Shown here in pieces: positions 1 to 64,000 of a stretch of 64,000 nucleotides of DNA. The notes under the pieces were generated by a model, which had not been told where the DNA came from, made no database searches, and saw nothing but the letters and a program-made list of their open reading frames with translations. The position numbers and the translations under genes were made by a program. Every line of letters starts with the position of its first letter. Positions within the stretch are counted from its first letter, which is position 1. The stretch is taken from contig NZ_QEWP01000002.1 in NCBI RefSeq assembly GCF_003121985.1, positions 1 to 64,000 on the forward strand. Reading direction: 5' to 3'. The stretch is from Marinilabilia rubra. Its GTDB lineage: Bacteria > Bacteroidota > Bacteroidia > Bacteroidales > Marinilabiliaceae.

Positions 1-10
1 CCAGCCGCGC

Positions 11-59
11 GGAAGCCGGAAGCTGGAGGCTGGAAGTTAGAAGTTAGAAGCTGGAAACT
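11..59. repeat. Heptamer tandem repeat (7 units)
   Basis: Seven consecutive 7-mers of the type GGAAGCT / AGAAGTT, starting at 11, 18, 25, 32, 39, 46 and 53. No ORF of interest covers it. It is one of several heptamer arrays in the spacers of this window (see 6300-6369 and 32636-32829). Confidence 0.75.
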
Positions 60-285
60 TTCGAAGTTAAGAAATTTTGATTCTTTTTGCGGCATATTTA
101 AAAAACTAAGAAAATTATAAAAAACACATTTTAAATGGTTTATGACTTTACTTAGATGATAAATCATAGCCATTTGATAATCCGAGCGTTAACTCACAAA
201 ACCATTGATATATAAACAATTGACTCAGAGTTGATTGCAAGATTTTAACAGACTATTATCTTCATTCAGATTAGAGATTTAAAAG

Positions 286-324
286 AAACCCCTGACAAGC
301 TTGAAGTCCTGTCAGGGGTTTTTT
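286..324. terminator. Bidirectional rho-independent terminator
   Basis: An 11-bp perfect stem (AACCCCTGACA at 287-297 with TGTCAGGGGTT at 310-320) has T-rich flanks on both strands. It lies about 140 bp beyond the stop of the leftward gene ending at 462 and would end that transcript. It could also stop a rightward transcript entering from the left. The rest of 60-461 shows no gene. Confidence 0.8.
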
Positions 325-461
325 ACATCAAAAGAATATGCGTTTCTTTTTTATTACAGGATATCAGCGCGTTAAAAGAACACAATCATTTAATTTGGTT
401 TAGCTAACACAAACAACAAAGAATCATTCCACTACGCACTATAACGATACACTAATCACCA

Positions 462-2957
462 TTAAATAAACAAATTAAGATTTGAAGCCTCCGCTTCTTC
501 GAGGTAGTTAGCAACTCCGCCAATTTTCACACCATCAATCAGTTCCTCTCCTTGAACACCCATAACATCCATACTCATTTGGCAGGCGATCATCTGCACT
601 TCGCTTCTATTGGCATTGTCTATCATCACTTCCAGTGCATCCACATTTTTGCTTTTCATGCGCTGTTTCATCATGGTGCGACCAATACCTCCCATATTCA
701 TATTAGAAAGGGGCAGTTTACCGGCATGACCGGGCATCATCAAGCCAAACATCTTGTCCATAACACCTTTCTTAGTTCGGGGCTTATTCTGCTTCTTTAT
801 CACATTCAATCCCCAGAAGGTAAAGAACATGGTCACTTTTTTACCCATGGAAGCTGCTCCATTTGCAATAACAAAAGAAGCTAAGGCACGATCCAGATCA
901 TCGCTAAATACGATGATTGTTTTATTGTCGCCTTTATCAATGGTTTGAATGCCTTCGGGCATCTTACTGAGAGCGTTTTTTGCCTCTTCGTTTTTCTTTC
1001 GAATAACAGCAGTTATTTCAGCTCCCTTTTTTGATCTACCAACCAGTGTATGCCCTGTCACATTACACCAAGAAGCCACGTCGTTATAAAAACCGGGATC
1101 AGACGCTTTAATCTGCATTTCATCTCCGGGACCTATTTTGGCAATTTCTTCTTTCAACTTCAATACAGGCCCCGGGCATTGCAATCCGCAAGCATCTACT
1201 TCAAGCATCTTTGTTGAAATGTAAGGAATTGATTCCATAACTCCATCCTCTTTCACAGGAACTGCATCTTTCGAGCTGTTAAATTTCAAAGGATTATTCT
1301 GCTCTGCAATGGCTGTTTGATACACCTTTAAACCACCTGAGAGGTTATATACCTTCTCAAATCCATGCTGCTTCAAAATTCTGGTTGCCACATAACCTCT
1401 TAAGCCAACTCCACAGAAAATGTAAAGATTTTTATCTCGTGGAATCTCATCCAAATGTTCGCGCAGTTTATCCACCTCTATATTGATGGATCCTTCAATG
1501 GCATTCAGGCTATGCTCATCAGGTGTACGCACATCCAACAAACAACTGTCTGAGTGATTCCACTCATGAAACTTATAGGGTGATAAAGGTCGGAACAACC
1601 CTTTGATGATATTCTCTGCATTGTAACCGGCTTGGTTTACAGGATCTTTGGCAGAACTAAAGGGAGGTGCATAAGCATGCTCTATCTCCTGCAAGTCATA
1701 GATATCACCGTTGGCTTTAATTATTGCAGCCAGCATATCCACTCTCTTATCTACACCATCATAACCGACAACCTGGCCTCCCAGAAGCTTCCCATCCTCG
1801 GGATTAAAGGTAATTTTCAGAACCATATTGGTTGATCCGGGATAATAGCCTGCATGACTACCCCCGTTTACAATGGTTGACTGATGCGGCACTCCGGCCT
1901 GAGCCAATGCTTTATCGCTTAAACCTGTAGTTGCGGCAGTCATTTCAAATACTTTGGCAATGGCGGTTCCAATAGAACCCTGATATTTACGTTTGTGACC
2001 ATATACCAGGTTATCGGCAAGTATACGTCCCTGTTTATTGGCAGGCCCAGCTAAAAAGGCCAATGAAGACTCTCCCGTTAGCGGATGTGGAAATTCGATG
2101 GCATCCCCTACGGCATAAATATTTTCTTTTGACGTTTGAAGAAACTCATCTACAACAATTCCGCCCCGGTTACCCAGTTCAAGGCCTGCTTTTTGAGCCA
2201 GATGACTGTCAGGCTTAACTCCGATAGATAATACTACAAAATCTGCATTCAGGATTTCTCCACTTGACAACATAAGGCTCAATCCATCACCATTGGGACG
2301 GAAAGCTTTAACTGCATCTTGCAAATAAAGACCCACCTCCTGCTCTTTGAAATGCTGATGTAAGATAGCTGCCATTTCAGGGTCCATCATATTCATTACC
2401 TGAGGAGCAGCTTCCACAACTGTGACGTTTATCCCACGCTGATGAAGGTTTTCAGCCATTTCGAGACCAATAAATCCAGCTCCAACAACTACTGCTGATT
2501 TTGGCTTTTCATCATCAACAAAGGCTTTAATGCGGTCTGTATCGTCAACATTTCTGAGTGTGAAAATATTTTTGCTGTCAATACCCTGAATCGGAGGTTT
2601 TACAGGTTGGGCACCCGGTGACAGCACCAGCTTATCGTAGTTTTCAGTATATTCTTTTCCGGTTTTATGATCTCTAATGGTGATGGCCTGACTATCAGCA
2701 TCAATATCAGTCACCTCGGAAAAGATTCTGACATCAATATTAAAACGCCCTCCAAAACTTTCGGGAGTTTGCACCAAAAGATTGTCTCTATCTTTGATTA
2801 CTCCGCCAATGTAGTAAGGTAATCCACAATTGGCATACGAAATATGCTCCCCTTTTTCGAGCATAATGATTTCCGCATTTTCATCAATTCTTCTGAGTCG
2901 CGCAGCAGTTGTGGCACCCCCGGCAACTCCTCCTATTATAACATATTTTTTCTGCAT
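462..2957 (-). CDS. CoA-disulfide reductase family FAD protein fused to rhodanese, TusA and DsrE domains
   Basis: An 831-residue (from the chosen start) sulfur-handling flavoprotein. The N-terminal ~450 residues are a pyridine nucleotide-disulfide reductase with a GGVAGG dinucleotide fold and the CoADR-type cysteine in SYANCGLPYY (about residue 44). A rhodanese domain follows with its active-site loop in FCGVGLRG, then a TusA domain with CGLQCPGP, and a C-terminal DsrE/DsrF-like domain (last ~150 residues). Such fusions are known for persulfide or polysulfide metabolism; the exact substrate cannot be read here. I chose the ATG at 2957 because MQKKYVIIGG begins the FAD fold directly; an upstream in-frame ATG at 2981 adds eight residues. 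It is last in line after the nif genes, 127 bp from nifV, with its own operator-like inverted repeat upstream, so it may be independently controlled. Confidence 0.85.
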   Translation of the reverse strand: MQKKYVIIGGVAGGATTAARLRRIDENAEIIMLEKGEHISYANCGLPYYIGGVIKDRDNLLVQTPESFGGRFNIDVRIFSEVTDIDADSQAITIRDHKTGKEYTENYDKLVLSPGAQPVKPPIQGIDSKNIFTLRNVDDTDRIKAFVDDEKPKSAVVVGAGFIGLEMAENLHQRGINVTVVEAAPQVMNMMDPEMAAILHQHFKEQEVGLYLQDAVKAFRPNGDGLSLMLSSGEILNADFVVLSIGVKPDSHLAQKAGLELGNRGGIVVDEFLQTSKENIYAVGDAIEFPHPLTGESSLAFLAGPANKQGRILADNLVYGHKRKYQGSIGTAIAKVFEMTAATTGLSDKALAQAGVPHQSTIVNGGSHAGYYPGSTNMVLKITFNPEDGKLLGGQVVGYDGVDKRVDMLAAIIKANGDIYDLQEIEHAYAPPFSSAKDPVNQAGYNAENIIKGLFRPLSPYKFHEWNHSDSCLLDVRTPDEHSLNAIEGSINIEVDKLREHLDEIPRDKNLYIFCGVGLRGYVATRILKQHGFEKVYNLSGGLKVYQTAIAEQNNPLKFNSSKDAVPVKEDGVMESIPYISTKMLEVDACGLQCPGPVLKLKEEIAKIGPGDEMQIKASDPGFYNDVASWCNVTGHTLVGRSKKGAEITAVIRKKNEEAKNALSKMPEGIQTIDKGDNKTIIVFSDDLDRALASFVIANGAASMGKKVTMFFTFWGLNVIKKQNKPRTKKGVMDKMFGLMMPGHAGKLPLSNMNMGGIGRTMMKQRMKSKNVDALEVMIDNANRSEVQMIACQMSMDVMGVQGEELIDGVKIGGVANYLEEAEASNLNLFI

Positions 2958-2985
2958 ATCCTCTGATTTATGTTGGTACAAAAAT

Positions 2986-3017
2986 ATATAAACATATAGA
3001 ATTTCACATGTTTATAT
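2986..3017. promoter_or_regulatory. Operator-like inverted repeat upstream of the CoADR fusion gene
   Basis: Ten-bp perfect arms ATATAAACAT (2986-2995) and ATGTTTATAT (3008-3017) flank a 12-bp spacer. It sits about 30 bp upstream of the chosen start at 2957, a typical place for a dimeric repressor site. Which regulator binds is unknown. Confidence 0.45.
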
Positions 3018-3084
3018 GTATCATTTAAAGAAAAAGTTCTTTAAATAGTGTTAATAACCAACTTCAGAAGAAAGCAAACAACAC

Positions 3085-4209
3085 CTACTTACATGAAACA
3101 AAACATCTTACAATCTCAACAAACTCTTCTTCAGTCAACCCTCTCTTTTGAGTCGATGAATGATTTTTTAAGGAACTCATAAACTCATTAAATCGGTTTT
3201 CTTCGATTTCCATTCCCAAATCCATTAATATTTTTTGAACAGAAGCTTTTCCGGAATGTTTTCCTGCAGCAAATGAAATGGTCCGACCTGCCTCGGAAGG
3301 TAAAAATGGCTGATAGGCCAAAGGATCTTTTCTCAAGCTCCGGCAATGAATTCCCGTTTCATGCTTAAAAGCCATCTCTCCTGAAATGGGTTTCGAAGCA
3401 TGTAATTTTCTACCTGAAATTTCTGCAACGTAATCTGATAGTTCCACGGTCTTTTTTAAATTCACACCGCAATCCACATGATAGCTGGTGGAGAGTCCTG
3501 CAACAATCTCCTCAAGGGCAGCGTTTCCGGCTCTTTCGCCAAGTCCGTTTACAGTAACGCTTGCACAATGACAACCACTGGTCAATGCGGTAAAAGTATT
3601 GGCTGTACCCATTCCAAGATCATTATGACCATGAAATTCGAACTCAACAGACGGATACCTTTTTACGAAACGTGTAAACCAGTTATGGACTTGCATAGGG
3701 TTCAAAACACCAACAGTGTCCGCAAATCTTATACGATCCACACCTGAAGTATGGACCGCAGAAACGAATTCAATCAAATCATTCTCAGCTGCCCGGGAAG
3801 CATCCTGAGCTCCGACGGAAACAAATTGAAAATGATCTTTGGCCATTTTTATTAACCGGTCCATTTCATTCATAATCCAGCTTCTGCTTTTTCCCATCGA
3901 ATTGAGCAAAATATCAGAAACCGGAAATGAAATATTGATTTGTGACACCCCGGTTTTTGCAGACAATAAAATATCAGCTTCCATGGCCCGTGCCCAACAG
4001 GCCGACCTGAAATTGAACCCCTGATCAATTATTCTTTTAATATGTGCTATCTCCTCATCAGAGATGGCCGGGGTTCCTACCTCCAATTCAGGAACCCCGG
4101 CAGCATCAAGAGTTGAGGCAATTCTAATTTTCTCTTCGAGTGAAAAAACAACACCCGGGGCTTGTTCCCCGTCGCGAAGTGTGGTATCAATTAGATAAAA
4201 TTGTCTCAT
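3085..4209 (-). CDS. nifV: Homocitrate synthase NifV
   Basis: Makes homocitrate from acetyl-CoA and 2-oxoglutarate; homocitrate is the organic ligand of the nitrogenase FeMo cofactor. The 374-residue protein has the HMG-lyase/IPMS barrel signature DTTLRDGEQAPG at residues 8-19 and the metal-binding FHGHNDLGM motif near the middle. Length and motifs match NifV rather than the longer 2-isopropylmalate synthases, which carry an extra regulatory domain. It lies 215 bp downstream of the 2Fe-2S ferredoxin gene in the same orientation as the nif operon. The gap carries TTAGAT-type heptamers, so it may or may not be cotranscribed with upstream nif genes. Confidence 0.93.
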   Translation of the reverse strand: MRQFYLIDTTLRDGEQAPGVVFSLEEKIRIASTLDAAGVPELEVGTPAISDEEIAHIKRIIDQGFNFRSACWARAMEADILLSAKTGVSQINISFPVSDILLNSMGKSRSWIMNEMDRLIKMAKDHFQFVSVGAQDASRAAENDLIEFVSAVHTSGVDRIRFADTVGVLNPMQVHNWFTRFVKRYPSVEFEFHGHNDLGMGTANTFTALTSGCHCASVTVNGLGERAGNAALEEIVAGLSTSYHVDCGVNLKKTVELSDYVAEISGRKLHASKPISGEMAFKHETGIHCRSLRKDPLAYQPFLPSEAGRTISFAAGKHSGKASVQKILMDLGMEIEENRFNEFMSSLKNHSSTQKRGLTEEEFVEIVRCFVSCK

Positions 4210-4220
4210 GGCTTAAGAAT

Positions 4221-4249
4221 AGATAATTAGAGGTTAGATAATTAGATAT
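4221..4249. repeat. Short TTAGAT/TTAGAGG heptamer stretch
   Basis: About four imperfect 7-mers of the AGATAAT / TAGAGGT kind between the ferredoxin gene and nifV. It is the same type of spacer repeat as at 6300-6369 but shorter and more degraded. Confidence 0.4.
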
Positions 4250-4424
4250 AAGACAATAGAACGTTAGAATTAATTAACCACAACAATAGTTTAAAGGCAA
4301 AACTTCTTCAAAAAGCTTTAAGATGACTGCAAGGGCTGGTTTATTTTTTTCTGCCTAATGCCTGTCGAACTTCTATCTGTCATTTACTTTAATCTATTAT
4401 CTAACGATCTATTAATTATATCGA

Positions 4425-4730
4425 CTATTCCGAAATCAAATAATCTTCGGCGACTCCACCTTCCTCGATTGCATCAAGGATATCGTCAACAGCATCGGTA
4501 TCTACTTTTCCATACCATTGATTTTGAGGGTGCACAACGACAACAGGTCCCTGTGAGCAAACATTAAGGCATCCGGTAGTAGAAACAACAGCATCCAGGC
4601 CTCGGTCCGCGCATTCTTCCATAATGTACTGTACCAGATCTGTAGCACCATTTTTATTACAAAATCCCTGGGCATCACCGGCAACACGGTATGAATTACA
4701 AACTAAAAAATGATATTCAGGCTTTTTCAT
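4425..4730 (-). CDS. Thioredoxin-like [2Fe-2S] ferredoxin of the nif cluster
   Basis: A 101-residue protein with four cysteines at C11, C24, C54 and C58 (CX12C-X29-CX3C), the ligand pattern of thioredoxin-fold [2Fe-2S] ferredoxins such as the C. pasteurianum 2Fe protein and Azotobacter Shethna protein I. Those relatives are linked to nitrogenase as electron carriers or conformational protectors; which role applies here is inferred from position only. It lies between nifB (244 bp upstream) and nifV. The spacer before it carries a hairpin repeat and a CCCTCTTTTGTATTA string that resembles one next to the inverted repeat upstream of nifH, so a separate promoter is possible. Confidence 0.85.
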   Translation of the reverse strand: MKKPEYHFLVCNSYRVAGDAQGFCNKNGATDLVQYIMEECADRGLDAVVSTTGCLNVCSQGPVVVVHPQNQWYGKVDTDAVDDILDAIEEGGVAEDYLISE

Positions 4731-4942
4731 TGGTTTGGTTTTTATTGATTAATAATTGAATTAATTTCCACATATATTAAGGGAACCATATCAGGCATAT
4801 AAGAATAAATCTAGATCTCTCATGGTCATAACTCCGTCAAACTTTTACAAAAAAACTCGTGATCAATTAATTACAAGAACACCCTCTTTTGTATTAATGT
4901 GCTGAATTTTGGAACAATACGAATCATCTAACATCTAATATC

Positions 4943-4962
4943 TATCCCGAAGCATCGGGACT
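4943..4962. repeat. Hairpin repeat, copy 1 (inverse of 7813-7832)
   Basis: TATCCCGAAGCATCGGGACT forms a small hairpin (TCCCGA/TCGGGA). Its exact reverse complement occurs at 7813-7832, and the flanking TCTAATATC/ACTAAC bases match too. It lies between the nifB stop and the ferredoxin gene. Function unknown; a REP-like intergenic element is the simplest reading. Confidence 0.6.
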
Positions 4963-4974
4963 AACGATCGATTG

Positions 4975-6234
4975 TTACCCACATCCCATTGCATTTCCTG
5001 AGCATCCGCTACCACATTTGAAAGCTTCTGCTTTGCTGATAGTACGGAGTTCTTTCCCTTTATAGACGGCATCCAGCCCCTGATCAATCAACCCTGACAT
5101 TTCAACAATCTGAATACCTGAATGTGATAATACTTCTGATGGTTTGGGCCCTATTCCTCCGGCAAGTAAAGCCCGGCAGTCACTCAACATTTTGCTGAGT
5201 TCGCGCCAACGGTCAAGTCCCTTGCCTGTTTCTGGGGTACTTCTTTGATTAACAAGCTTATATCCATTAGGCGTTTCCCTGAATATAAACAACCTGTCAG
5301 CCTCTCCCAGATGTTGATTGACCAGAATGCCTTCGTTACTGGCAACTGCAACAAATGGTCGTTCATTGGTATCGGTAAGAGTAAATTTGGTGGCATCTGA
5401 CAATAATCTTGAGGCTTCTGTACTGTCTTTCCCCAGTAACCCGGCGGCATCGGCACGGCATCGGGCACAATGTGTCATCACTGGCAAATGATCATTCACC
5501 GTATTCCTCAATTCCTTAATCAAGGCAGGTTGTGGCTCTGGTATATTTTCAAATTCGGTTCCCTCTACAGGATACATCGGAATAGGGTTCATCACTTCTA
5601 CTCCTTGTGCGGAAGCCCATTTGGCAACTTCTTTTATATGATGGTGATTGATCCCGGGGACTACCACACTATTGACTTTAGTAGTGATTCCGGCTTCGAC
5701 CAGGGATTTAATGGCCTTTTTTTGCTGAGACAAAAGCAACTCGGCTGCATCACGCCCAAAATACCCACGCTTTTTGAACCTCACCCATCCGTAAATATCT
5801 TTGGTCACATCAGGATCTACACCATTGACGGTAATCGTAACGTGCGATACATTTAACTCCTTAAGCTCGTCGACGAATGGAGCGATATTAAGACCGTTTG
5901 AAGAAACACAAAGCAGCATTTCAGGAAAGTTTTCTCTCACCTTTCGCAAGGTTTCCATGGTTGCCTCAGGTTGTGCAAACGGGTCTCCTGGTCCGGCAAT
6001 ACCTACCACACTAAGGTTTGGCAACTTCTTTTTCAACTCAGTCAGGTAAAAAACAGACTGATCAGGAGTTAATATATTACTGGTTACCCCCGGACGACTT
6101 TCATTGACACAGTCGTATTTCCGGTTGCAGTAATTACACTTGATGTTACATGTCATAGCCACTGGTAAATGTACACGGGCAAATTTGTGACGGGCATCTT
6201 TATTGAAACAAGGATGTGTGGAAATGTCAGGCAT
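4975..6234 (-). CDS. nifB: FeMo-cofactor biosynthesis radical SAM protein NifB with NifX-like domain
   Basis: Builds the NifB-co iron-sulfur-carbide precursor of FeMo-co using SAM radical chemistry. The 419-residue protein has the radical-SAM triad CNIKCNYC (C29, C33, C36), the downstream NESRPGVTS stretch typical of NifB, and a C-terminal NifX/NafY-like domain from about residue 290. It ends in a Cys/Gly-rich tail (CGSGCSG...CG). This is the two-domain NifB architecture. It follows nifN by 160 bp of heptamer repeats, so cotranscription is plausible but would have to read through that array. Confidence 0.95.
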   Translation of the reverse strand: MPDISTHPCFNKDARHKFARVHLPVAMTCNIKCNYCNRKYDCVNESRPGVTSNILTPDQSVFYLTELKKKLPNLSVVGIAGPGDPFAQPEATMETLRKVRENFPEMLLCVSSNGLNIAPFVDELKELNVSHVTITVNGVDPDVTKDIYGWVRFKKRGYFGRDAAELLLSQQKKAIKSLVEAGITTKVNSVVVPGINHHHIKEVAKWASAQGVEVMNPIPMYPVEGTEFENIPEPQPALIKELRNTVNDHLPVMTHCARCRADAAGLLGKDSTEASRLLSDATKFTLTDTNERPFVAVASNEGILVNQHLGEADRLFIFRETPNGYKLVNQRSTPETGKGLDRWRELSKMLSDCRALLAGGIGPKPSEVLSHSGIQIVEMSGLIDQGLDAVYKGKELRTISKAEAFKCGSGCSGNAMGCG

Positions 6235-6299
6235 AACTGGTAGTTTTTAGGTTATTTTTGATTGCTGTCCGGGGTCAGGGTTAGGGATAGATGCTGGAG

Positions 6300-6369
6300 G
6301 TTAGAGGTTAGGGGTTAGAGGTTGGATGTTAGAGGTTGGATGTTAGAGATTAGAGGTTAGAGGTTAGAA
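6300..6369. repeat. GTTAGAG heptamer tandem array (10 units)
   Basis: Ten back-to-back 7-mers from 6300: mainly GTTAGAG with variants GTTAGGG, GTTGGAT, ATTAGAG and GTTAGAA. More degraded units extend to either side (about 6276-6383). The array fills the spacer between the nifN stop and nifB start, inside the presumed nif operon. Confidence 0.85.
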
Positions 6370-6394
6370 AACAGAGGTTAGATATTTTATTTAA

Positions 6395-7780
6395 TCAGAG
6401 GTACTTATAGCCTACTGGTGATTTATCTTGTTTAACTTGCAATAAAGTATTGACAATGGTATCGAACAGGTTTTGTGCTCCTCTGTAACCGACATGAAGA
6501 ATGCGTTGTGCTCCAATGCGATCGTGGACAGGAAATCCAATACGAACCAGGGGGACACCTATCTCCCGCGCCAGGTTGTAACCTTTGCTGTTTCCTATAA
6601 TTAAATCGGGCTTATTCTCCAGGCAAAACTCTCTGATTTCTTCAAAGTCAGCATCAGCCATTACTGTGGTCTCACCATCATCTGATGACAATGCCTTTTT
6701 CAAACCTCTGCCTTCACTCCCTGACGCAGCAAGGCTTACAATTATTCCAACCTCCTTGAGGAAAGACGTAAGCGCCATTACCATATCCTCATCGCCATAT
6801 ATCACCACTTTTTTGCCAAAAACATATTTATGACCATCCACATAGGCATCAATTAAACGGCCACGTTCGTTGGTGTGGGCTATTGGTGTTTCTTTGCCGC
6901 TCAACTCATTCAGCAATTCAAAGAACTTATCAGTCTGATCAATCCCTATGGGTGATAACAAAGAGTGTTTAGGGACATCAAACTCTTCTTCCAGGTAGGA
7001 AGCCCCTGAATTCTGGTTAAGCTTATAGTAATCCTCTCCTACACCAAATTCAATGGAAGCTTTGGCCCCTCCCATGTTCCTGATTTTTTGCAACGGAGTA
7101 CCTCCTCCCGGAACACGGTGGTATTGATCCCAGATAGGGTTATCTAATGTGTCGGAATAATCGGGCATCAAGGTGTAATCCAAACTAAAATCGGTCATAA
7201 TTTCTTTCAAATGCCTTAAATCAGCAGGCGACCAAAGTCCTGGAAACAAGTTAATGGAACTGTGAGACTCCGGTAATGCAGGCTTGTATGAGAAACGCTT
7301 AACCAGCGAATAAACAGCCTCCCGGTAACCTTCGGCATGAGTTCCCTGATAACTGGGAGTAGATGCTGCTACCAACCTGGGCGCATCTGCAGGACGGTCG
7401 GCCTCCATCTCAACTATTTTGAGCATTTGAGGTACATCTTCCCCAATGGTTTCACTCAGGCAGGTTGTACAAACACCAATTAAATCAGGCTTATACTGTT
7501 CTGAAATATTATTAAGCGCTTCCTTGAGATTCATGGCACCGCCAAAAACCGTCGTATCTTCAGTAAAATTGGTGGAAGCTATATCAATGGGTTCTCTGAA
7601 ATGACTGATCAAATAGCGTCTTATATATGTGGCACATCCCTGCGAGCCGTGCACCAAAGGCACACATCCTTCAACTCCTCTGTATGCAATGCTTGCACCC
7701 AATGGAGCACATAATTTGCAGGCATTTCGCGTAGAAACGAATCCTGATGACTTGGGTGTTAATAATGATTCTTTTTCCAT
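6395..7780 (-). CDS. nifN: Nitrogenase cofactor scaffold protein NifN
   Basis: Beta-like half of the NifEN complex, on which NifB-co matures to FeMo-co. The 461-residue protein belongs to the nitrogenase component 1 family and has NACKLCAPLGA (C21, C24), HGSQGCA (C49) and TTCLSETIGED near residue 105, all of which align with NifK P-cluster loops. It differs from NifK in sequence and is paired with nifE directly upstream. The nifE-nifN spacer is 225 bp, unlike the tight H-to-K part, and contains the hairpin repeat at 7813-7832. Confidence 0.94.
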   Translation of the reverse strand: MEKESLLTPKSSGFVSTRNACKLCAPLGASIAYRGVEGCVPLVHGSQGCATYIRRYLISHFREPIDIASTNFTEDTTVFGGAMNLKEALNNISEQYKPDLIGVCTTCLSETIGEDVPQMLKIVEMEADRPADAPRLVAASTPSYQGTHAEGYREAVYSLVKRFSYKPALPESHSSINLFPGLWSPADLRHLKEIMTDFSLDYTLMPDYSDTLDNPIWDQYHRVPGGGTPLQKIRNMGGAKASIEFGVGEDYYKLNQNSGASYLEEEFDVPKHSLLSPIGIDQTDKFFELLNELSGKETPIAHTNERGRLIDAYVDGHKYVFGKKVVIYGDEDMVMALTSFLKEVGIIVSLAASGSEGRGLKKALSSDDGETTVMADADFEEIREFCLENKPDLIIGNSKGYNLAREIGVPLVRIGFPVHDRIGAQRILHVGYRGAQNLFDTIVNTLLQVKQDKSPVGYKYL

Positions 7781-7812
7781 AACCTGCTCCTTTTATAATT
7801 TAGTAGATAGTT

Positions 7813-7832
7813 AGTCCCGATGCTTCGGGATA
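7813..7832. repeat. Hairpin repeat, copy 2
   Basis: AGTCCCGATGCTTCGGGATA is the exact reverse complement of 4943-4962 and lies in the spacer between nifE and nifN, surrounded by TTAGAT-like heptamers. Confidence 0.6.
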
Positions 7833-8005
7833 GATATTAGATTTAAGATGTCTCATGTTATTCTTATAATCATATTCACATGTCAAACCATTAATCTTCC
7901 ATCTCTACACACAAACCACAACTATCAAGGAAAACTTTGTGTCTTTGCATTTAAATTTTTCTTAAATCTCAAAATCTAACGGTCTATTAATCTTTAAACC
8001 GATTT

Positions 8006-9334
8006 TTACTTCACAAACTTCCAAACCGGGCTCATAACCGAGGCATGCACTTCGCGGGCAAAATTCATCATTCCCTCATACCCTGCCAGGGCTTCTTTTC
8101 TTTCGTGGTTGTGATCACAAAATCCAAGACCAAGTTTATGGGCAATGGGACGTTCTTTAACACCACCAATAAAAAGGTCAGCTCCTTTTTGCTTTACAAA
8201 AGTTGAAAGTTCATTGGGGTTAGAATCATCCACCAAAATGGTTCCCGGGTCGCATAACTTTTGAAGCAGTTTGTAATCGTCTTTATTTCCGGTTTGTGAA
8301 CCCACAACCACAGTTTCCATACCTATCAGGCGTAAAGCTTTCACCAGACTAATCGCCTTAAAAGCACCTCCCACATAAATGGCGGCTTTTTTTCCGGCCA
8401 AATCACGTTTGAAGGGTTCAAGCGCAGGAATAAGTTCTTTTAGTTCTTCCGTAACCAGTTCCCGGGTTACATTCATCATTTCTTTATTTTGGAAGAAACC
8501 TGCCACTTCATACAAGGCTTCAGACATATCTTCTATGCCGAAGTAGGACACCTTTTTGAAAGGAATACCGTATTTTTCTTTCATTTCGCGAGCCAATGGC
8601 ATCATTGAACCGGAGCACTGAACCACATTAAGTTTGGCTTTATGTGCCCGCCTGATTTCATCAACTCTTCCATCACCCGTGAGACAGGTGATGATGTTTA
8701 CCCCCATTTTCTCGTAGTAGTCTTTTAAAATCCAAAGTTCACCGGCCAGGTTAAAATCTCCGAGGATATTGATGGAGTATTCGGGAGCTTCATAAGTATC
8801 ATCGGTGCCTATTAAAGTAGATATGGCAGAGCATGCAGCACTGTAACCATCCTTTTTAGTTCCGCGGAAACCTTCGGACATAACAGGAATAACATCTATC
8901 CCCTTCTCTCTGGATACTCTGCGACAAACACTCTCCACATCGTCGCCAATAACACCAACAATACAGGTAGCAAACACAAAGGCTGCATTGGGCTTATAAG
9001 TATCAATCAACTCTACAAGGGAGTGATAAAGTTTTTTCTCCCCACCGAATACCACATCTTTTTCGCGTAAGTCGGTTGAAAAACTGAGACGATGCAACTG
9101 AGGACCTGACGAAAGAGCGCCACGTATATCCCAGGTATAAGCTGCGCAACCAATGGGACCATGAATCAGGTGCAAGGCATCAGCAATGGGGTAAAGGACA
9201 ACTCTCGAACCACAGAAAACACACGCTCTCTGACTAACTGATCCTGCCAGACTTTTCTTATCGCAGGCAATATCCGGGGCATCATTCTCCAGTGTAACTA
9301 TCTGGGATGTGCGTTTTTTTAGAAAATCAGTCAT
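8006..9334 (-). CDS. nifE: Nitrogenase cofactor scaffold protein NifE
   Basis: Alpha-like half of NifEN. From the start chosen it is 442 residues, with component-1 cysteines at C38/C41 (ACVFCGS), C63 (HGPIGCA) and C124 (FATCIVGVIGDD). I chose the ATG at 9334 because MTDFLKKRT opens a protein of normal NifE length. An open frame continues upstream to 9433 but runs through the large inverted repeat at 9362-9459 and its extra residues are not NifE-like. It is separated from nifK by 325 bp containing that hairpin. Confidence 0.94.
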   Translation of the reverse strand: MTDFLKKRTSQIVTLENDAPDIACDKKSLAGSVSQRACVFCGSRVVLYPIADALHLIHGPIGCAAYTWDIRGALSSGPQLHRLSFSTDLREKDVVFGGEKKLYHSLVELIDTYKPNAAFVFATCIVGVIGDDVESVCRRVSREKGIDVIPVMSEGFRGTKKDGYSAACSAISTLIGTDDTYEAPEYSINILGDFNLAGELWILKDYYEKMGVNIITCLTGDGRVDEIRRAHKAKLNVVQCSGSMMPLAREMKEKYGIPFKKVSYFGIEDMSEALYEVAGFFQNKEMMNVTRELVTEELKELIPALEPFKRDLAGKKAAIYVGGAFKAISLVKALRLIGMETVVVGSQTGNKDDYKLLQKLCDPGTILVDDSNPNELSTFVKQKGADLFIGGVKERPIAHKLGLGFCDHNHERKEALAGYEGMMNFAREVHASVMSPVWKFVK

Positions 9335-9361
9335 GGCGTATATTTTTAAAATTGATAAAAA

Positions 9362-9459
9362 TTTTAAGACCTCAACGAGGGCCCCTCGCAACCAACAACC
9401 TGCAGGGGTCATAGTAATAAGCGAACTAACCACAAGGGCCCTCGTCTTTGGTCTTAAAA
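9362..9459. promoter_or_regulatory. Large two-segment inverted repeat between nifK and nifE
   Basis: Two perfect 10-bp arm pairs are nested: TTTTAAGACC (9362-9371) with GGTCTTAAAA (9450-9459), and ACGAGGGCCC (9375-9384) with GGGCCCTCGT (9436-9445), separated by 3- and 4-nt internal loops. The leader of nifE transcripts would fold into a long hairpin ending about 28 nt before the nifE start. Candidate roles are partial termination or mRNA processing that sets NifEN below NifDK. The rest of 9460-9659 shows only TTAGAT-like heptamers (about 9521-9565). Confidence 0.6.
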
Positions 9460-9659
9460 ACCTGGATTAAACACCAAAAGCAGCATCAAAAACAATTCGA
9501 AAGAAATTATCACTTAATAGACTGTTAGATTTTTAGATACAAGATCTAAGATGAGTCGTAAAATCTTGAACACATGACTCTTATTAAAGCAATCGATTAT
9601 AAATAAAATACCAACAGACTATCATTTATTCGAAGATTGGAATTCACCTCAGTTAAGCA

Positions 9660-11042
9660 TTACATAACAAGCTCAAATGATTCTTCAGGACTGTCAGCAT
9701 CCATTTTATCCATCAGGACACCGAGTATTTTCTCCAGGATGCGGATTCCGCCCATGTACCCTAATGTTGGGAAATAACTGTGGCCAACACGGTCCAGGAT
9801 TGGGAATCCCATTCTAACGAAAGGAATATTTTCGTCACGGGCAATGTATTTGCCATAAGTGTTTCCTATCAGAAGATCTACCGGTTCTTCTTTTATCCAC
9901 TGGTGCATCAGGAACATGTCAGCTGTGGCGCCATTCTTTATTTTGGCTTCAGGTACTTTTTCTGCAAGGATCTCATGAGCCTTTTTAGAGAATGCTTTAC
10001 CCGGCGTACCTGAAACCACATATACAGGCTTCATATCAATGTCGGCAAGAAATTCGATAAGAGGCAGTAATTGATCAGGATCCCCCCAAAGGGCCACTCG
10101 TTTTCCGTAGAAATACTGGTGCATATCGGTAATCATATCCATCAGCTTACCGCGTTCGGATGAAATGGCCTCAGGAATGGAAACCCCTGCAGCTTTGGCA
10201 AGAGCCATCACAAAGCGGTCGGTAGCAGAAATACCGATGGGCAGGTCGGTCAATGCGAATTTCACTTTGCATTGGTTTTCCAACTTTATGGCAGCACTTT
10301 TGGTAGCCCATTCGCCAAGTCCCAGGGTGAACATGCTGTCTCCCATGCTTACGATTTCAGGAACGGTAGTTCCGCCTTTAGGATAAAACTCATGTTTACC
10401 CGTCATTGGAGCATCCAAAACCTCAGAGGTATCAGGAAGCAAAACATTTTTTATTCCCATTACACTCATCATTCTTTTGAGCTCACGCATATCAGCAGGT
10501 TCAACCCATCCGGCCAGCAAGTTTACCTGCCGCTTAATTTCGTCGGTTGACATGGCAAAATGTTTCACAATACCTTCAAGCATATTGGCATAACCGGTAA
10601 CATGCGACCCAACGTAACTTGGAGTGGAAGCATGAATAACATGTTTTCCTTCAGGGATTTTGCCATCTTCGCGAGCCTTGGCAATTATCTGTCCCAGGTC
10701 ATCACCAATGGTCTCACTCAAACAAGTTGAGTGAACAGCTATAATTTCGGGCTCGTAAACCGAGAAAATGGTATTAATGGCATTCAGCAGGTTAGCCTGA
10801 CCACCGAATACAGAAGCCCCCTCGGTAAACGAACTGGTAGCAGCCATAACAGGCTCCTTATAGTGTCTGGTAAGGGTACTTCGGTGGTAAGAACAACATC
10901 CCTGAGATCCGTGACTGTGAGGAAGGCACCCGTGAATACCTAATGCGGCGTACATGGCACCAATAGGCTGACAAGTTTTGGCCGGATTTACAGTAAGTGC
11001 TTCTCTCTCCTTTACTTTGTTTGTAGTATGTCGTAGCAACAT
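9660..11042 (-). CDS. nifK: Nitrogenase molybdenum-iron protein beta chain NifK
   Basis: Beta subunit of the MoFe protein, sharing the P-cluster with NifD. The 460-residue protein has P-cluster ligands at C24 (NPAKTCQP), C49 (GSQGCC) and C107 (HSTCLSETIGDD). It lacks the ~50-residue N-terminal extension of Azotobacter NifK, as in clostridial and other group III enzymes. It starts 18 bp after the nifD stop, so translational coupling is likely. An extra cysteine (C50) directly follows the second ligand. Confidence 0.97.
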   Translation of the reverse strand: MLLRHTTNKVKEREALTVNPAKTCQPIGAMYAALGIHGCLPHSHGSQGCCSYHRSTLTRHYKEPVMAATSSFTEGASVFGGQANLLNAINTIFSVYEPEIIAVHSTCLSETIGDDLGQIIAKAREDGKIPEGKHVIHASTPSYVGSHVTGYANMLEGIVKHFAMSTDEIKRQVNLLAGWVEPADMRELKRMMSVMGIKNVLLPDTSEVLDAPMTGKHEFYPKGGTTVPEIVSMGDSMFTLGLGEWATKSAAIKLENQCKVKFALTDLPIGISATDRFVMALAKAAGVSIPEAISSERGKLMDMITDMHQYFYGKRVALWGDPDQLLPLIEFLADIDMKPVYVVSGTPGKAFSKKAHEILAEKVPEAKIKNGATADMFLMHQWIKEEPVDLLIGNTYGKYIARDENIPFVRMGFPILDRVGHSYFPTLGYMGGIRILEKILGVLMDKMDADSPEESFELVM

Positions 11043-11060
11043 AGTTAATTCCTCCTTACT

Positions 11061-12692
11061 TTAGATGTTAATATTCATGCTGCCCACAATCTCGGGTTCA
11101 GCTTTCCAGGGAGCATCTACCATTTTCCAAATACGGGTATTGAGCATGCGCTCCATATCACGATAGAAGTTGATGGCACCTTCGAATCCAGCGTAGGGAC
11201 CTCCGTAATCGTAGCTATGCAACTGTTTGAGAGGCACTCCCATCTTTTGAACAGCATATTTTTCCTTAATTCCGGCACAGAACACATCTGGTTTGAAATA
11301 TTCAATGAGCTTTTCAGATTCCCAGTGAGAAATGTCGTCAATCACCAATGAGTTTTTATCCATTTCACTCATCATCCCAGAATACTCTTTGAATTTGTAT
11401 CCTTTTTCTTCAAGAATCTGCTTCTTCTTTACCAGGTCTTCACGGAAATTCTCGTCGTCGCGGGTTACTTCAATATCTTCAATATTCCGGGTATCGGCAT
11501 CTACCTTAATGTTGGGAATCACCTCACGGCCTTCGTAGTCATCGCGGTGGGCAAACTCGTAACCGGCAGAAATAGTAGTAATGCCAAGTTCTTTAAAAAG
11601 ATCCTGATAGTGGTGAGCTCTGGAACCTCCGACAAATAACATTGCCAGTTTGCCTTCCAGATCAGGACGAACCTCTTTAGAGACCTTCTTAACCTTAGAC
11701 ATTTCTCTTTTGACTATTTTCTCAACCCTTTCGGTGAGTTCCGCGTCATCAAAAAACTCTGCCACTTTGCGCAACGATTTTGCAGTAGACTCAGCGCCGA
11801 TAAAGTTTATTTTCACCCACGGAATACCGTATTTCTCCTCCATCATTTCAGCAATATAGTTGATGGAACGGTGACACATTACCAGGTTCAAATCGGCAGA
11901 CTGGGCATAGGCGTAACTTTTAATAGTACTGTTTCCGCTGAAAGTAGAAAGCAACGTAATACCAGCTTCTTCAAACAGACGCTCCAGTTCAAATGCGTCA
12001 CCTCCAATGTTGTATTCACCCATCAGGTTGATCTGGAATTTGCCAACACGCTTAGGCTTTTCAGTTCCAACCACATTGGTAAAGACCCCGTTGTTGGCAA
12101 TGTGGTGACCGGCACTCTGAGACACTCCCCTGTAACCTTCACAGCTAAACCCGAAAATGGTAATGCCCAGCTCCTTTTTCATTTCCCGGGCCACCGAATG
12201 CACATCATCTCCAATCAATCCTACGGGACAGGTTGAGAAGATACTGATTGAATGCGGCTTAAAAATTTCGTAAGCTTCACGAATGGCCTGCTTCAGTTTT
12301 GCCTCTCCACCAAAAACGATATTCTCATCCTGCATATCGGTAGAAAAACAATAAGGAATATAGTTTTCTTCGCCTTTACCAGCTTTGGTTTGGTTACGTC
12401 GTGTTAACCAGCTATAGAAGCCACATCCGATGGGACCATGCGTAATATTAATCACGTCTCTCGTGGGCCCCAGAATAACACCCTTACAACCGGCGTACGT
12501 ACATCCTCTCTGGGTAATTATCCCCGGCACGGTCCTTACATTGGACTGAATCTCCGGTTTGTTTTCCGGATCATTCGTCACCATGGCCTTAGCTCTCTTC
12601 TTTGCCACCTTTTTAGGGTACTTTGAGACCATTTCCTCAATGATGGCAGCTGAGTCAGGCAACTCCTTTATATTTTTTTTCTTATCAGTCAT
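11061..12692 (-). CDS. nifD: Nitrogenase molybdenum-iron protein alpha chain NifD
   Basis: Active-site subunit of the MoFe protein. The 543-residue chain has P-cluster ligands C64, C90 and C155, the FeMo-co ligands C273 (VMCHRS) and H492 (LHSYDYGGPY), and the catalytic-pocket histidine H196 in SAGHHIAN. Its length exceeds Azotobacter NifD because of an insertion at roughly residues 385-440, a feature of the Clostridium/Chlorobium-type (group III) enzymes. The conserved cysteine, histidine and homocitrate-side residues indicate a molybdenum enzyme, and nifV in the same cluster agrees. It follows nifI2 by 12 bp. Confidence 0.97.
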   Translation of the reverse strand: MTDKKKNIKELPDSAAIIEEMVSKYPKKVAKKRAKAMVTNDPENKPEIQSNVRTVPGIITQRGCTYAGCKGVILGPTRDVINITHGPIGCGFYSWLTRRNQTKAGKGEENYIPYCFSTDMQDENIVFGGEAKLKQAIREAYEIFKPHSISIFSTCPVGLIGDDVHSVAREMKKELGITIFGFSCEGYRGVSQSAGHHIANNGVFTNVVGTEKPKRVGKFQINLMGEYNIGGDAFELERLFEEAGITLLSTFSGNSTIKSYAYAQSADLNLVMCHRSINYIAEMMEEKYGIPWVKINFIGAESTAKSLRKVAEFFDDAELTERVEKIVKREMSKVKKVSKEVRPDLEGKLAMLFVGGSRAHHYQDLFKELGITTISAGYEFAHRDDYEGREVIPNIKVDADTRNIEDIEVTRDDENFREDLVKKKQILEEKGYKFKEYSGMMSEMDKNSLVIDDISHWESEKLIEYFKPDVFCAGIKEKYAVQKMGVPLKQLHSYDYGGPYAGFEGAINFYRDMERMLNTRIWKMVDAPWKAEPEIVGSMNINI

Positions 12693-12704
12693 AGTATCCT
12701 TGTT

Positions 12705-13085
12705 TTACAAGTCCAACACTGCATCTCCGTAAGCACCAGTCCTGACATTGACAGCTTCGGTAGTCGGAAACACGAAAATTTTACCATCTCCAGCCGCAGG
12801 TGTCTGATTGGCCTCGGTTATGATTTCAACCACCTTTTTCACCATTTTTTCGGGAACAATCACCTGGATTATTCTTTGCGGCCTCATAGGGGGTTCCTTG
12901 CCAAGCAATTCAATTGCTTCGGGCTTATTCTGCCTGGCACCCTCAAGTACCTTGGCATCCCACAGACCCTTACCTCTGCCCGAAACATTACCGGTAGCCG
13001 TCATGGAAGTAATTCCGGCATCAAGCAAAGCCTTTTTGGTCTGGTTCATTTTATTGATTCGTATTATTGCAAATACACACTTCAT
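12705..13085 (-). CDS. nifI2: Nitrogen-regulatory PII-family protein NifI2
   Basis: A 126-residue GlnB-type protein located between nifH and nifD, the diagnostic position of nifI2. With NifI1 it switches nitrogenase off after ammonium addition by binding NifDK, and the inhibition is relieved by 2-oxoglutarate (known from methanogens). The sequence has the PII core, an extended T-loop region with GRGKGLWDAKVLEG, and the C-terminal GDGKIFVFPTTEAVNVRTGAYG stretch. It follows nifI1 by 61 bp and precedes nifD by 12 bp. Confidence 0.93.
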   Translation of the reverse strand: MKCVFAIIRINKMNQTKKALLDAGITSMTATGNVSGRGKGLWDAKVLEGARQNKPEAIELLGKEPPMRPQRIIQVIVPEKMVKKVVEIITEANQTPAAGDGKIFVFPTTEAVNVRTGAYGDAVLDL

Positions 13086-13146
13086 GAGAATCTGTTTTTA
13101 GTTAAAACCTCTCCGGGCTATAATAATGAAACCCCGGAGGATTCAA

Positions 13147-13473
13147 TTACAACTCACTTGCACCACGACTAATGGTATAAGCTTCCTCTACCGGTGAAAT
13201 AAAGATCTTTCCGTCGCCATAAGCGCCTTCGGGCTTACTACGGGCAGCCTCAATAATGGTACTTACAGCGAAGTCTTTGTCTTCATCTTTAACCACAATG
13301 ATCAATAATTCCTTGGGGAGTTCATCATAGGTTACATCACCAATCTTGATTCCGCGCTGTTTTCCGCGTCCCACAACGGGAATTTTGGTTACAGCGACAT
13401 ATCCGGCTTCAAAAAGGGCCTTCAACACCAGGTCTGATTTCTCGGGACGTATTATTGCTCTGATCATTAACAT
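13147..13473 (-). CDS. nifI1: Nitrogen-regulatory PII-family protein NifI1
   Basis: A 108-residue PII protein directly downstream of nifH (80 bp). It contains the PII start MIRAIIRPEK, the GRGKQRG segment before the T-loop, and the terminal GDGKIFISPVEEAYTISRG block. Partner of NifI2 in post-translational nitrogenase control. The start could be M1 or M3 (MLMIRA); the third residue is the usual PII beginning. Confidence 0.93.
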   Translation of the reverse strand: MLMIRAIIRPEKSDLVLKALFEAGYVAVTKIPVVGRGKQRGIKIGDVTYDELPKELLIIVVKDEDKDFAVSTIIEAARSKPEGAYGDGKIFISPVEEAYTISRGASEL

Positions 13474-13553
13474 AAGTGATCCTCCAGTTTTTTAGTTAAT
13501 TTGATAGTTCAGTGGATGAAAAAGGAAAGGGTCAGTGGATTCATGAGTTCAGA

Positions 13554-14390
<837 letters not shown>

Positions 14391-14424
14391 TTATGGGATT
14401 AGTAATTTATTTGATTTCCCATGT

Positions 14425-14442
14425 TTCACGTTGTGTGCCAAA
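14425..14442 (-). promoter_or_regulatory. Candidate sigma-54 promoter of the nif operon (degenerate -12)
   Basis: On the minus strand the sequence TTTTGGCACACAACGTGAA gives a textbook -24 element (TTGGCAC), but the -12 reads GTGA rather than TTGC. Spacing would place the transcript start about 35 bp before nifH. nifA in the window makes sigma-54 control likely, but the -12 mismatch keeps this tentative. Confidence 0.4.
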
Positions 14443-14553
14443 ACTGGCAACACCTATCTCAAAAAACTCAAATCACCAACCCCAACAAACTGTTATACTG
14501 ACGCTTAAAAATTGTATTTTATTTCTAAGGCGGGTTTGGCACTTCAAAATATC

Positions 14554-14567
14554 CTACAATTATGTAG
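14554..14567. promoter_or_regulatory. Candidate NifA-type enhancer site upstream of nifH
   Basis: CTACAATTATGTAG: 5-bp arms CTACA/TGTAG around ATTA. The identical 14-mer lies upstream of the sigma-54 promoter at 19069-19085. Here it is about 115 bp upstream of the -24 element, a usual enhancer distance. It is not the classical TGT-N10-ACA. Confidence 0.5.
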
Positions 14568-14805
14568 CATACCCTCTTTTGCATTACAGATATGAAGCGC
14601 CCCCTTAAAAGACTGATTTAGTGAATCATTATCATAAACATTCAGAGAAAGGCCTCACATTTATGTGGAAATGGGTAGTTTGGAAGATGTGCCAAAAACT
14701 TAAGAACAGGTGATTTTATTTAAGGGACCACTTTTGTTCTATTGAATTAACCATACCTGCCACAAAGAAATGTATGTAAGTTAAGGCACCTAAGAAAAAT
14801 CAGTT

Positions 14806-14889
14806 GGCCCCTTATCAGGGACCCTTTTAGCCTCAGTTCCTTCCCCCGGGTTTTCACCCGGGGTTATCAATTTTGGCCCCTTATCAGGG
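14806..14889. repeat. Direct repeat GGCCCCTTATCAGGG with GC-rich hairpin between copies
   Basis: The 15-mer GGCCCCTTATCAGGG occurs at 14806-14820 and 14875-14889. Between them lies the hairpin CCCCGGGTTTTCACCCGGGG (14844-14863), which is repeated exactly at 16141-16160, each time followed by TTATC and a run ending in CCCC. These look like decayed dispersed repeats in the 2-kb stretch 14379-16345, which has no credible gene. Confidence 0.6.
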
Positions 14890-15022
14890 CCCGCGGAACA
14901 AACCGATGGAGTACCCTTGAAAAAATTAAAACTGTTTGATCAGATGCCCTCCTGAAAATAAGTTTAGATTAACAATCCCCCTTAAGTAGAGTCTGTCCAT
15001 AAAGTACCACTTGCTGCGTTAC

Positions 15023-15081
15023 GCTTGCCGCCAAAATACTCATTTACCAAAGTAAACTCCGCTTTTGGCGGCTTCGCAAGC
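15023..15081. repeat. Large intergenic hairpin
   Basis: GCCGCCAAAA (15027-15036) pairs with TTTTGGCGGC (15063-15072); outer bases GCTT...AAGC and an inner TTTAC...GTAAA add to the stem. It looks like a structured intergenic repeat; no promoter or gene is attached to it. Confidence 0.5.
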
Positions 15082-15201
15082 CTTGCAACTGGCACTTTCT
15101 GACCAGACACATGACTTTTTACAAACTTTCCCGGCTTTATAGACAGGCACTAAGTAGGCTAAAAATACATTAGGCATAGTTGAACAAGAGGACAATGAAT
15201 C

Positions 15202-15572
15202 AAAAAAATCTCCGGAATCCTATTACAAATAAGTAGTGACCTAATAATAAATCCGAACCGGCCTTACACAAGTGAATAGCCCTAAAAAAACATCTGAAAT
15301 CTTAACACACGCGTGCAACAACTAAAAAAAAGTTCCGGAATGCCAATGCTCATGTGTTTTGACTAAAAAAATTCTCCGAAATGTCATTGCACGCGTGTAA
15401 TAGCTTAAAAAATCTTCCGAAAACACATGGCACAGGTACATTGGCATAAAAAAAATTCCGGCAAGAGATTACACGTGTGCATCGGCTCAAAAAATTCCCC
15501 GAAATGTCATTGCACGCATGTAACGGTATAAAAAAAATTTCGAGCCCCTATTGCACACATTCATTGAAAAAA
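15202..15572. repeat. 41-bp tandem array with phased A-tracts (9 units)
   Basis: A-tracts of 6-8 A (A-rich in unit 2) start at 15202, 15243, 15284, 15324, 15365, 15407, 15448, 15489, 15530 and 15567, i.e. every 40-42 bp except the last (37). Each unit reads roughly A7, then TTCCGAAATG, then ATTGCACGCGTG, then a short variable tail. Several units contain the palindromes TTCCGGAA-like and CACGCGTG. The units are diverged, not identical. The spacing is close to four helical turns, so the A-tracts should bend DNA in one direction. No ORF spans it. Confidence 0.85.
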
Positions 15573-16140
15573 GGAGTTAGTAGATAGTTTATAGTTGAGT
15601 AGTTAGTTGTTTTGCCGGGTATAAAGAATGATGAAAGCCCTTATTACAGTTTAGCACATACCTCTAGTCCCGGAGGGACGATACATCGGTAGAATATTCC
15701 AATTATTATCGTTGGAGTGCCGTAGGTACGAAATAATTATCACATCCCTACGGGACTTAAGGGAAATTTATTATTCCTGTTCCTATCAAAATCATGGGGC
15801 TGCATACCATGTTAAATGTCAAGGGTATGTCATGTTGAGCGGAGGTTAAACACCTGTTTATCTAGCGAAAGAATTCTTCGATAAGCTATCAATTGCAAAT
15901 AGGTACGGCGGATTGGCTTCGGCTCTGCCGCTTTCCTCAGAAAGAATCCGCCAAACATAATTCGATAATTACCTCTTTAGGGGATCTTAATATTGGGCAT
16001 TCTCCTTGTCATTTTCGTATCATGATCCAAGATTACTTAGGGGCCGTCACTACCAATGGCAGATTTTTAAAAACATCAAAATATCAGCAAATTGAAAGTT
16101 GGCCATCTTTCAGGGACCTAATATTCCAGGTTACGATTTG

Positions 16141-16160
16141 CCCCGGGTTTTCACCCGGGG
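16141..16160. repeat. Second copy of the CCCCGGGT hairpin
   Basis: CCCCGGGTTTTCACCCGGGG, identical to 14844-14863. The surrounding 15573-16345 otherwise contains TAGTTAG heptamers near 15577-15610 and AGTCCCGGAGGGAC-like hairpins near 15668, and no convincing gene. Confidence 0.6.
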
Positions 16161-16345
16161 TTATCCAAATTTGCCCCCTCCGGGAACGAGGCACTCCCTT
16201 TGTCATATCCACATTATTTCCCAAGATTACTTAGGATAGTCACTCAGAATGAAATCAAGTTTGGACTGTTGAGAACCTCTTTCTTTTATTGGTATAACAA
16301 TACCCTGGAAAATACATAGAGCTCAATATTTTCGTGCCTCAACTC

Positions 16346-16810
16346 CTAAACCTTCTTCTCCCAAAAATACATGGGTGGTTGGCATTCTCTGAATCCTGCT
16401 TTTTTGTAGAGAGCCAGAGCTTTATGGTTGTCGTTTCTTACTTCAAGATTGACTCTGCAGTATCCATTTTGATGTGCATATTTTTCAATCCCCCTTAGAA
16501 GAGCCTGTCCAACCCCCATTTTTCTGGCATCGGGATGCACAATCAAGTCATGAATATTAATAAGAGGCTTGGCTGCAAATGTGGAATAATTGACAAAGCA
16601 GTTGGCCAAAGCGAGGAAGCTGCCATTTTCATCCTCAACCAAAAAACCAATATAAGAGACATGCTGCTTAATATCGAATATTACTTTTTCGGCATGCTCT
16701 GGTTCAAGTGGTTTATTCAAGCCCATGTCATCAAGCATATAGGCATTCAGAAGTTTTACGAAGGCTTTTTCATGGTCATTATTTGCAAAGTCAAGAATTG
16801 TAATTTCCAT
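16346..16810 (-). CDS. GNAT-family N-acetyltransferase
   Basis: A 154-residue acetyl-CoA-dependent acyltransferase. The acetyl-CoA loop is visible as RKMGVGQALLRGIEKYA (about residues 96-112), preceded by IHDLIVHPDA and followed by VNLEVRNDNHKALALYKKAGF, the standard GNAT motifs. Substrate unknown. It is isolated between the non-coding repeat region and a palindrome-rich spacer, so it gives no operon clue and need not belong to nitrogen fixation. Confidence 0.85.
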   Translation of the reverse strand: MEITILDFANNDHEKAFVKLLNAYMLDDMGLNKPLEPEHAEKVIFDIKQHVSYIGFLVEDENGSFLALANCFVNYSTFAAKPLINIHDLIVHPDARKMGVGQALLRGIEKYAHQNGYCRVNLEVRNDNHKALALYKKAGFRECQPPMYFWEKKV

Positions 16811-16888
16811 AAAGCGATTTATTTTTATATGAATATCCGATTATTTACCTAATTGAAAATATAGAGGGGCTTTGCCCCTTAAACCCCA

Positions 16889-17062
16889 ATTACTTTTTTG
16901 TCTTGACACAAAAAAGTAATCAAAAAAAGTCAAGGCTGTGACCGCTTCACTCAAAAAAACAGCGTTTGATGGCTAAAATCTTTTAAACTCGCCTATCGGC
17001 TCAAACAGAAAAGATTTTTAAACGCCATCTTCACTTGTTTTTTTGGCTCACCGGTCAAGGCC
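16889..17062. repeat. Compound palindromic intergenic element
   Basis: A perfect 12-bp hairpin (ATTACTTTTTTG 16889-16900 / CAAAAAAGTAAT 16909-16920) is followed by a long imperfect palindrome. In the palindrome, GACCGCTTCACTCAAAAAAA near 16939 mirrors TTTTTTTGGCTCACCGGTC near 17037-17056, with inner arms AAAATCTTTT/AAAAGATTTT. The spacer 16811-17245 holds no gene. It lies downstream of both nifA and the promoter side of the GNAT gene, and could act as a terminator for nifA. Confidence 0.55.
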
Positions 17063-17245
17063 GTCCTTTTCGGCAGGTCTGCTTTCAAGTTGGGTATAAA
17101 AACGGATACTCATTTATTTTTATTCAATATTCCATCATCCAAATTCCCGGGGTTGGCAAAAAGCAAATTTAAAAAAAGAACCACCCCTCAAAACTTCATG
17201 ATACCACTTCTGTCTTCTGCCTATCAACCTACCTCTGTCAAATTC

Positions 17246-18811
17246 CTACCCTACCTGCTTAAACCTCCAAACATCAATTCCATATTTCTTAATTCTGGTC
17301 CCCAGCATCCGTTCGGTTACTTTTAGCTGAATGGCGGCGCGGGTAATATTTCCTCCGGTTGATGTCAGTGCCTCGATGATTAATTGTTTCTCAATGCGCT
17401 CCACACTATCCATCAACCCTCCCCCCGATTTAGTATTGGTACTGTCGGCGGTTTGCAATGTGGGGGGCAACTGATAGCTGTGGATAACACCATCACGTGA
17501 CAAGATACAAGCCCGCTCGATACAGTTTTCCAATTCGCGGATGTTACCCGGCCATGAGTAGACCATGAGCATATTTAAAGCAGTAGTGGTAATTCGCTTG
17601 ATGTTGGCATCATTTCTTTTATTGAATTTCTCAATAAAATGATCCACCAGTAAAGGAATATCTTCACGTCGATCGCGGAGAGGTGGCAGGTATACCGGAA
17701 ATACATTAATCCGGTAAAAAAGATCCTCCCTGAACTCTCCACTCTCAATCAATTCTTCCAGATTTCGGTTCGTTGCAGCAATAATCCGCACATCCACATG
17801 AATGGTTTCGGTTCCCCCCAGCCGTTCAAACTCCCTTTCCTGCAAAATTCGCAGAATTTTAACCTGGGTGGCTTGAGGTAAATCGCCAATCTCATCAAGA
17901 AAAATAGTACCATTGTGGGCCAGTTCAAACCGGCCTGTTCTTTTTTGATCGGCTCCGGTAAAAGCCCCTTTTTCATGGCCAAACAACTCACTTTCGATCA
18001 ATGAATCAGGCAGGGCCGAACAATTTACCTTTATCATTGGTCCCTTATCCCTCTGGCTGTTGGAATGAATAGATTCAGCAATTAATTCCTTACCACTACC
18101 ACTTTCACCTCTTATGAGAACCGTACTGGCCGTAGGAGCCACCATGGAAATCAGACCATAAACATCTCTCATTTTACCGGAGCTGCCTACCATCCCCTTG
18201 GGTTGTAAATCAGAGTCCAGCTGGGTCTTCAAGTCCCTGTTTCTTTGACGTAAAAGTTCCAGTTCCTCCAATTTCTCCTGCTGATAGTGAGCCACAGAAG
18301 CGATAAGAGATCCAACAACAGACATCAATCGAACATCTTCTTCATACGAGATATTAGGATTGTATATTCGTATTACACTAAGTGCACCATTAACCTGATT
18401 ATCTTCCATTAATGGAACACATATAAATGAGAGTTCCTGTCCATCTCTGGTCAGTTCAGACTTGGTTTTGTTAACAAAGAGTTTAGACTTACTTATTTCA
18501 GAAATCACAACCGGTTGCCCCAACTCAATGACTCTTCCAATAACACCTTCTCCCAAAGTGTAAGACCCTCGTGCCTGTTGTGATGAACTTAATCCGCAAG
18601 CAGCCTCAATCGCAATACGGGAGCTTTTTCGATTAAGAATAGTAACAAACGATCTTTCTGCTCCGAGGTGTTCAACAACCAGTCGCAGAATGGGAGTAAG
18701 ATCTTTGTTCAACTCTCTGCTACTAATAAGACGTTCACTTATTTCAAACAGTAATTTCAATTCCTGAACGCCATAACATTCATCTCCGCCTTTTTTGCAA
18801 CAAACTTCCAT
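17246..18811 (-). CDS. nifA: NifA-type sigma-54-dependent nif activator
   Basis: A 521-residue enhancer-binding protein: N-terminal GAF sensor domain (about 20-180), AAA+ domain with Walker A GESGSGKE (235-242), the sigma-54 contact loop GAFTGA (282-287) and Walker B FLDEIGD, then a C-terminal Fis-type helix-turn-helix (GGNITRAAIQLKVTERML). Architecture and position between nif genes support NifA. The extreme N-terminus has an unusual Cys cluster, C4, C5 and C12. It is divergent from the NifX-like operon at 19130, and the 318-bp spacer holds a sigma-54 promoter pointing away from nifA. Confidence 0.88.
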   Translation of the reverse strand: MEVCCKKGGDECYGVQELKLLFEISERLISSRELNKDLTPILRLVVEHLGAERSFVTILNRKSSRIAIEAACGLSSSQQARGSYTLGEGVIGRVIELGQPVVISEISKSKLFVNKTKSELTRDGQELSFICVPLMEDNQVNGALSVIRIYNPNISYEEDVRLMSVVGSLIASVAHYQQEKLEELELLRQRNRDLKTQLDSDLQPKGMVGSSGKMRDVYGLISMVAPTASTVLIRGESGSGKELIAESIHSNSQRDKGPMIKVNCSALPDSLIESELFGHEKGAFTGADQKRTGRFELAHNGTIFLDEIGDLPQATQVKILRILQEREFERLGGTETIHVDVRIIAATNRNLEELIESGEFREDLFYRINVFPVYLPPLRDRREDIPLLVDHFIEKFNKRNDANIKRITTTALNMLMVYSWPGNIRELENCIERACILSRDGVIHSYQLPPTLQTADSTNTKSGGGLMDSVERIEKQLIIEALTSTGGNITRAAIQLKVTERMLGTRIKKYGIDVWRFKQVG

Positions 18812-19000
18812 GGTAAAGAATTAGGTTTAGTGTTTTCCGACTCAAAAATACTAATTTAAATACCCACCCCCATATTTTAAAGCAATCACTTTTGTTTTTT
18901 AATTTTATTTCACAGTTACCCCCTCAAAAATAACGAGACTCTCCTTGTTTTTGCAAAAAACAACGCCTTCCTACCAAACTGTTGAATACAATCGCAAATA

Positions 19001-19014
19001 CTACAATTATGTAG
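19001..19014. promoter_or_regulatory. Candidate NifA-type enhancer site upstream of the NifX-like operon
   Basis: CTACAATTATGTAG, identical to 14554-14567 upstream of nifH; 55 bp upstream of the -24 element at 19069. It lies between divergent nifA and the NifX-like operon and could serve both. Confidence 0.5.
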
Positions 19015-19068
19015 GAAAATAAATACAGCATAAACCTTTTTTATCTGGCAAACAGAGCTTTATTTTTT

Positions 19069-19085
19069 TTGGTATAACATTAGCT
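19069..19085 (+). promoter_or_regulatory. Sigma-54 promoter of the NifX-like operon
   Basis: TTGGTATAACATTAGCT has the invariant GG-N10-GC spacing (GG at 19071-19072, GC at 19083-19084). Transcription would start near 19096, about 35 bp before the ATG at 19130. Confidence 0.65.
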
Positions 19086-19129
19086 AATTGCTCCAGGAAC
19101 AATTGTTGAACTCTAAAAATTTTTTAATC

Positions 19130-19522
19130 ATGAAAGTAATTTTGCCAGTAATTGATGATCAGGGAGCAAGGAACATGATGGCCAATGGCTTTCACAATGC
19201 CAGATTTGCCTGCATTTACGATTGTGACACGCATGATTGTGAATGGTTACCTTCTGAAAAAATAAGCGAAAAACCCGGGAACCTCACACTGGGGCTAAAG
19301 CAAAAAGGCATCTATACTGTGATAAGTCCGCAAATGCCTTTGATGGCACTTGGTCTTTTTATTGAGAGCGGATTAGTAGTCTACCAGTCAAAGAGCAACA
19401 ATGTGGAAGAAAACATTAAGTTATTCATTGACAATGAACTTAAGCCCTTTCCTGTGCAGGAAGCATTGGTAAGCGAATGTGGAGGTGGTTGCAGCTCTTG
19501 CAGCAGCACATCATGTAATTAA
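19130..19522 (+). CDS. NifX/NafY-family cofactor-binding protein with Cys-rich tail
   Basis: A 130-residue protein resembling the dinitrogenase iron-molybdenum cofactor-binding fold (NifX/NifB C-domain): it begins MKVILPVID, has SEKPGNLTLGLKQKGIYTVIS and ends with a Cys-rich tail C-GGG-C-SS-C-SSTS-C, plus further cysteines in YDCDTHDCEW. I chose the ATG at 19130; a longer frame begins at 19088 but would start upstream of or at the predicted transcript start. First gene of a four-gene operon behind a sigma-54 promoter. It likely carries or stores a cofactor precursor or metal, but that is inference; the tail may bind an iron-sulfur cluster. Confidence 0.7.
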   Translation: MKVILPVIDDQGARNMMANGFHNARFACIYDCDTHDCEWLPSEKISEKPGNLTLGLKQKGIYTVISPQMPLMALGLFIESGLVVYQSKSNNVEENIKLFIDNELKPFPVQEALVSECGGGCSSCSSTSCN

Positions 19523-19538
19523 TTAAAAGTTCTGAAAC

Positions 19539-19760
19539 ATGGCACTAGGAAAAGCAATCCGTTTTATTCGGCAAGCCAGTTTTGACAAGGAATTCAGAAA
19601 AGCATGCTACAACGTTGAAACCAAGGAGGAATTACTTCAAATCCTTGATTTCAATGACGCAGAATTTGAGGATGCCTTTAACATGGAATTAGTAAAATGT
19701 CAAACTTCTGAACAAGCCGATATGATCTATCAGCTAAAGTCATGGTACCACATGATATAA
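19539..19760 (+). CDS. Nif11-like small protein
   Basis: A 73-residue acidic helical protein (SFDKEFRKACYNVETKEELLQILDF) whose pattern resembles the Nif11 domain, a family named for nif clusters and also seen as peptide leaders. It lacks a visible Gly-Gly leader cleavage site and modified-peptide core, so a nif accessory role is more likely than a natural-product precursor. It follows the NifX-like gene by 16 bp and precedes the next gene by 15 bp. Confidence 0.55.
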   Translation: MALGKAIRFIRQASFDKEFRKACYNVETKEELLQILDFNDAEFEDAFNMELVKCQTSEQADMIYQLKSWYHMI

Positions 19761-19775
19761 ATAAACCATCAAATT

Positions 19776-20093
19776 ATGACTGAAGAAGCAATAAAATTCA
19801 GAGATATTGATAAAATTAAGTTCATCGTTAAAGACGCCACCGGCCTGGATATCATGTATGCTTACGATGATCTGATTTTCCCGGAGCACGGCGCTTTTAT
19901 AATACGATTTAACGATGATGACGATAAATCTGTCTTCTGTCACTTTCATAAAGATTGCACGGAGCCTGAAGAAAAACAAATATTGACCTCTTTAGGAAAA
20001 ACCGGCCAATTAAATGACCTTCGGATCATTAAGGGGACAGAGTTTGAAATGAGACAAAAAGACAAAGAACAATTTGAAATAAAATTCCGATAA
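19776..20093 (+). CDS. Uncharacterised protein in NifA-type operon
   Basis: A 105-residue soluble protein that I do not recognise. It is acidic in the middle (FNDDDDKS) and lysine/glutamate-rich at the end, has three scattered cysteine/histidine-containing segments (SVFCHFHKDCTEPEE), and no membrane segment. The CHFHKDC cluster could bind metal. It lies 15 bp after the Nif11-like gene and 2 bp before the next gene, so cotranscription and expression under nitrogen-fixing conditions are likely. Confidence 0.6.
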   Translation: MTEEAIKFRDIDKIKFIVKDATGLDIMYAYDDLIFPEHGAFIIRFNDDDDKSVFCHFHKDCTEPEEKQILTSLGKTGQLNDLRIIKGTEFEMRQKDKEQFEIKFR

Positions 20094-20095
20094 AA

Positions 20096-20491
20096 ATGAT
20101 AGTAAGTGATTTAAATTGGAAAACATGGCTCCGTCATGGCGATCAGTACCTGAAAGCAGCAGGCAGCAAAGGAGCATTTCGCTTTGACACAGAAATTGCA
20201 TACAACCTACTGGGCATGTCACTAGAAGGTTATGTAATGGCCATTTTAGACATCCATAATTCCCTTCCTGAGAACCATACCTTTACTGATTTAGTAGATG
20301 CTCTGGAAACGGTTTATCCTTTGGATGTTAAATTAAGGGAGAAGATACTACAATATGAGAGTCTTCAATCTATTTGCTCTGTTGATAAATATCAGCGTGA
20401 GAAACCTTCTTCTGATGCTGTGGACGACTTAAGAACAGCGGTCAACAGAATTGGTGTTATTGCTCATGAGGTGTGTGGGCATGTAAATTAA
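20096..20491 (+). CDS. Uncharacterised helical protein in NifA-type operon
   Basis: A 131-residue, mostly helical soluble protein that I do not recognise firmly. The pattern (WLRHGDQYLKAAG ... NLLGMSLEGYVMAILDIHNSLPENHTFTDLVDAL) loosely resembles HEPN-type four-helix proteins, but the RX4-6H nuclease motif is not evident. It starts 2 bp after the preceding stop, last gene of the sigma-54 operon. The following spacer 20492-20781 has TAGTTAG heptamers (about 20493-20533) and ATCTAA heptamers near 20670-20695 but no gene. Confidence 0.55.
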   Translation: MIVSDLNWKTWLRHGDQYLKAAGSKGAFRFDTEIAYNLLGMSLEGYVMAILDIHNSLPENHTFTDLVDALETVYPLDVKLREKILQYESLQSICSVDKYQREKPSSDAVDDLRTAVNRIGVIAHEVCGHVN

Positions 20492-20781
20492 TTAGTTTAT
20501 AGTGGTTAGTTATAGTTGGTAGTTAGATAGAGAGAAACAGCTATCACATAAACTTCTTATTATAATAGTTCGTTAACCTTTTGCAATAAGCTCTGAATAA
20601 ATTGCTTGCAGGCTTGCAGCCCTTAGGGCTACCACCCATATTATCAATTAATTACGAATTATCCTAAATCTAATATCTAAAAATCTAACGATCTATTGTA
20701 TTAATAATCCTGAAAAATCATAATGCCGGGATAAAAATTTCTTTATTTTTGCGCGCCAAATTCGCAATATAAAAATAAGAA

Positions 20782-21396
20782 ATGGAAATAATAATCTGGC
20801 TGGATTACATTGGAACAATGGTATTTGCCATAAGTGGTGTACTCACAGCTGCAGGTAAGAAGCTTGATCTCTTTGGAGCTATGTTTATCGGAGTGGTTAC
20901 AGCCATTGGAGGAGGTACAACCCGCGATCTTTTATTGGGGGTTACGCCTGTCACCTGGCTTCAGGAATATGGTTATATCATTTCCATTCTGTTGGGTTTT
21001 ATCATTACCTTTCTTTTCAGAAAGTTTGTTGTCAGAATGCGAAAAACACTCTTCCTGTTTGACACCATCGGGATTGGAGTATTTACCATCATCGGACTGG
21101 AAAAAGCTTTGAATCTGGGGGTAAACCCTATTGTAGCTGTAATAATGGGCATGACCTCTGCTGTTGTGGGGGGTGTTATTCGTGACACGCTGACCAATGA
21201 ACTGCCATTAATATTTCACAAGGAGATTTACGCCATGGCCTGCATTGCGGGGGCCTTGTTTTATCTTCTTTTCGATTGGCTCGAATTGCCGCTGGCTGTT
21301 AATGAAATACTTACCATTGGTATTATTATTACCATCCGTCTGCTGTCAATACGGTTTAACTTGTCAATGCCGGTATTAAAAAATCCTGAAAATTAA
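20782..21396 (+). CDS. TRIC/YadS-family (UPF0126) membrane protein
   Basis: A 204-residue integral membrane protein with two tandem GLY-rich three-helix repeats: MVFAISGVLTAAG ... GGGTTRDLLLG in the first half and TIGIGVFTIIGLEKALNLG ... GGVIRDTLTNE in the second. This is the signature of the YadS/UPF0126 family, bacterial relatives of trimeric intracellular cation channels, also described as glycine transporters. It converges with the helicase gene, overlapping its end by 4 bp. Substrate not determinable. Confidence 0.85.
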   Translation: MEIIIWLDYIGTMVFAISGVLTAAGKKLDLFGAMFIGVVTAIGGGTTRDLLLGVTPVTWLQEYGYIISILLGFIITFLFRKFVVRMRKTLFLFDTIGIGVFTIIGLEKALNLGVNPIVAVIMGMTSAVVGGVIRDTLTNELPLIFHKEIYAMACIAGALFYLLFDWLELPLAVNEILTIGIIITIRLLSIRFNLSMPVLKNPEN

Positions 21397-23399
21397 TCTT
21401 CATCGTTCAGACCGGCAGCAATATTCCAGTAGGTTTTGGCTTTATCCATTTCTCCAAGGCGGGCACAAACATCACCAAGATGCTTATAAACATCCGGATC
21501 TGATTGCTGAATATGAGCGGCTTCCAAAAAATCCTGATAAGCACCCGAAAAGTGTCTCAATTCAAAGCGGGCTTTTCCCCTGCCGTAAAGCGCTTCAAAA
21601 TGTCTCTGACGCAACTTTAAAACAGTTGAGAAGTCCTTTTCGGCACTTTCCAAATCTCCGGTCTGAGTAAGGATCTCCCCGCGCCGCACAAGGGCATCAA
21701 TAAAACGAGGATTCAGGCTTAATGCCTTGTTTAGGTTGGCCAGAGCACTTCGCTGATCCTTAAACTTCACTTCACACTCATTGGCCATCAGGAAGTACTC
21801 TCTTGCAAACTCTTCAACATTTTTTTGCTGAAGAGCCAATTCATCCTCCAAATCTTCAATTCGCTGCTTTAGCCGGGTAGCAAAAGTCATTTGCGAAGCC
21901 ATAAATCTCTGTACTTCTGGCCTGGCCAGGTCATCTTTTCTATATGCGACACCTTGTGCCAGGCAGTTCACGGCCTCCAGCCAATTGCCCTGCCTGAAAC
22001 TTTTCAAAGCAGACACGTATGCCCCATCAGCTTTAGCTTTATCCAGTTCTTCTTTAATCAATTGCTGGTCGTTGGCAGATCTGGCAAATTGCTGAACCTG
22101 TGGATTTACAATAACATCACGATTGGTAACCGGCGTTTTGAGTACAATACCCGCAAGGGAGCGACAACGACTAAGTGCCACATAAAGCTGGCCGCCGGCA
22201 AAAGCACCTCCGCTGAAATCAATAACAACCTTATCAAAAGTAAGCCCCTGACTTTTATGTACGGTAATGGCCCATGCCAAACGAAGGGGGTATTGAGTAA
22301 AGGAGCCTATCTCCTCTTCAATTATCCGGTTATTCTTTTCATCGTAACGATACCTGAGATTCAACCACTTTTCTCTTGTAATAAGATGGGTTTGATCATC
22401 CTCTGTACGTACGTAAATACCTTCATCTGTAATTTCATCAACCAATCCAAGCGTGCCGTTATACCAACGTCTTTGAGGATCGTTTTTCACAAACATCACC
22501 TGGGAATTCTCTTTTAAAACCAAATTCTGAAGCGTTGGCAAACTGGACTGTTGAAACTCACCTTGAATTTCACCCATGAAACTTACCGGATTTCCTTCCA
22601 GTTCATCCAGCTTTTTATCATTGATGTAATTTACCGTATCTCGACGTGTCGCCAGGGTAATAAACAGCTCATTTACCGGAGGCTCAAAATTGCGATTTAA
22701 GCGTTGGTTGATTTTAGAGATATCATCCGGACGGGCAGATTTAACCCTTATTTTATCCAACATTTGGACAAAAGCCTTATCGTTTTGACGATAGACTTTC
22801 TTCAATTCAATTTGGACAAGTGGAATTCTTGAGAATACCTTTGCAGAGAAAAAGAAAGGCGATTGATAAAAACGGCCGAGAATCTTCCAGTCATCAGATT
22901 TCACTACGGGCTCCAACTGAAAAGCATCACCGACCATCAAAATTTGTTTCCCGCCGAAAGGCAGCGTTTTGTTCCTGGTATAAACCCGCAAAACCTGATC
23001 AATAAAATCCAGGATATCAACACGCACCATGGAAACTTCATCTATAATAAGAAGATCAGCTTCCCGTATAAGCTTTATTTTCTCTTTATTGTATTTCAAA
23101 AAATCATAGATGCGCCCATCTTTGGTCGAAAGATCAGGATCATCCGGTAAAATTGGTCGAAAAGGGATTTTGAAAAAGGAGTGCATCGTAACCCCTCCTG
23201 CATTGATAGCGGCTATTCCCGTAGGGGCTACAACAATGTGTTTTTTATGAGTATTCTCACAGATGTAACGCAAAAATGTAGACTTACCTGTACCGGCCCG
23301 ACCCGTCAAAAAAACAGACGAATTGGTGTACTGGATGAGTTGCAAGGCATTTTGAAACTCTGCATTCTCAAGATCCATATTTACAGGTAATTCACTCAC
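21393..23399 (-). CDS. PIF1-like helicase fused to C-terminal TPR repeats
   Basis: A 668-residue protein. The N-terminal ~430 residues are an SF1 DNA helicase of the PIF1/RecD type: Walker A GRAGTGKSTFLR (about 34-45), DEVSM, GDAFQLEPV and the C-terminal HKSQGLTFDKVVID and YVALSRCRS motifs. The remaining ~240 residues hold a coiled stretch and several TPRs (ALSLNPRFIDALVRRGEI, VLKLRQRHFEALYGRGKA). Translation seems to begin at a GTG at 23399 overlapping the previous stop by one base (TAGTG); an ATG at 23378 is an alternative. It is the third gene of an M23 peptidase-TPR-helicase operon. Confidence 0.85.
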   Translation of the reverse strand: MSELPVNMDLENAEFQNALQLIQYTNSSVFLTGRAGTGKSTFLRYICENTHKKHIVVAPTGIAAINAGGVTMHSFFKIPFRPILPDDPDLSTKDGRIYDFLKYNKEKIKLIREADLLIIDEVSMVRVDILDFIDQVLRVYTRNKTLPFGGKQILMVGDAFQLEPVVKSDDWKILGRFYQSPFFFSAKVFSRIPLVQIELKKVYRQNDKAFVQMLDKIRVKSARPDDISKINQRLNRNFEPPVNELFITLATRRDTVNYINDKKLDELEGNPVSFMGEIQGEFQQSSLPTLQNLVLKENSQVMFVKNDPQRRWYNGTLGLVDEITDEGIYVRTEDDQTHLITREKWLNLRYRYDEKNNRIIEEEIGSFTQYPLRLAWAITVHKSQGLTFDKVVIDFSGGAFAGGQLYVALSRCRSLAGIVLKTPVTNRDVIVNPQVQQFARSANDQQLIKEELDKAKADGAYVSALKSFRQGNWLEAVNCLAQGVAYRKDDLARPEVQRFMASQMTFATRLKQRIEDLEDELALQQKNVEEFAREYFLMANECEVKFKDQRSALANLNKALSLNPRFIDALVRRGEILTQTGDLESAEKDFSTVLKLRQRHFEALYGRGKARFELRHFSGAYQDFLEAAHIQQSDPDVYKHLGDVCARLGEMDKAKTYWNIAAGLNDED

Positions 23400-25519
23400 T
23401 ATTGAACCTCCTCTTCTACCTTTTCTTTTTCTATACTATATGATCCATAACGTTTTATCACACTATAGGCTTCAAAAACACCTAACTCACCGGCTTTACT
23501 TAAATCCATTGTGCCTTTGGCTGTTTTTTCCCGATAAAGTCTGATTAACCCTCTGTTAAAGTAGGCTTCGGCAAATTCCGGATTTACGTCAATAGCTCTG
23601 GAATAATATTCAGTAGCCTCGTCAAAATTACGAAGCAAACTGTTCATATACCCCAAATTGAACCAGATAAATTCAAATTCAGGAGCAATCTCTCCGGCTT
23701 TTTCCAGGTCGTCAATGATCATTTTATAGTCCAAAATCGTTTGCTGATTCATGCCTGCATCCGTGGCGGGACTACCAGTATTGGTTTGCAGATCTAATTG
23801 ATCTACCTCAGGAAGATCCTCTGCCTGGAACTCCTTAACCGTTTCTACAATTTTGTAACGTGTAAAAGCCCTGGCAAAATAGGCCAGGTAATTATCAGGA
23901 TTAATATCAATGACTTTTGAAAAATCTTCAATAGCATTATTTAAATTAAAAGCAGCCATATAAAGCAATCCCCGCTCCATTAACAGTTCAGCTTTTTCCA
24001 TTTGGGCGGAAGCACTCTGCAGCTCTTTATCAAGACTGGTAATAGATTCAAAAAGCCTGGCCGAAGCTTCTCTGCTTATTTCGCTGGTAGCATTGGCAAT
24101 CTCTAATGTTCGGTCAAACTCAAAAGAGTTGGACAATTCCTCTACATCACGGTCAAAGTATCTCACCCGGTGATAAAGTGTATCTCCGGGAAAGAAAGTC
24201 AAACCATAGAGAGGTTGCAGATCGACCATAATATTTCGATTCTGTATCTTCCCACGCAAGGTAGATCCGGTTAACTGCTCGGGTTGATCAGAACCAAAAT
24301 CATCCAAAACAGCCATTTTATCGTAATTTCTGATATTTCGGTCATCCTCTTTCCTGGTGGCTTTCCTTGTAGTTTCTTTTTCATCTTCCTGATCTTTTGC
24401 GCTACTGCCATCTGCAATCTTATCACGTCTATCCATTTCCATCTTCATGGCAGTATTGTAATCCAACCGGGCTGCTTCTTCCTGCCCCAGAGCCTGCTTC
24501 ACCTCTGCCCTGTTCATGTATACAGGCCCGTAATCGGGATAAGCATTGGCCACTATATTAAAGTCGGATAATGCTTTACGATATTCACCTTTTTCTTTGT
24601 ACAACATTCCCCTGTAATACAAAGTGGGTAAGTCTTCTCCCCGCAATGCCAAAACTCTGGAGAAATCGTTGATGGCACCATCCAAGTCACCTATTTCAGC
24701 TCTGAGAATACCCCGGTTATTATACCCCATGGCATTTCGTGGCTCAAGCTCAACAAACTTATTGAAATCTTTCATCGTTCCCCTCAAGTCATCCAGCTGA
24801 TAACGGATAACCCCACGATTCATATAAAAAGAGGGTTCATCCGGTCTTATTTCCAGGGCTTTTTGAATGTCAGAAAGAGCATTTTCAAAATCCCCCTCCT
24901 GATAATAAACCATAGACCTATTCACATATCCATCAGGAATATAAGGATTTACATCAATGGCTTTGGAAAAATCCCTGAGTGCCCCCGTGGTATCCTCGGC
25001 TGAGAACCTTGCCAGTCCGCGATTTAAATAGGCAGTAATAAGGTTGGGTGCTCCCTCTAAAGCTTTAGAATATACATCTATCGCTTTTGCGTAATCCTCT
25101 TTCTGAATATAACCGATCCCCAAATTTATAAGCAAATTGGTATTCTGCGGTTCAACTTCCAATCCAGCTTTGTAGTCTTCAATAGCTTCCTCAGGGTCTT
25201 CCATTTTTTGATATAAAATACCTCTCAAGTTGTAGGCATCAATCAAATATGGATTACGTTCAAGTGCCTTTGAGCAATCATTTAAGGCCCCTTTGTAATC
25301 CTCCAGATGATATTTCCCAACCGCCCGGTAATAGTACGGCTCAGCCAGAAAAGGTTTGGCCCTTATAATTTGATTAAAATATTGTATCGCTAATACGTAG
25401 TCCTCAAAATAAAGTGCATTCCTTCCAATAATGGTCATCCGGTCGGTGTCAATTTGTCCCTTGACATTACCTCCTGCAAGTGCCAGAATTGCAAGAATTA
25501 TATAAAAAGTTTTTCGCAT
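23399..25519 (-). CDS. Secreted TPR-repeat protein
   Basis: A 706-residue protein with a signal peptide (ILAILALAGGNVKG) followed by roughly nine consecutive TPR units (for example YYYRAVGKYHLEDYKGALND), a charged non-repetitive middle (about residues 350-480), then more TPRs near the C-terminus. TPR arrays are protein-protein scaffolds; no enzymatic motif is visible. Its stop overlaps the helicase start by one base, and the M23 peptidase gene ends 5 bp upstream, so all three are probably cotranslated. Likely periplasmic, perhaps assisting cell-envelope functions. Confidence 0.8.
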   Translation of the reverse strand: MRKTFYIILAILALAGGNVKGQIDTDRMTIIGRNALYFEDYVLAIQYFNQIIRAKPFLAEPYYYRAVGKYHLEDYKGALNDCSKALERNPYLIDAYNLRGILYQKMEDPEEAIEDYKAGLEVEPQNTNLLINLGIGYIQKEDYAKAIDVYSKALEGAPNLITAYLNRGLARFSAEDTTGALRDFSKAIDVNPYIPDGYVNRSMVYYQEGDFENALSDIQKALEIRPDEPSFYMNRGVIRYQLDDLRGTMKDFNKFVELEPRNAMGYNNRGILRAEIGDLDGAINDFSRVLALRGEDLPTLYYRGMLYKEKGEYRKALSDFNIVANAYPDYGPVYMNRAEVKQALGQEEAARLDYNTAMKMEMDRRDKIADGSSAKDQEDEKETTRKATRKEDDRNIRNYDKMAVLDDFGSDQPEQLTGSTLRGKIQNRNIMVDLQPLYGLTFFPGDTLYHRVRYFDRDVEELSNSFEFDRTLEIANATSEISREASARLFESITSLDKELQSASAQMEKAELLMERGLLYMAAFNLNNAIEDFSKVIDINPDNYLAYFARAFTRYKIVETVKEFQAEDLPEVDQLDLQTNTGSPATDAGMNQQTILDYKMIIDDLEKAGEIAPEFEFIWFNLGYMNSLLRNFDEATEYYSRAIDVNPEFAEAYFNRGLIRLYREKTAKGTMDLSKAGELGVFEAYSVIKRYGSYSIEKEKVEEEVQ

Positions 25520-25524
25520 ATAGA

Positions 25525-27252
25525 TCAGTACCTGAATTTGGTTTCCACCACATTAGTGTTTCCAGCTCCATCCGAGACCTCAATTTTCAGTTCATGGTCT
25601 CCTTTCTCCAGAAATGGAACTTTATCGAATTTACAAATTAATAGATCATTTTTAGCATCATATTCTAATAAAGCCCAATTACCATCAATTGTACAATTAT
25701 ATTGATCGATTCCTGAGAAATCATCTTTTATTCTAATTTTTAAATCACTACGACCTTCATAATTTTGCTGATAGGGCCGGTTCAAAATCCTAATTTTAGG
25801 AGGAACAGTATCTCGCGTAATCAAAAACTCCCCTAAAACCCGGGTTTCTATAACAAAATGTGAGCCATCAATGTGTCCACCTGCAAATTGCTTTCTTAAA
25901 TTCCTTGATATTCTTGCTCCACAAATACCCTTTTCATCCAAACTATCGGGCAAAGGTATTCTAACCTGAAAACTCTTGTGAGCAGGAACTGTTTTATCCA
26001 GTATAGATATCGCAGTCCCCGAAAGAGAAATAAGAGACTCTCTAACATTAATCTGTCCAGTTACATCCTGATAAAAGGTCTCTTCTTCAAAAGAAACTGA
26101 ATGCCCGGCTTCATCATACAAAAAAGGTTCAGAAGCCTGTATCTGAATGCTTGAAGGATCGTCTTCTGCCGGGGATAAGCTCCCATTAACTCCCTGTATG
26201 GTAAAGTCAAGATTTGAAGAATTTCCGGAAACATCTTTCACTTCAAACGACAAATCATAGTCCTGCCGGGCTTTGGTTAATATTTTCCCTCTGCTCACGT
26301 CTACTTCGTACAAATCTACTCTGTTTAATGGATCCAGAAAGCTTTTTTGAACCACCCGACCACTGTTTACTTTTTCAGCATAGTCTATATGGCTATTGAG
26401 ATACCGGGTATTATGAAAATAAAATCCGTCCATCAGGTAGCTGAAAATTTTTTCATCATTAAGATTAAGATCAATGGAATGAACTCCACATTTTCTCCAC
26501 GAGCCGGTATAGTAATCAATTACTTCAATACCAACTCCGATAATACCTGAGGTTTCAATAGACGGATTATGTTTCAAATGAAAAGCTCCATCATAAAAAA
26601 CGGCAGGATAATATTGAGCTTGATGATGTCCATTAATTGTGGAACTATCAGAAAGCGGATATATTTTAATTCCTGCAATATGAGGACGAACATCATCTTT
26701 CACCGGATTGGGGAATGCAAGCGGATCTAAAGGCCTCTGCCCTTCAGTTTCCCGAACTTCAAAATGCAAATGCGGACCTCCTGAACTTCCTGAATTACCA
26801 GAAAAACCGATAATCTCACCTCTCTCTATTTCAACCAGACCTTCATCCAGGTATTCATTTACCTGAAATGATTGCTGATCATATTGAATTGCAGTGACCA
26901 CAGAGTCTATTTTTTCTGAAAAACCATCAAGATGGGCATAAACGGTAGTATAGCCCGATGGGTGATCAACATATACAGCTTTTCCAAATCCATAGGGGGA
27001 AACTGCCACTCGTGATACAAAGCCCATATCCGCAGCATAAACAGGCAAACCAGTTTTGCCCTTTGTTGTAAGATCCAGACCGGAGTGAAAATGATTACTC
27101 CTCAATTCACCAAAGCTACCACTCACCTTCGGTGAAATATCAAGAGGAAATTGATATTCCCATTGAACCGGTGGCTGTTGAGAAAATGATGTAAAACAAG
27201 ATATTTGAAATATAAATAAGAACCCTAAATAAAATAATCCCCTTCTGTTCAT
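25525..27252 (-). CDS. Secreted M23-family metallopeptidase with C-terminal beta domains
   Basis: A 575-residue exported protein (signal peptide LGFLFIFQISCFTSFS). The M23 domain lies at about residues 30-190, with the zinc motifs HFHSGLDL (H-x4-D) and GPHLHFEV (H-x-H); it would cut peptidoglycan cross-links. The C-terminal ~380 residues are beta-rich and contain segments like DTVPPKIRIL and DDFSGIDQYNCTIDG, typical of Ig-like domains. The gene begins the operon; the upstream spacer 27253-27584 has no recognisable gene or clear promoter. Confidence 0.85.
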   Translation of the reverse strand: MNRRGLFYLGFLFIFQISCFTSFSQQPPVQWEYQFPLDISPKVSGSFGELRSNHFHSGLDLTTKGKTGLPVYAADMGFVSRVAVSPYGFGKAVYVDHPSGYTTVYAHLDGFSEKIDSVVTAIQYDQQSFQVNEYLDEGLVEIERGEIIGFSGNSGSSGGPHLHFEVRETEGQRPLDPLAFPNPVKDDVRPHIAGIKIYPLSDSSTINGHHQAQYYPAVFYDGAFHLKHNPSIETSGIIGVGIEVIDYYTGSWRKCGVHSIDLNLNDEKIFSYLMDGFYFHNTRYLNSHIDYAEKVNSGRVVQKSFLDPLNRVDLYEVDVSRGKILTKARQDYDLSFEVKDVSGNSSNLDFTIQGVNGSLSPAEDDPSSIQIQASEPFLYDEAGHSVSFEEETFYQDVTGQINVRESLISLSGTAISILDKTVPAHKSFQVRIPLPDSLDEKGICGARISRNLRKQFAGGHIDGSHFVIETRVLGEFLITRDTVPPKIRILNRPYQQNYEGRSDLKIRIKDDFSGIDQYNCTIDGNWALLEYDAKNDLLICKFDKVPFLEKGDHELKIEVSDGAGNTNVVETKFRY

Positions 27253-27584
27253 CTATAATATTTTTGAAGCCTTAAAAGTATAAAAAATTGAATCATTTCA
27301 ATAATTGCAAACGCAGATCAACACCCACGAAAACAGTAAATGATATATTACGACAGAATAGCCTAAGGGTTCATTTGTTTTTCAAAAAATTCCAGAGGAA
27401 TTAGAGATACAATCGCCCCACTCTCTTACCCCGGATTAGTGAGTCCCTTAAAATCAACTCCATCAAAGCAATGTTTGGCAGATTAATCAACATAAAACTG
27501 CCATGCCATCAAATTTCCAGGGATTAAGAAAAACAATACATCAAATATTGTGTTCTACTATTAAACACTTAAAAATCAATAAAT

Positions 27585-27872
27585 ATGGAAACTAAAGACG
27601 CTTATATCGAGAAACTAAATGCAAGAATTAAAGAATTACAGGCAGACTTGGACAAATTGGATGCTAAGGCTCGTGAAAGTGAGGCCGATTTGAAAATTAA
27701 GTATCAGGATGAAATTGAAAAACTTAACGTTAAGAAAGCGAAGGCTGAGACCAAATTAAACGAAATCAGGAATGCATCGGGCGAAGCTTGGAATGACCTT
27801 AAGGCCGGTGCCGACCAGGCATTTGAAGATCTAAAAACAAGCTGGAAAGAAGCCATGGCTAAGTTTAAATAA
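27585..27872 (+). CDS. Small coiled-coil protein
   Basis: A 95-residue, highly charged, all-helical protein (KLNARIKELQADLDKLDAKARE, ends in KTSWKEAMAKFK). It resembles the short sll1863-type stress-associated coiled-coil proteins, but no enzymatic residue can be named. It is monocistronic and followed by a hairpin terminator at 27901. Confidence 0.65.
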   Translation: METKDAYIEKLNARIKELQADLDKLDAKARESEADLKIKYQDEIEKLNVKKAKAETKLNEIRNASGEAWNDLKAGADQAFEDLKTSWKEAMAKFK

Positions 27873-27900
27873 TATATTCACTTGAAGATCTGCTATGCTC

Positions 27901-27929
27901 AAAACCCTAATTCAACGCAATTAGGTTTT
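27901..27929 (+). terminator. Terminator after the coiled-coil gene
   Basis: AAAACCCTAATT / AATTAGGTTTT stem with one bulged C and a six-base loop, ending in a T-run, 28 bp past the stop at 27872. Confidence 0.7.
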
Positions 27930-28009
27930 ACTTGAAAATAGCATCTCAAATTTTCGCTCTCTTTTTTGAAGTATTTTGTCATGGTAGATTTTTATTTTGG
28001 AAGAGAGCA

Positions 28010-28079
28010 AAAACAGGTATTGGTTTTCCGAACTTTCACCATTTCGATGAAAAAGGAAGTTCGGGAAAATACCTGTTTT
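28010..28079. repeat. Long interrupted inverted repeat upstream of tRNA-Arg
   Basis: AAAACAGGTAT and TTTTCCGAACTT on the left mirror AAGTTCGGGAAAA and TACCTGTTTT on the right, with small bulges. No gene covers 27930-28195. It could be a terminator or a structured RNA. Confidence 0.5.
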
Positions 28080-28195
28080 ATTTTTAATAAAAAAAGAACA
28101 AAAAAACACCCCACATAATCTTTTGTATATCTTATTTTTGACTCCTCAAAATGGTCTCCAGCCCCCAAAAAGTCACATTTTTTTACCGCTCCCAT

Positions 28196-28227
28196 TTGCA
28201 CAGACAAAAATATTTTCCCTATATTTG
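28196..28227 (+). promoter_or_regulatory. Bacteroidota-type promoter of tRNA-Arg
   Basis: A -33 TTG at 28196-28198 and -7 TATATTTG at 28220-28227 with 21 bp between fit the TTTG/TAnnTTTG consensus of this phylum. It lies 38 bp before the tRNA. Confidence 0.65.
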
Positions 28228-28265
28228 CACCGCATTTGAGAGAAACACACACTCAAAACAGCAAC

Positions 28266-28339
28266 GATTCTGTAGCTTAATTGGATAGAGCACCTGGTTA
28301 CGGCCCAGGAGGTTGGGGGTTCGAGTCCCTCCAGGATCA
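28266..28339 (+). tRNA. tRNA-Arg (anticodon ACG)
   Basis: The acceptor stem GATTCTG pairs with CAGGATC. The anticodon stem CCTGG/CCAGG closes the loop TTACGGC, giving anticodon ACG. The T arm is GGGGG-TTCGAGT-CCCTC. CCA is not encoded. A tyrosine integrase gene begins 273 bp downstream, so this may be the integration target of the adjacent element. Confidence 0.93.
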
Positions 28340-28362
28340 CTTTTCAATATTCAACGAAAAAC

Positions 28363-28396
28363 AAAAAGCTGTAAATCTACTGATTTACAGCTTTTT
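28363..28396 (+). terminator. Terminator downstream of tRNA-Arg
   Basis: A perfect 15-bp stem AAAAAGCTGTAAATC / GATTTACAGCTTTTT with loop TACT, followed by T-rich sequence. Confidence 0.85.
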
Positions 28397-28441
28397 CTGT
28401 TTTTGGGCTATTCATTAAAAACCATCAAAAACCACAATGAT

Positions 28442-28587
28442 GGTGAACAAACTGGTGAACAAATTTTTTTCGTAAATTTGTTCACCAGCAGCCACGCTAA
28501 TTACTGGTTTACTGTTCGTTACAAATGTGCTCATTTGTTTTATTCCGATGATTTTTGAGCGTTTTCCGGCCATCTCCGGTGAACAAA
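28442..28587. promoter_or_regulatory. GGTGAACAAA sites around a 15-bp inverted repeat; candidate integrase core/arm sites
   Basis: GGTGAACAAA occurs at 28442, 28454 and 28578, and inverted at 28477-28486. The second and inverted copies form a perfect 15-bp inverted repeat (28452-28466 / 28474-28488) around 7 bp (TTTTCGT), the geometry of a tyrosine-recombinase core site with a 7-bp overlap. They lie between the tRNA and the integrase start. Confidence 0.5.
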
Positions 28588-28611
28588 TTCGAACATTAAA
28601 CAACAATAGTC

Positions 28612-29865
28612 ATGGCAAATGCTCAAAATTTCTCGGTATCCTTTATTATCCGGACCGGCAGAATGTCCGGTGAAGAAGCCCCCATTTTCGCCCGAATCTC
28701 TGTAGACGGTAAGAGAACAGAGTTCTCTGTAAAACGCACAGTTATTCCCGAGCTTTGGAACAAAGAAGCTGGCAAGGTGAAACCAAAAGCCAAAGAAGCA
28801 GGAAGGATCAATCAATATCTGGATCAAGTCCAAAAACGCCTGCTTGAGTGTTATTCAGAGGCCTTACTTGCCGGCAAGGTAATTACAGGATCTTACATCA
28901 AAAACCTCTATTTCGGCATCAATGAGGAAACTCTGAAAACCACAGAAGACCTCTTTGAGTATCATAACACCACCTGCCAGGATAAACTTTCCAGAGGAAC
29001 CTATGCACATTATCTTTCAACACAGACCTATTTCCGGGAATTTCTGAAGAAGAAAAAGAAAACCGAAGCAATTCCGGTCATTTCCATCAATTATCAATTA
29101 CTGGTGGATTTTGAGTTATTCCTAAGAAAGAGAAAGGGACATGATTCACTTAAAAGCCTTGAGGTCAATACTATTATGAAACACTTCTGCCGTATACGCA
29201 AAATGCTCAGATTAGCAGAACGATTAGAGTGGATCAGAACCAACCCTTTTAAAAGTTTCAAAATCAGCTACGAAAGAAAAGATCGAGGCTATTTGACAGC
29301 GGATCAACTAATAAAGATAGAAGAAAAAGAGTTTCCCATCCCACGCTTGCAACTGGTAAAAGACCTTTTCATCTTTTCCTGTTATTCCGGGATTGCCTAT
29401 GTTGACATGCAGGCCTTGACCCATGAAAATTTAGTAAAAGGCATTGATGGAAATCAGTGGCTATCATTCCAACGCCATAAAACCAAGACCCAAGTCAAAA
29501 TTCCTTTGCTGGCAAAAAGTCTGGAGATTATTGAAAAGTATCGGGACTTTCCAACCCTGGAAGGAAAACCATGGTTGTTTCCTCGCTTTTCAAACCAAAA
29601 GTTAAACGCTTATCTCAAAGAGATTGCTGATTTATGTGGGATAAGAATGAATCTAACCTTTCACCTGGCACGACACACTTTTGCAACCACAGTTACTCTG
29701 TCAAATGGAGTTCCCATTGAGACAGTTAGTAAGGTTTTGGGGCATACAGACATAAAAACAACCCAAATTTACGCTAAAGTCATTGAAAACAAGGTGGCCG
29801 ATGATATGCTAAATCTTAAAAACCGACTTGAAAAACCGGAAAATAAAAAGTTAAAAAAGTATTAA
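28612..29865 (+). CDS. Tyrosine recombinase/integrase (IntDOT-like)
   Basis: A 417-residue site-specific recombinase. An N-terminal arm-binding and SAM-like core-binding region (about 1-210) precedes the catalytic domain with HLARHTFATT (H-x-x-R), GHTDIKTTQIYAKV and the nucleophile tyrosine in IYAKV. In the segment that normally carries the first catalytic arginine the protein reads SGIAYVDMQAL. Loss of that arginine is also known in IntDOT-type integrases of Bacteroidota. It would integrate and excise the surrounding element. The GGTGAACAAA sites directly upstream may be its targets. Confidence 0.9.
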   Translation: MANAQNFSVSFIIRTGRMSGEEAPIFARISVDGKRTEFSVKRTVIPELWNKEAGKVKPKAKEAGRINQYLDQVQKRLLECYSEALLAGKVITGSYIKNLYFGINEETLKTTEDLFEYHNTTCQDKLSRGTYAHYLSTQTYFREFLKKKKKTEAIPVISINYQLLVDFELFLRKRKGHDSLKSLEVNTIMKHFCRIRKMLRLAERLEWIRTNPFKSFKISYERKDRGYLTADQLIKIEEKEFPIPRLQLVKDLFIFSCYSGIAYVDMQALTHENLVKGIDGNQWLSFQRHKTKTQVKIPLLAKSLEIIEKYRDFPTLEGKPWLFPRFSNQKLNAYLKEIADLCGIRMNLTFHLARHTFATTVTLSNGVPIETVSKVLGHTDIKTTQIYAKVIENKVADDMLNLKNRLEKPENKKLKKY

Positions 29866-29949
29866 CGTACCATTAATTTTGCTTTAGGGGTTATTCTTAT
29901 TACTTTTAAACAACTAAAAACCAAAGAGTAACCCTTAATTAAGAAAACC

Positions 29950-31113
29950 ATGCAAAAGAATCTGAGTTTTTTTAAGACTCTGGTATCTAAAGCTGACAAC
30001 TTATCCTTTAATGCCAATTTAACCAAAATAGAGAAACAATTATTACTCCTGGAGGCCAACACCCATGATCTGATTTCCTCAGATCAACCAACAAAAATCA
30101 AAAAAAGCTCCCTCTCCACATGCCTCAACACATTTACTCTTTTAATGAATCGCCTTTATGATCCGTCCGGGAAACGCAAACGTAGCAATAGCAAGGAGAT
30201 CAATGAGACCCTCCGGGGATGCGCCAGGTTTATTCTCTTGCTTGAGAAAAGTGCATCTTATTGTTTCGACTACCGAATTCTTGCTCCAACATACATGTGC
30301 GACAAATTAAAAGAAAAACTCAATGGTTTTCACATTGAATTTGAACAACAATTGAAGGATCTCAAAATTAGAAAGGATCTCATTAAAGTTGTACTTGATC
30401 CCATCAGGAAGAATTATAAAAAGAAAAGAGAAATTCGCTTTCAAAGGTTCTTTTATCTTGAAAGATACTGCTTTTGGATATCTGAATTTCTGGAAAACGA
30501 ATCACATTTCATGGGACCTGAGTGCGGATTAATACGACTTCTCATTACTAAAAACCTTAACTCCGAATCTTTCCAGTCCTTTCTAATCAAATATTTGGAT
30601 GAGAAACTTAATAGTGAATACCAGCTTGAGGGAAAGATACAAACCCTTAGTAATCTAAATATTTGTCTCCAGGATCTTTCTCCGGTAGGTGATCTGAAAT
30701 ATTCTCACAATAAAGCTTCTGTAGCTAAATTATTAAGAAGCTCTCTTTCGAACAGAATTAGCCACTTCAAAGAAATGCGGAAGAATCTTCCCAGGCATTT
30801 CCAATCAGAAACACACTCAGAGCAATGCTTAAAAATAAAAACAACAGGAAAAATCGATCAATTAGGTATCTTGTGTCGATTGTTACAGAATGAACCCTGG
30901 ATTAAAAACACATCCTGCTCAGAAATAACGGAGGCTTTTGCCAGCATTTTCTGTTTCGAAAACTCAGCCCCGATATCCAAATCCAATCTCAGAAACCAAT
31001 ACTACAATAAGGATAAAAAGTCTCTTATAGAAATGAAGAAAACTCTGCTTGCGTGGCTCGAAAAAATTGATTCAGACCTATACGAAACAAATTACAAAAA
31101 GGTCTCAAAGTGA
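29950..31113 (+). CDS. Unknown element protein, possibly RteC-like
   Basis: A 387-residue soluble, lysine-rich helical protein directly after the integrase (84 bp). I recognise no catalytic motif. The C-terminal ~80 residues (LGILCRLLQNEP ... FASIFCFENSAPISKSNLRNQYY) resemble in pattern the C-terminal domain of RteC, the excision activator of CTnDOT-type elements, but this is a weak, by-eye similarity. Position in an integrative element supports a role in its regulation or excision. Confidence 0.5.
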   Translation: MQKNLSFFKTLVSKADNLSFNANLTKIEKQLLLLEANTHDLISSDQPTKIKKSSLSTCLNTFTLLMNRLYDPSGKRKRSNSKEINETLRGCARFILLLEKSASYCFDYRILAPTYMCDKLKEKLNGFHIEFEQQLKDLKIRKDLIKVVLDPIRKNYKKKREIRFQRFFYLERYCFWISEFLENESHFMGPECGLIRLLITKNLNSESFQSFLIKYLDEKLNSEYQLEGKIQTLSNLNICLQDLSPVGDLKYSHNKASVAKLLRSSLSNRISHFKEMRKNLPRHFQSETHSEQCLKIKTTGKIDQLGILCRLLQNEPWIKNTSCSEITEAFASIFCFENSAPISKSNLRNQYYNKDKKSLIEMKKTLLAWLEKIDSDLYETNYKKVSK

Positions 31114-31148
31114 AAATAACCAAACACACAACACATTATTTAACCTCC

Positions 31149-31203
31149 TTGCAACCCCAATAAATGCAAGGCTTGCAAGTGGCTTGCACAAGTCACTGCA
31201 AGC
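31149..31203. promoter_or_regulatory. Cluster of TTGCA/TGCAA motifs upstream of the HTH gene
   Basis: Five TTGCA/TGCAA motifs occur within 55 bp, including GGCTTGCAAGTG and its near-mirror CACTGCAAGCC. Placement just before the HTH gene suggests an operator or iteron-like binding region for an element protein. Confidence 0.4.
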
Positions 31204-31261
31204 CTGAAAACTAAATTTCATTACTCATATTTGTCGCAGTTCAAACATCATCGGAAAAATT

Positions 31262-31549
31262 ATGAGTATAGAAATTGTAACGAAAGATGAGCTGTTACTT
31301 CTCAAAGAAGACCTCATCGCAGAAATCAGATCCATCCTGGAAGAAAATATGAAAACCATCCCGGATGGCAAAAAATGGTTGCGCTCAGCTGAAGTAAAAG
31401 AACTTCTGAGCATCTCCTCTGGCACACTTCAAAATTTAAGGGTCAACGGAACGCTTCCCTTCACAAGGATCAACGGGGTTATCTATTACAACAAGGAAGA
31501 CATCAATGCCATCCTTGAAGAAAATATGATCCGCTATAATTCTCCATAG
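31262..31549 (+). CDS. Helix-turn-helix (excisionase-like) protein
   Basis: A 95-residue DNA-binding protein. A short helical N-terminus precedes a MerR/excisionase-type winged HTH (WLRSAEVKELLSISSGTLQNL ... NGVIYYNKEDINAILEEN), the small HTH_17-like proteins that accompany integrases in Bacteroidota elements and often act as recombination directionality factors. It lies upstream of the replication genes and downstream of a TTGCA motif cluster that it may bind. Confidence 0.8.
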   Translation: MSIEIVTKDELLLLKEDLIAEIRSILEENMKTIPDGKKWLRSAEVKELLSISSGTLQNLRVNGTLPFTRINGVIYYNKEDINAILEENMIRYNSP

Positions 31550-31599
31550 CTACGATTCAACCAGAAAGAAATTTTCCGAAAACATCTTTTTCCCCATTT

Positions 31600-31860
31600 T
31601 TACGCCATCTCATTTGGGTTATTAAAATCCCTCTCTTAAGAAGGCGGGTTGGCCCGTCTGCTTTCCGGGCCGGCGGTTGGCGGGAAGTCAAAATGGGGGC
31701 CTTTCATGGCCTTGCGCAATGGCCGGAATTTTTGTCTTTCGCGGGGTGATAGGATAAAGCGGACTAGACTTTTTTAGTTCTTTTTGGGGCAATGCCAAAA
31801 AGGACAGTCATAAAAAACCTGGATAAAGCGGTCGACCTTTGCCCGAAAATACATCATTTT
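31600..31860. other. GC-rich structured non-coding segment in the element
   Basis: The gene-free stretch 31550-31910 switches to much higher GC around 31640-31760. It contains a GGCCCG/CGGGCC hairpin near 31652-31672 and further GGCCTT/GGCC repeats. No ORF is convincing. Candidates are an oriT, a replication origin or a structured RNA. Confidence 0.4.
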
Positions 31861-31910
31861 ACAATAGAAATAGCCTCCTCAATTAAATGAAATAATATTC
31901 TCTCATTTAT

Positions 31911-32612
31911 ATGAACTACATCAAACACCTGAACCTGATGTTTTCCGTATTCGACCAGGACAAACGACTGGGGCCCTACCACATCATGATTTACATGGCC
32001 CTGTTCAGACAATGGAACCGCGAAGGCTTCTCCAATCCCATCATGATCAACCGGGAGACGATAATGGCAAAAGCCAAGATCAAATCACCAAAAACTTATT
32101 CCAAGACATTAAAAGAAATGGATAATTGGGGATACCTGAAATATGAACAGTCCACTTCCCGGATTTATGGAAGCACCATCTACATGTTCCCGACTAGTGT
32201 ATTTAAGGAACAAGTCGTGCCCCCTTTTTATAAACATATAAACAGTAAAAATATATACACAGAAAATGAAACATTTGATCAGGATAAAAATTTCAAAAAG
32301 GATAATCAGCCAACCAATCCTGTTAGGAGCGAATTCACTCCTCCTCCCCTGCAGCACATCAAAATCTATTTCAACGAAAAAAGAGCACCGGAACTTGAAG
32401 CCGAAAAATTCTTCAATCATTACGAGGCACGCAACTGGCTCAACAATTCATTTAATCCCATCACCAACTGGAAAGCTGCTGCCCGCAACTGGATCATCAA
32501 TATTCCAAAATTCAACCCGCGAAAAAAGCTGCAACCCAAAAACAAAACGACCAATGATAAACCTGGAAACATCAAACTCAATCAAACCAAAAACTATGAC
32601 ACGCCATTGTAA
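31911..32612 (+). CDS. Replication-type winged-helix protein of the element
   Basis: A 233-residue protein: N-terminal winged-helix-like region (MFSVFDQDKRLGPYHIMIYMALFRQWN ... TYSKTLKEMDNWGYLKYE) and a basic C-terminal tail, with the segment AEKFFNHYEARNW ... NWKAAARNWI that resembles the C-terminal part of DnaD/replication-initiator-like proteins of mobile elements. Paired with a DnaC-like ATPase downstream, it probably recruits a helicase to the element's origin. The function is inferred from pattern and context. Confidence 0.55.
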   Translation: MNYIKHLNLMFSVFDQDKRLGPYHIMIYMALFRQWNREGFSNPIMINRETIMAKAKIKSPKTYSKTLKEMDNWGYLKYEQSTSRIYGSTIYMFPTSVFKEQVVPPFYKHINSKNIYTENETFDQDKNFKKDNQPTNPVRSEFTPPPLQHIKIYFNEKRAPELEAEKFFNHYEARNWLNNSFNPITNWKAAARNWIINIPKFNPRKKLQPKNKTTNDKPGNIKLNQTKNYDTPL

Positions 32613-32635
32613 AAAGCATCCTTGCTTTCAAATCA

Positions 32636-32829
32636 TTCGTCATTCCTCTTGCATTATGCACATCTCTCTTTGCCCCTTGCTCGTTGCTCCATGCATATTC
32701 CCCCATGCCCTGCGCTCCATGCTCTGTGCACATTTCTCTTTGCTCAATGCTCGTTCCCTCCCACCATAACACCATTCCTCAGTTTCACCATTTAACCATA
32801 CCACCACATAACCATTTAACCATTGCTCA
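32636..32829. repeat. Heptamer tandem array upstream of the DnaC-like gene
   Basis: The spacer reads as successive 7-mers. The first part has units such as TTTGCCC, CTTGCTC, GTTGCTC, CATGCAT, CATGCTC and AATGCTC; the second has units such as CCATTTA, ACCATAC and TAACCAT. About 27 units in all. It keeps a reading frame open by chance, but the composition is repeat, not protein. Confidence 0.75.
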
Positions 32830-32830
32830 T

Positions 32831-33439
32831 ATGTCCCCCTTCTACCAAAAAGCATTTTCTTTTCTGCTCGAAAGAGGCCACAAAACCTACGGTAAGTTTT
32901 TCAGTCTTTATCCCGACGACACCCAAATCATAGGGAAACTCATTGCATGGTTTATCCGGGATGAAGAAACTGCAAAAACAAAAGGCATCGACCTGGAGAA
33001 AGGCATTCTTCTCTCTGGTCCAGTTGGCTGTGGAAAGACCTCTCTAATGAACTTGATGCGCTTTTTCACCGACCACAACCGGCATTCCATGAAACCGTGT
33101 CGTGATATTGCCTTCGAATTTCAAAAGAACGGTTTTGAAGTCATCCACCGCTATGCTTGTCACTCCTGGCTTCCTAACAGTCCGGCACGCATTTATTGCT
33201 TCGATGATCTGGGCACCGAGCAATCTCTCAAGCATTACGGTCAGGAGTGTAATGTTATGGCTGAAATCATCCTCTCCAGATATGAAAAATTCACCCGTCA
33301 CCGGGATTTCACCCATTTTACCACCAATCTCTCGGCCGATGAAATTGAAAGCATATATGGGCCAAGAGTGAGATCCCGGTTGCGTGAGATGTGTAACTTG
33401 ATTGCTTTTCCGGGGGATGCGAGGGATAAGAGGAGATAA
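32831..33439 (+). CDS. DnaC-like ATPase of the element
   Basis: A 202-residue AAA+ ATPase: Walker A GPVGCGKTSL (about 57-66), Walker B as CFDDLG, and sensor-type segment HFTTNLSADEIESIYG with a downstream arginine pair GPRVRSRL. These features match DnaC/IstB-like helicase loaders. I chose the ATG at 32831 (MSPFYQKAF) because the open frame upstream runs through heptamer repeats. It pairs with the replication-type protein before it. Confidence 0.8.
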   Translation: MSPFYQKAFSFLLERGHKTYGKFFSLYPDDTQIIGKLIAWFIRDEETAKTKGIDLEKGILLSGPVGCGKTSLMNLMRFFTDHNRHSMKPCRDIAFEFQKNGFEVIHRYACHSWLPNSPARIYCFDDLGTEQSLKHYGQECNVMAEIILSRYEKFTRHRDFTHFTTNLSADEIESIYGPRVRSRLREMCNLIAFPGDARDKRR

Positions 33440-33519
33440 TTCTTTCAATCAAAAGTCTTTGAACTTGTAGCTGTATTCACCTATATCAGATTAATAATAC
33501 AAAAACCAGCCTCTATGAA

Positions 33520-33901
33520 ATGTGACATGAAATTTTCAACTTGTCCACAAGAGTGCTTAAACCTTTTCCAAGAGGTATTTTAATGAATCCAATTGTTAAT
33601 ACGTTGGAAATAGGGTAGCCAAATATCATCAAATTGTTCAGGCGCACAAAACGTTGAATCCTGTGTTTCAAAATCGGTACGGCAAAGTTAGATGACATCA
33701 ATTCCCACCGCTTCCATAAAATCCTCTTCTACCACTAAGCCTTTGTTAAGGTTCAGTGGCAGGTATTTTTCTTTTCCCCAGGCAATAATATTCCCTTAAT
33801 TTCTCTAAGATTCCAACGGTTGGAGCTAAACCCATATCGAATACAACCTTATCGGGTTGCTTATGGTTTAACGTTTGTATTAATCGTTCTCTTGAATTCA
33901 T
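33520..33901 (-). pseudogene. Truncated remnant of a URO-D-type methyltransferase gene
   Basis: The minus-strand sequence matches parts of the intact gene at 39941-41197. 33703-33901 corresponds to its first ~200 bp, including the start codon. 33520-33702 corresponds to about 40230-40423. The two parts meet at ACATCAAT (33695-33702), which occurs at both deletion ends in the intact gene (40416-40423 and 40979-40986), implying a 563-bp deletion at 8-bp microhomology; the frame is also shifted. The C-terminal part is missing. It lies directly downstream of a GH13 gene. Confidence 0.85.
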
Positions 33902-33912
33902 AATATTTCTTT

Positions 33913-35847
33913 TTACTGTTTGGAAATAATGACTGCCTGTCCTGCAGGTAATTTCATTGTTATCATTTTATTATTTTGGCTAAAATTGTACCTTTTAAGC
34001 AGTTCAGTATATTCTCCATTATACTTTAGAGGTATTTCGATAGTTTTAGCTTCATTGCTAACATTAAAAGCTGCAATCACTTCATTCTTCCCATCGTATC
34101 TGCTATACACAAGTATTTTATTTTCGTCATCGACAACCTCATAATCAATTTCACCATGGCTTAATACCGGATTTTCTTTACGGATACGAATTAATTTTTG
34201 GTAATGCGCAAATAGCTCATCATTAAATTTTACCTCATCTGGTTTACGATCGTAACCTCTTGGATCAATCGTTTCAGGTTCGAAATCATAGTCTTTCCAG
34301 ATTAATGGCTTACGGGTATCTCCCATCATGGCACCCCACATGCCCATTTCGTCACCAGCCCAAATATGTGGTGCCCCTAAAAAAGTATATTGAAATGCCA
34401 ATAGCAATTTCACCTTCTCATAAGTTTCAGCATCCGGCTTATTGATCTTATAATCAGGATTTCCAACTGGATCAGCGTAATAGTTATATTTACTGTTATC
34501 GTTGAATAATGAGGTAGCAAGTCTTGGAGAATCATGACTTGATACTACATTCATCATAGCTCGACTGTTTTGCGGTCTTAAGTTGGAATAGAAACTATTA
34601 ATACTATCTACAAATTCCGAAGGTGGAATTTCGTAAGGAGCTTTTGCAAAAAAATGTCTGGCTGATTTGTACAAACGATAATTCATTACACCGTCAAAAA
34701 TATCACCTTCTAAAACAGGCTGCGGATCTTGCATCCTGTCAGGCCAAAGCTCAAACCAAACTTCCCCTACCAGATAAGCGTCCGGATTTACTTCTCGTAC
34801 TACTTCCCTGAAATCCCTCCAGAAACCCAGTGGAACTTCCGAAGCAACATCTAGCCGATATCCATCGATCCCATCAGACGGATCGCCATCACCATTTGGA
34901 TCAAGCCACTTTCGGGTGACATTAAAAATATGGTTTTTGGCATCTTCCGAAAAGATATTCCCTTCAAAAAATTTAATAACTCCATTCTCGATAGGGTGAT
35001 ATACTGTCTCCTTAATTTCTGGCAAATCCTTAACACCAAACCACCCTTCGTATTCGAATTCATTTTCAGGAGTTCTGGGGTCATCAAACTTTTTAATCCA
35101 ATACCAGTCTTTGTATTCTGATCTTGCTTGTTTTTTCAGGATGTCCTTCCATGCCCAAAATTCTATTCCAGTATGGTTCCAGGAATAATCCAAAATCACC
35201 CGTATTCCCCTTTCATGAAGTTTTGCAACTAATTCAACAAACATTTTATCAGCCCCAGTCATTTTCCAGGTAGTTGGATCATCCGGTTCTTCCGAATCCA
35301 TTATTTCCAGGTCTTCTCTGGGAGTAGGACCAAAATTGTTATCGATATGACGCCATGCAGATGCATCAAAATTATGTTCTGATGGACCTTCGCAAAGTGG
35401 ATTAAAATATATCGCAGTGATTCCAAGTGAATCCAAATAATCAATTTTATCCATTACTCCCTGAAGATCACCACCGTACCTCCTCAATCTTGAAAACATT
35501 GGAAACACTTTCATAGTATCCCCAGCCATATCCACTTTCCCAATCAAATCCTTAAAGTGAGGATCGTGTTTATACCAGTCTTGCGTCCATGGTGTAATTG
35601 TCCAACTTTCAGGAACAAATCCGGGATAAGCTCCTTTTAAGTCTTCAGGTGTCGGATCATTATTTGGATCTCCATTCCTGAATCGGTCTGCATAAATCTG
35701 ATACCAAATGGCTTCTTTTGCCCACTCAGGTGGATTTTCATAGGCCGTTCGTGTCTTTTCTGCCGGTCTTTTTTCACTTTTTGGATTGCCACAAGAAAAA
35801 AAGACAGGGATTAGCAAGAGCAAAAAGAAAAATTTATAAGTCGTCAT
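33913..35847 (-). CDS. GH13 alpha-amylase-family lipoprotein
   Basis: A 644-residue glycoside hydrolase with a lipoprotein signal (FLLLLLIPVFFSCGN; acylated Cys near residue 19). The (beta/alpha)8 barrel shows all four GH13 regions: VILDYSWNHTG, DGYRLDVASE (nucleophile Asp), YLVGEVWFE (acid Glu) and VVSSHDSPRL. The N-terminal stretch WYQIYADRFRNGDPNNDP is typical of cyclomaltodextrinase/neopullulanase-like enzymes that split short alpha-glucans. It probably acts at the outer membrane or in the periplasm. Follows the GH13 gene at 35873 by 25 bp; the URO-D pseudogene lies 11 bp downstream. Confidence 0.9.
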   Translation of the reverse strand: MTTYKFFFLLLLIPVFFSCGNPKSEKRPAEKTRTAYENPPEWAKEAIWYQIYADRFRNGDPNNDPTPEDLKGAYPGFVPESWTITPWTQDWYKHDPHFKDLIGKVDMAGDTMKVFPMFSRLRRYGGDLQGVMDKIDYLDSLGITAIYFNPLCEGPSEHNFDASAWRHIDNNFGPTPREDLEIMDSEEPDDPTTWKMTGADKMFVELVAKLHERGIRVILDYSWNHTGIEFWAWKDILKKQARSEYKDWYWIKKFDDPRTPENEFEYEGWFGVKDLPEIKETVYHPIENGVIKFFEGNIFSEDAKNHIFNVTRKWLDPNGDGDPSDGIDGYRLDVASEVPLGFWRDFREVVREVNPDAYLVGEVWFELWPDRMQDPQPVLEGDIFDGVMNYRLYKSARHFFAKAPYEIPPSEFVDSINSFYSNLRPQNSRAMMNVVSSHDSPRLATSLFNDNSKYNYYADPVGNPDYKINKPDAETYEKVKLLLAFQYTFLGAPHIWAGDEMGMWGAMMGDTRKPLIWKDYDFEPETIDPRGYDRKPDEVKFNDELFAHYQKLIRIRKENPVLSHGEIDYEVVDDENKILVYSRYDGKNEVIAAFNVSNEAKTIEIPLKYNGEYTELLKRYNFSQNNKMITMKLPAGQAVIISKQ

Positions 35848-35872
35848 AATCTAATGTTTTAACACTTGTTGT

Positions 35873-37756
35873 TTAGTTAGCAAGATAAACAGCTGTTTTT
35901 CCTTGTATTTCAAAGACTCCTGTTCCTTCTTCTGAATTGACAGAGATGTCATTCAGCAAATCTTGCATTCCAAAGGCTTGTTGTAATTCTATTTTATGTG
36001 ATTGAGTCCCGTTATTAATTACAACAACAATCGTATCCTCTTCAAAACGTTTTTCATAAGCAAGGATACCAGTTCCGGCATCAGCCAAAATAGGAATCCT
36101 TGTTCCTCGTGCCATAGCCTTGTGCTCCGACCTTATCTTAGCAAGCTTGATAAAATAATCCAAAACTTCTTCATTAATATTTTCCCAATCAGTTGCATGT
36201 CTTGATGCGCTGAGTGTACTTTTAGCGCAGGATACATCTTGCGACATTCCCAACTCGGTACCTGCCCATATGCTAAATGGCCTGCTCATGGAATACATTA
36301 CTGCAGAAGCCAGTTTCAACCGGTTTACTTCTTCGTTGGACACAAATAAAAACCGATCCATATTATGGTTATCAATCATAATAGGAGTTAAAAACCCATT
36401 AGGGAAATAGGATTCAGACCCCTTTAAAAAACGTTCAAACTCCTCGACATTCATTTTACCGTATGCAAAAGCTTTTCTAACTGCCTGACAGAACGCGAAA
36501 TCCTGACATCCGTCTACCCGACCGGCATAAGAAAGTAGGGACTCAGGTGTTGTCACCCCTTCAGTGAAAATAACAATCTCTTTGCCCAAACTTCTCATTG
36601 CATAGCCAAACTCAGTCCAAAATTCATGTGATGGCCCTATTGCATAATCAAGGTCGAAGCCATCTAAGCCCAAATTGGTAATCAAATGCTCTCCCAGCTC
36701 AAAAATATATTTTCTTACCTCCGGATTTTCATTAACCAAATGTGGAAGCTCTCCGCCGCCGAAAAAACTTTCATATGTTCCATCTTCGTGTATATCAAAC
36801 CAATCTCTGTATTTGCTTGTTGAATCAGCCATTGCTTCCAGAAAGTAGGGATGATGATCTGAACAATGATTAGCAACAAAATCAACCAGCACTTTCATTC
36901 CCCGGGAGTGGGCATCATTAATTAGATCTTTTAAATCTTGCTCAGAACCAAAATCAGGGTCTATAGCATAAAAATCATCTGCTCCGTATTTATGATATGT
37001 TGGACCAGACGTAAAAGGCATCAACCATAGAACATTGACTCCAATATTTTCAAGGTGGTCAAGTTTCTCACGAATCCCATTCAAAGTACCTCCCATTGGT
37101 TCTTCCAAATTGCTTGTTTGAACCCATGATTTTCCTTTGCCTGGATTAAACCTGTCGGGTAAAACATAATACATTACGGCGTCATATGCCCAGTCAGGAA
37201 TTGACCAATCATCAACCGCATAAGCAAAATAAGGATGAGTTTTTGAGCTACCGTAGCTACCTTCTGTCCCTTTGGCAAATTGATTTCCAACTTCAATAAT
37301 ATACCTAACAACACAGCTATGTGTTTGTGCCGGGATAACCGCTTTAAATTCGGTAATGTATCCCCAGATTAAATCTTCCCAAACCACACTGGTTTGTTTT
37401 AAAGGTACAGCAATTCCATTTTCTGCTATTCCATTTAAACCTTTCGGATTAGTCCCATCGGTTGTATAATAACACCATGCATTTTCCGGATCTACCTCAT
37501 CACCAACAGTTACGGTAACAATAACTTCTTGTCCAATATTTGGGTCCCGGGGTTCAATTCTATGGTTGTGGAAAATCCCGGATAGGTCCTGTATTCTTTT
37601 TGCTACAATGTGTTCACTTAATTCATTGTTACCAAAAACAAAATCTGTAGCACCTCGGTCTTCATCCTTAAAAGTTTCTTGTTGTGCACTACTTTGGATT
37701 TCATATCCAAAAAGAAATGCTAAAACCAATAATATGAAAGGGAAAAATTTTCTCAT
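35873..37756 (-). CDS. GH13 alpha-amylase-family enzyme with N-terminal beta domain
   Basis: A 627-residue secreted protein (signal peptide FILLVLAFLFGYEIQSSAQ). Residues ~50-170 form a beta domain (GQEVIVTVTVGDEVDPE), then the catalytic barrel with VLVDFVANHCSDHH, LDGFDLDYAIGP (nucleophile Asp), IVIFTEGVTTP (acid Glu) and MIDNHNMDRF. The region II histidine of most amylases is absent, so specificity may be non-standard. It is 4 bp after the six-hairpin gene stop, so translationally coupled. Substrate likely an alpha-linked oligosaccharide, otherwise undefined. Confidence 0.88.
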   Translation of the reverse strand: MRKFFPFILLVLAFLFGYEIQSSAQQETFKDEDRGATDFVFGNNELSEHIVAKRIQDLSGIFHNHRIEPRDPNIGQEVIVTVTVGDEVDPENAWCYYTTDGTNPKGLNGIAENGIAVPLKQTSVVWEDLIWGYITEFKAVIPAQTHSCVVRYIIEVGNQFAKGTEGSYGSSKTHPYFAYAVDDWSIPDWAYDAVMYYVLPDRFNPGKGKSWVQTSNLEEPMGGTLNGIREKLDHLENIGVNVLWLMPFTSGPTYHKYGADDFYAIDPDFGSEQDLKDLINDAHSRGMKVLVDFVANHCSDHHPYFLEAMADSTSKYRDWFDIHEDGTYESFFGGGELPHLVNENPEVRKYIFELGEHLITNLGLDGFDLDYAIGPSHEFWTEFGYAMRSLGKEIVIFTEGVTTPESLLSYAGRVDGCQDFAFCQAVRKAFAYGKMNVEEFERFLKGSESYFPNGFLTPIMIDNHNMDRFLFVSNEEVNRLKLASAVMYSMSRPFSIWAGTELGMSQDVSCAKSTLSASRHATDWENINEEVLDYFIKLAKIRSEHKAMARGTRIPILADAGTGILAYEKRFEEDTIVVVINNGTQSHKIELQQAFGMQDLLNDISVNSEEGTGVFEIQGKTAVYLAN

Positions 37757-37760
37757 GATA

Positions 37761-39851
37761 TTATTTCAAAGTTACGATTACCTCTTTTTTCGATGGTTTC
37801 ACCACAACCCAGTCTTCAGCTTCATCTACTTTACCGGTACTTACCGAAGCAATATTATCGCGGAATTGTGGTAGGTTAAATAGTATCTCTCCCTGAGGTT
37901 CATTGCCCGACCAGCTAAGTTTAACCTGTTTTTGATCCAGCATTTCGATAACAAAATTTGTTCTTTTCCCACCGCCAACAGGAAAGTTATTAATTTCCGT
38001 TTTTTTGCCACGAACCATCCACTCATCGATGTAACCACGGCCAACCATGATCCTGCCATCGTAAAACTCTGCAACTAACGCATCTAATAATGCTTGTGTT
38101 GCTCCTGCTTGCCCCCACTGGTGCGGACATGCATACCAGTTGGTTTTGACAGATGATGGGTGATTTCCTTCCCATGGATTTTCAGGATCCACCTCATGAA
38201 ACATTTCCCAAAAACCATAAGGGGCCGATTGTCCATATTTTAAGAGAAACTGATACGATTTAATAGCCTCTTGGCGATAATTTTGACTAAACAATCCTGA
38301 TATAGAGAATGCACTGTTATAAGCCGAGGCAACTCCCCCTCCGTAGCTTACCCAAGTACCCACATTATGTGGTCTAGCACCAGATTTACGTTGCTTTTCA
38401 TAGCCCCATTTATAAGTATTATCTACCCATTCTTTAAGCGGACCTTCATATTTTCCTCCAGCCAAATAAGTATTCCAGTTCATCCCAAACCAAAATGGTG
38501 TAGCCCACATCGAAGAATTGTCCTTCATCACATTTACAAAATCTTCATTTGGTTTTTCCAGTGAACAAGGAATGTAGTTGATACCATTCTCTTTTTGCAT
38601 GGTCAGAATTCTGTTATTTACGTTAGTCATCAATTTGGTGAATTCTGTACGAGCTTTTTTAGCTATATTCTTGTCTCCTTTCATATTAGCAATATATTCC
38701 AGGCAAGTAAAACCAGTCAAAGCCGATTCATTATCCCAGGTCCAAAGTCCGCTATGGTCAATATCCCAGGTCTCTTCCAATAGCCCATAAGGTCCAGTCA
38801 TATCCATCATGGTAGTATCAAAAGCTGCTAAACTTTTTTTGTACAGATATCCATCTTCTTTTTCTAATATTCCGATATCTCCTGTTTTTTGAAGGTATGT
38901 GGAAAGCAATAGTCCCCATCGGTAGTAATGATCGTGATAAGGACCTCTTCCTCCTCCAAGTAATTTTAATTGGTTATAAGCGTTTTCAAAATATCCCAAC
39001 TTCAACAGAGAAAGGTAAATACCTAAATAATCGTGCGTAAAAAGTACATCGTAACCAATCTCAGCCACATTGTAACTTTCTGGCCCGTCACGGCTAATTA
39101 AAGTATAGATGAATCCCATACGGTAAGCATTGTTCAATTCCTGATCTGGCGTATTGATTTGTGCAATTTGCGATAACTTCCCTTCCCAGAAATTTTTCAT
39201 GTGTTCGAAATGTTCATCCCAACTACCGGCATTTTTAATTTTTTCGTCGGAAGGGCGTTCGTAGTCATTACCGAAACGATCAATTACAACGGCAAAATCC
39301 CAATCCATTGTTTTTCCAGGTTCAATCATCCCTAATGGATTATTTAAAGGGGTTAATATGGCCGACTCACGAGGATCGAATGGAACCGTTTTATCCATAT
39401 TGTTTTTTACAGATACGCGGCTGTATGCAATTACAAAATCGTTTTCATCGATGGTAACTTTATCTGCAAAATTTGAAATTTTAATATGCAGCTCGTCATC
39501 CTTGCCAAACTCGGCCCAGTTGTCTTCAAACTCAGAAATGAAACATGGCAAATAACCAGAATGAGGATACCATTTAATCTTACCGGTTTTAATTTTATCA
39601 GGAACACCAGGCAATGCAGATGCCTGAAATGAAACATAAGCATTTATTCCATCCCGTATAAAAAACCAACCATTGGGTTTAAGTAGAGCAGCATCTTTAT
39701 CACCTTCCCAACCTATAATGGTTGTATTCCCTCTAAATATTGGGTGTTGCCCTGCATTTTCGATACGATCTTCACGATCTTGTGCCTTTAATAAAAAAAA
39801 GTTGGCCATGAAAATAAAAACCACCCCAAAACGTATTATCAATTTATCCAT
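37761..39851 (-). CDS. Putative (alpha/alpha)6-barrel glycosidase
   Basis: A 696-residue secreted protein (signal peptide FGVVFIFMANFFLLKAQ). The N-terminal ~230 residues are a beta-sandwich; the rest looks like a six-hairpin barrel with acidic segments GPYHDHYYRWG, EETWDIDHSGLWTWDNESAL and GFWEMFHEVDPENPWEG, which could provide acid and base. I cannot assign a CAZy family. It lies between a URO-D methyltransferase gene (89 bp upstream) and two GH13 genes, so it should act on the same glycan. Confidence 0.6.
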   Translation of the reverse strand: MDKLIIRFGVVFIFMANFFLLKAQDREDRIENAGQHPIFRGNTTIIGWEGDKDAALLKPNGWFFIRDGINAYVSFQASALPGVPDKIKTGKIKWYPHSGYLPCFISEFEDNWAEFGKDDELHIKISNFADKVTIDENDFVIAYSRVSVKNNMDKTVPFDPRESAILTPLNNPLGMIEPGKTMDWDFAVVIDRFGNDYERPSDEKIKNAGSWDEHFEHMKNFWEGKLSQIAQINTPDQELNNAYRMGFIYTLISRDGPESYNVAEIGYDVLFTHDYLGIYLSLLKLGYFENAYNQLKLLGGGRGPYHDHYYRWGLLLSTYLQKTGDIGILEKEDGYLYKKSLAAFDTTMMDMTGPYGLLEETWDIDHSGLWTWDNESALTGFTCLEYIANMKGDKNIAKKARTEFTKLMTNVNNRILTMQKENGINYIPCSLEKPNEDFVNVMKDNSSMWATPFWFGMNWNTYLAGGKYEGPLKEWVDNTYKWGYEKQRKSGARPHNVGTWVSYGGGVASAYNSAFSISGLFSQNYRQEAIKSYQFLLKYGQSAPYGFWEMFHEVDPENPWEGNHPSSVKTNWYACPHQWGQAGATQALLDALVAEFYDGRIMVGRGYIDEWMVRGKKTEINNFPVGGGKRTNFVIEMLDQKQVKLSWSGNEPQGEILFNLPQFRDNIASVSTGKVDEAEDWVVVKPSKKEVIVTLK

Positions 39852-39940
39852 AACACATATGTTTTAAATAATAAAAATTAATCCCTGAAAGGCTTGACAT
39901 AACACACTGCCGCCTGTTTATTTATGATAAGACAAAAAAA

Positions 39941-41197
39941 TCATCCATTAAATTCATGGATAGCGTTAATCATGGCAACCAAATTGTCAATCGGGACATC
40001 AGCCTGTATATTATGTACTGTGTTAAACACAAACCCACCGTCTTTAGCAAAAATTTCGCAATGGCGCAATACTTCTTCCCTTACTTCTACCGGTTTACCG
40101 TAAGGTAGTGTTTTTTGCGTATCGACTCCTCCTCCCCAAAACGTTAAATGCTTACCATATTTCTCTTTCAGAAACTTTGGATCCATTCCTGCAGCATTCA
40201 CCTGAACCGGATTGATAATATCGAAACCAGAATCAATAAAATGCGACATAAATGTTTCAACGGCCCCACATGAATGTTTAAAGGTTTTCCACGGCGTGTT
40301 TTCATGAATCCAATTGTTGATGCGTTGATAATATGGCACCCAGATATCAGCAAATTGTTCAGGAGCGCAAAACGTTGAATCCTGTGTCCCAAAGTCTGCA
40401 CCGCAGATATAAATGACATCAATATTATCGCCTATTTCGGCATCAAACCTACGAAGGTTTTCAATAGCCAGCTCGCTCTGCCGATCAAACACTTCCTTAA
40501 TTAGGTCGCTACGCATCAGTGTACTCATGTACCATTCTGCCACACTTCTAATCCCCTTGGGGTCGGCCAGATTCATTCCAGGAATCAAAGCGATATCTCC
40601 CAATGCTGTTCCACCCAACGCAGCTACTACCCCTTTGTTAGTAGCCCGGGCTAAGGCTGTTTCTTTTTTCCAAAAGGCTAAGGTTTCATCCGATACGGGA
40701 GTAAATTCTTCCAAGTTATCCTCTGCCTTTAATTCCTCTTCCACAATAGTTTTTTGTCTTTCGATGGCATCAAAGAAATAACCACTTTGGGGCATTTTAG
40801 CTGAAGGCGCCAAGGATTCATCTCCCATTGGAAATGACAACAAATCACCCTTTTCATCGGTCTTTGTGCTGAACCCCTGGGGAACCAAGACCTCCTGCCC
40901 CCAAAACGTTTTTACTCCTTTTAACGGAGGTGTGTTCCTGTAGCCAAACAGGTTCCCGTCGCCCCAGGCAGCTGTCACATCAATCCCTATGGCATCCATC
41001 AGGTCTTGTTCTACTAATCCTAGCATTTGGTATGGTTCTATTACTCTTATTGGTCTTTTTTCCAAACCATAATATTCCCTTAATTTTTCTAAAGTTCTTA
41101 CATGAATACCTGTTGTTGGTGTAGATCCCATATCAAATACTATCCTATCTGGTTGTTCATGGTTTAGTGTTTGTATTAAACGTTCTCTTGAATTCAT
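39941..41197 (-). CDS. URO-D-superfamily methyltransferase-like protein
   Basis: A 418-residue barrel protein of the uroporphyrinogen decarboxylase/corrinoid methyltransferase superfamily. It has FKHSCGAVETF (H-x-C, zinc-ligand type), DIINPVQVNAAGMDP, TFWGGGVDTQ and FNTVHNIQADVP near the end; the third zinc-type cysteine of MtaA-like proteins is not obvious. It is not the heme enzyme HemE, whose substrate-binding N-terminus is missing. It heads the operon with the six-hairpin and two GH13 genes, and a decayed duplicate sits at the operon's other end. Inferred role: methyl transfer from a methylated sugar or related compound. Confidence 0.75.
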   Translation of the reverse strand: MNSRERLIQTLNHEQPDRIVFDMGSTPTTGIHVRTLEKLREYYGLEKRPIRVIEPYQMLGLVEQDLMDAIGIDVTAAWGDGNLFGYRNTPPLKGVKTFWGQEVLVPQGFSTKTDEKGDLLSFPMGDESLAPSAKMPQSGYFFDAIERQKTIVEEELKAEDNLEEFTPVSDETLAFWKKETALARATNKGVVAALGGTALGDIALIPGMNLADPKGIRSVAEWYMSTLMRSDLIKEVFDRQSELAIENLRRFDAEIGDNIDVIYICGADFGTQDSTFCAPEQFADIWVPYYQRINNWIHENTPWKTFKHSCGAVETFMSHFIDSGFDIINPVQVNAAGMDPKFLKEKYGKHLTFWGGGVDTQKTLPYGKPVEVREEVLRHCEIFAKDGGFVFNTVHNIQADVPIDNLVAMINAIHEFNG

Positions 41198-41493
41198 TGT
41201 GTATTTTTTTGTTAAAATTGCAGCAACTGAATAGCCAAATTCCTATGTCAAAAATTGTATTTTTTAAAATAAATTCGTTATCCTTCGGATTCTAATCAAC
41301 AATTACGCTATAATTCTCTGTTAAAATATTCCCGGCTGAACCAATACCTGGATTAGATATTATCTCCCCTTTTTTTCCCCTAACAAGTAAGAATCTGCCA
41401 AATCTTTATTCCTCTAAATTCTACCAGTTTAATCACAAAACCACAACAGCATGCCAAGGCATAACCTTTAATGCAAAGATTTAATTTCTAACC

Positions 41494-41524
41494 TTTGTCA
41501 ACAATCATAATTTTCCTATCTTTA
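41494..41524 (+). promoter_or_regulatory. Candidate promoter of the AraC gene at 41578
   Basis: TTTG at 41494-41497, 19 bp, then TATCTTTA at 41517-41524, one base off TAnnTTTG. The remainder of 41198-41577 is AT-rich and holds no gene. Confidence 0.45.
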
Positions 41525-41577
41525 TATGCTATCTTATTATATAATTTAAACAAAACTGCATTTCAAGAAAAAAATAA

Positions 41578-42420
41578 ATGGGAACACTATATCAAAGATT
41601 ACCCTTGCGAGGTGGATATTCTTTTATTGCAAGAACCTACAGAACCCCTCTTTTTGAAACTCCCTGGCATCAACACGATGAATTCGAATTAGTTTTATGC
41701 AATGGTAGTTCAGGAACAGCTTTTATTGGTAATTATATAGGACCATATCATGAAGGGGAAGTGTATTTACTAGGAAACAATTTACCCCATTGGTTCAAAA
41801 AAAGAAACGATTCAATGACAGGCAAGGCAATTGTTGTCCAGTTTAATAAAGACTTGTTTGGGGATCAGCTAAATAAATTACCTGAACTTAAAACTATTAA
41901 AACCTTATTAAACCTGTCAAACAGTGGTATTCAACTAAGGTCAACATTGAATACAAACATCAGAAAAAAATTAAAGAAAATTGAGCATCAAGCCCCTTTT
42001 GAGCGTTACCTTACATTATTAAGCTGCTTGTATGATATCAGCACTTCACATCAATATAATCAGTTATCCAATGTTTATTATGATGCTATACCAAAAGAAG
42101 AATTCAAAAGGATCAGAAAAGTATTCGAGTATTCCTATAATCATTTCAAGGATAATATTACTTTACAACAAATGGCTGATTTAACCAATCAAAGTGTTTC
42201 TAATTTCTGTAAATATTTTAAGCAAAATACGAAAAAAACATATATCGATTTTTTGAACGACATACGCTTAAACTATGCGTGTACTAAACTAAGAACCTCA
42301 GAAGACTCTATTACACAAATATGTTACGATAGTGGCTTCAGAAACTGGTCTAACTTTAGTGTGCAGTTTAAAAAGCGATATAATGCCTCTCCTTCTGAAT
42401 ACAGGAAAATGTCAGAATAA
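41578..42420 (+). CDS. AraC-family regulator with cupin sensor (copy 1)
   Basis: A 280-residue regulator: N-terminal cupin-like sugar-binding domain (TPWHQHDEFELVLCNG ... LLGNNLPHWF) and a C-terminal AraC HTH pair (ITLQQMADLTNQSVSNFCKYFKQ and DSITQICYDSGFRNWSNFSVQFKKRYNASPSEYR). Homologous throughout to the AraC protein at 48070. It lies between the two minus-strand GH operons and probably senses a sugar from their action. Confidence 0.85.
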   Translation: MGTLYQRLPLRGGYSFIARTYRTPLFETPWHQHDEFELVLCNGSSGTAFIGNYIGPYHEGEVYLLGNNLPHWFKKRNDSMTGKAIVVQFNKDLFGDQLNKLPELKTIKTLLNLSNSGIQLRSTLNTNIRKKLKKIEHQAPFERYLTLLSCLYDISTSHQYNQLSNVYYDAIPKEEFKRIRKVFEYSYNHFKDNITLQQMADLTNQSVSNFCKYFKQNTKKTYIDFLNDIRLNYACTKLRTSEDSITQICYDSGFRNWSNFSVQFKKRYNASPSEYRKMSE

Positions 42421-42482
42421 AACATTAAGGGCTCTTGATAATTATGCAAAAGCCCTTAATCAAATTGTAACCCATTATGTTT

Positions 42483-44552
42483 TCATTCCTGTACAGGAAA
42501 CGCAACTTGTCTTAATACTGTATTTCCCATGGGCTCTAATTGAACTTTATTTATTGTTCCTCCAAGGTCAACGGTTAATATAGGTGTAGACTGATACCAT
42601 GGATTGCTTGTTTTATTTGATTCCTGATAGTCAAACACCTCAACATTTTCATCTTTAACCGTGATAAAATCACAAGCCTTTTCATTTTTGGGAAAACAGT
42701 GAAAATCATGAAAATCACCTTGTTTGTAATCCTTGATGTTTTTGATACTGTGCTCAATTGGGTACGCATAAACCAATGCTCCGCGCTGGAAATAAACATC
42801 ACCCGTTCTGAATATTCTACGCTCAACTTTATTTACAAATTCAATCTCAATAACATCTCCACCATTCCACTCTTTCTCTACTTTAAAAAAACCATCTGTT
42901 TCAATAGCATTCAAACCGGCCATATTAATTTTTAATTCTTTTGTCCATTGCGGTTTTCTGAAATACAAAGCAAAGCTTACAGGCTCATCAGTGCTAACCA
43001 CAAATTTTATTTTATCTGAAAATGGATAGCTGGTAATTTGCTGGATAGTTATATGAGTTCGGTTGACCTTGGTCGTCAGTTTTGATGGTCCGTACAAAAC
43101 AGCTGCTAAGCCATCTTCGGCTTTCATCCACATGTTTGCTAGATAATAGGTGTAATTTCGGGTGTAATTGGGTACGCAACAAACAGCAGGATCAGAATGC
43201 GTTGGCGAATATTTGTATCGTGAATCATAGTGGCTTTCTTCTTTACCATGTTTATAACTGTTGAGGATACAGCAATTGTCGCCTTTAGCATAAGTTAGCG
43301 ATTTACCATCGGGGTAACGGGCTCCCATCATCCCATTAAAGGTGAGTTTTTCAGCACGGTCGGCATAGTTGATATCCCCTGTTTTTTGTGCAGCTGAGAG
43401 GTAAAAATTACGCAACTCCAACATGGTACAAAATTCGGTATGAGTATATGTTGGGTCAGCTTTAAGCTTTGCAATCCATTCCTGCCCATGTCCTGCTCCT
43501 GAAGGCAAAATACAAAAATCTAATTTATACATTGCATTGTTGTAGGCTGTTTCCAATTCGGGATAACCGGTATTGTAATATGCATTTATTAAGGAACGCA
43601 AATGTTCATAAGTGTGTACCCCGTGGCTTTCAAAAAGGGAATCTTTCTGAAGAAGATATGGATAACGAACATCGTTAAATGCACGGTTAACGCCATACGT
43701 TGAGAATGCACGATACAAATAGGTGGAATAATCCAGGTATTTGGCGTTTTTTGTTAGCCGATGAAGTGTCTCACAAACATCCGTCAACATCAATCCATGT
43801 GTTGCACCTCCAAAAGCTGTTTTCAGGTAGAATGGGTTTCTGCCCTCCGGACCATACCGTTCAATGGTAACTGCCATTGCTTTTTCAACAGCATCGAGTA
43901 CTTCTTTTTTACCTGTAAATTCATAATAAGCCAGCATTGTCCTGAACGCTGTTGTCTGCGCCCATAATTCGCCATTAGCTCCTTCGTGCTGGTACCGTAG
44001 ATTTTCTTTGTAAATACCGATATAGCCATCTTCATCCTGCGATGCCAACAGGTTTTCAACAATTTTATGACTCTGTTCAATAGCCTTTTCATTGTTGGTT
44101 AAAAAGGCATGACGAACAAAACCATCCCACCAGTTTCCTGCGGTTTCGGAATTCCACCACATGATTGACTTCTCCCATGCATCGCCGGTTAAGACCAGGT
44201 CACCCATTTCAGGAATATCTTCCATACCTCCACGTCGATTAGTATTAAAAATATCGTCCTTTTTAATTCCCGGATACAAATCATCAAGAGCACCAACCAT
44301 TCCGCTTTCAAGATCGTTATTCATCATATCCAGCATCCAGCCGGTGGGGCGATTGTTGCCAACAGGTAAATTCTCAAATTTTTGTTTGAGGGGAGCATCA
44401 GGTTTATCGAAGAAAGTGAGCAGGTCGCTATCATCTTCAATTTCTGCCATCTGGTTTACTTGTCCGAGAAAACTCTCTCCTTGTGAACTCTTTTTTGATT
44501 GACAACTGGTAATAACTAGTAGTGTCATAAGTGATAATACTATTTGCTTCAT
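42483..44552 (-). CDS. GH127-type glycoside hydrolase (DUF1680), lipoprotein
   Basis: A 689-residue enzyme with lipobox signal LMTLLVITSCQ (Cys 17). The body is a six-hairpin barrel plus beta domains as in beta-L-arabinofuranosidase HypBA1. The segment AVCCVPNYTRN corresponds to the CC-containing active-site stretch whose cysteines act as nucleophile and zinc ligand in GH127/GH146. This supports action on terminal furanosides such as arabinofuranose, though subfamily substrates vary. It is 14 bp after the sulfatase gene, with GH43 farther upstream. Confidence 0.8.
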   Translation of the reverse strand: MKQIVLSLMTLLVITSCQSKKSSQGESFLGQVNQMAEIEDDSDLLTFFDKPDAPLKQKFENLPVGNNRPTGWMLDMMNNDLESGMVGALDDLYPGIKKDDIFNTNRRGGMEDIPEMGDLVLTGDAWEKSIMWWNSETAGNWWDGFVRHAFLTNNEKAIEQSHKIVENLLASQDEDGYIGIYKENLRYQHEGANGELWAQTTAFRTMLAYYEFTGKKEVLDAVEKAMAVTIERYGPEGRNPFYLKTAFGGATHGLMLTDVCETLHRLTKNAKYLDYSTYLYRAFSTYGVNRAFNDVRYPYLLQKDSLFESHGVHTYEHLRSLINAYYNTGYPELETAYNNAMYKLDFCILPSGAGHGQEWIAKLKADPTYTHTEFCTMLELRNFYLSAAQKTGDINYADRAEKLTFNGMMGARYPDGKSLTYAKGDNCCILNSYKHGKEESHYDSRYKYSPTHSDPAVCCVPNYTRNYTYYLANMWMKAEDGLAAVLYGPSKLTTKVNRTHITIQQITSYPFSDKIKFVVSTDEPVSFALYFRKPQWTKELKINMAGLNAIETDGFFKVEKEWNGGDVIEIEFVNKVERRIFRTGDVYFQRGALVYAYPIEHSIKNIKDYKQGDFHDFHCFPKNEKACDFITVKDENVEVFDYQESNKTSNPWYQSTPILTVDLGGTINKVQLEPMGNTVLRQVAFPVQE

Positions 44553-44566
44553 AATTTGTTCATTTA

Positions 44567-46021
44567 TTATTTATTCTTAATTGGCAAATTCATAAAATCC
44601 CGACTGGTGGTAACTTCCAGTTTTTCAACAGATAACCATTTGTCTAATTTCTTACTGGCAAATTTTGAAGTTGCTTCATACCCTGGTTTCATAAATACAT
44701 TTTGGGTTTCTTTCGGATCATTTTTCAGATCAATAAGCACATCAAATTGTTCAACTTTGTATATACTTCTTACATATTTAAAATCGCCAAATCTTAGCAT
44801 ACGGCCTTCGTGGATTTGAGAAAACAGGTATTCAAATTCACCATCAGTTCCGCCTAAACATCTCGATTTGAAACTTTTCCCATCCATATTTTCCGGAACC
44901 GATACGTCACACAAATCAAGTAAAGTTGGCATTATATCTATGCTGCCAAATATTGTTTTATCATCAACTGATCCGGCCTTAACTTTTTCAGGGTACCTCA
45001 AAATGAATGGAGTACGAACGGATTCTTCGTACAGAATATTCTTGGAAATTAATTGATGTCCTCCCATCATTTCTCCATGATCGGATGTAAAAACAACAAT
45101 CGTATTCTCAGTTAAACCGGCATCCTCAAGGGCATCAATTACATAACCAATCAATCTGTCCGTATTTTCAACCAAAAGGCAATATGTCGAGATGTATCTA
45201 CGCCATTCGTTTTCGTCCCAATCACCAAGGTCTTCAAACATATAGCTATTTTCATTAATCATACCCGGAATAAACGGCTTGTCGAAGTTTTCGGGAACAT
45301 CTGGTCGTTCCTGATAGCGCAGGTATAGTTCATCATCGGTTCGGCAAAAAAACAAAGCATCAGCAAAAGTGGCTCCTTTAACCTTTCCCCCCAAAACTTT
45401 ACAAATATCGTGTGGATTAATCAACGACAGGGTCATAAAAAAGGGTTTGTTGTGCTCCCTTTTTATGAAATTAATGGCATCGGTAGTAAAAACAGGGTCG
45501 TAACCCGACCCTTCGCCAAGCATACCACCGGCAGACATTTTGTAGCTGCCGTAATGATCAATCCCACGATAAGCATAATCACCGGCATGTTCTTTACCTA
45601 TATATGCGGTTTCGTATCCGGCCTTTTTAAAAACTTCACCCATAGTTGAAATATCGTGCCGGTTTGGATATTTATCTAAAAATATTTTGAAAATTTCCTC
45701 GTTATCGATCATTCCATGATTGTGAGGATACAATCCTGTATATATCGAGGCCCTCGCAGGGGTACATAGTGGAAAGTTACAATAGCTTTTAGTAAAACGC
45801 ATGCCCTGTTCTGCCAGTTTATCGATATTTGGTGTTCTTATCCCGGTGGAATAATTACCAGAGCCATCAGATATTTTTGGTGACCATTGGTCCGAGATTA
45901 TAAATAGCACATTGGGCTGTTTATTATTTTGGGCATAGACTGCCCGGGAATTTAATGCCAATAAAAATATTATCAGTATCCCAATAACAGGGTTTAAAGT
46001 CATTAATCTTCCTGATTTCAT
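44567..46021 (-). CDS. Secreted Cys-type sulfatase (S1 family)
   Basis: A 484-residue (from the chosen start) arylsulfatase-family enzyme that removes sulfate esters, with signal peptide IIFLLALNSRAVYA. Metal site NVLFIISDQWSP; formylglycine motif CTPARASIYTGLYPHNHGM, where the Cys is oxidised to formylglycine; later TSDHGEMMGGH. The Cys-type motif needs a maturase (anSME or FGE), not encoded in the window. I chose the ATG at 46021, which gives a compact signal peptide; an in-frame ATG at 46042 adds seven residues. Its presence implies a sulfated, probably marine, glycan. Confidence 0.9.
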   Translation of the reverse strand: MKSGRLMTLNPVIGILIIFLLALNSRAVYAQNNKQPNVLFIISDQWSPKISDGSGNYSTGIRTPNIDKLAEQGMRFTKSYCNFPLCTPARASIYTGLYPHNHGMIDNEEIFKIFLDKYPNRHDISTMGEVFKKAGYETAYIGKEHAGDYAYRGIDHYGSYKMSAGGMLGEGSGYDPVFTTDAINFIKREHNKPFFMTLSLINPHDICKVLGGKVKGATFADALFFCRTDDELYLRYQERPDVPENFDKPFIPGMINENSYMFEDLGDWDENEWRRYISTYCLLVENTDRLIGYVIDALEDAGLTENTIVVFTSDHGEMMGGHQLISKNILYEESVRTPFILRYPEKVKAGSVDDKTIFGSIDIMPTLLDLCDVSVPENMDGKSFKSRCLGGTDGEFEYLFSQIHEGRMLRFGDFKYVRSIYKVEQFDVLIDLKNDPKETQNVFMKPGYEATSKFASKKLDKWLSVEKLEVTTSRDFMNLPIKNK

Positions 46022-46120
46022 GTTTGAAATTCGTTTCCACATAAGTTCATCTTTTGGTTAGTAATACCAAGCCGCCGTCGTAATAACACGGCTTATTTTT
46101 ATCTATCTGCAGGAAATTGA

Positions 46121-47824
46121 CTAAAATCTTGCAAATCCCTTATAATTCACCCAATCAAAATCAGCATAATCTTGTGAGTTTGCACCATTACTGGTGGCAT
46201 ATACTCCCAGGTAAGCTCCTGTGTATTTTTTGCTCAAAATGTAATTCGCTTTAGTTTGCTCAATAAGGTTGAATTCAGCCCCATTCAATGAGTAATAAAA
46301 AAGATAGCTGTGGTTTTCAGATTTAACCATAAAAGTAATTTCTTTACTATAGTTTGGAATCTCTTGTTTTTTAAGTATCCGGGGTTTAGAATTTGGCTCA
46401 GCAAGTTTAAGCTGAAGCATGTATTTATTATTCTCCTTAACTACGGTCAAGGTGAAATAATTATCATCTTTTTGAAAGAGGCATATTCCTGCTTCAGAGT
46501 TATTGGATTTGGGATGGAAATTCATTTTTGCCTGGTATTCGAAATCACTTTCTGTTTGCCTAAAGCCCATTAAACTTGCTCTTCCACGTTCTTTTATTAC
46601 ATTCGGATGGGTGTATAATCTAAGATGCCCCTTATTGTCACTTAGAGAATACATGTTGGAGGTTGGAACTCTTCTGAAATTCCAGGCAAGTTTTAATTTC
46701 TCATAACCGAAATTATCAATGAAACCGGGATTTCTTTTTTGAAATGTAGCATCAAATGGTACAGGATTAAAGCGCTCTACTCTGCCGGTCTGAGGTGCAG
46801 CAACAGGCCACTCGTATTGAGTTTCTTTCCAGGGAAACGGTTCTTTTTCCCATTGAACAGAAACAAGATGTGTTTCTCGCCCCATATTCGAAGCTCGATC
46901 TTCATCTCCTCTAATGCCTAAAGCAACCATATACCATCGGCCATCATTTAGCTCAATTAAATCGGCATGCCCTGTACTGTGAACCCAATTGTCATACGAA
47001 AGATGTCTTGATGTAAGGATGGGATTTCTTTCATTGGATAGAAACGGACCTGTTATTGAATCGCTTACAGCAATCATCACTGCATGATTAAAACTTGTTC
47101 CACCTTCAGCCACCATCAGATAGTAACGATTATCTCTTTTATACATATGCGGTCCCTCTACCCATACTCCGCCACAAGCACCCCGCCACAAGTAATGTCT
47201 TGGGCCGGTTAATTCCCAGTTATCCATATCGATTTCCTGCAACCAAATCTCCCCCTCTCCTTCAAAGTTTGGATTTTCCGGTGAATGAGTGCCTACATAC
47301 CAAACTCTACCATCATCATCAAAAATAATATCCGGGTCTATACCAGGTGCACCCTTCAAAACATGAGGGTCTGACCAGGGACCTTCCGGGTTCTCAGCAG
47401 TGATAATAAAATTAACAAAATGGGTTGTTTGATCAGCTTCATTATAATAAACATTAGTAGTGATAATGTAAAACCTGCCATTACTATACCGGATTGTTGG
47501 CGCATGAATTCCACCGTTGGACTGCACATCTACAAGGTTCACTTCATTTGTGCATTGCTCTTCTCTATGCAAACCGTAACCTATAAGCTCCCAATTAATA
47601 AGGTCTTTACTTTTATGAATAGGCAGTCCTGGGAAATATTCAAAAGAAGAATTCACGATATAGAAAGTATCATCAACTTTGCAGATAGATGGATCCGGAA
47701 AACCTCCGGGAATAATTGGATTGACAAATGAATTTTGTGGAGGTAGAATCTGCGCCCTTGATTCATGGCTATATACTGTTATTGAACAAATAAAAATAAA
47801 CAGTAGTAATAGTTTTTTTCCCAT
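46121..47824 (-). CDS. GH43-family glycosidase with C-terminal beta-sandwich
   Basis: A 567-residue secreted enzyme (signal peptide LLLLFIFICSITVYSHESRAQ). Five-bladed propeller signature: GGFPDPS (base Asp), GIDPDIIFDD (pKa Asp) and WVEGPHMYKRD (acid Glu), plus HSTGHADLIE. The C-terminal ~200 residues form the beta-sandwich found in beta-xylosidase/arabinofuranosidase members. Likely cleaves arabinosyl or xylosyl links. I chose the start at 47824 because MGKKLLLLF begins the signal peptide; an upstream ATG at 47851 adds nine residues. First gene of the GH43-sulfatase-GH127 operon. Confidence 0.9.
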   Translation of the reverse strand: MGKKLLLLFIFICSITVYSHESRAQILPPQNSFVNPIIPGGFPDPSICKVDDTFYIVNSSFEYFPGLPIHKSKDLINWELIGYGLHREEQCTNEVNLVDVQSNGGIHAPTIRYSNGRFYIITTNVYYNEADQTTHFVNFIITAENPEGPWSDPHVLKGAPGIDPDIIFDDDGRVWYVGTHSPENPNFEGEGEIWLQEIDMDNWELTGPRHYLWRGACGGVWVEGPHMYKRDNRYYLMVAEGGTSFNHAVMIAVSDSITGPFLSNERNPILTSRHLSYDNWVHSTGHADLIELNDGRWYMVALGIRGDEDRASNMGRETHLVSVQWEKEPFPWKETQYEWPVAAPQTGRVERFNPVPFDATFQKRNPGFIDNFGYEKLKLAWNFRRVPTSNMYSLSDNKGHLRLYTHPNVIKERGRASLMGFRQTESDFEYQAKMNFHPKSNNSEAGICLFQKDDNYFTLTVVKENNKYMLQLKLAEPNSKPRILKKQEIPNYSKEITFMVKSENHSYLFYYSLNGAEFNLIEQTKANYILSKKYTGAYLGVYATSNGANSQDYADFDWVNYKGFARF

Positions 47825-48069
47825 TTTCTGAAGTTTCTTAATGTACCACAACTTTATAGTAAATAAACTTTATTTCAAAATCAATTTTACATCATCAAAG
47901 AAACAACACAAGCAATGCGCAATCAACCTTCATATTGCGAATTTCAGGTACTCCATTGAAAACCTATATCAGAAGCATCCAACATTCATAATGTAAAACC
48001 TAATTTGAAACCATGGACATGCTTAAGTGTCATTAAAATTTCACGTTTAACTAGTCGTGAAAGATGAAA

Positions 48070-48918
48070 CTAGATCACGTACTTTTTTCGGTATTCATTT
48101 GGAGAAATCCCTTTTAATTCCCGGAACCTTTTATTAAAATTAGAAAGACTATTATATCCACTTTCAAAGGCAATTTCCGATACGTTTTTATCTGTTTCAA
48201 TAAGCAGTTTGCCAGCATATCCGATACGTATTTGATTTACAAAACTGGAGAAAGTGCGATTAGTGCTCTTTTTGAAATAATGGCAAAAAGCAGAAACATT
48301 CATATTTAAAATCTCTGCAGCAACATTTACGTCCAGTTCATTACTCATATTTTGATAAATATAGTTTAGAACCTTATCAATGCGACGTTTTAGCAATTGC
48401 TGGTTTTTAAAACTAAACGATGATAAAACCTCAAATTTGGAAGAATGAGCTAAATCGTTTAAGATTTGCAGAAGACAAATAAATCTTTCGAAGCCTTCCA
48501 GCTCTAATATTTTTTTAAGCTTCTTTTTTAAGGAATCAGATAACTCTCCAAAAAAGACTCCATTATCTGCTTGTGACAACAGTCTTGTGACTTCCTTAAA
48601 CTCAACCAAATCTCCAATACGATCAAAAAAAAGTTCCTTACTAAACTGAATCACTACTGCATCAATCTCATTGTTTTGTATCCAGCAGTGGGGAAGGTTC
48701 TCGCCGACCAATACCAAATCATTTTTCTTAAAAAAACCGATATGGTCTCCAACAAATCTTTTACCCTCCCCCCGTGTAATAATAACAATCTCAAACTCCG
48801 GATGAAAGTGATAGGGTCTGTATTCTTGTTGGTTTTTGTGCTCGATAACCTTAAATGATGAATTTTTATTCTTGTCTATCTTTTCGTAAGAAGGTTTCAT
48901 ATAAAAGATTTTGGACAT
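48070..48918 (-). CDS. AraC-family regulator with cupin sensor (copy 2)
   Basis: A 282-residue paralogue of the regulator at 41578: cupin domain (YHFHPEFEIVIITRGEG ... VGENLPHCW) and AraC DNA-binding domain (VNVAAEILNMNVSAFCHYFKKSTN, KNVSEIAFESGYNSLSNFNKRFRELKGISPNEYRKKY). Divergent from the plus-strand corrinoid/GH13 operon at 49080 and upstream of the GH43 operon on the same strand; either or both may be its targets. The start may alternatively be at 48900. Confidence 0.85.
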   Translation of the reverse strand: MSKIFYMKPSYEKIDKNKNSSFKVIEHKNQQEYRPYHFHPEFEIVIITRGEGKRFVGDHIGFFKKNDLVLVGENLPHCWIQNNEIDAVVIQFSKELFFDRIGDLVEFKEVTRLLSQADNGVFFGELSDSLKKKLKKILELEGFERFICLLQILNDLAHSSKFEVLSSFSFKNQQLLKRRIDKVLNYIYQNMSNELDVNVAAEILNMNVSAFCHYFKKSTNRTFSSFVNQIRIGYAGKLLIETDKNVSEIAFESGYNSLSNFNKRFRELKGISPNEYRKKYVI

Positions 48919-48961
48919 TCAGCCTTAATAAACACAAATACTTTAGTGAATTTATCTATCC

Positions 48962-48992
48962 TAAAAATACAATAAAATTCAATCAAGTACAA
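48962..48992 (-). promoter_or_regulatory. Candidate promoter of the AraC gene at 48070
   Basis: On the minus strand TTG (48992-48990), 20 bp, then TATTTTTA (48969-48962), close to the Bacteroidota consensus; 44 bp upstream of the start at 48918. Confidence 0.35.
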
Positions 48993-49079
48993 CTTATCGT
49001 CAATACCAAGGTAGCATTAAACAGTTTTCATTAATTCCTTTGTAAAAAGCTAATTAATTCATTTCAAAAATCTCATAAT

Positions 49080-50081
49080 ATGACAAAATTAGAAATATTC
49101 AACCAGTTGGTTAATGAAGGAAAATCATCTGATAAAGTTATATTCCGGCCTATTTTAATGCAATTTGCGGCCGAATATATAGGTAGTAACTATGGCGAAT
49201 TCGCTGCTGATTATAAAGTATTAGCAGAAGCCAATTACCGATGCTTCGAAGACTTTGATACCGATATGCTTGGATTAATTTCCGACCCCTACCGTGAAAC
49301 AAGTGCTTTTGGAGCAAAGGTTAAATTTATCAAAGACGGTGTTCCCAGATGTGAAGATCACATTGTAACATCTATTAACGACATTAAAAATCTTAGAAAT
49401 CCAGATGTTACTAAAACTGAAAGAACGTTGGATAGAATCAAAGCCGCAGAATTACTCTCTAAAAAAACACAGGGGAATGTTCCTATTATCGGTTGGGTAG
49501 AAGGCCCATTAGCTGAAGCATGCGATTTAGCGGGCATGGATAAGATGCTCATGAACCTGATGATGGATCCTGATTTTGCCAACCTATTGATGGATAAATG
49601 CCTTGACACAGCAAAAGATTTTGCAAAAGTCCAAATTGATTCAGGCTGTCATATTATTGGTATTGGTGATGCCGTATGTTCACAAATTGACGCTATGACT
49701 TATGAAACCTATGTAAAGGAACGACATAAAGAATTGATATCTTACATCCATGAGTTGGGAGGAAAAGTAAAATTACATATCTGTGGCGATACCAGTCACT
49801 TATTACCTCAGTATACCGAACACAATCTGGACATACTTGATTTGGACTGGCAAGTTGATATGGCACATGCGCGAGAAATACTGGGCGAGAAAGTTATTCT
49901 GTGCGGAAACCTTGATCCTACCATTATCATGAGCAAGACTCAGGATGAAGTCTTCCAGTTAAGCAAGGATATCGTTGAAACATATAGAAACGAACGCGTG
50001 ATCCTGTCTGGTGGATGTGAGATTTCAGCTTTAACGCCATATGAGAACTTAAAAGCCATGAGTATGGCAACTAAATCATAA
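49080..50081 (+). CDS. MtaA/MtbA-like URO-D-superfamily methyltransferase
   Basis: A 333-residue zinc methyltransferase-like protein. It has the complete zinc pattern: LHICGDTSH (H-x-C) and a late cysteine in LSGGCEISALTPYENL, as in MtaA/MtbA, which move methyl groups between a corrinoid protein and a thiol or other acceptor. It is closer to those than to HemE. It opens an operon with GH13 (16 bp downstream), MFS porter, corrinoid protein and activation proteins. Probably transfers a methyl group from a sugar-derived substrate to the corrinoid protein, or from it to an acceptor. Confidence 0.8.
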   Translation: MTKLEIFNQLVNEGKSSDKVIFRPILMQFAAEYIGSNYGEFAADYKVLAEANYRCFEDFDTDMLGLISDPYRETSAFGAKVKFIKDGVPRCEDHIVTSINDIKNLRNPDVTKTERTLDRIKAAELLSKKTQGNVPIIGWVEGPLAEACDLAGMDKMLMNLMMDPDFANLLMDKCLDTAKDFAKVQIDSGCHIIGIGDAVCSQIDAMTYETYVKERHKELISYIHELGGKVKLHICGDTSHLLPQYTEHNLDILDLDWQVDMAHAREILGEKVILCGNLDPTIIMSKTQDEVFQLSKDIVETYRNERVILSGGCEISALTPYENLKAMSMATKS

Positions 50082-50097
50082 CCAAAAAATATCAGCT

Positions 50098-51741
50098 ATG
50101 TTAAGGTTTTTATTTATATGCGTTGCGATATTCTCTTTTTGCTTCACCAACATGGTGCAAAGCCAGAATAAAAAGGATAATAAAGGATGGCACGATGAAA
50201 TCATCTATCATGTTTTCCAACGCAGCTTCTATGATTCAAATGGAGATAAATATGGTGACCTGAATGGTTTTATTCAGAAGCTGGATTACCTGAAGGAGTT
50301 AGGAGTAACTACTATTTTATTTACGCCGCTTTATGAATCTGATTTCTACCATAATTACTTTCCAACTGATTATGCGAAAATTGATCCGGAATATGGTACG
50401 ATGGAAGAATATATTGCTTTTGTCAAGGCAGTACATGAAAAAGACATGAAATTTTTGATGGATATGGAAACCCAGTATGCACAAAGTGGTCATATCTGGT
50501 TCGATGATTCTTATCGAAATCCGCAATCTCAATATGCTGATTTTATTTATTACTCAGACAGTGCTCATCAATATCCTGAGCAAATTTTCATGCCGACCAA
50601 ATCGGAATTATTCGATTTTAACCTTTGGCCAGGTAAAAAACGCAACATTGTGTTTTTAGACCTTAATAATACAAAGGTTAAACTATGGATGAAAGACTTT
50701 TATGCCTTCTGGGTCGATCCTAATAAAGATGGAAAATTTGATGATGGTGTAGACGGCTTCAGGATTGATCATATTATGGATGATCTGGATTACAAAGGCT
50801 TGTTTGTAAATATGTATTCAGAGTTCTGGAATCCTATTTTTAAACATTGTAAAAATATCAATCCTGACTTGTTTGTTTTAGGCGAACAATCCAATTGGAA
50901 TCATTATGGAGATAAAATGATAAAGGAAAGTGGTGCCGACGCGTCTTTTAGCTTTCCATTACGTTTTGCGCTTGCCGGTAGCAAAGGCGTTCACGACATG
51001 TACACGGATCCTGATAAGGAGGGAGTAAATATGAATCCCTACAGAATCATCAAAGAAGTACAGGCAACCATGCAACGATTTAGTGATGACACCTATAGTA
51101 TTAACTTCTTAGAAAATCATGATACCAATCGCTGGGCAAGTGTTGTCAACAATAACAACAAACAAATCAGAATAGGTGCTGTATTAAACCTTCTCTTACC
51201 TGGGGTTCCTTCCATCTATTATGGTCAGGAATTAGGCATGTCAGGTACAACAGGTATTTGGAATTCAGATGCTAATCACATTCCTGTTCGTGAAGCTTTT
51301 CCCTGGAGTGCCAATCCTCATGCAGATGGGATGGCTGCCTTTTATGAGAACACGGGAGAATGGTGGGATAACTCAATATATGTCAATGGTGTGGCAAAGC
51401 AGATTTCATTATCTAATCAGATGAGTGATCCCAATTCATTGTGGCACCTTTATAAGAGCTTAATCAATATACGTAAATCCAATCCTTCTTTGATGTTTGG
51501 AGATTTCACCCCAATTGAATCAGTACCTTTTGAGATATTAGCCTATTCAAGAATCTATGAGAACAATGAAGTTACAATTGTCCTCAATTTATCAAATAAG
51601 GAAATCACGATTGAAATGCAATTAAATGGCAAACAGTTGATTAACGAGGGCGCTACCCTTAAAAATAAAAAGTTAATACTTAAACCTTATAGCTTCTTAG
51701 TAACTAAAAGCACTAAAAATGAACAGTTCAAAAACATCTAA
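50098..51741 (+). CDS. Secreted GH13-family enzyme with atypical region I
   Basis: A 547-residue alpha-amylase-family protein with a signal peptide (FLFICVAIFSFCFTNMVQS). Catalytic residues are visible in DGVDGFRIDHIMD (nucleophile Asp), FVLGEQSNW (acid Glu) and FLENHDTNRW (third Asp). Region I, normally D-x-x-x-N-H, reads FLMDMETQYA, so the usual Asn-His is absent. Its end overlaps the MFS gene by 23 bp, and a methyltransferase gene ends 16 bp upstream, linking alpha-glycoside cleavage to uptake and methyl transfer. A subfamily on unusual alpha-glucosides is likely. Confidence 0.85.
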   Translation: MLRFLFICVAIFSFCFTNMVQSQNKKDNKGWHDEIIYHVFQRSFYDSNGDKYGDLNGFIQKLDYLKELGVTTILFTPLYESDFYHNYFPTDYAKIDPEYGTMEEYIAFVKAVHEKDMKFLMDMETQYAQSGHIWFDDSYRNPQSQYADFIYYSDSAHQYPEQIFMPTKSELFDFNLWPGKKRNIVFLDLNNTKVKLWMKDFYAFWVDPNKDGKFDDGVDGFRIDHIMDDLDYKGLFVNMYSEFWNPIFKHCKNINPDLFVLGEQSNWNHYGDKMIKESGADASFSFPLRFALAGSKGVHDMYTDPDKEGVNMNPYRIIKEVQATMQRFSDDTYSINFLENHDTNRWASVVNNNNKQIRIGAVLNLLLPGVPSIYYGQELGMSGTTGIWNSDANHIPVREAFPWSANPHADGMAAFYENTGEWWDNSIYVNGVAKQISLSNQMSDPNSLWHLYKSLINIRKSNPSLMFGDFTPIESVPFEILAYSRIYENNEVTIVLNLSNKEITIEMQLNGKQLINEGATLKNKKLILKPYSFLVTKSTKNEQFKNI

Positions 51742-53083
51742 TTATATATACTGGGTAACCTTTGTTGCCATTAATGGTGGATTCCTATTTGGCCTAAATA
51801 TGGCTGGTATTTCCGGGGCAATTTCCTTTTTAAAAGAGCAATTTGCATTAAGTGACTTAAGCCTTGGCTTTACGGTCAGTTCCATCATGTTAGGATGCTT
51901 AATAGGAAGTTGGTTTGCCGGTGGTTTTAGCGATAAATATGGAAGAAAAAAGGCATTGATCGTAGCCGCCATCCTCTTTATTGTATCTGCACTGGGCTGT
52001 GCCTTGTCGCAATCTACAATCGTCTTTATCACATCCAGAATTATTTCCGGATTAGCGGTAGGAGCCGTTTCTGTTTTATGTCCCACTTATATCTCAGAAA
52101 TTGCACCGGCCGATAAAAGAGGAACACTGGTGTCGATGCAGCAATTTGCTATCGTAACAGGTATCTTATTAGCCTATGTTTTTGATTATTTTTTATTGGA
52201 TTTCAATTATCAATGGCGCTTAATGATGGGGATACCAGCCGTCTTCGGCCTTTTTTTCCTTACTTTCTTGTTGAGTTCATTCCCTGAAAGTCCGCGTTGG
52301 CTATTCAATAATAATAAGGAGGAGAAAGCTAAAAAGATTCTATCGAACATTTTTGGAAGTGATTACGCCGAAAGCGAGTTAAAAAGCATGAAAGATTCAA
52401 CCAATCAAAACGAAACCAATTCAGCTAAGTTGAGTGATTTATTTAATGGACGGATTTTTAAAGTCCTTGTTATCGGTACGTTCTTAGCCATTTTTTCACA
52501 GATAACGGGGATCAATGCGGTTATTAACTACGCCCCTACCATATTTCAAAAAATTGGATTTGGTGGCGGCTCTGCCTTGATTCAATCAATTTTTATTGGT
52601 ATTATATGTTTGGCATCTACTTTTATAGCTATTTGGCTTATTGATTTAAAGGGACGTAAAGTATTATTATTATTCGGCTCAGTAGGAATGACATTAGGCT
52701 TAGCCTATCTGACTTATTCCTTTATGTTTCCCAATAATAAATCACTAGGCATACTGATTTCAATTTTAGGTTATGTGGCCTTTTATTCTGCCTCAATGGC
52801 ACCTGTTATGTGGGTAGTGAACTCTGAATTGTTTCCTAATTTATATCGTGGTATTGCCATGTCGTTCGCAACGGCTGTCAGTTGGATTTTTACCATCCTA
52901 ACTGTTCAGTTCTTCCCATACATGCTGAATCAATTAGGAGGACACCTTACTTTCGGATTTTTCGGCGCATTTAGTTTGCTATCACTTCTCTTTGTACTCA
53001 AATATATTCCTGAAACAAAAGGTAAGTCTTTAGAGGAGATCGAGAAAGAAATGTTATCAGATAAAGTTTCATCTAATAATTAA
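51719..53083 (+). CDS. MFS sugar porter (copy 1)
   Basis: A 454-residue inner-membrane transporter of the sugar porter family with 12 predicted helices: GGFSDKYGRKKAL in loop 2-3, PESPRWL after helix 6, QITGINAVINYAPTIF in helix 7 and PETKGKSLEEIE at the end. It imports a monosaccharide or short sugar, likely with protons. It overlaps the GH13 gene by 23 bp, so it probably takes up that enzyme's product. Closely similar to the porter at 59327. Confidence 0.92.
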   Translation: MNSSKTSNYIYWVTFVAINGGFLFGLNMAGISGAISFLKEQFALSDLSLGFTVSSIMLGCLIGSWFAGGFSDKYGRKKALIVAAILFIVSALGCALSQSTIVFITSRIISGLAVGAVSVLCPTYISEIAPADKRGTLVSMQQFAIVTGILLAYVFDYFLLDFNYQWRLMMGIPAVFGLFFLTFLLSSFPESPRWLFNNNKEEKAKKILSNIFGSDYAESELKSMKDSTNQNETNSAKLSDLFNGRIFKVLVIGTFLAIFSQITGINAVINYAPTIFQKIGFGGGSALIQSIFIGIICLASTFIAIWLIDLKGRKVLLLFGSVGMTLGLAYLTYSFMFPNNKSLGILISILGYVAFYSASMAPVMWVVNSELFPNLYRGIAMSFATAVSWIFTILTVQFFPYMLNQLGGHLTFGFFGAFSLLSLLFVLKYIPETKGKSLEEIEKEMLSDKVSSNN

Positions 53084-53242
53084 GAATATTCTGCTTTTAA
53101 ATGTGCATCAGGATAATCCAATGATAAGATAACATATATATCAGACAATATTCTGATTGAATAAGAATATTGATTTTCAAATCTTTGCTGTATAATTTCA
53201 GAAAAAACAAGCGCATTATTAACTCATTTATTTACTGAAACC

Positions 53243-53911
53243 ATGGAAAATTTATTAGAAAAGATTGCCACATGTATTGAATTTGGTAAGATAAACAAAG
53301 CCGCTCCTTTCCCTCCTGACATGAAAGGCGAAGACGGTGCTGATGAATTAACCCAACAAGCCATTGAGAAAGGCATAGCTCCGGGGGAAATTCTCTCAAA
53401 CGGATTGATGCCAGGCATGGAAAGAGTAGGTGTCAAATTCCGTGAAAATAAAGTATTTGTACCTCAGGTTTTAATGAGTGCTAAAGCTATGAGTGCTGCA
53501 ATGTTACATTTAAAACCATTCTTTGCTACCGGGGCGGCCGGGCGTAAAGGAACGTTTATTATCGGAACTGTTGAGGGTGACCTGCATGATATTGGTAAAA
53601 ACCTGGTGGCAATGATGGTAGAAGGTAACGGCTACGAAGTTATTGATTTGGGAACCGATGTAAAAGCTGAAAAGTTTATCGAAACGGCTGAGAAATATCC
53701 TAATAGTGTAATTGGCCTATCTGCACTTTTAACAACCACCATGGCTAACATGGAAAAAATAGTGAAATCAGTTAAAGAAAGGAACGCAGACAGAAAAGTA
53801 TGTATAGGTGGTGCTCCCGTTAACCAGGATTTCTGTGACAAAATCGGAGCAGATAGCTATAATCCGGACCCTCAGGGAGTGGTGGAATTTTTAAATACTC
53901 TGGCATCATAA
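53243..53911 (+). CDS. Corrinoid (B12-binding) methyltransferase protein
   Basis: A 222-residue cobalamin carrier. Residues 1-90 are the helical cap domain (ILSNGLMPGMERVGVKF); residues ~100-222 are the Rossmann B12-binding domain with D113-x-H115-x-x-G118 (GDLHDIGKN), where H115 is the lower cobalt ligand, then a central strand segment VIGLSALLTTTM. Same architecture as MtaC/MtbC/MttC. It would accept a methyl group from substrate through a partner methyltransferase. It stands 159 bp after the MFS gene and 59 bp before the next URO-D gene. Confidence 0.93.
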   Translation: MENLLEKIATCIEFGKINKAAPFPPDMKGEDGADELTQQAIEKGIAPGEILSNGLMPGMERVGVKFRENKVFVPQVLMSAKAMSAAMLHLKPFFATGAAGRKGTFIIGTVEGDLHDIGKNLVAMMVEGNGYEVIDLGTDVKAEKFIETAEKYPNSVIGLSALLTTTMANMEKIVKSVKERNADRKVCIGGAPVNQDFCDKIGADSYNPDPQGVVEFLNTLAS

Positions 53912-53970
53912 ACCTGTCAATCTTTGTAAGCCCATAATAATCAGTATTTATCAACTAACGAGTAACTTTT

Positions 53971-55329
53971 ATGAAAGGTTTAGAATTAATAAAAAAAGCA
54001 ATGAAGCTCGAGAAAGTCGAGCGCATACCATGGGTGCCATTCGTTGGTGCGCATGCCGGTAGTCTCCTTGGGCTCACAGCCACTGAATTTCTACAATCAA
54101 CTGGAAAAATAGTAGAAGGTGTTAATAAGGCCATAGAATTATACAAGCCCGATGGTATTCCTGTTGCATTTGACCTGCAGATAGAGGCCGAAGCATTGGG
54201 CTGTAAACTGGCTTGGGCAGATGACAATCCGCCTGCTGTTATTTCTCATCCACTAACAGAAGGATTAACTGTTGATGACCTGCAAGTACCATGCCCTTGC
54301 AAAGGACGCATTCCAATGGTGATGGAAGCAACCAGACAATTAAGGGAACAACATCCTGAAATGGCACTTTATGGATTAATCACCGGTCCTTTTACATTAG
54401 CCCTTCACCTGTTGGGTACCGATATTTTTATGCAGATGATGATGGATCCGGATGCCACCAATAAGTTAATGCGTTTTACAACTGATGTAGCCAAGATGAT
54501 GGCAAGTAATTACATTGAAGCCGGGGCTGATGTGATTGCTATTGTTGATCCGATGACCAGCCAGATTGACCCGATGAGTTTTGAAACATTCGTTTCGCCT
54601 CATGTAAAAGAGATCAATGATTTTATTCGAGAAGCAAACGCATTAAGCTCATTCTTTGTATGTGGCAACGCCCAGCAAAATATTGAAGTCATGTGCCAAA
54701 CCAATCCTGACAATATCTCCATCGACGAGAATATTCCTTTAGACTTTGTTCGTGATATGGCATTAAAGCATAATGTTTCGTTCGGTGGAAATATTAAGCT
54801 GACTGTGGTATTATTAATGGGTGATGAAGAAGCATCGCGCAGAGATGCCCTTGAATGTATGGATATTGGTGGTAAGAAAGGCTTTATACTTGCACCAGGA
54901 TGCGACTTGGCCATGGAAACACCTCAGGAAAATTTAATAGCCATATCCGAACTCATCCATAACGAGGTACTTCAGGGTGAATTAAGAGCTTCGGAAGCCA
55001 CTACCGACAATATTGAATTATTGGATCTGACGAATCATTGGAACAATAAGAAAGTCATCATTGATGTCATTACCTTAGATTCATCGTCGTGCGCACCATG
55101 CCAATACATGGTTAAGGCATTGGAACGAGCATCAGAATCTTATGGTGAGCAGGTTATTTATAAAGAGCACAGCATCAAAGAAAAAAAAGGTGTTCAGATG
55201 ATGGCAACCTTAGGTGTTAAAAATATTCCAACAATTGTAATAGATGGTAACGTGGAGTTTATCTCACAGATACCACCAATCAATGATATCAAGGCTAAAA
55301 TTGATCATTATCTGAAAAACAAAAACTAG
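53971..55329 (+). CDS. URO-D-type methyltransferase fused to a thioredoxin-like domain
   Basis: A 452-residue fusion. Residues ~1-345 are a MtaA/URO-D-like barrel with FVCGNAQQNIEVM and LAPGCDLAMETPQEN; the usual H-x-C appears as F-V-C, so the first zinc ligand of the triad is missing or replaced. Residues ~360-452 are a thioredoxin-like fold with C374-A-P-C377 and the cis-proline region GVKNIPTIVIDG. This pairing suggests a dithiol that accepts the methyl group or keeps the corrinoid or thiol centre reduced. It directly follows the corrinoid protein gene. Confidence 0.8.
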   Translation: MKGLELIKKAMKLEKVERIPWVPFVGAHAGSLLGLTATEFLQSTGKIVEGVNKAIELYKPDGIPVAFDLQIEAEALGCKLAWADDNPPAVISHPLTEGLTVDDLQVPCPCKGRIPMVMEATRQLREQHPEMALYGLITGPFTLALHLLGTDIFMQMMMDPDATNKLMRFTTDVAKMMASNYIEAGADVIAIVDPMTSQIDPMSFETFVSPHVKEINDFIREANALSSFFVCGNAQQNIEVMCQTNPDNISIDENIPLDFVRDMALKHNVSFGGNIKLTVVLLMGDEEASRRDALECMDIGGKKGFILAPGCDLAMETPQENLIAISELIHNEVLQGELRASEATTDNIELLDLTNHWNNKKVIIDVITLDSSSCAPCQYMVKALERASESYGEQVIYKEHSIKEKKGVQMMATLGVKNIPTIVIDGNVEFISQIPPINDIKAKIDHYLKNKN

Positions 55330-55366
55330 CTTACAAATCACTGGTTTGTCAATACATAAACAGTCT

Positions 55367-55398
55367 GATGAAGGTTTCGTCATTATGAAACCTTCATC
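55367..55398. terminator. Hairpin between the URO-D fusion and CobW genes
   Basis: GATGAAGGTTTC (55367-55378) pairs with GAAACCTTCATC (55387-55398). A weak T-run follows, so this is either an attenuator or a partial terminator within the operon. Confidence 0.5.
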
Positions 55399-55424
55399 TT
55401 CGTATAGCTAATGTGAATGATAAA

Positions 55425-56345
55425 ATGGTTTTATTTAATCTTATCACCGGATTTTTAGGAAGTGGCAAAACTACTTTGCTGAAAAACCTATTAAATGAAT
55501 TATCTAAAACAAAGCGCATTGCCATTATACAGAATGAATTTGCGCCAACAGGTATCGACGGAAAAGAATTAAAGCAAAACCATAGCGATTTTAAATTAGT
55601 CGAAATTAATAACGGATCTGTTTTTTGCGTTTGTCAGCTTAATAATTTTGTTCAGCAAATGCAGAAACTAATTCACGATTATCAACCGGAAATCATCTTT
55701 CTTGAAGCCTCCGGTCTGGCTGACCCAATTAGTATTATTGAACTACTTCAAATCAAGGAATTAAATAAACTGGTGACCTTAGATAAAAGCATCTGTTTAG
55801 TGGATGCACCTAATTATTTTAAGGGATTAAAAACTCTGGTTCGTTTTAAGCACCAGATTATGGTAGCCGACAAGATTATTCTAAACAAGATGGATATATT
55901 TAGTGGTAAGCTTAATGATATCGAAGACTCTGTACGTGGCCTAAATCCCTACGGTGAAATACTTCAGTCTCAGTTTGCTCGGGTAAACTGGGAGCAATTA
56001 ACACTGCCAGAATTATCAAAAGGATTAGCAGCTCAAAAACACCTGGGTAAAATATCGGAAGGACTACCAGACATAAAAGCTTGTGTTCTGCGAACACATG
56101 ATAAGATGAAAGAACCTCAACTGTTAAATTTCATCGGTGAGTTACAATTAAAATGTCCACGCATTAAAGGGTTTATTAATCTAGCGGATGGGAAAATCGT
56201 ATCTGTTCACAGCGTTTTTGATAATTATGAAATCAAAGTTATTACCGATTATACAGGTCCGTCCGAATTAATTGCCTTCGGCCATGATTTAACAATTGTT
56301 GAATTAAGAAAAAGATATAGAGAACATATTAAAATCCTTAATTAA
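55425..56345 (+). CDS. CobW-family metal-chaperone GTPase
   Basis: A 306-residue G3E GTPase: P-loop GFLGSGKTTLLKNLL, metal motif region VFCVCQLN (CxC-type, variant of CxCC), switch ILEASGLADP and NKMDIFSG for guanine recognition, plus a CobW C-terminal domain. Family members insert zinc or cobalt into client proteins. I chose the ATG at 55425; a GTG at 55413 is possible. It lies in a corrinoid/zinc methyltransferase operon, one base before the next gene, so it probably loads zinc into the methyltransferases or handles cobalt for B12. Confidence 0.85.
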   Translation: MVLFNLITGFLGSGKTTLLKNLLNELSKTKRIAIIQNEFAPTGIDGKELKQNHSDFKLVEINNGSVFCVCQLNNFVQQMQKLIHDYQPEIIFLEASGLADPISIIELLQIKELNKLVTLDKSICLVDAPNYFKGLKTLVRFKHQIMVADKIILNKMDIFSGKLNDIEDSVRGLNPYGEILQSQFARVNWEQLTLPELSKGLAAQKHLGKISEGLPDIKACVLRTHDKMKEPQLLNFIGELQLKCPRIKGFINLADGKIVSVHSVFDNYEIKVITDYTGPSELIAFGHDLTIVELRKRYREHIKILN

Positions 56346-56346
56346 A

Positions 56347-57042
56347 ATGAAATCAGTTAAGCCGGAACATTTCAGGTTTAATATTAGTGATTTGGATATC
56401 GCTACAAGTGATATTGAAAAAATGGCGCGCATTGGAGACGAGATGCCTTCCTATGATGACTTTCTTCTTTATGAGCTGGATCTTCTCAATAATAATACAA
56501 AGATTGAAGGAGGTTATATTATTCAGCCGGGACAAATAATATCTGATGAGATACATATTAATAACCACATATTCAAAGCAGGTAAAGAAGTAACACATTT
56601 TTTAAGGAAGATGAATCATGCGGCAATATTTATTTGTACTGCCGGTAAAGAAGTGTCAGAAAGGGCCAGACAACTTAATAATGAAGGTCATTTACTTGAA
56701 GCTTACCTTCTTGATGTATTAGGTTCAGTCATCGTTGAGCAGGCGATGGATAAAATGCAAAACATCATCAAAAATCGATTATATGAAAAAGGTTTAAAAA
56801 TAACCAACCGATACAGTCCCGGCTATTGCGAATGGAACGTTATTGATCAACAATTGCTCTTTTCTTTCTTTCCTAATGATTTTTGCAATGTTACACTAAC
56901 CGAATCCTGCTTAATGCAACCGGCAAAAACAGTTAGTGGCATTATTGGAGCAGGCCAAGAAGTAACCTTTCATAAGCACGTTTGTCACTTATGTAACAGT
57001 ATCAACTGTATCTATCGAAATACCCTTGAACGTAAAAATTAA
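56347..57042 (+). CDS. Stand-alone MetH-type activation domain protein
   Basis: A 231-residue protein matching the C-terminal AdoMet-binding activation domain of B12-dependent methionine synthase, without the rest of MetH. Visible motifs: RYSPGYCEW, LTESCLMQPAKTVSGIIGAG and a cysteine-rich end (CHLCNSINC). In MetH this domain remethylates inactive cob(II)alamin with SAM and an electron. As a separate gene it probably reactivates the corrinoid protein. It starts one base after the CobW stop and precedes the RACo-like gene by 10 bp, so translation is likely coupled. Confidence 0.85.
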   Translation: MKSVKPEHFRFNISDLDIATSDIEKMARIGDEMPSYDDFLLYELDLLNNNTKIEGGYIIQPGQIISDEIHINNHIFKAGKEVTHFLRKMNHAAIFICTAGKEVSERARQLNNEGHLLEAYLLDVLGSVIVEQAMDKMQNIIKNRLYEKGLKITNRYSPGYCEWNVIDQQLLFSFFPNDFCNVTLTESCLMQPAKTVSGIIGAGQEVTFHKHVCHLCNSINCIYRNTLERKN

Positions 57043-57052
57043 TCAGAAAATA

Positions 57053-58546
57053 ATGGCCATATTACGTCTTCACGACAACGGACAGATTAAAGAATCCTAT
57101 TTTAAGGAAGGTCTGAGTTTGCTAAAAATATTACATGATCAAAACGTTACTATATCAGCGCCCTGCGGTGGTAATGGCAGCTGTGGAAAATGTAAAGTAA
57201 AGCTTCGTAATATCGGCCTTGTCAGTTCCTGTACCTATTATCCAAATTCCAATATTGAAGTCGTATTGCCCAATCAACGGGAATCACAGATACTCACGCA
57301 CCAGTATCTGCACTCATTACATCTTAAACCAGAACAAAACCTTCTTACCAAGGTGACTGATATGTCAATTGGTTTAGGAATTGACATAGGAACAACCAGT
57401 GTAGTTTTTTATTGGGTGAACCTAATTACCGGGGAGCTTATTAAAAGTATTGGTGTAAGTAATCCGCAAACAAAATACGGTGCCGATGTTATTAGTAGAA
57501 TTTACTATTGCAATAATGAGGAAAACATCAGCACGCTTCAGAAAGCCATACTCAATGCAATCAATCAACAGATTGATAAATTTGTAACGCAAGAAAACCG
57601 ATCCATCAATGATATTGTAAAAGTATCCATAAGCGCCAATACTACAATGCTTCACCTCCTAACTGGTGTTAATCCAAGTTCTATTGCCCTGGTTCCTTTT
57701 AAGGCTGTATTCACAGATGAAAAACAATTAACGGTCGATGAATTAGATATTAAAGCTAATGCAAATGCCCCAATATGCTTACTCCCTTCTCTTTCAGCAT
57801 ATATAGGAGCTGATATTATTGCCGGTTTGGCTTCGCTAAATCCACCTGAAGCAATTAAAAAATATCTTTTTATTGATATCGGCACAAATGGTGAGATGGC
57901 CATCGTTACCAACAACAAAATTTTTTGCTGTGCCGCTGCTGCCGGCCCGGCTTTTGAAGGCGCTAATATTCATTGTGGCATGGGTGCTTTTGATGGTGCC
58001 ATTGCGGTTTTTAACGATGACGGCTATAAAACAATTTCTGATGATAAACCAATCGGTATTTGTGGCTCCGGTTTGTTGGATGCGGTGGCTTATATGCTTA
58101 AAAAAGGCATTATAGGAGCTGATGGCGAATTAAATGAAAACTTCATGGTAGCAACCAAACAGGCATCAGGGAACAATGAAGAAGTTGTTATTACACCCCA
58201 GGATGTAAGAGAAGTACAATTGGCAAAAAGTGCCATATTCACTGGTATAAAAATATTAATGCAGGAAGCTGGTCTTGATTGCCACGATCTTGATGCAGTT
58301 TACCTGGCGGGTGGATTCGGCAATTATATGAACCCGAAAAGTGCTGTAACCATAGGCCTGTTACCTGAAGAAATAGAGAATAAAATTATCACGGTAGGCA
58401 ACACCTCAGGAACCGGTGCCATGCTGCATGTCCTTTCTGATCAATTTATGACCCATGCTAAAACCATTATCCACAAAGCTGAATTGGTTGAACTGGCTAA
58501 TCATCCTGAGTTCGAAATGGAATTTGCAATGAATACATACTTTTGA
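57053..58546 (+). CDS. RACo-like corrinoid reductive activase
   Basis: A 497-residue protein with an N-terminal [2Fe-2S] ferredoxin domain (C38, C44, C47 and C60 in SAPCGGNGSCGKC...C) and a large ASKHA-type ATPase domain (GLGIDIGTTSVVF; LFIDIGTNGEMAIV; YLAGGFGNYM; GNTSGTGAML). This is the architecture of RACo/RamA-like activators that use ATP and an electron to reduce cob(II) to cob(I). I chose the ATG at 57053; an upstream TTG at 57026 would overlap the previous gene. Last gene of the operon, followed by a strong hairpin terminator. Confidence 0.9.
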   Translation: MAILRLHDNGQIKESYFKEGLSLLKILHDQNVTISAPCGGNGSCGKCKVKLRNIGLVSSCTYYPNSNIEVVLPNQRESQILTHQYLHSLHLKPEQNLLTKVTDMSIGLGIDIGTTSVVFYWVNLITGELIKSIGVSNPQTKYGADVISRIYYCNNEENISTLQKAILNAINQQIDKFVTQENRSINDIVKVSISANTTMLHLLTGVNPSSIALVPFKAVFTDEKQLTVDELDIKANANAPICLLPSLSAYIGADIIAGLASLNPPEAIKKYLFIDIGTNGEMAIVTNNKIFCCAAAAGPAFEGANIHCGMGAFDGAIAVFNDDGYKTISDDKPIGICGSGLLDAVAYMLKKGIIGADGELNENFMVATKQASGNNEEVVITPQDVREVQLAKSAIFTGIKILMQEAGLDCHDLDAVYLAGGFGNYMNPKSAVTIGLLPEEIENKIITVGNTSGTGAMLHVLSDQFMTHAKTIIHKAELVELANHPEFEMEFAMNTYF

Positions 58547-58602
58547 ATTGATCTTGGAATAGTGGAATTACCCATCTGGAAGCTTTCCAATTAATAACAA
58601 TT

Positions 58603-58652
58603 TTTCTTTTCAAATGCCCTCAGAATTTTCTGAGGAGGCATTTGAAAAGAAA
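58603..58652. terminator. Bidirectional terminator between convergent operons
   Basis: A perfect 16-bp stem TTTCTTTTCAAATGCC (58603-58618) / GGCATTTGAAAAGAAA (58637-58652), with an inner CTCAG/CTGAG pair. It lies between the rightward activase gene and the leftward HAD gene. Confidence 0.85.
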
Positions 58653-58687
58653 TAAAAGATCCCATTCTTCATGCACTTTAACCAAAC

Positions 58688-59323
58688 CTAAGATCGAATT
58701 TGACATAAAGAAACTAATTCACTAAAGCAATTCACCATTTTCTCATAATCCTGAACAAAACCGAAACCATAAGAAACCCAAATAAAATCAACATTTGCTA
58801 ATTCACTTTGCGTTTTATCTGAAACTGTATCTCCAACATACACTGTTTTTTTCAAGTTATGTTTATTCACGATATATTTAATATTTTCACTTTTTGACAA
58901 TCCATTGTCTCCATGAGAAATATTCCCGGTAAAACAATATCCGGTATTAGTTTGCTGAAAAAACTTCTCAATAATACCTTTAGAACAATTACTTACAATA
59001 AACAATCTGTATGATCTATTCAGTAATTTCAGACCTTCAATTACACCAGGATAAATAAAGGCTTTGGATGTATCATACAAGCGCAACTGCTCCTCACTTG
59101 CCTCACAATATAGTCTTTCTCGATATTGTTGCGAATAATCAGGAAGAACCGCCCTTAAGAAATCTGACGGATTCCATCCAACCATTCTCTCAAAATATCT
59201 TCGGTCGAACCTTATAGGAATATTTTCTCTCAAAAAAATATTATTCCATCCCTTTATGTAAACATCCACAGAATCCCATAGCGTACCATCCAAATCAAAA
59301 ATAAAACTGTCAAACTCCTCCAT
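58688..59323 (-). CDS. HAD-superfamily phosphatase (phosphoglycolate/sugar-phosphate type)
   Basis: A 211-residue HAD hydrolase: motif I FDLDGTLWDS (D9, D11 region), a helical cap (~15-90), motif II FIVSNCSKG, and motif III/IV VYVGDTVSDKTQSELAN. Substrates of this subfamily are small sugar phosphates. It ends a leftward operon with an MFS porter (3 bp apart), sugar isomerases and a ROK kinase, so it probably dephosphorylates a sugar phosphate that arises there. Confidence 0.8.
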   Translation of the reverse strand: MEEFDSFIFDLDGTLWDSVDVYIKGWNNIFLRENIPIRFDRRYFERMVGWNPSDFLRAVLPDYSQQYRERLYCEASEEQLRLYDTSKAFIYPGVIEGLKLLNRSYRLFIVSNCSKGIIEKFFQQTNTGYCFTGNISHGDNGLSKSENIKYIVNKHNLKKTVYVGDTVSDKTQSELANVDFIWVSYGFGFVQDYEKMVNCFSELVSLCQIRS

Positions 59324-59326
59324 TTC

Positions 59327-60664
59327 TTATATTAAATCTAATTCCTTTTCAATCTGTTCAAGTGATTTTCCTTTGGTTTCAGGAATATATTTCCATATAA
59401 AAAAGAATGCAAAGAGGCTAAAGAAACCAAAGAAACCAAAAGCAAAAGCCCCTCCAAACTCATTAATTATAAGCGGGAAAAATTGCACACTAACAAACGA
59501 AAAAAGCCAAGTTAATGCTGTTGAAAAGGACATGGCCATCCCTCTTATTCTATTAGGATAAATCTCGGAGGTCACGACCCACAATACAGGTGCAAGTGAG
59601 GTAGCATAGAATGCACAGTATGCTAACAGTGATATTAATATTCCAATATTCCCTGAATCTCCACCAAGAAAGGCATACACCATATAGGCCAGTGAAATGG
59701 TCATACCTCCGGTACCCCAGGTTAATAATACCTTACGTCCTTTTCGATCTACCAGCCATAATGCGAAAATAGTTGCCAAAAAATTGACTATTCCAACATA
59801 AATCGATTGCATCATTGCCTGCTCACTTGCCAAACCGGATTGGCTAAAAATGGTAGGGGCATAATTAAGCACAGCATTTATTCCGGTAATTTGAGCAAAA
59901 AAGGCTAACATGCTTCCCAAAAAAACAACCTTTGCCAACTTTCCCTTGAAGAGTTCGTTAATCTTAACCTTTTTTCCAGTTGTATCTAATGTACCCTCTT
60001 TTATGTTCTTTAATTCTTGTTCTGCATAGATATTACCTCCAATTTTTTCCAAAATCAACTGTGCTTGCTTCAACTTTCCGGTTTTCACCAACCAACGAGG
60101 ACTTTCCGGAAAAGAAAACAATAGAGAGACAAGAAACATTATTCCAAAAACAAAAGGAACCGCCATCATATATCTCCAGGCTTCACTAAAATTAATTAAA
60201 GCATAGTCAAATACATAAGCCAGCAAAATACCGATTACAATGGCAAATTGGTTTAGTGTAACCAAAGTTCCTCTCTTTTTGGCAGGAGCAGTTTCTGCAA
60301 TGTAAGTAGGAGATAATACAGACACTGATCCAACCCCAATACCTGCTGTGATTCTGCAAACTATGAATAGCCACAACGATTCTGTCAAAGCGCAACCAGC
60401 GGCTGAAATCATAAACAAAACTGCAGATAAAATCATCATTGGTTTTCGTCCCCATTTATCACTTAACCCGCCTATTATCATGGCTCCAATTAAGCAACCA
60501 GCCATAATTGAGCTAACGGCGATACCAAGACTTACATCGCTTAAAGAAAAGTATTCTTTTATTAGAGGTACAGCTCCGGAAATACCAGCCATGTTCAAAC
60601 CAAAAATTAATCCGCCCTGAATGGCTACAAATGTTATCCAGTATAGATATCTTTTGTTTTTCAT
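59327..60664 (-). CDS. MFS sugar porter (copy 2)
   Basis: A 445-residue sugar transporter, clearly a paralogue of the one at 51719: same N-terminal opening (FGLNMAGISGAVPLIKEYF), GGLSDKWGRKP, PESPRWL, QITGINAVLNYAPTIFS and PETKGKSLEQIE. The pair suggests related substrates, for example methylated versus unmethylated hexose, but this cannot be read from sequence. It lies 20 bp after the cupin phosphoglucose isomerase gene in the leftward operon. Confidence 0.92.
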   Translation of the reverse strand: MKNKRYLYWITFVAIQGGLIFGLNMAGISGAVPLIKEYFSLSDVSLGIAVSSIMAGCLIGAMIIGGLSDKWGRKPMMILSAVLFMISAAGCALTESLWLFIVCRITAGIGVGSVSVLSPTYIAETAPAKKRGTLVTLNQFAIVIGILLAYVFDYALINFSEAWRYMMAVPFVFGIMFLVSLLFSFPESPRWLVKTGKLKQAQLILEKIGGNIYAEQELKNIKEGTLDTTGKKVKINELFKGKLAKVVFLGSMLAFFAQITGINAVLNYAPTIFSQSGLASEQAMMQSIYVGIVNFLATIFALWLVDRKGRKVLLTWGTGGMTISLAYMVYAFLGGDSGNIGILISLLAYCAFYATSLAPVLWVVTSEIYPNRIRGMAMSFSTALTWLFSFVSVQFFPLIINEFGGAFAFGFFGFFSLFAFFFIWKYIPETKGKSLEQIEKELDLI

Positions 60665-60684
60665 TTTTTCTGTTTAAAACTTAA

Positions 60685-61494
60685 TTAAGGAACAAAGCAT
60701 TCCCATACTTCTTTTTTTAATTCCGGTTTAGGGACATACAGAAACCTATCAGAATCTTCCTCAAAAAGCTGATAAATCGACTTGCCTTTTTCAATCCCCA
60801 GATTTTCATATTTCCCGGGTTTTTTTTCAATCAAATCAGAATACTCATAATTTTCATTTCTTTGCCAGGTCATATTCCCTTTTTCATCCAAAACGGGGAA
60901 CCAGGCCAAGCCTTTATGCTCTCTGACCTCATCATAATCAAAACTATACTCTCTGATGCACCATGCACCAAATGTAAGAGGTTGATCAGGGTCTGCACTA
61001 ATCGTTGCATGTGCCCAACCTGGAGGTACAATTACAACTTCTCCCGGTTCTGCCTCAACAGCATAGCATCTTCCCGGATTATCCTTTGCAGTTTCCTGCA
61101 TATATATAATGGCTTTCCCTTGCCAAATTTCGTACACTTCCGGGGTGGACATATTGGTATAGGGCGAAATACTGTGAATATGTCCCTGGCTTCGGATAGG
61201 TTCTTTTCCCAATCTCCCTGCAGCATATGTTACAACTCCATAAAGCAGATGTAACTTGTGCAATAACTCTTTATGCTTCTTTTTACCAACATCCATGGCA
61301 ATGCTATAAACAACCTCAGGTCCATCACACCGGGGGTCTTTCAGACTTGCCCTTATATCTTTTAGAAAACGGTTTTCTACTTCAGGGCCGAAGGTATCCG
61401 GTCCATATTCAAATCCTAATCGTTCAGTTTTGGGCAATATATCAAGTCCCGGGTCGAAAGTCATTATTGATTTAACGCTATCATGATTTCTCAT
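60685..61494 (-). CDS. Cupin-type glucose-6-phosphate isomerase
   Basis: A 269-residue protein of the archaeal-type, metal-dependent phosphoglucose isomerase family: RSQGHIHSISPYTNMSTPEVYEI provides H-x-H and the glutamate ligand, and VIVPPGWAHATIS the third histidine. It interconverts glucose 6-phosphate and fructose 6-phosphate. Not the ordinary Pgi fold. It sits between the MFS porter and phosphomannose isomerase, so imported sugar is likely funnelled to fructose 6-phosphate. Confidence 0.85.
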   Translation of the reverse strand: MRNHDSVKSIMTFDPGLDILPKTERLGFEYGPDTFGPEVENRFLKDIRASLKDPRCDGPEVVYSIAMDVGKKKHKELLHKLHLLYGVVTYAAGRLGKEPIRSQGHIHSISPYTNMSTPEVYEIWQGKAIIYMQETAKDNPGRCYAVEAEPGEVVIVPPGWAHATISADPDQPLTFGAWCIREYSFDYDEVREHKGLAWFPVLDEKGNMTWQRNENYEYSDLIEKKPGKYENLGIEKGKSIYQLFEEDSDRFLYVPKPELKKEVWECFVP

Positions 61495-61514
61495 CTGACT
61501 TATAGTTTGAGTAA

Positions 61515-63287
61515 TTATGGTTTTGTTCTTACAAAGGCCTTAATTGTTCCACACCTTTGACCTTTTGATTCCCCGTAAGGTCGAATGGTATATTCTCCAA
61601 CTGCCGCTGGTATTATAAATGTCTCTGCATAATGAACCACAAAAGGTTCAAATGCACCGGTTGGGCTTTCAACAATGGCTTCATGTCCCTCCACTAAATT
61701 TAGAACATTTACTCCATCGTTGGTATTGTGTAACACTGAATCGGTAAACCAGTGGCGGCGGGTTTCAATAAATTCCCGGTTATGAAGTCCGGTACGCTCT
61801 TCAACCCATCCATCTCCTTCTGCCAATCTTTCTACCTGTCCAATAAGGTTTGCCTTAGACCAGGATTCAGCCCTGTTCCACTGAATCACATTTTTGCCAT
61901 GTTCAATATTAATGGGCCGTGGTTTTCCATCCAATCCCATTCTTCCCCAATCGTAAAGCTTAAAAGTAAATATATAAGGTGTTGCACTAATCTCAAGTAC
62001 CATACTATTCGCTCCCGAACAATGAACCGTCCCCGCTGGAATCAATACATGATCGTGTTTTTCTACAGGCCATATCCCAACATGCTTGTCTGCATCAAAT
62101 TTATTTCCTGTATCCTGAGCATGTTGTAATTCCGAAATCATTGCTTCAGGATCCACTCCTTCTTTTAACCCGAGATAAACCACAGCATCCTCGCTGGCAT
62201 CAAGTAAATAGTAACTTTCGTCCTGGGTATAATGCATGCCAAACTGCTCTTGGATGTATTCTGTTAACGGGTGCACCTGTAAGCTCAGGTTGCCTCCCTG
62301 CATGGTATCGAGAAAATCGAAACGAATAGGAAACTCATCACCGAACCTCGCATGCACAGGTTCACCAAGCAATTCATGCGGATGTCGAAAAACCAAATTA
62401 ATTGAAGGGATTTCAAAAAGTTGATTCCCAAATTTTAAATTCAAGCTATTTTCTTCAGGCACACAATCAAAACACCATGCAAAATTTTCCCGGGATTTAT
62501 CCAAGTCGCATATTTCCTTCATCCACTGTCCTCCCCATGGGCCAGGATCAAAAAAAGGAACAACCCTGAAAGGTCTTTGCCCTGCTTCTTTCAACCCTTC
62601 CAACATGGCTTTTCCTGAAATCATTTTTGGCTGGTTTGGAATAACCGTATCCAACACAAAATCCATCCTGTCGAAAAGATTTTTCTTGTGACGGTCGCAA
62701 ACCCTCCAATCAACAAAATAAGCCCGTTTATATTGTAGAGAGCCTTTAAGTATCTTATTACTTACTCCAAGATTGCTTACTTCATCCCTTTTGAATCTTA
62801 ATTGCCCTTCCCAGCGAGGCATATCGGCATAAACCAGCAAATCATAATTTGAGGCAACTAATGTTGCACCCGGTCCATAGACTAAAGTAACCCCTTCATT
62901 GCTGTCCACTTTGGATGTAAGCGCCTGTAACTTTGATTCTTCAAAAAAATCAACAAGATTCAGGCGAGTCATATACCCAAAAATATCATCGTCGGTTACA
63001 TCCGGGTATGTCATCTTATCTATTTCCTCTTCACTTTTCATTGCCTCTTTAGCTAAATAAAAGAAATCATAAGGCAAGTCTTCTTTCAAAGCAGATATTA
63101 TTTCTTCATCATGTACATTCAAATAAGTATCTACTGCTATAACGAATTTTTCCTTTCCATCCGCTCTCTCCGCAATTTGTTTACAGATATTTTCCCAACC
63201 AGTAATAAGCTCATCTTCGTATCCTTTGACTTCCACGGAGGGTGTTTTATCGAAATTTGGTTTTCGCCCCTTTAAATAGTTTGCCAT
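61515..63287 (-). CDS. Class I mannose-6-phosphate isomerase with extra N-terminal domain
   Basis: A 590-residue protein. The C-terminal half (~residue 270 on) is a type I phosphomannose isomerase with zinc-site segments SLQVHPLTEYI and HVLIPAGTVHCSG and FPIRFDFLDTMQGGN. The N-terminal ~260 residues resemble a P-loop kinase-like region (GVTLVYGPGATL) but the Walker motif is incomplete, so it may be inactive. Such long versions are known in this phylum. Converts mannose 6-phosphate to fructose 6-phosphate. Between the ROK kinase (12 bp) and the cupin isomerase (20 bp). Confidence 0.85.
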   Translation of the reverse strand: MANYLKGRKPNFDKTPSVEVKGYEDELITGWENICKQIAERADGKEKFVIAVDTYLNVHDEEIISALKEDLPYDFFYLAKEAMKSEEEIDKMTYPDVTDDDIFGYMTRLNLVDFFEESKLQALTSKVDSNEGVTLVYGPGATLVASNYDLLVYADMPRWEGQLRFKRDEVSNLGVSNKILKGSLQYKRAYFVDWRVCDRHKKNLFDRMDFVLDTVIPNQPKMISGKAMLEGLKEAGQRPFRVVPFFDPGPWGGQWMKEICDLDKSRENFAWCFDCVPEENSLNLKFGNQLFEIPSINLVFRHPHELLGEPVHARFGDEFPIRFDFLDTMQGGNLSLQVHPLTEYIQEQFGMHYTQDESYYLLDASEDAVVYLGLKEGVDPEAMISELQHAQDTGNKFDADKHVGIWPVEKHDHVLIPAGTVHCSGANSMVLEISATPYIFTFKLYDWGRMGLDGKPRPINIEHGKNVIQWNRAESWSKANLIGQVERLAEGDGWVEERTGLHNREFIETRRHWFTDSVLHNTNDGVNVLNLVEGHEAIVESPTGAFEPFVVHYAETFIIPAAVGEYTIRPYGESKGQRCGTIKAFVRTKP

Positions 63288-63299
63288 GTTTTCTTAAGT

Positions 63300-64000
63300 T
63301 TAATTCTTACGCTTATTTTTAATTTTTGTATCTACCAAATATCCCAATCCTAATAAAGCAATATCATCAATCGCCTGCGAAATTTTAATTTGAACTTTGC
63401 CCCATGGTGTCCAGGCATGCTTGTTAATCCAATTTTGCATAAAAGGCACAATAATATCTGCTGATTTCATCACGCCCCCGCTTAACACCAATAACTCCGG
63501 ATCATATGCATGGATCAAATTAACTGCACCTGATGACCAGGCTTTTAACACATTTTCAGTCACTTCTTTGCTTACAGTATCCCCCATTCTATATTCATCA
63601 AACAATACGGCAAAGTCAACATTATCATAGTTATTTAATGAGCTTTGAGCTATATCTGGATGAGACTGAACAATATTATTTAAGTTCCAGGTTGAACCTA
63701 ACGCTTCCACACATCCCATATTACCACAATTACACTTAAAACTATCAAAATTAACCGTTGAATGGCCTCCCAAACATCCAGCCTGATAGTGCTTTCCATA
63801 AAGGAACTTTCCGTTAATTAAAGCAGCACCACCAACACCGGTCCCCAATGTCATGGTTATAATGTTATCGTACCCCTTCCCTACACCGTATTGCCATATT
63901 CCGGCCAATGCAGCTCTTGCATCATTATCAGTTGCTAATACGGCATTCCACTTATCCCTAGCCCACCGATCGAAATTGAAGTGGATTGATTCGTTATATT
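63300..64000 (-). CDS. ROK-family sugar kinase, partial (continues past the window edge)
   Basis: C-terminal ~233 residues of a ROK kinase; the frame stays open to base 64000, so the start lies outside. It shows DNDARAALAGIW, the ATP loop MTLGTGVGGAALING, the zinc motif FKCNCGNMGCVEALGS (CxCGxxGC) and GGVMKSADIIV. It phosphorylates a hexose to its 6-phosphate, which the downstream isomerases convert to fructose 6-phosphate. First visible gene of the kinase-PMI-PGI-porter-HAD operon. Confidence 0.92.
   Translation of the reverse strand, partial: YNESIHFNFDRWARDKWNAVLATDNDARAALAGIWQYGVGKGYDNIITMTLGTGVGGAALINGKFLYGKHYQAGCLGGHSTVNFDSFKCNCGNMGCVEALGSTWNLNNIVQSHPDIAQSSLNNYDNVDFAVLFDEYRMGDTVSKEVTENVLKAWSSGAVNLIHAYDPELLVLSGGVMKSADIIVPFMQNWINKHAWTPWGKVQIKISQAIDDIALLGLGYLVDTKIKNKRKN

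Follow-up and report, generated by a model that had tools for sequence, protein, structure and literature searches.

A candidate corrinoid system for oxygen-independent removal of O-methyl groups from sugars in Bacteroidota

In many polysaccharides from algae, plants and microbes the sugars are capped by methyl ethers, whose chemical stability hinders breakdown. The sole enzymatic reaction found in print for removing O-methyl groups from sugars is oxygen-dependent, and the gene set published for 6-O-methylgalactose use comprises a CYP, its redox partners, an ADH and an esterase (PMC10033563, in excerpt). Corrinoid systems such as the acetogen O-demethylases and CdmBCA are built from a first methyltransferase (MT1), a corrinoid protein, a second methyltransferase (MT2) and an activating enzyme (PMC13222342, in excerpt). 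For type 1 mlp clusters, 73% of whose genera are Firmicutes, a role in methyl-sulfur or selenide metabolism has been proposed (PMC10418091, in excerpt); the main text of that article makes no mention of "Bacteroid", "sugar" or "CobW".

The window studied here is the whole stretch of 64,000 nucleotides that opens contig NZ_QEWP01000002.1 of Marinilabilia rubra (GCF_003121985.1). Eight open reading frames were found on its plus strand at 49080-58546, where an earlier note, made from the sequence alone, had placed them, and the gene identities which it proposed were upheld by the coordinates and by best Pfam matches, each above the curated cut-off. The run starts with MtA1, a URO-D-fold methyltransferase (49080..50081; PF01208, 204 bits), followed by a GH13 glycosidase (50098..51741; alpha-amylase/GH13 PF00128, 210 bits) and an MFS sugar porter (51719..53083; Sugar_tr, 394 bits; TIGR00879, 379 bits, above cut-off). 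Then come the corrinoid protein CoP (53243..53911; B12-binding PF02310 and B12-binding_2 PF02607), MtTrx, a fusion of URO-D and thioredoxin (53971..55329; PF01208 and Thioredoxin_3 PF13192), a CobW-family GTPase with a conserved CxC (55413..56345; cobW PF02492, 134 bits), MetAct, a stand-alone protein resembling the MetH activation domain (56347..57042; partial match to Met_synt_B12 PF02965, 36.7 bits), and a RACo-like corrinoid activase with a 2Fe-2S domain (57026..58546; PF14574 and PF17651, RACo C-terminal/middle; PF00111; Fer2). Successive distances are 16, -23, 159, 59, 83, 1 and -17 bp, in accordance with the 16-bp gap and 23-bp overlap said to join the first three genes. The 159 bp in front of the CoP gene leave room for two adjoining transcription units, MtA1-GH13-MFS and CoP to RACo; a promoter and terminator scan gave sites no commoner than in shuffled sequence.

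An AraC-family regulator (48070..48918, minus strand; Pfam HTH_18 and AraC_binding) is divergent from the operon; along its whole length it shares 70% identity with the AraC gene that lies upstream of the P450-linked core of locus L109. This gene had been left out of the earlier note, as had a URO-D gene at 39941-41197 and ROK/M6PI/GPI-like genes at 60685-63908, all on the minus strand. The closest solved relatives of the GH13 protein (50098) are glucan 1,6-alpha-glucosidase and alpha-amylases, and a hydrophobic stretch read by eye at its N-terminus makes export likely. The GPI (PF06560), mannose-6-phosphate isomerase-like and ROK-like genes of 60685..63908 have relatives (65%, 64% and 44% identity) near the corrinoid core of locus L083, where they run straight into a gene of the UROD3 clade; they are probably the route for the freed hexose.

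A search of the whole genome returned five URO-D-family matches, namely one HemE-like protein (322 bits), MtA1, MtTrx, UROD3 and one on contig C8. MtA1 carries H233-x-C235 and C313, which we take to be the MtaA-type zinc motif, in keeping with the earlier naming of the 49080 gene as a zinc methyltransferase; its paralogue MtTrx has instead Phe-Val-Cys at this position in 30 of 30 sequences, Phe replacing His, with C231, C311 and C374-x-x-C377 invariant in the same 30. The AlphaFold model of MtA1 (pLDDT 92.9) is closest to MtaA-type 4ay7 (TM 0.90, 20% identity) and that of MtTrx (pLDDT 91.0) to 4ay8/4ay7, while both proteins miss the cut-off of the MtaA/CmuA family TIGR01463 (156.7 and 156.8 bits against 235.4). 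In the tree MtA1 falls in a separate clade of 7 rows (SH-aLRT 99). From these features MtA1 is a candidate for the substrate-specific sugar-ether:corrinoid methyltransferase (MT1) and MtTrx for the second methyltransferase (MT2), although MtA1, in sharing its zinc motif with the thiol methyltransferases MtaA/MtbA, could also be the enzyme on the acceptor side. UROD3 (39941..41197, minus strand) has an H-x-C motif, lies near two GH13 genes (33913 and 35873, with one 696-aa ORF between) and is 61% identical to a URO-D gene within the corrinoid gene run of L046/L064; it is perhaps a second substrate methyltransferase, feeding the same core from afar.

The same parts would also suit methyl-sulfur or methyl-selenium metabolism of the kind suggested for type 1 mlp clusters, whose URO-D proteins are SCMT-like (PMC10418091, in excerpt), with MtA1 and MtTrx shuttling methyl groups between thiols: two URO-D proteins, CoP and activase occur with no folate methyltransferase in the cluster, both methyltransferases are closest in fold and sequence to the thiol methyltransferase 4ay7/4ay8, and MtA1 has the HxC...C motif. 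We regard this explanation as unlikely; it does not predict the galactokinase, RhaT and 6-O-methylgalactose-type P450 that, among the neighbour genes selected for annotation, partner URO-D proteins elsewhere.

These partners emerged from a comparison of 81 MtTrx loci across Bacteroidota, in which URO-D candidates and the P450 were counted within seven genes and selected neighbours annotated. The recurring core consists of MtTrx with CoP (73 loci), CobW (74), MetAct (50) and sometimes RACo (16); the genus of the window is represented by four further genomes, all lacking full-length MtTrx. Characteristic residues are well kept: D-x-H-x-x-G in 73/73 CoP members, C72 and C74 in at least 94% of 69 CobW rows, a C-terminal CxxC..C pattern, CxxCxxxxC in the window protein, in 50/50 MetAct sequences (an RxxxGY-like motif in 45/50) and C-x5-C-x2-C in 16/16 RACo. 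Upstream regulators are present in many loci, either AraC or GntR with periplasmic-binding-protein-like domains (10 loci). A variable URO-D protein often adjoins the core, and its clades track different sugar genes.

According to the earlier note, corrinoid operons consistently lacking sugar genes would speak against its proposal; what we found is that galactokinase, RhaT, a P450 cluster and glycosidases adjoin the core. An extra galactokinase lies by it in 6 of the 81 loci, RhaT in 8 and a 6-O-methylgalactose-type P450 cluster in 5, with glycosidases in further loci. For 80 loci, 0.26 galactokinases and 0.18 RhaT would be expected near the core, a rough figure which assumes 3,700 genes per genome and treats loci that are partly related. 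The galactose-type URO-D clade (15 rows, SH-aLRT 100) has 6 galactokinase-linked members, 4 linked to P450/ferredoxin/reductase genes and 5 others. The P450 of L091 matches PDB 6g5o over its full length (604 bits), and the content of the core-linked cluster agrees with the gene set described in the excerpt of PMC10033563. RhaT and/or rhaM accompany three further URO-D clades, and another goes with MFS and, in L124, also with GH38 and an epimerase-family gene. Clade partners are thus a galactokinase or P450 cluster, rhamnose transport, a mannosidase or, for the window clade, a glucosidase. In this last clade MtA1 is found with GH13 (window), GH31 and GH13 (L058/L136) or a PF10091 putative glucoamylase, GH3 and MFS (L140). 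The GH13 linkage which the earlier note suggested comparing across Bacteroidota is kept in L058 and L136, where a 51%-identical GH13 shares the gene run with a 54-55%-identical MtA1, and in L140 a 40% homologue of the window porter lies two genes downstream of the MtA1 orthologue.

Pairs of URO-D with galactokinase or rhaM were also found away from the core (L169, L170, L175), and in genome G101 a galactose-type URO-D gene lies about 1 kb from the sole galactokinase match of that genome. Among 149 genomes, 19 of them with MtTrx, galactose-type URO-D (10/10) and the P450 (5/5) were confined to the MtTrx genomes (naive Fisher test, 8e-11 and 2e-5; by genus, 8e-7 and 1.4e-3). The sugar-demethylating P450 had been set up as a contrast to the corrinoid system; its oxygen dependence stands, but it is not merely the alternative of other bacteria, since in five loci it is encoded within seven genes of the core. 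No P450 of this type was matched in the window genome at E 1e-60, a threshold passed in 5 of the 149 genomes. Demethylation of methoxyaromatics has a precedent in the URO-D superfamily, to which acetogen O-demethylases and the known phenolic O-demethylases OdmB/VdmB belong, as well as in the URO-D-like fold of CdmB, a protein close to O-demethylases (PMC10418091 and PMC13222342, in excerpt); it is nevertheless extremely unlikely here, the annotated neighbours including sugar transporters, kinases and glycosidases but no aromatic-degradation gene.

The sugar link, present in many loci, is not universal. In L083 MtaB (527 bits) occupies the variable slot beside the core, so that the protein in this slot can be assigned to the side of the methyl donor. 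Methanol released from methyl glycosides by GH13 or other hydrolases might accordingly be caught by the core, and runs of CoP with MtaB-like and CobW-like genes in two related genomes (L171, L172) fit this idea. It appears very improbable for the window, as a Pfam search of the operon detected no MtaB, a URO-D donor enzyme would be superfluous where MtaB is present, and the galactokinase, RhaT and P450 links would be left unexplained. A URO-D candidate is absent within seven genes in 46/81 loci, partly from short contigs, indicating that sugars are not the sole input. The P450-linked core of L109 has no URO-D partner in its locus, and in four of the five relatives with this P450 (L165-L168) the latter lies away from the core, with no URO-D candidate in the surrounding 14-20 kb. 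MtA1 relatives in L141 and L143 adjoin glycosyltransferase/aminotransferase or arylsulfotransferase genes, not glycosidases, the genome of L141 having CoP and no MtTrx, and L074 of the galactose clade is surrounded by amino-acid genes. Bacteroidota being glycosidase-rich, GH neighbours by themselves prove little.

A homocysteine S-methyltransferase (PF02574) is encoded in 28/81 loci, and in 22 of these the seven-gene range includes no URO-D candidate. This makes a thiol a likelier methyl acceptor than folate, the two possibilities named in the earlier note; pterin-binding domains occur in only two frames of the window genome, MetH and a 297-residue frame read as FolP, and the search for them gave no MT2 methylating tetrahydrofolate. 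A clear stand-alone homocysteine S-methyltransferase gene was not found in this genome. The same 28 loci would suit a housekeeping, methionine-making module whose sugar neighbours are incidental. We consider this very unlikely, given that the window genome already has a full-length MetH-like frame, that near-core galactokinase and RhaT exceed their rough expectation, and that AraC and GntR regulators stand upstream.

Taken together, the related genomes support, more strongly than the window by itself, the earlier idea that O-methyl groups are removed from imported sugars without oxygen. We think it likely that the system performs a modular, oxygen-independent O-demethylation, the best reading being that swappable URO-D methyltransferases pass the methyl groups to a common corrinoid protein. 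In the window, the exported GH13 would free a methylated hexose, tentatively O-methyl glucose or O-methyl mannose, which the MFS porter would bring into the cell. MtA1, with zinc and the URO-D fold, would use the O-methyl group of the sugar to methylate CoP in its Co(I) state, and the plain hexose would enter ROK/GPI/M6PI metabolism. MtTrx would move the methyl from CoP to a thiol acceptor, most likely ending as homocysteine/methionine; RACo and MetAct would return accidentally oxidised Co(II) to Co(I), CobW would supply or insert metal, and other URO-D genes, such as UROD3 (39941), would connect other sugars to the same core. We lean, somewhat less firmly, towards a general B12-dependent route in which a shared core (CoP, MtTrx, CobW, MetAct, RACo) serves interchangeable URO-D "heads" for 6-O-methylgalactose, methylated 6-deoxyhexoses, mannoses and glucoses, the methyl going to homocysteine or another thiol; in some marine bacteria the core would have the P450 as its neighbour, and the same sugar could be demethylated with or without oxygen. 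If true, such a route would explain how methylated glycans might be used in sediments, glycan turnover would be controlled in part by the supply of B12, and genes labelled "uroporphyrinogen decarboxylase-like" that adjoin glycosidases would gain a suggested function. In the galactose-type clade there is an enzyme open to direct assay, its candidate substrate, 6-O-methyl-D-galactose, being known.

Compared with MtaA/MtbA, the soluble coenzyme M methyltransferases, MtA1 and MtTrx show their closest fold and sequence match and MtA1 shares HxC...C, but identity to 4ay7/4ay8 is 20-25%, scores fall below the NCBIfam cut-offs, and MtTrx lacks the His. Coenzyme M is not known to occur in these bacteria. 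MtaB, which fills the MT1 slot of the same core in L083 and is missing from the window operon, belongs to PF12176, a Pfam family other than that of the window URO-D proteins. Type 1 mlp clusters (Kountz and Balskus, PMC10418091, in excerpt) share with the window several URO-D proteins, a corrinoid protein, an activase and no folate methyltransferase. Like the acetogen O-demethylases and CdmBCA (PMC13222342, in excerpt), the window encodes a RACo-type activase and a corrinoid protein, in which both B12-binding domains and DxHxxG are present; the URO-D-like protein at 49080 is a candidate for their MT1, with a compatible predicted fold and a slot that MtaB takes in L083. The window differs in that the search of its genome gave no tetrahydrofolate-type MT2, in adding a thioredoxin-fused URO-D, CobW and MetAct, and in partner genes that indicate sugars rather than aromatics or haloalkanes. 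The P450 6-O-methyl-D-galactose demethylase (Reisky 2018, cited in PMC10033563, in excerpt) has the same task as that predicted for the galactose-type clade and, unlike the proposed corrinoid route, consumes oxygen and gives off formaldehyde.

The plus-strand run of eight genes described in the earlier note was recovered with agreeing coordinates and Pfam domains in the genome containing the window (5.4 Mb, 59 contigs). It encodes MtA1, a URO-D protein (from 49080), a GH13 glycosidase (50098), an MFS porter (51719), the corrinoid protein CoP (53243), MtTrx, a fusion of URO-D and thioredoxin domains (53971), CobW (55413), the MetH-activation-like protein MetAct (56347-57042) and the activase RACo (57026). 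The GH13 protein was scored as likely exported from its N-terminal stretch, judged by eye. The gap between the MFS and CoP genes is 159 bp, all other intergenic gaps in the run being of -23 to 83 bp, and scans of the operon for promoters and terminators gave nothing beyond shuffled-sequence level. NCBIfam assigned no family to MetAct, and CoP, both URO-D proteins, CobW and RACo all fell below its cut-offs. The C-terminus of MetAct carries a CxxCxxxxC pattern, outside the part matched by the MetH activation domain. A CxxC..C pattern was found at this end in 50/50 relatives and, judging from the sequence, it is possibly a metal or Fe-S site.

To describe the conservation of this core, we used MtTrx relatives recovered as 394 stretches from one genome per species (84,980 species). 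Counts refer to 81 loci, namely the best 80 of 394 (L060-L139) and the window; L040-L059, which overlap with them in genomes, were left out. Gene calling was mechanical, based on length, and family assignment relied on Pfam matches of representatives and on sequence clustering rather than on each gene singly. Among these 81 MtTrx loci, CoP was present in 73, CobW in 74, MetAct in 50, RACo in 16 and a homocysteine S-methyltransferase family in 28, while 35 encoded a URO-D protein besides MtTrx at most seven genes away. The closest named loci among the best 80 belong to Marinilabiliaceae and relatives, e.g. Labilibacter marinus (85% identity). Many of L098-L139 show a Draconibacterium/Prolixibacteraceae form made of AraC, CoP, a 540-residue MtTrx, homocysteine S-methyltransferase and CobW, adjoined in some loci by GntP permease and fumarate reductase/succinate dehydrogenase genes, and mostly with no URO-D donor enzyme nearby. 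In another locus, L061, the AraC/URO-D/core genes are immediately preceded by a gene for S-adenosylmethionine synthetase (L061:2473-3726). Two loci (L160, L162) from genomes with CoP but without MtTrx combine URO-D, CoP and homocysteine S-methyltransferase. Full-length MtTrx was encoded in 19/149 genomes of a second set, that of the window included, and in 0/4 other genomes from the window's genus (G001-G004); the operon is thus patchy and may have been gained by acquisition.

A clue to the division of labour came from locus L083, in which MtaB (527 bits, Pfam) fills the position between CoP and MtTrx; this check concerned L083 only, and L082 has a 458-aa ORF at the same place. MtaB is the known methanol-side enzyme, and we therefore infer that the variable slot holds the enzyme acting on the donor, with MtTrx as the common enzyme on the acceptor side. 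The converse, with MtTrx acting on the donor, was dropped: MtTrx stays the same from locus to locus as donors and sugar partners change, and in L083 MtaB has a slot of its own. The MtaB gene (L083:8213-9589) lies within the core gene run, and two relatives (L171, L172) have separate runs of CoP, MtaB-like and CobW-like genes; methanol use in this group is possible from these three runs. An H-x-C motif was found in 16/16 aligned URO-D partners. As third ligand, MtA1 and L124 rows have Cys, whereas all remaining rows have His; in MtA1 the three residues are H233, C235 and C313. MtTrx has Phe-Val-Cys at the H-x-C site. Predicted models of MtA1 (pLDDT 92.9) and MtTrx (pLDDT 91.0) both had methylcobalamin:coenzyme M methyltransferase (4ay7/4ay8) as best structural relative. 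This fold match would suit a thiol methyltransferase just as well, and it provides the strongest case for MtA1 having a different role. MtA1 is treated below as the candidate sugar-ether:corrinoid methyltransferase.

The URO-D partners were placed in a tree of 40 proteins and MtTrx, built by a quick method, with several long branches and with L120_2 omitted. One clade of 15 rows (SH-aLRT 100) gathers the partners of six loci with an extra, GHMP-type galactokinase, those of 4/5 P450-linked loci and five others; the remaining P450 locus, L109, lacks a URO-D partner within the locus. Galactose-type URO-D proteins of this clade include those at L091:8308-9327 and L063:8230-9285. In all five P450 loci, the P450 is clustered with a 2Fe-2S ferredoxin and a ferredoxin reductase, and four of the five also have ADH and esterase families in this cluster. 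The P450 of L091 matched PDB 6g5o, which we take to be the Zobellia 6-O-methylgalactose P450, over its full length (604 bits). Independently of the identity of 6g5o, the cluster has the same gene content as that reported in PMC10033563 for marine-bacterial 6-O-methyl-D-galactose use. RhaT was present in 8/81 loci (best 80 of 394 and the window), 7/8 of them with a URO-D protein; the expectation near the core was 0.18 with 82 or 84 matches counted, assuming 3,700 genes per genome and comparing two collections. L051 and L102 were confirmed to carry rhaM. Rhamnose-linked URO-Ds are spread over three clades, so this link either has more than one origin or has spread. A further clade (L124, with relatives in L142, L144 and L151) is linked to an MFS porter, L124 also having as neighbours GH38, a GlcNAc-2-epimerase-family protein and a GH76 match below cut-off.

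Among the 149 genomes, the galactose-type URO-D was found in 10 and the P450 (E 1e-60) in five, all within the 19 encoding MtTrx. Fisher tests of MtTrx against each gave 8e-11 (8e-7 by genera) and 2e-5 (1.4e-3 by genera), respectively, counting by genera being the sole correction for kinship. Distant from the core, G034 and G049 have a URO-D and galactokinase pair (89-91% and 75-80% identity to the nearest locus member) and G025 a URO-D and rhaM pair; in G101, about 1 kb separates a galactose-type URO-D from the genome's only galactokinase match. Against the simple picture, the P450 is apart from the core in G025, G034, G049 and G111, with no URO-D candidate in the surrounding 14-20 kb (L165-L168).

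Regarding the methyl acceptor, the window's genome contains a full MetH-like frame, which was dropped as part of this system as it lies on another contig. A stand-alone homocysteine S-methyltransferase was not clearly present in that genome, which gave a single marginal match (21 bits alone and 22.5 with neighbours), and pterin-binding domains occur there nowhere except in a 297-residue frame and MetH. Across loci, an MtTrx form exceeding 500 residues and extended at its C-terminus was seen in each of the 28 loci that have the homocysteine enzyme nearby and in eight that do not. We read these results as a transfer of the methyl group to a thiol, with methionine as the probable end product.

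As for the sugar used in the window, MtA1 orthologues (52-58% identity) occur in 4/148 other genomes (G053, G084, G092, G101). The linkage of GH13, URO-D and corrinoid genes, which the earlier note had proposed to compare across homologues, held in the window and in L058/L136, GH13 being within the gene run in each; L058/L136 also have a GH31 gene upstream of MtA1. In L140, the MtA1 orthologue neighbours two PF10091 proteins ('putative glucoamylase' in Pfam, presumably GH144), GH3, GH2 and an MFS porter; two other relatives, in L141 and L143, have biosynthetic-looking neighbours. Two GH13 genes lie near UROD3, a further URO-D gene of the window (39941-41197, minus strand), which is 61% identical to the one inside the L046/L064 corrinoid run adjoining a GH120-type protein. 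A member of its clade in L083 is preceded by ROK, M6PI and GPI genes resembling those at 60685-63908 of the window. Neighbours of other UROD3 relatives are mixed: GH120 (L094), GH26 and an MFS sugar transporter (L084), alpha-L-fucosidase (L145) and peptidases (L148). A remnant at 33445-33705 (minus strand), 68% identical to UROD3 and with four internal stop codons, probably derives from a second URO-D gene copy that has decayed. The genes neighbouring MtA1 and UROD3 lead us to guess, loosely, at O-methyl glucose or mannose as the substrate.

Corrinoid demethylation of sugars was not found in the titles and abstract openings of open-licence PMC articles among the matches listed, which is weak evidence for novelty. 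The closest systems among those matches were the type 1 mlp clusters (PMC10418091, preprint) and the chloromethane CdmBCA system (PMC13222342). Since URO-D-superfamily O-demethylases of aromatics are already known, corrinoid sugar demethylation would be a variation on known chemistry, differing in that those enzymes act on aromatics whereas the system described here is proposed to act on sugars.
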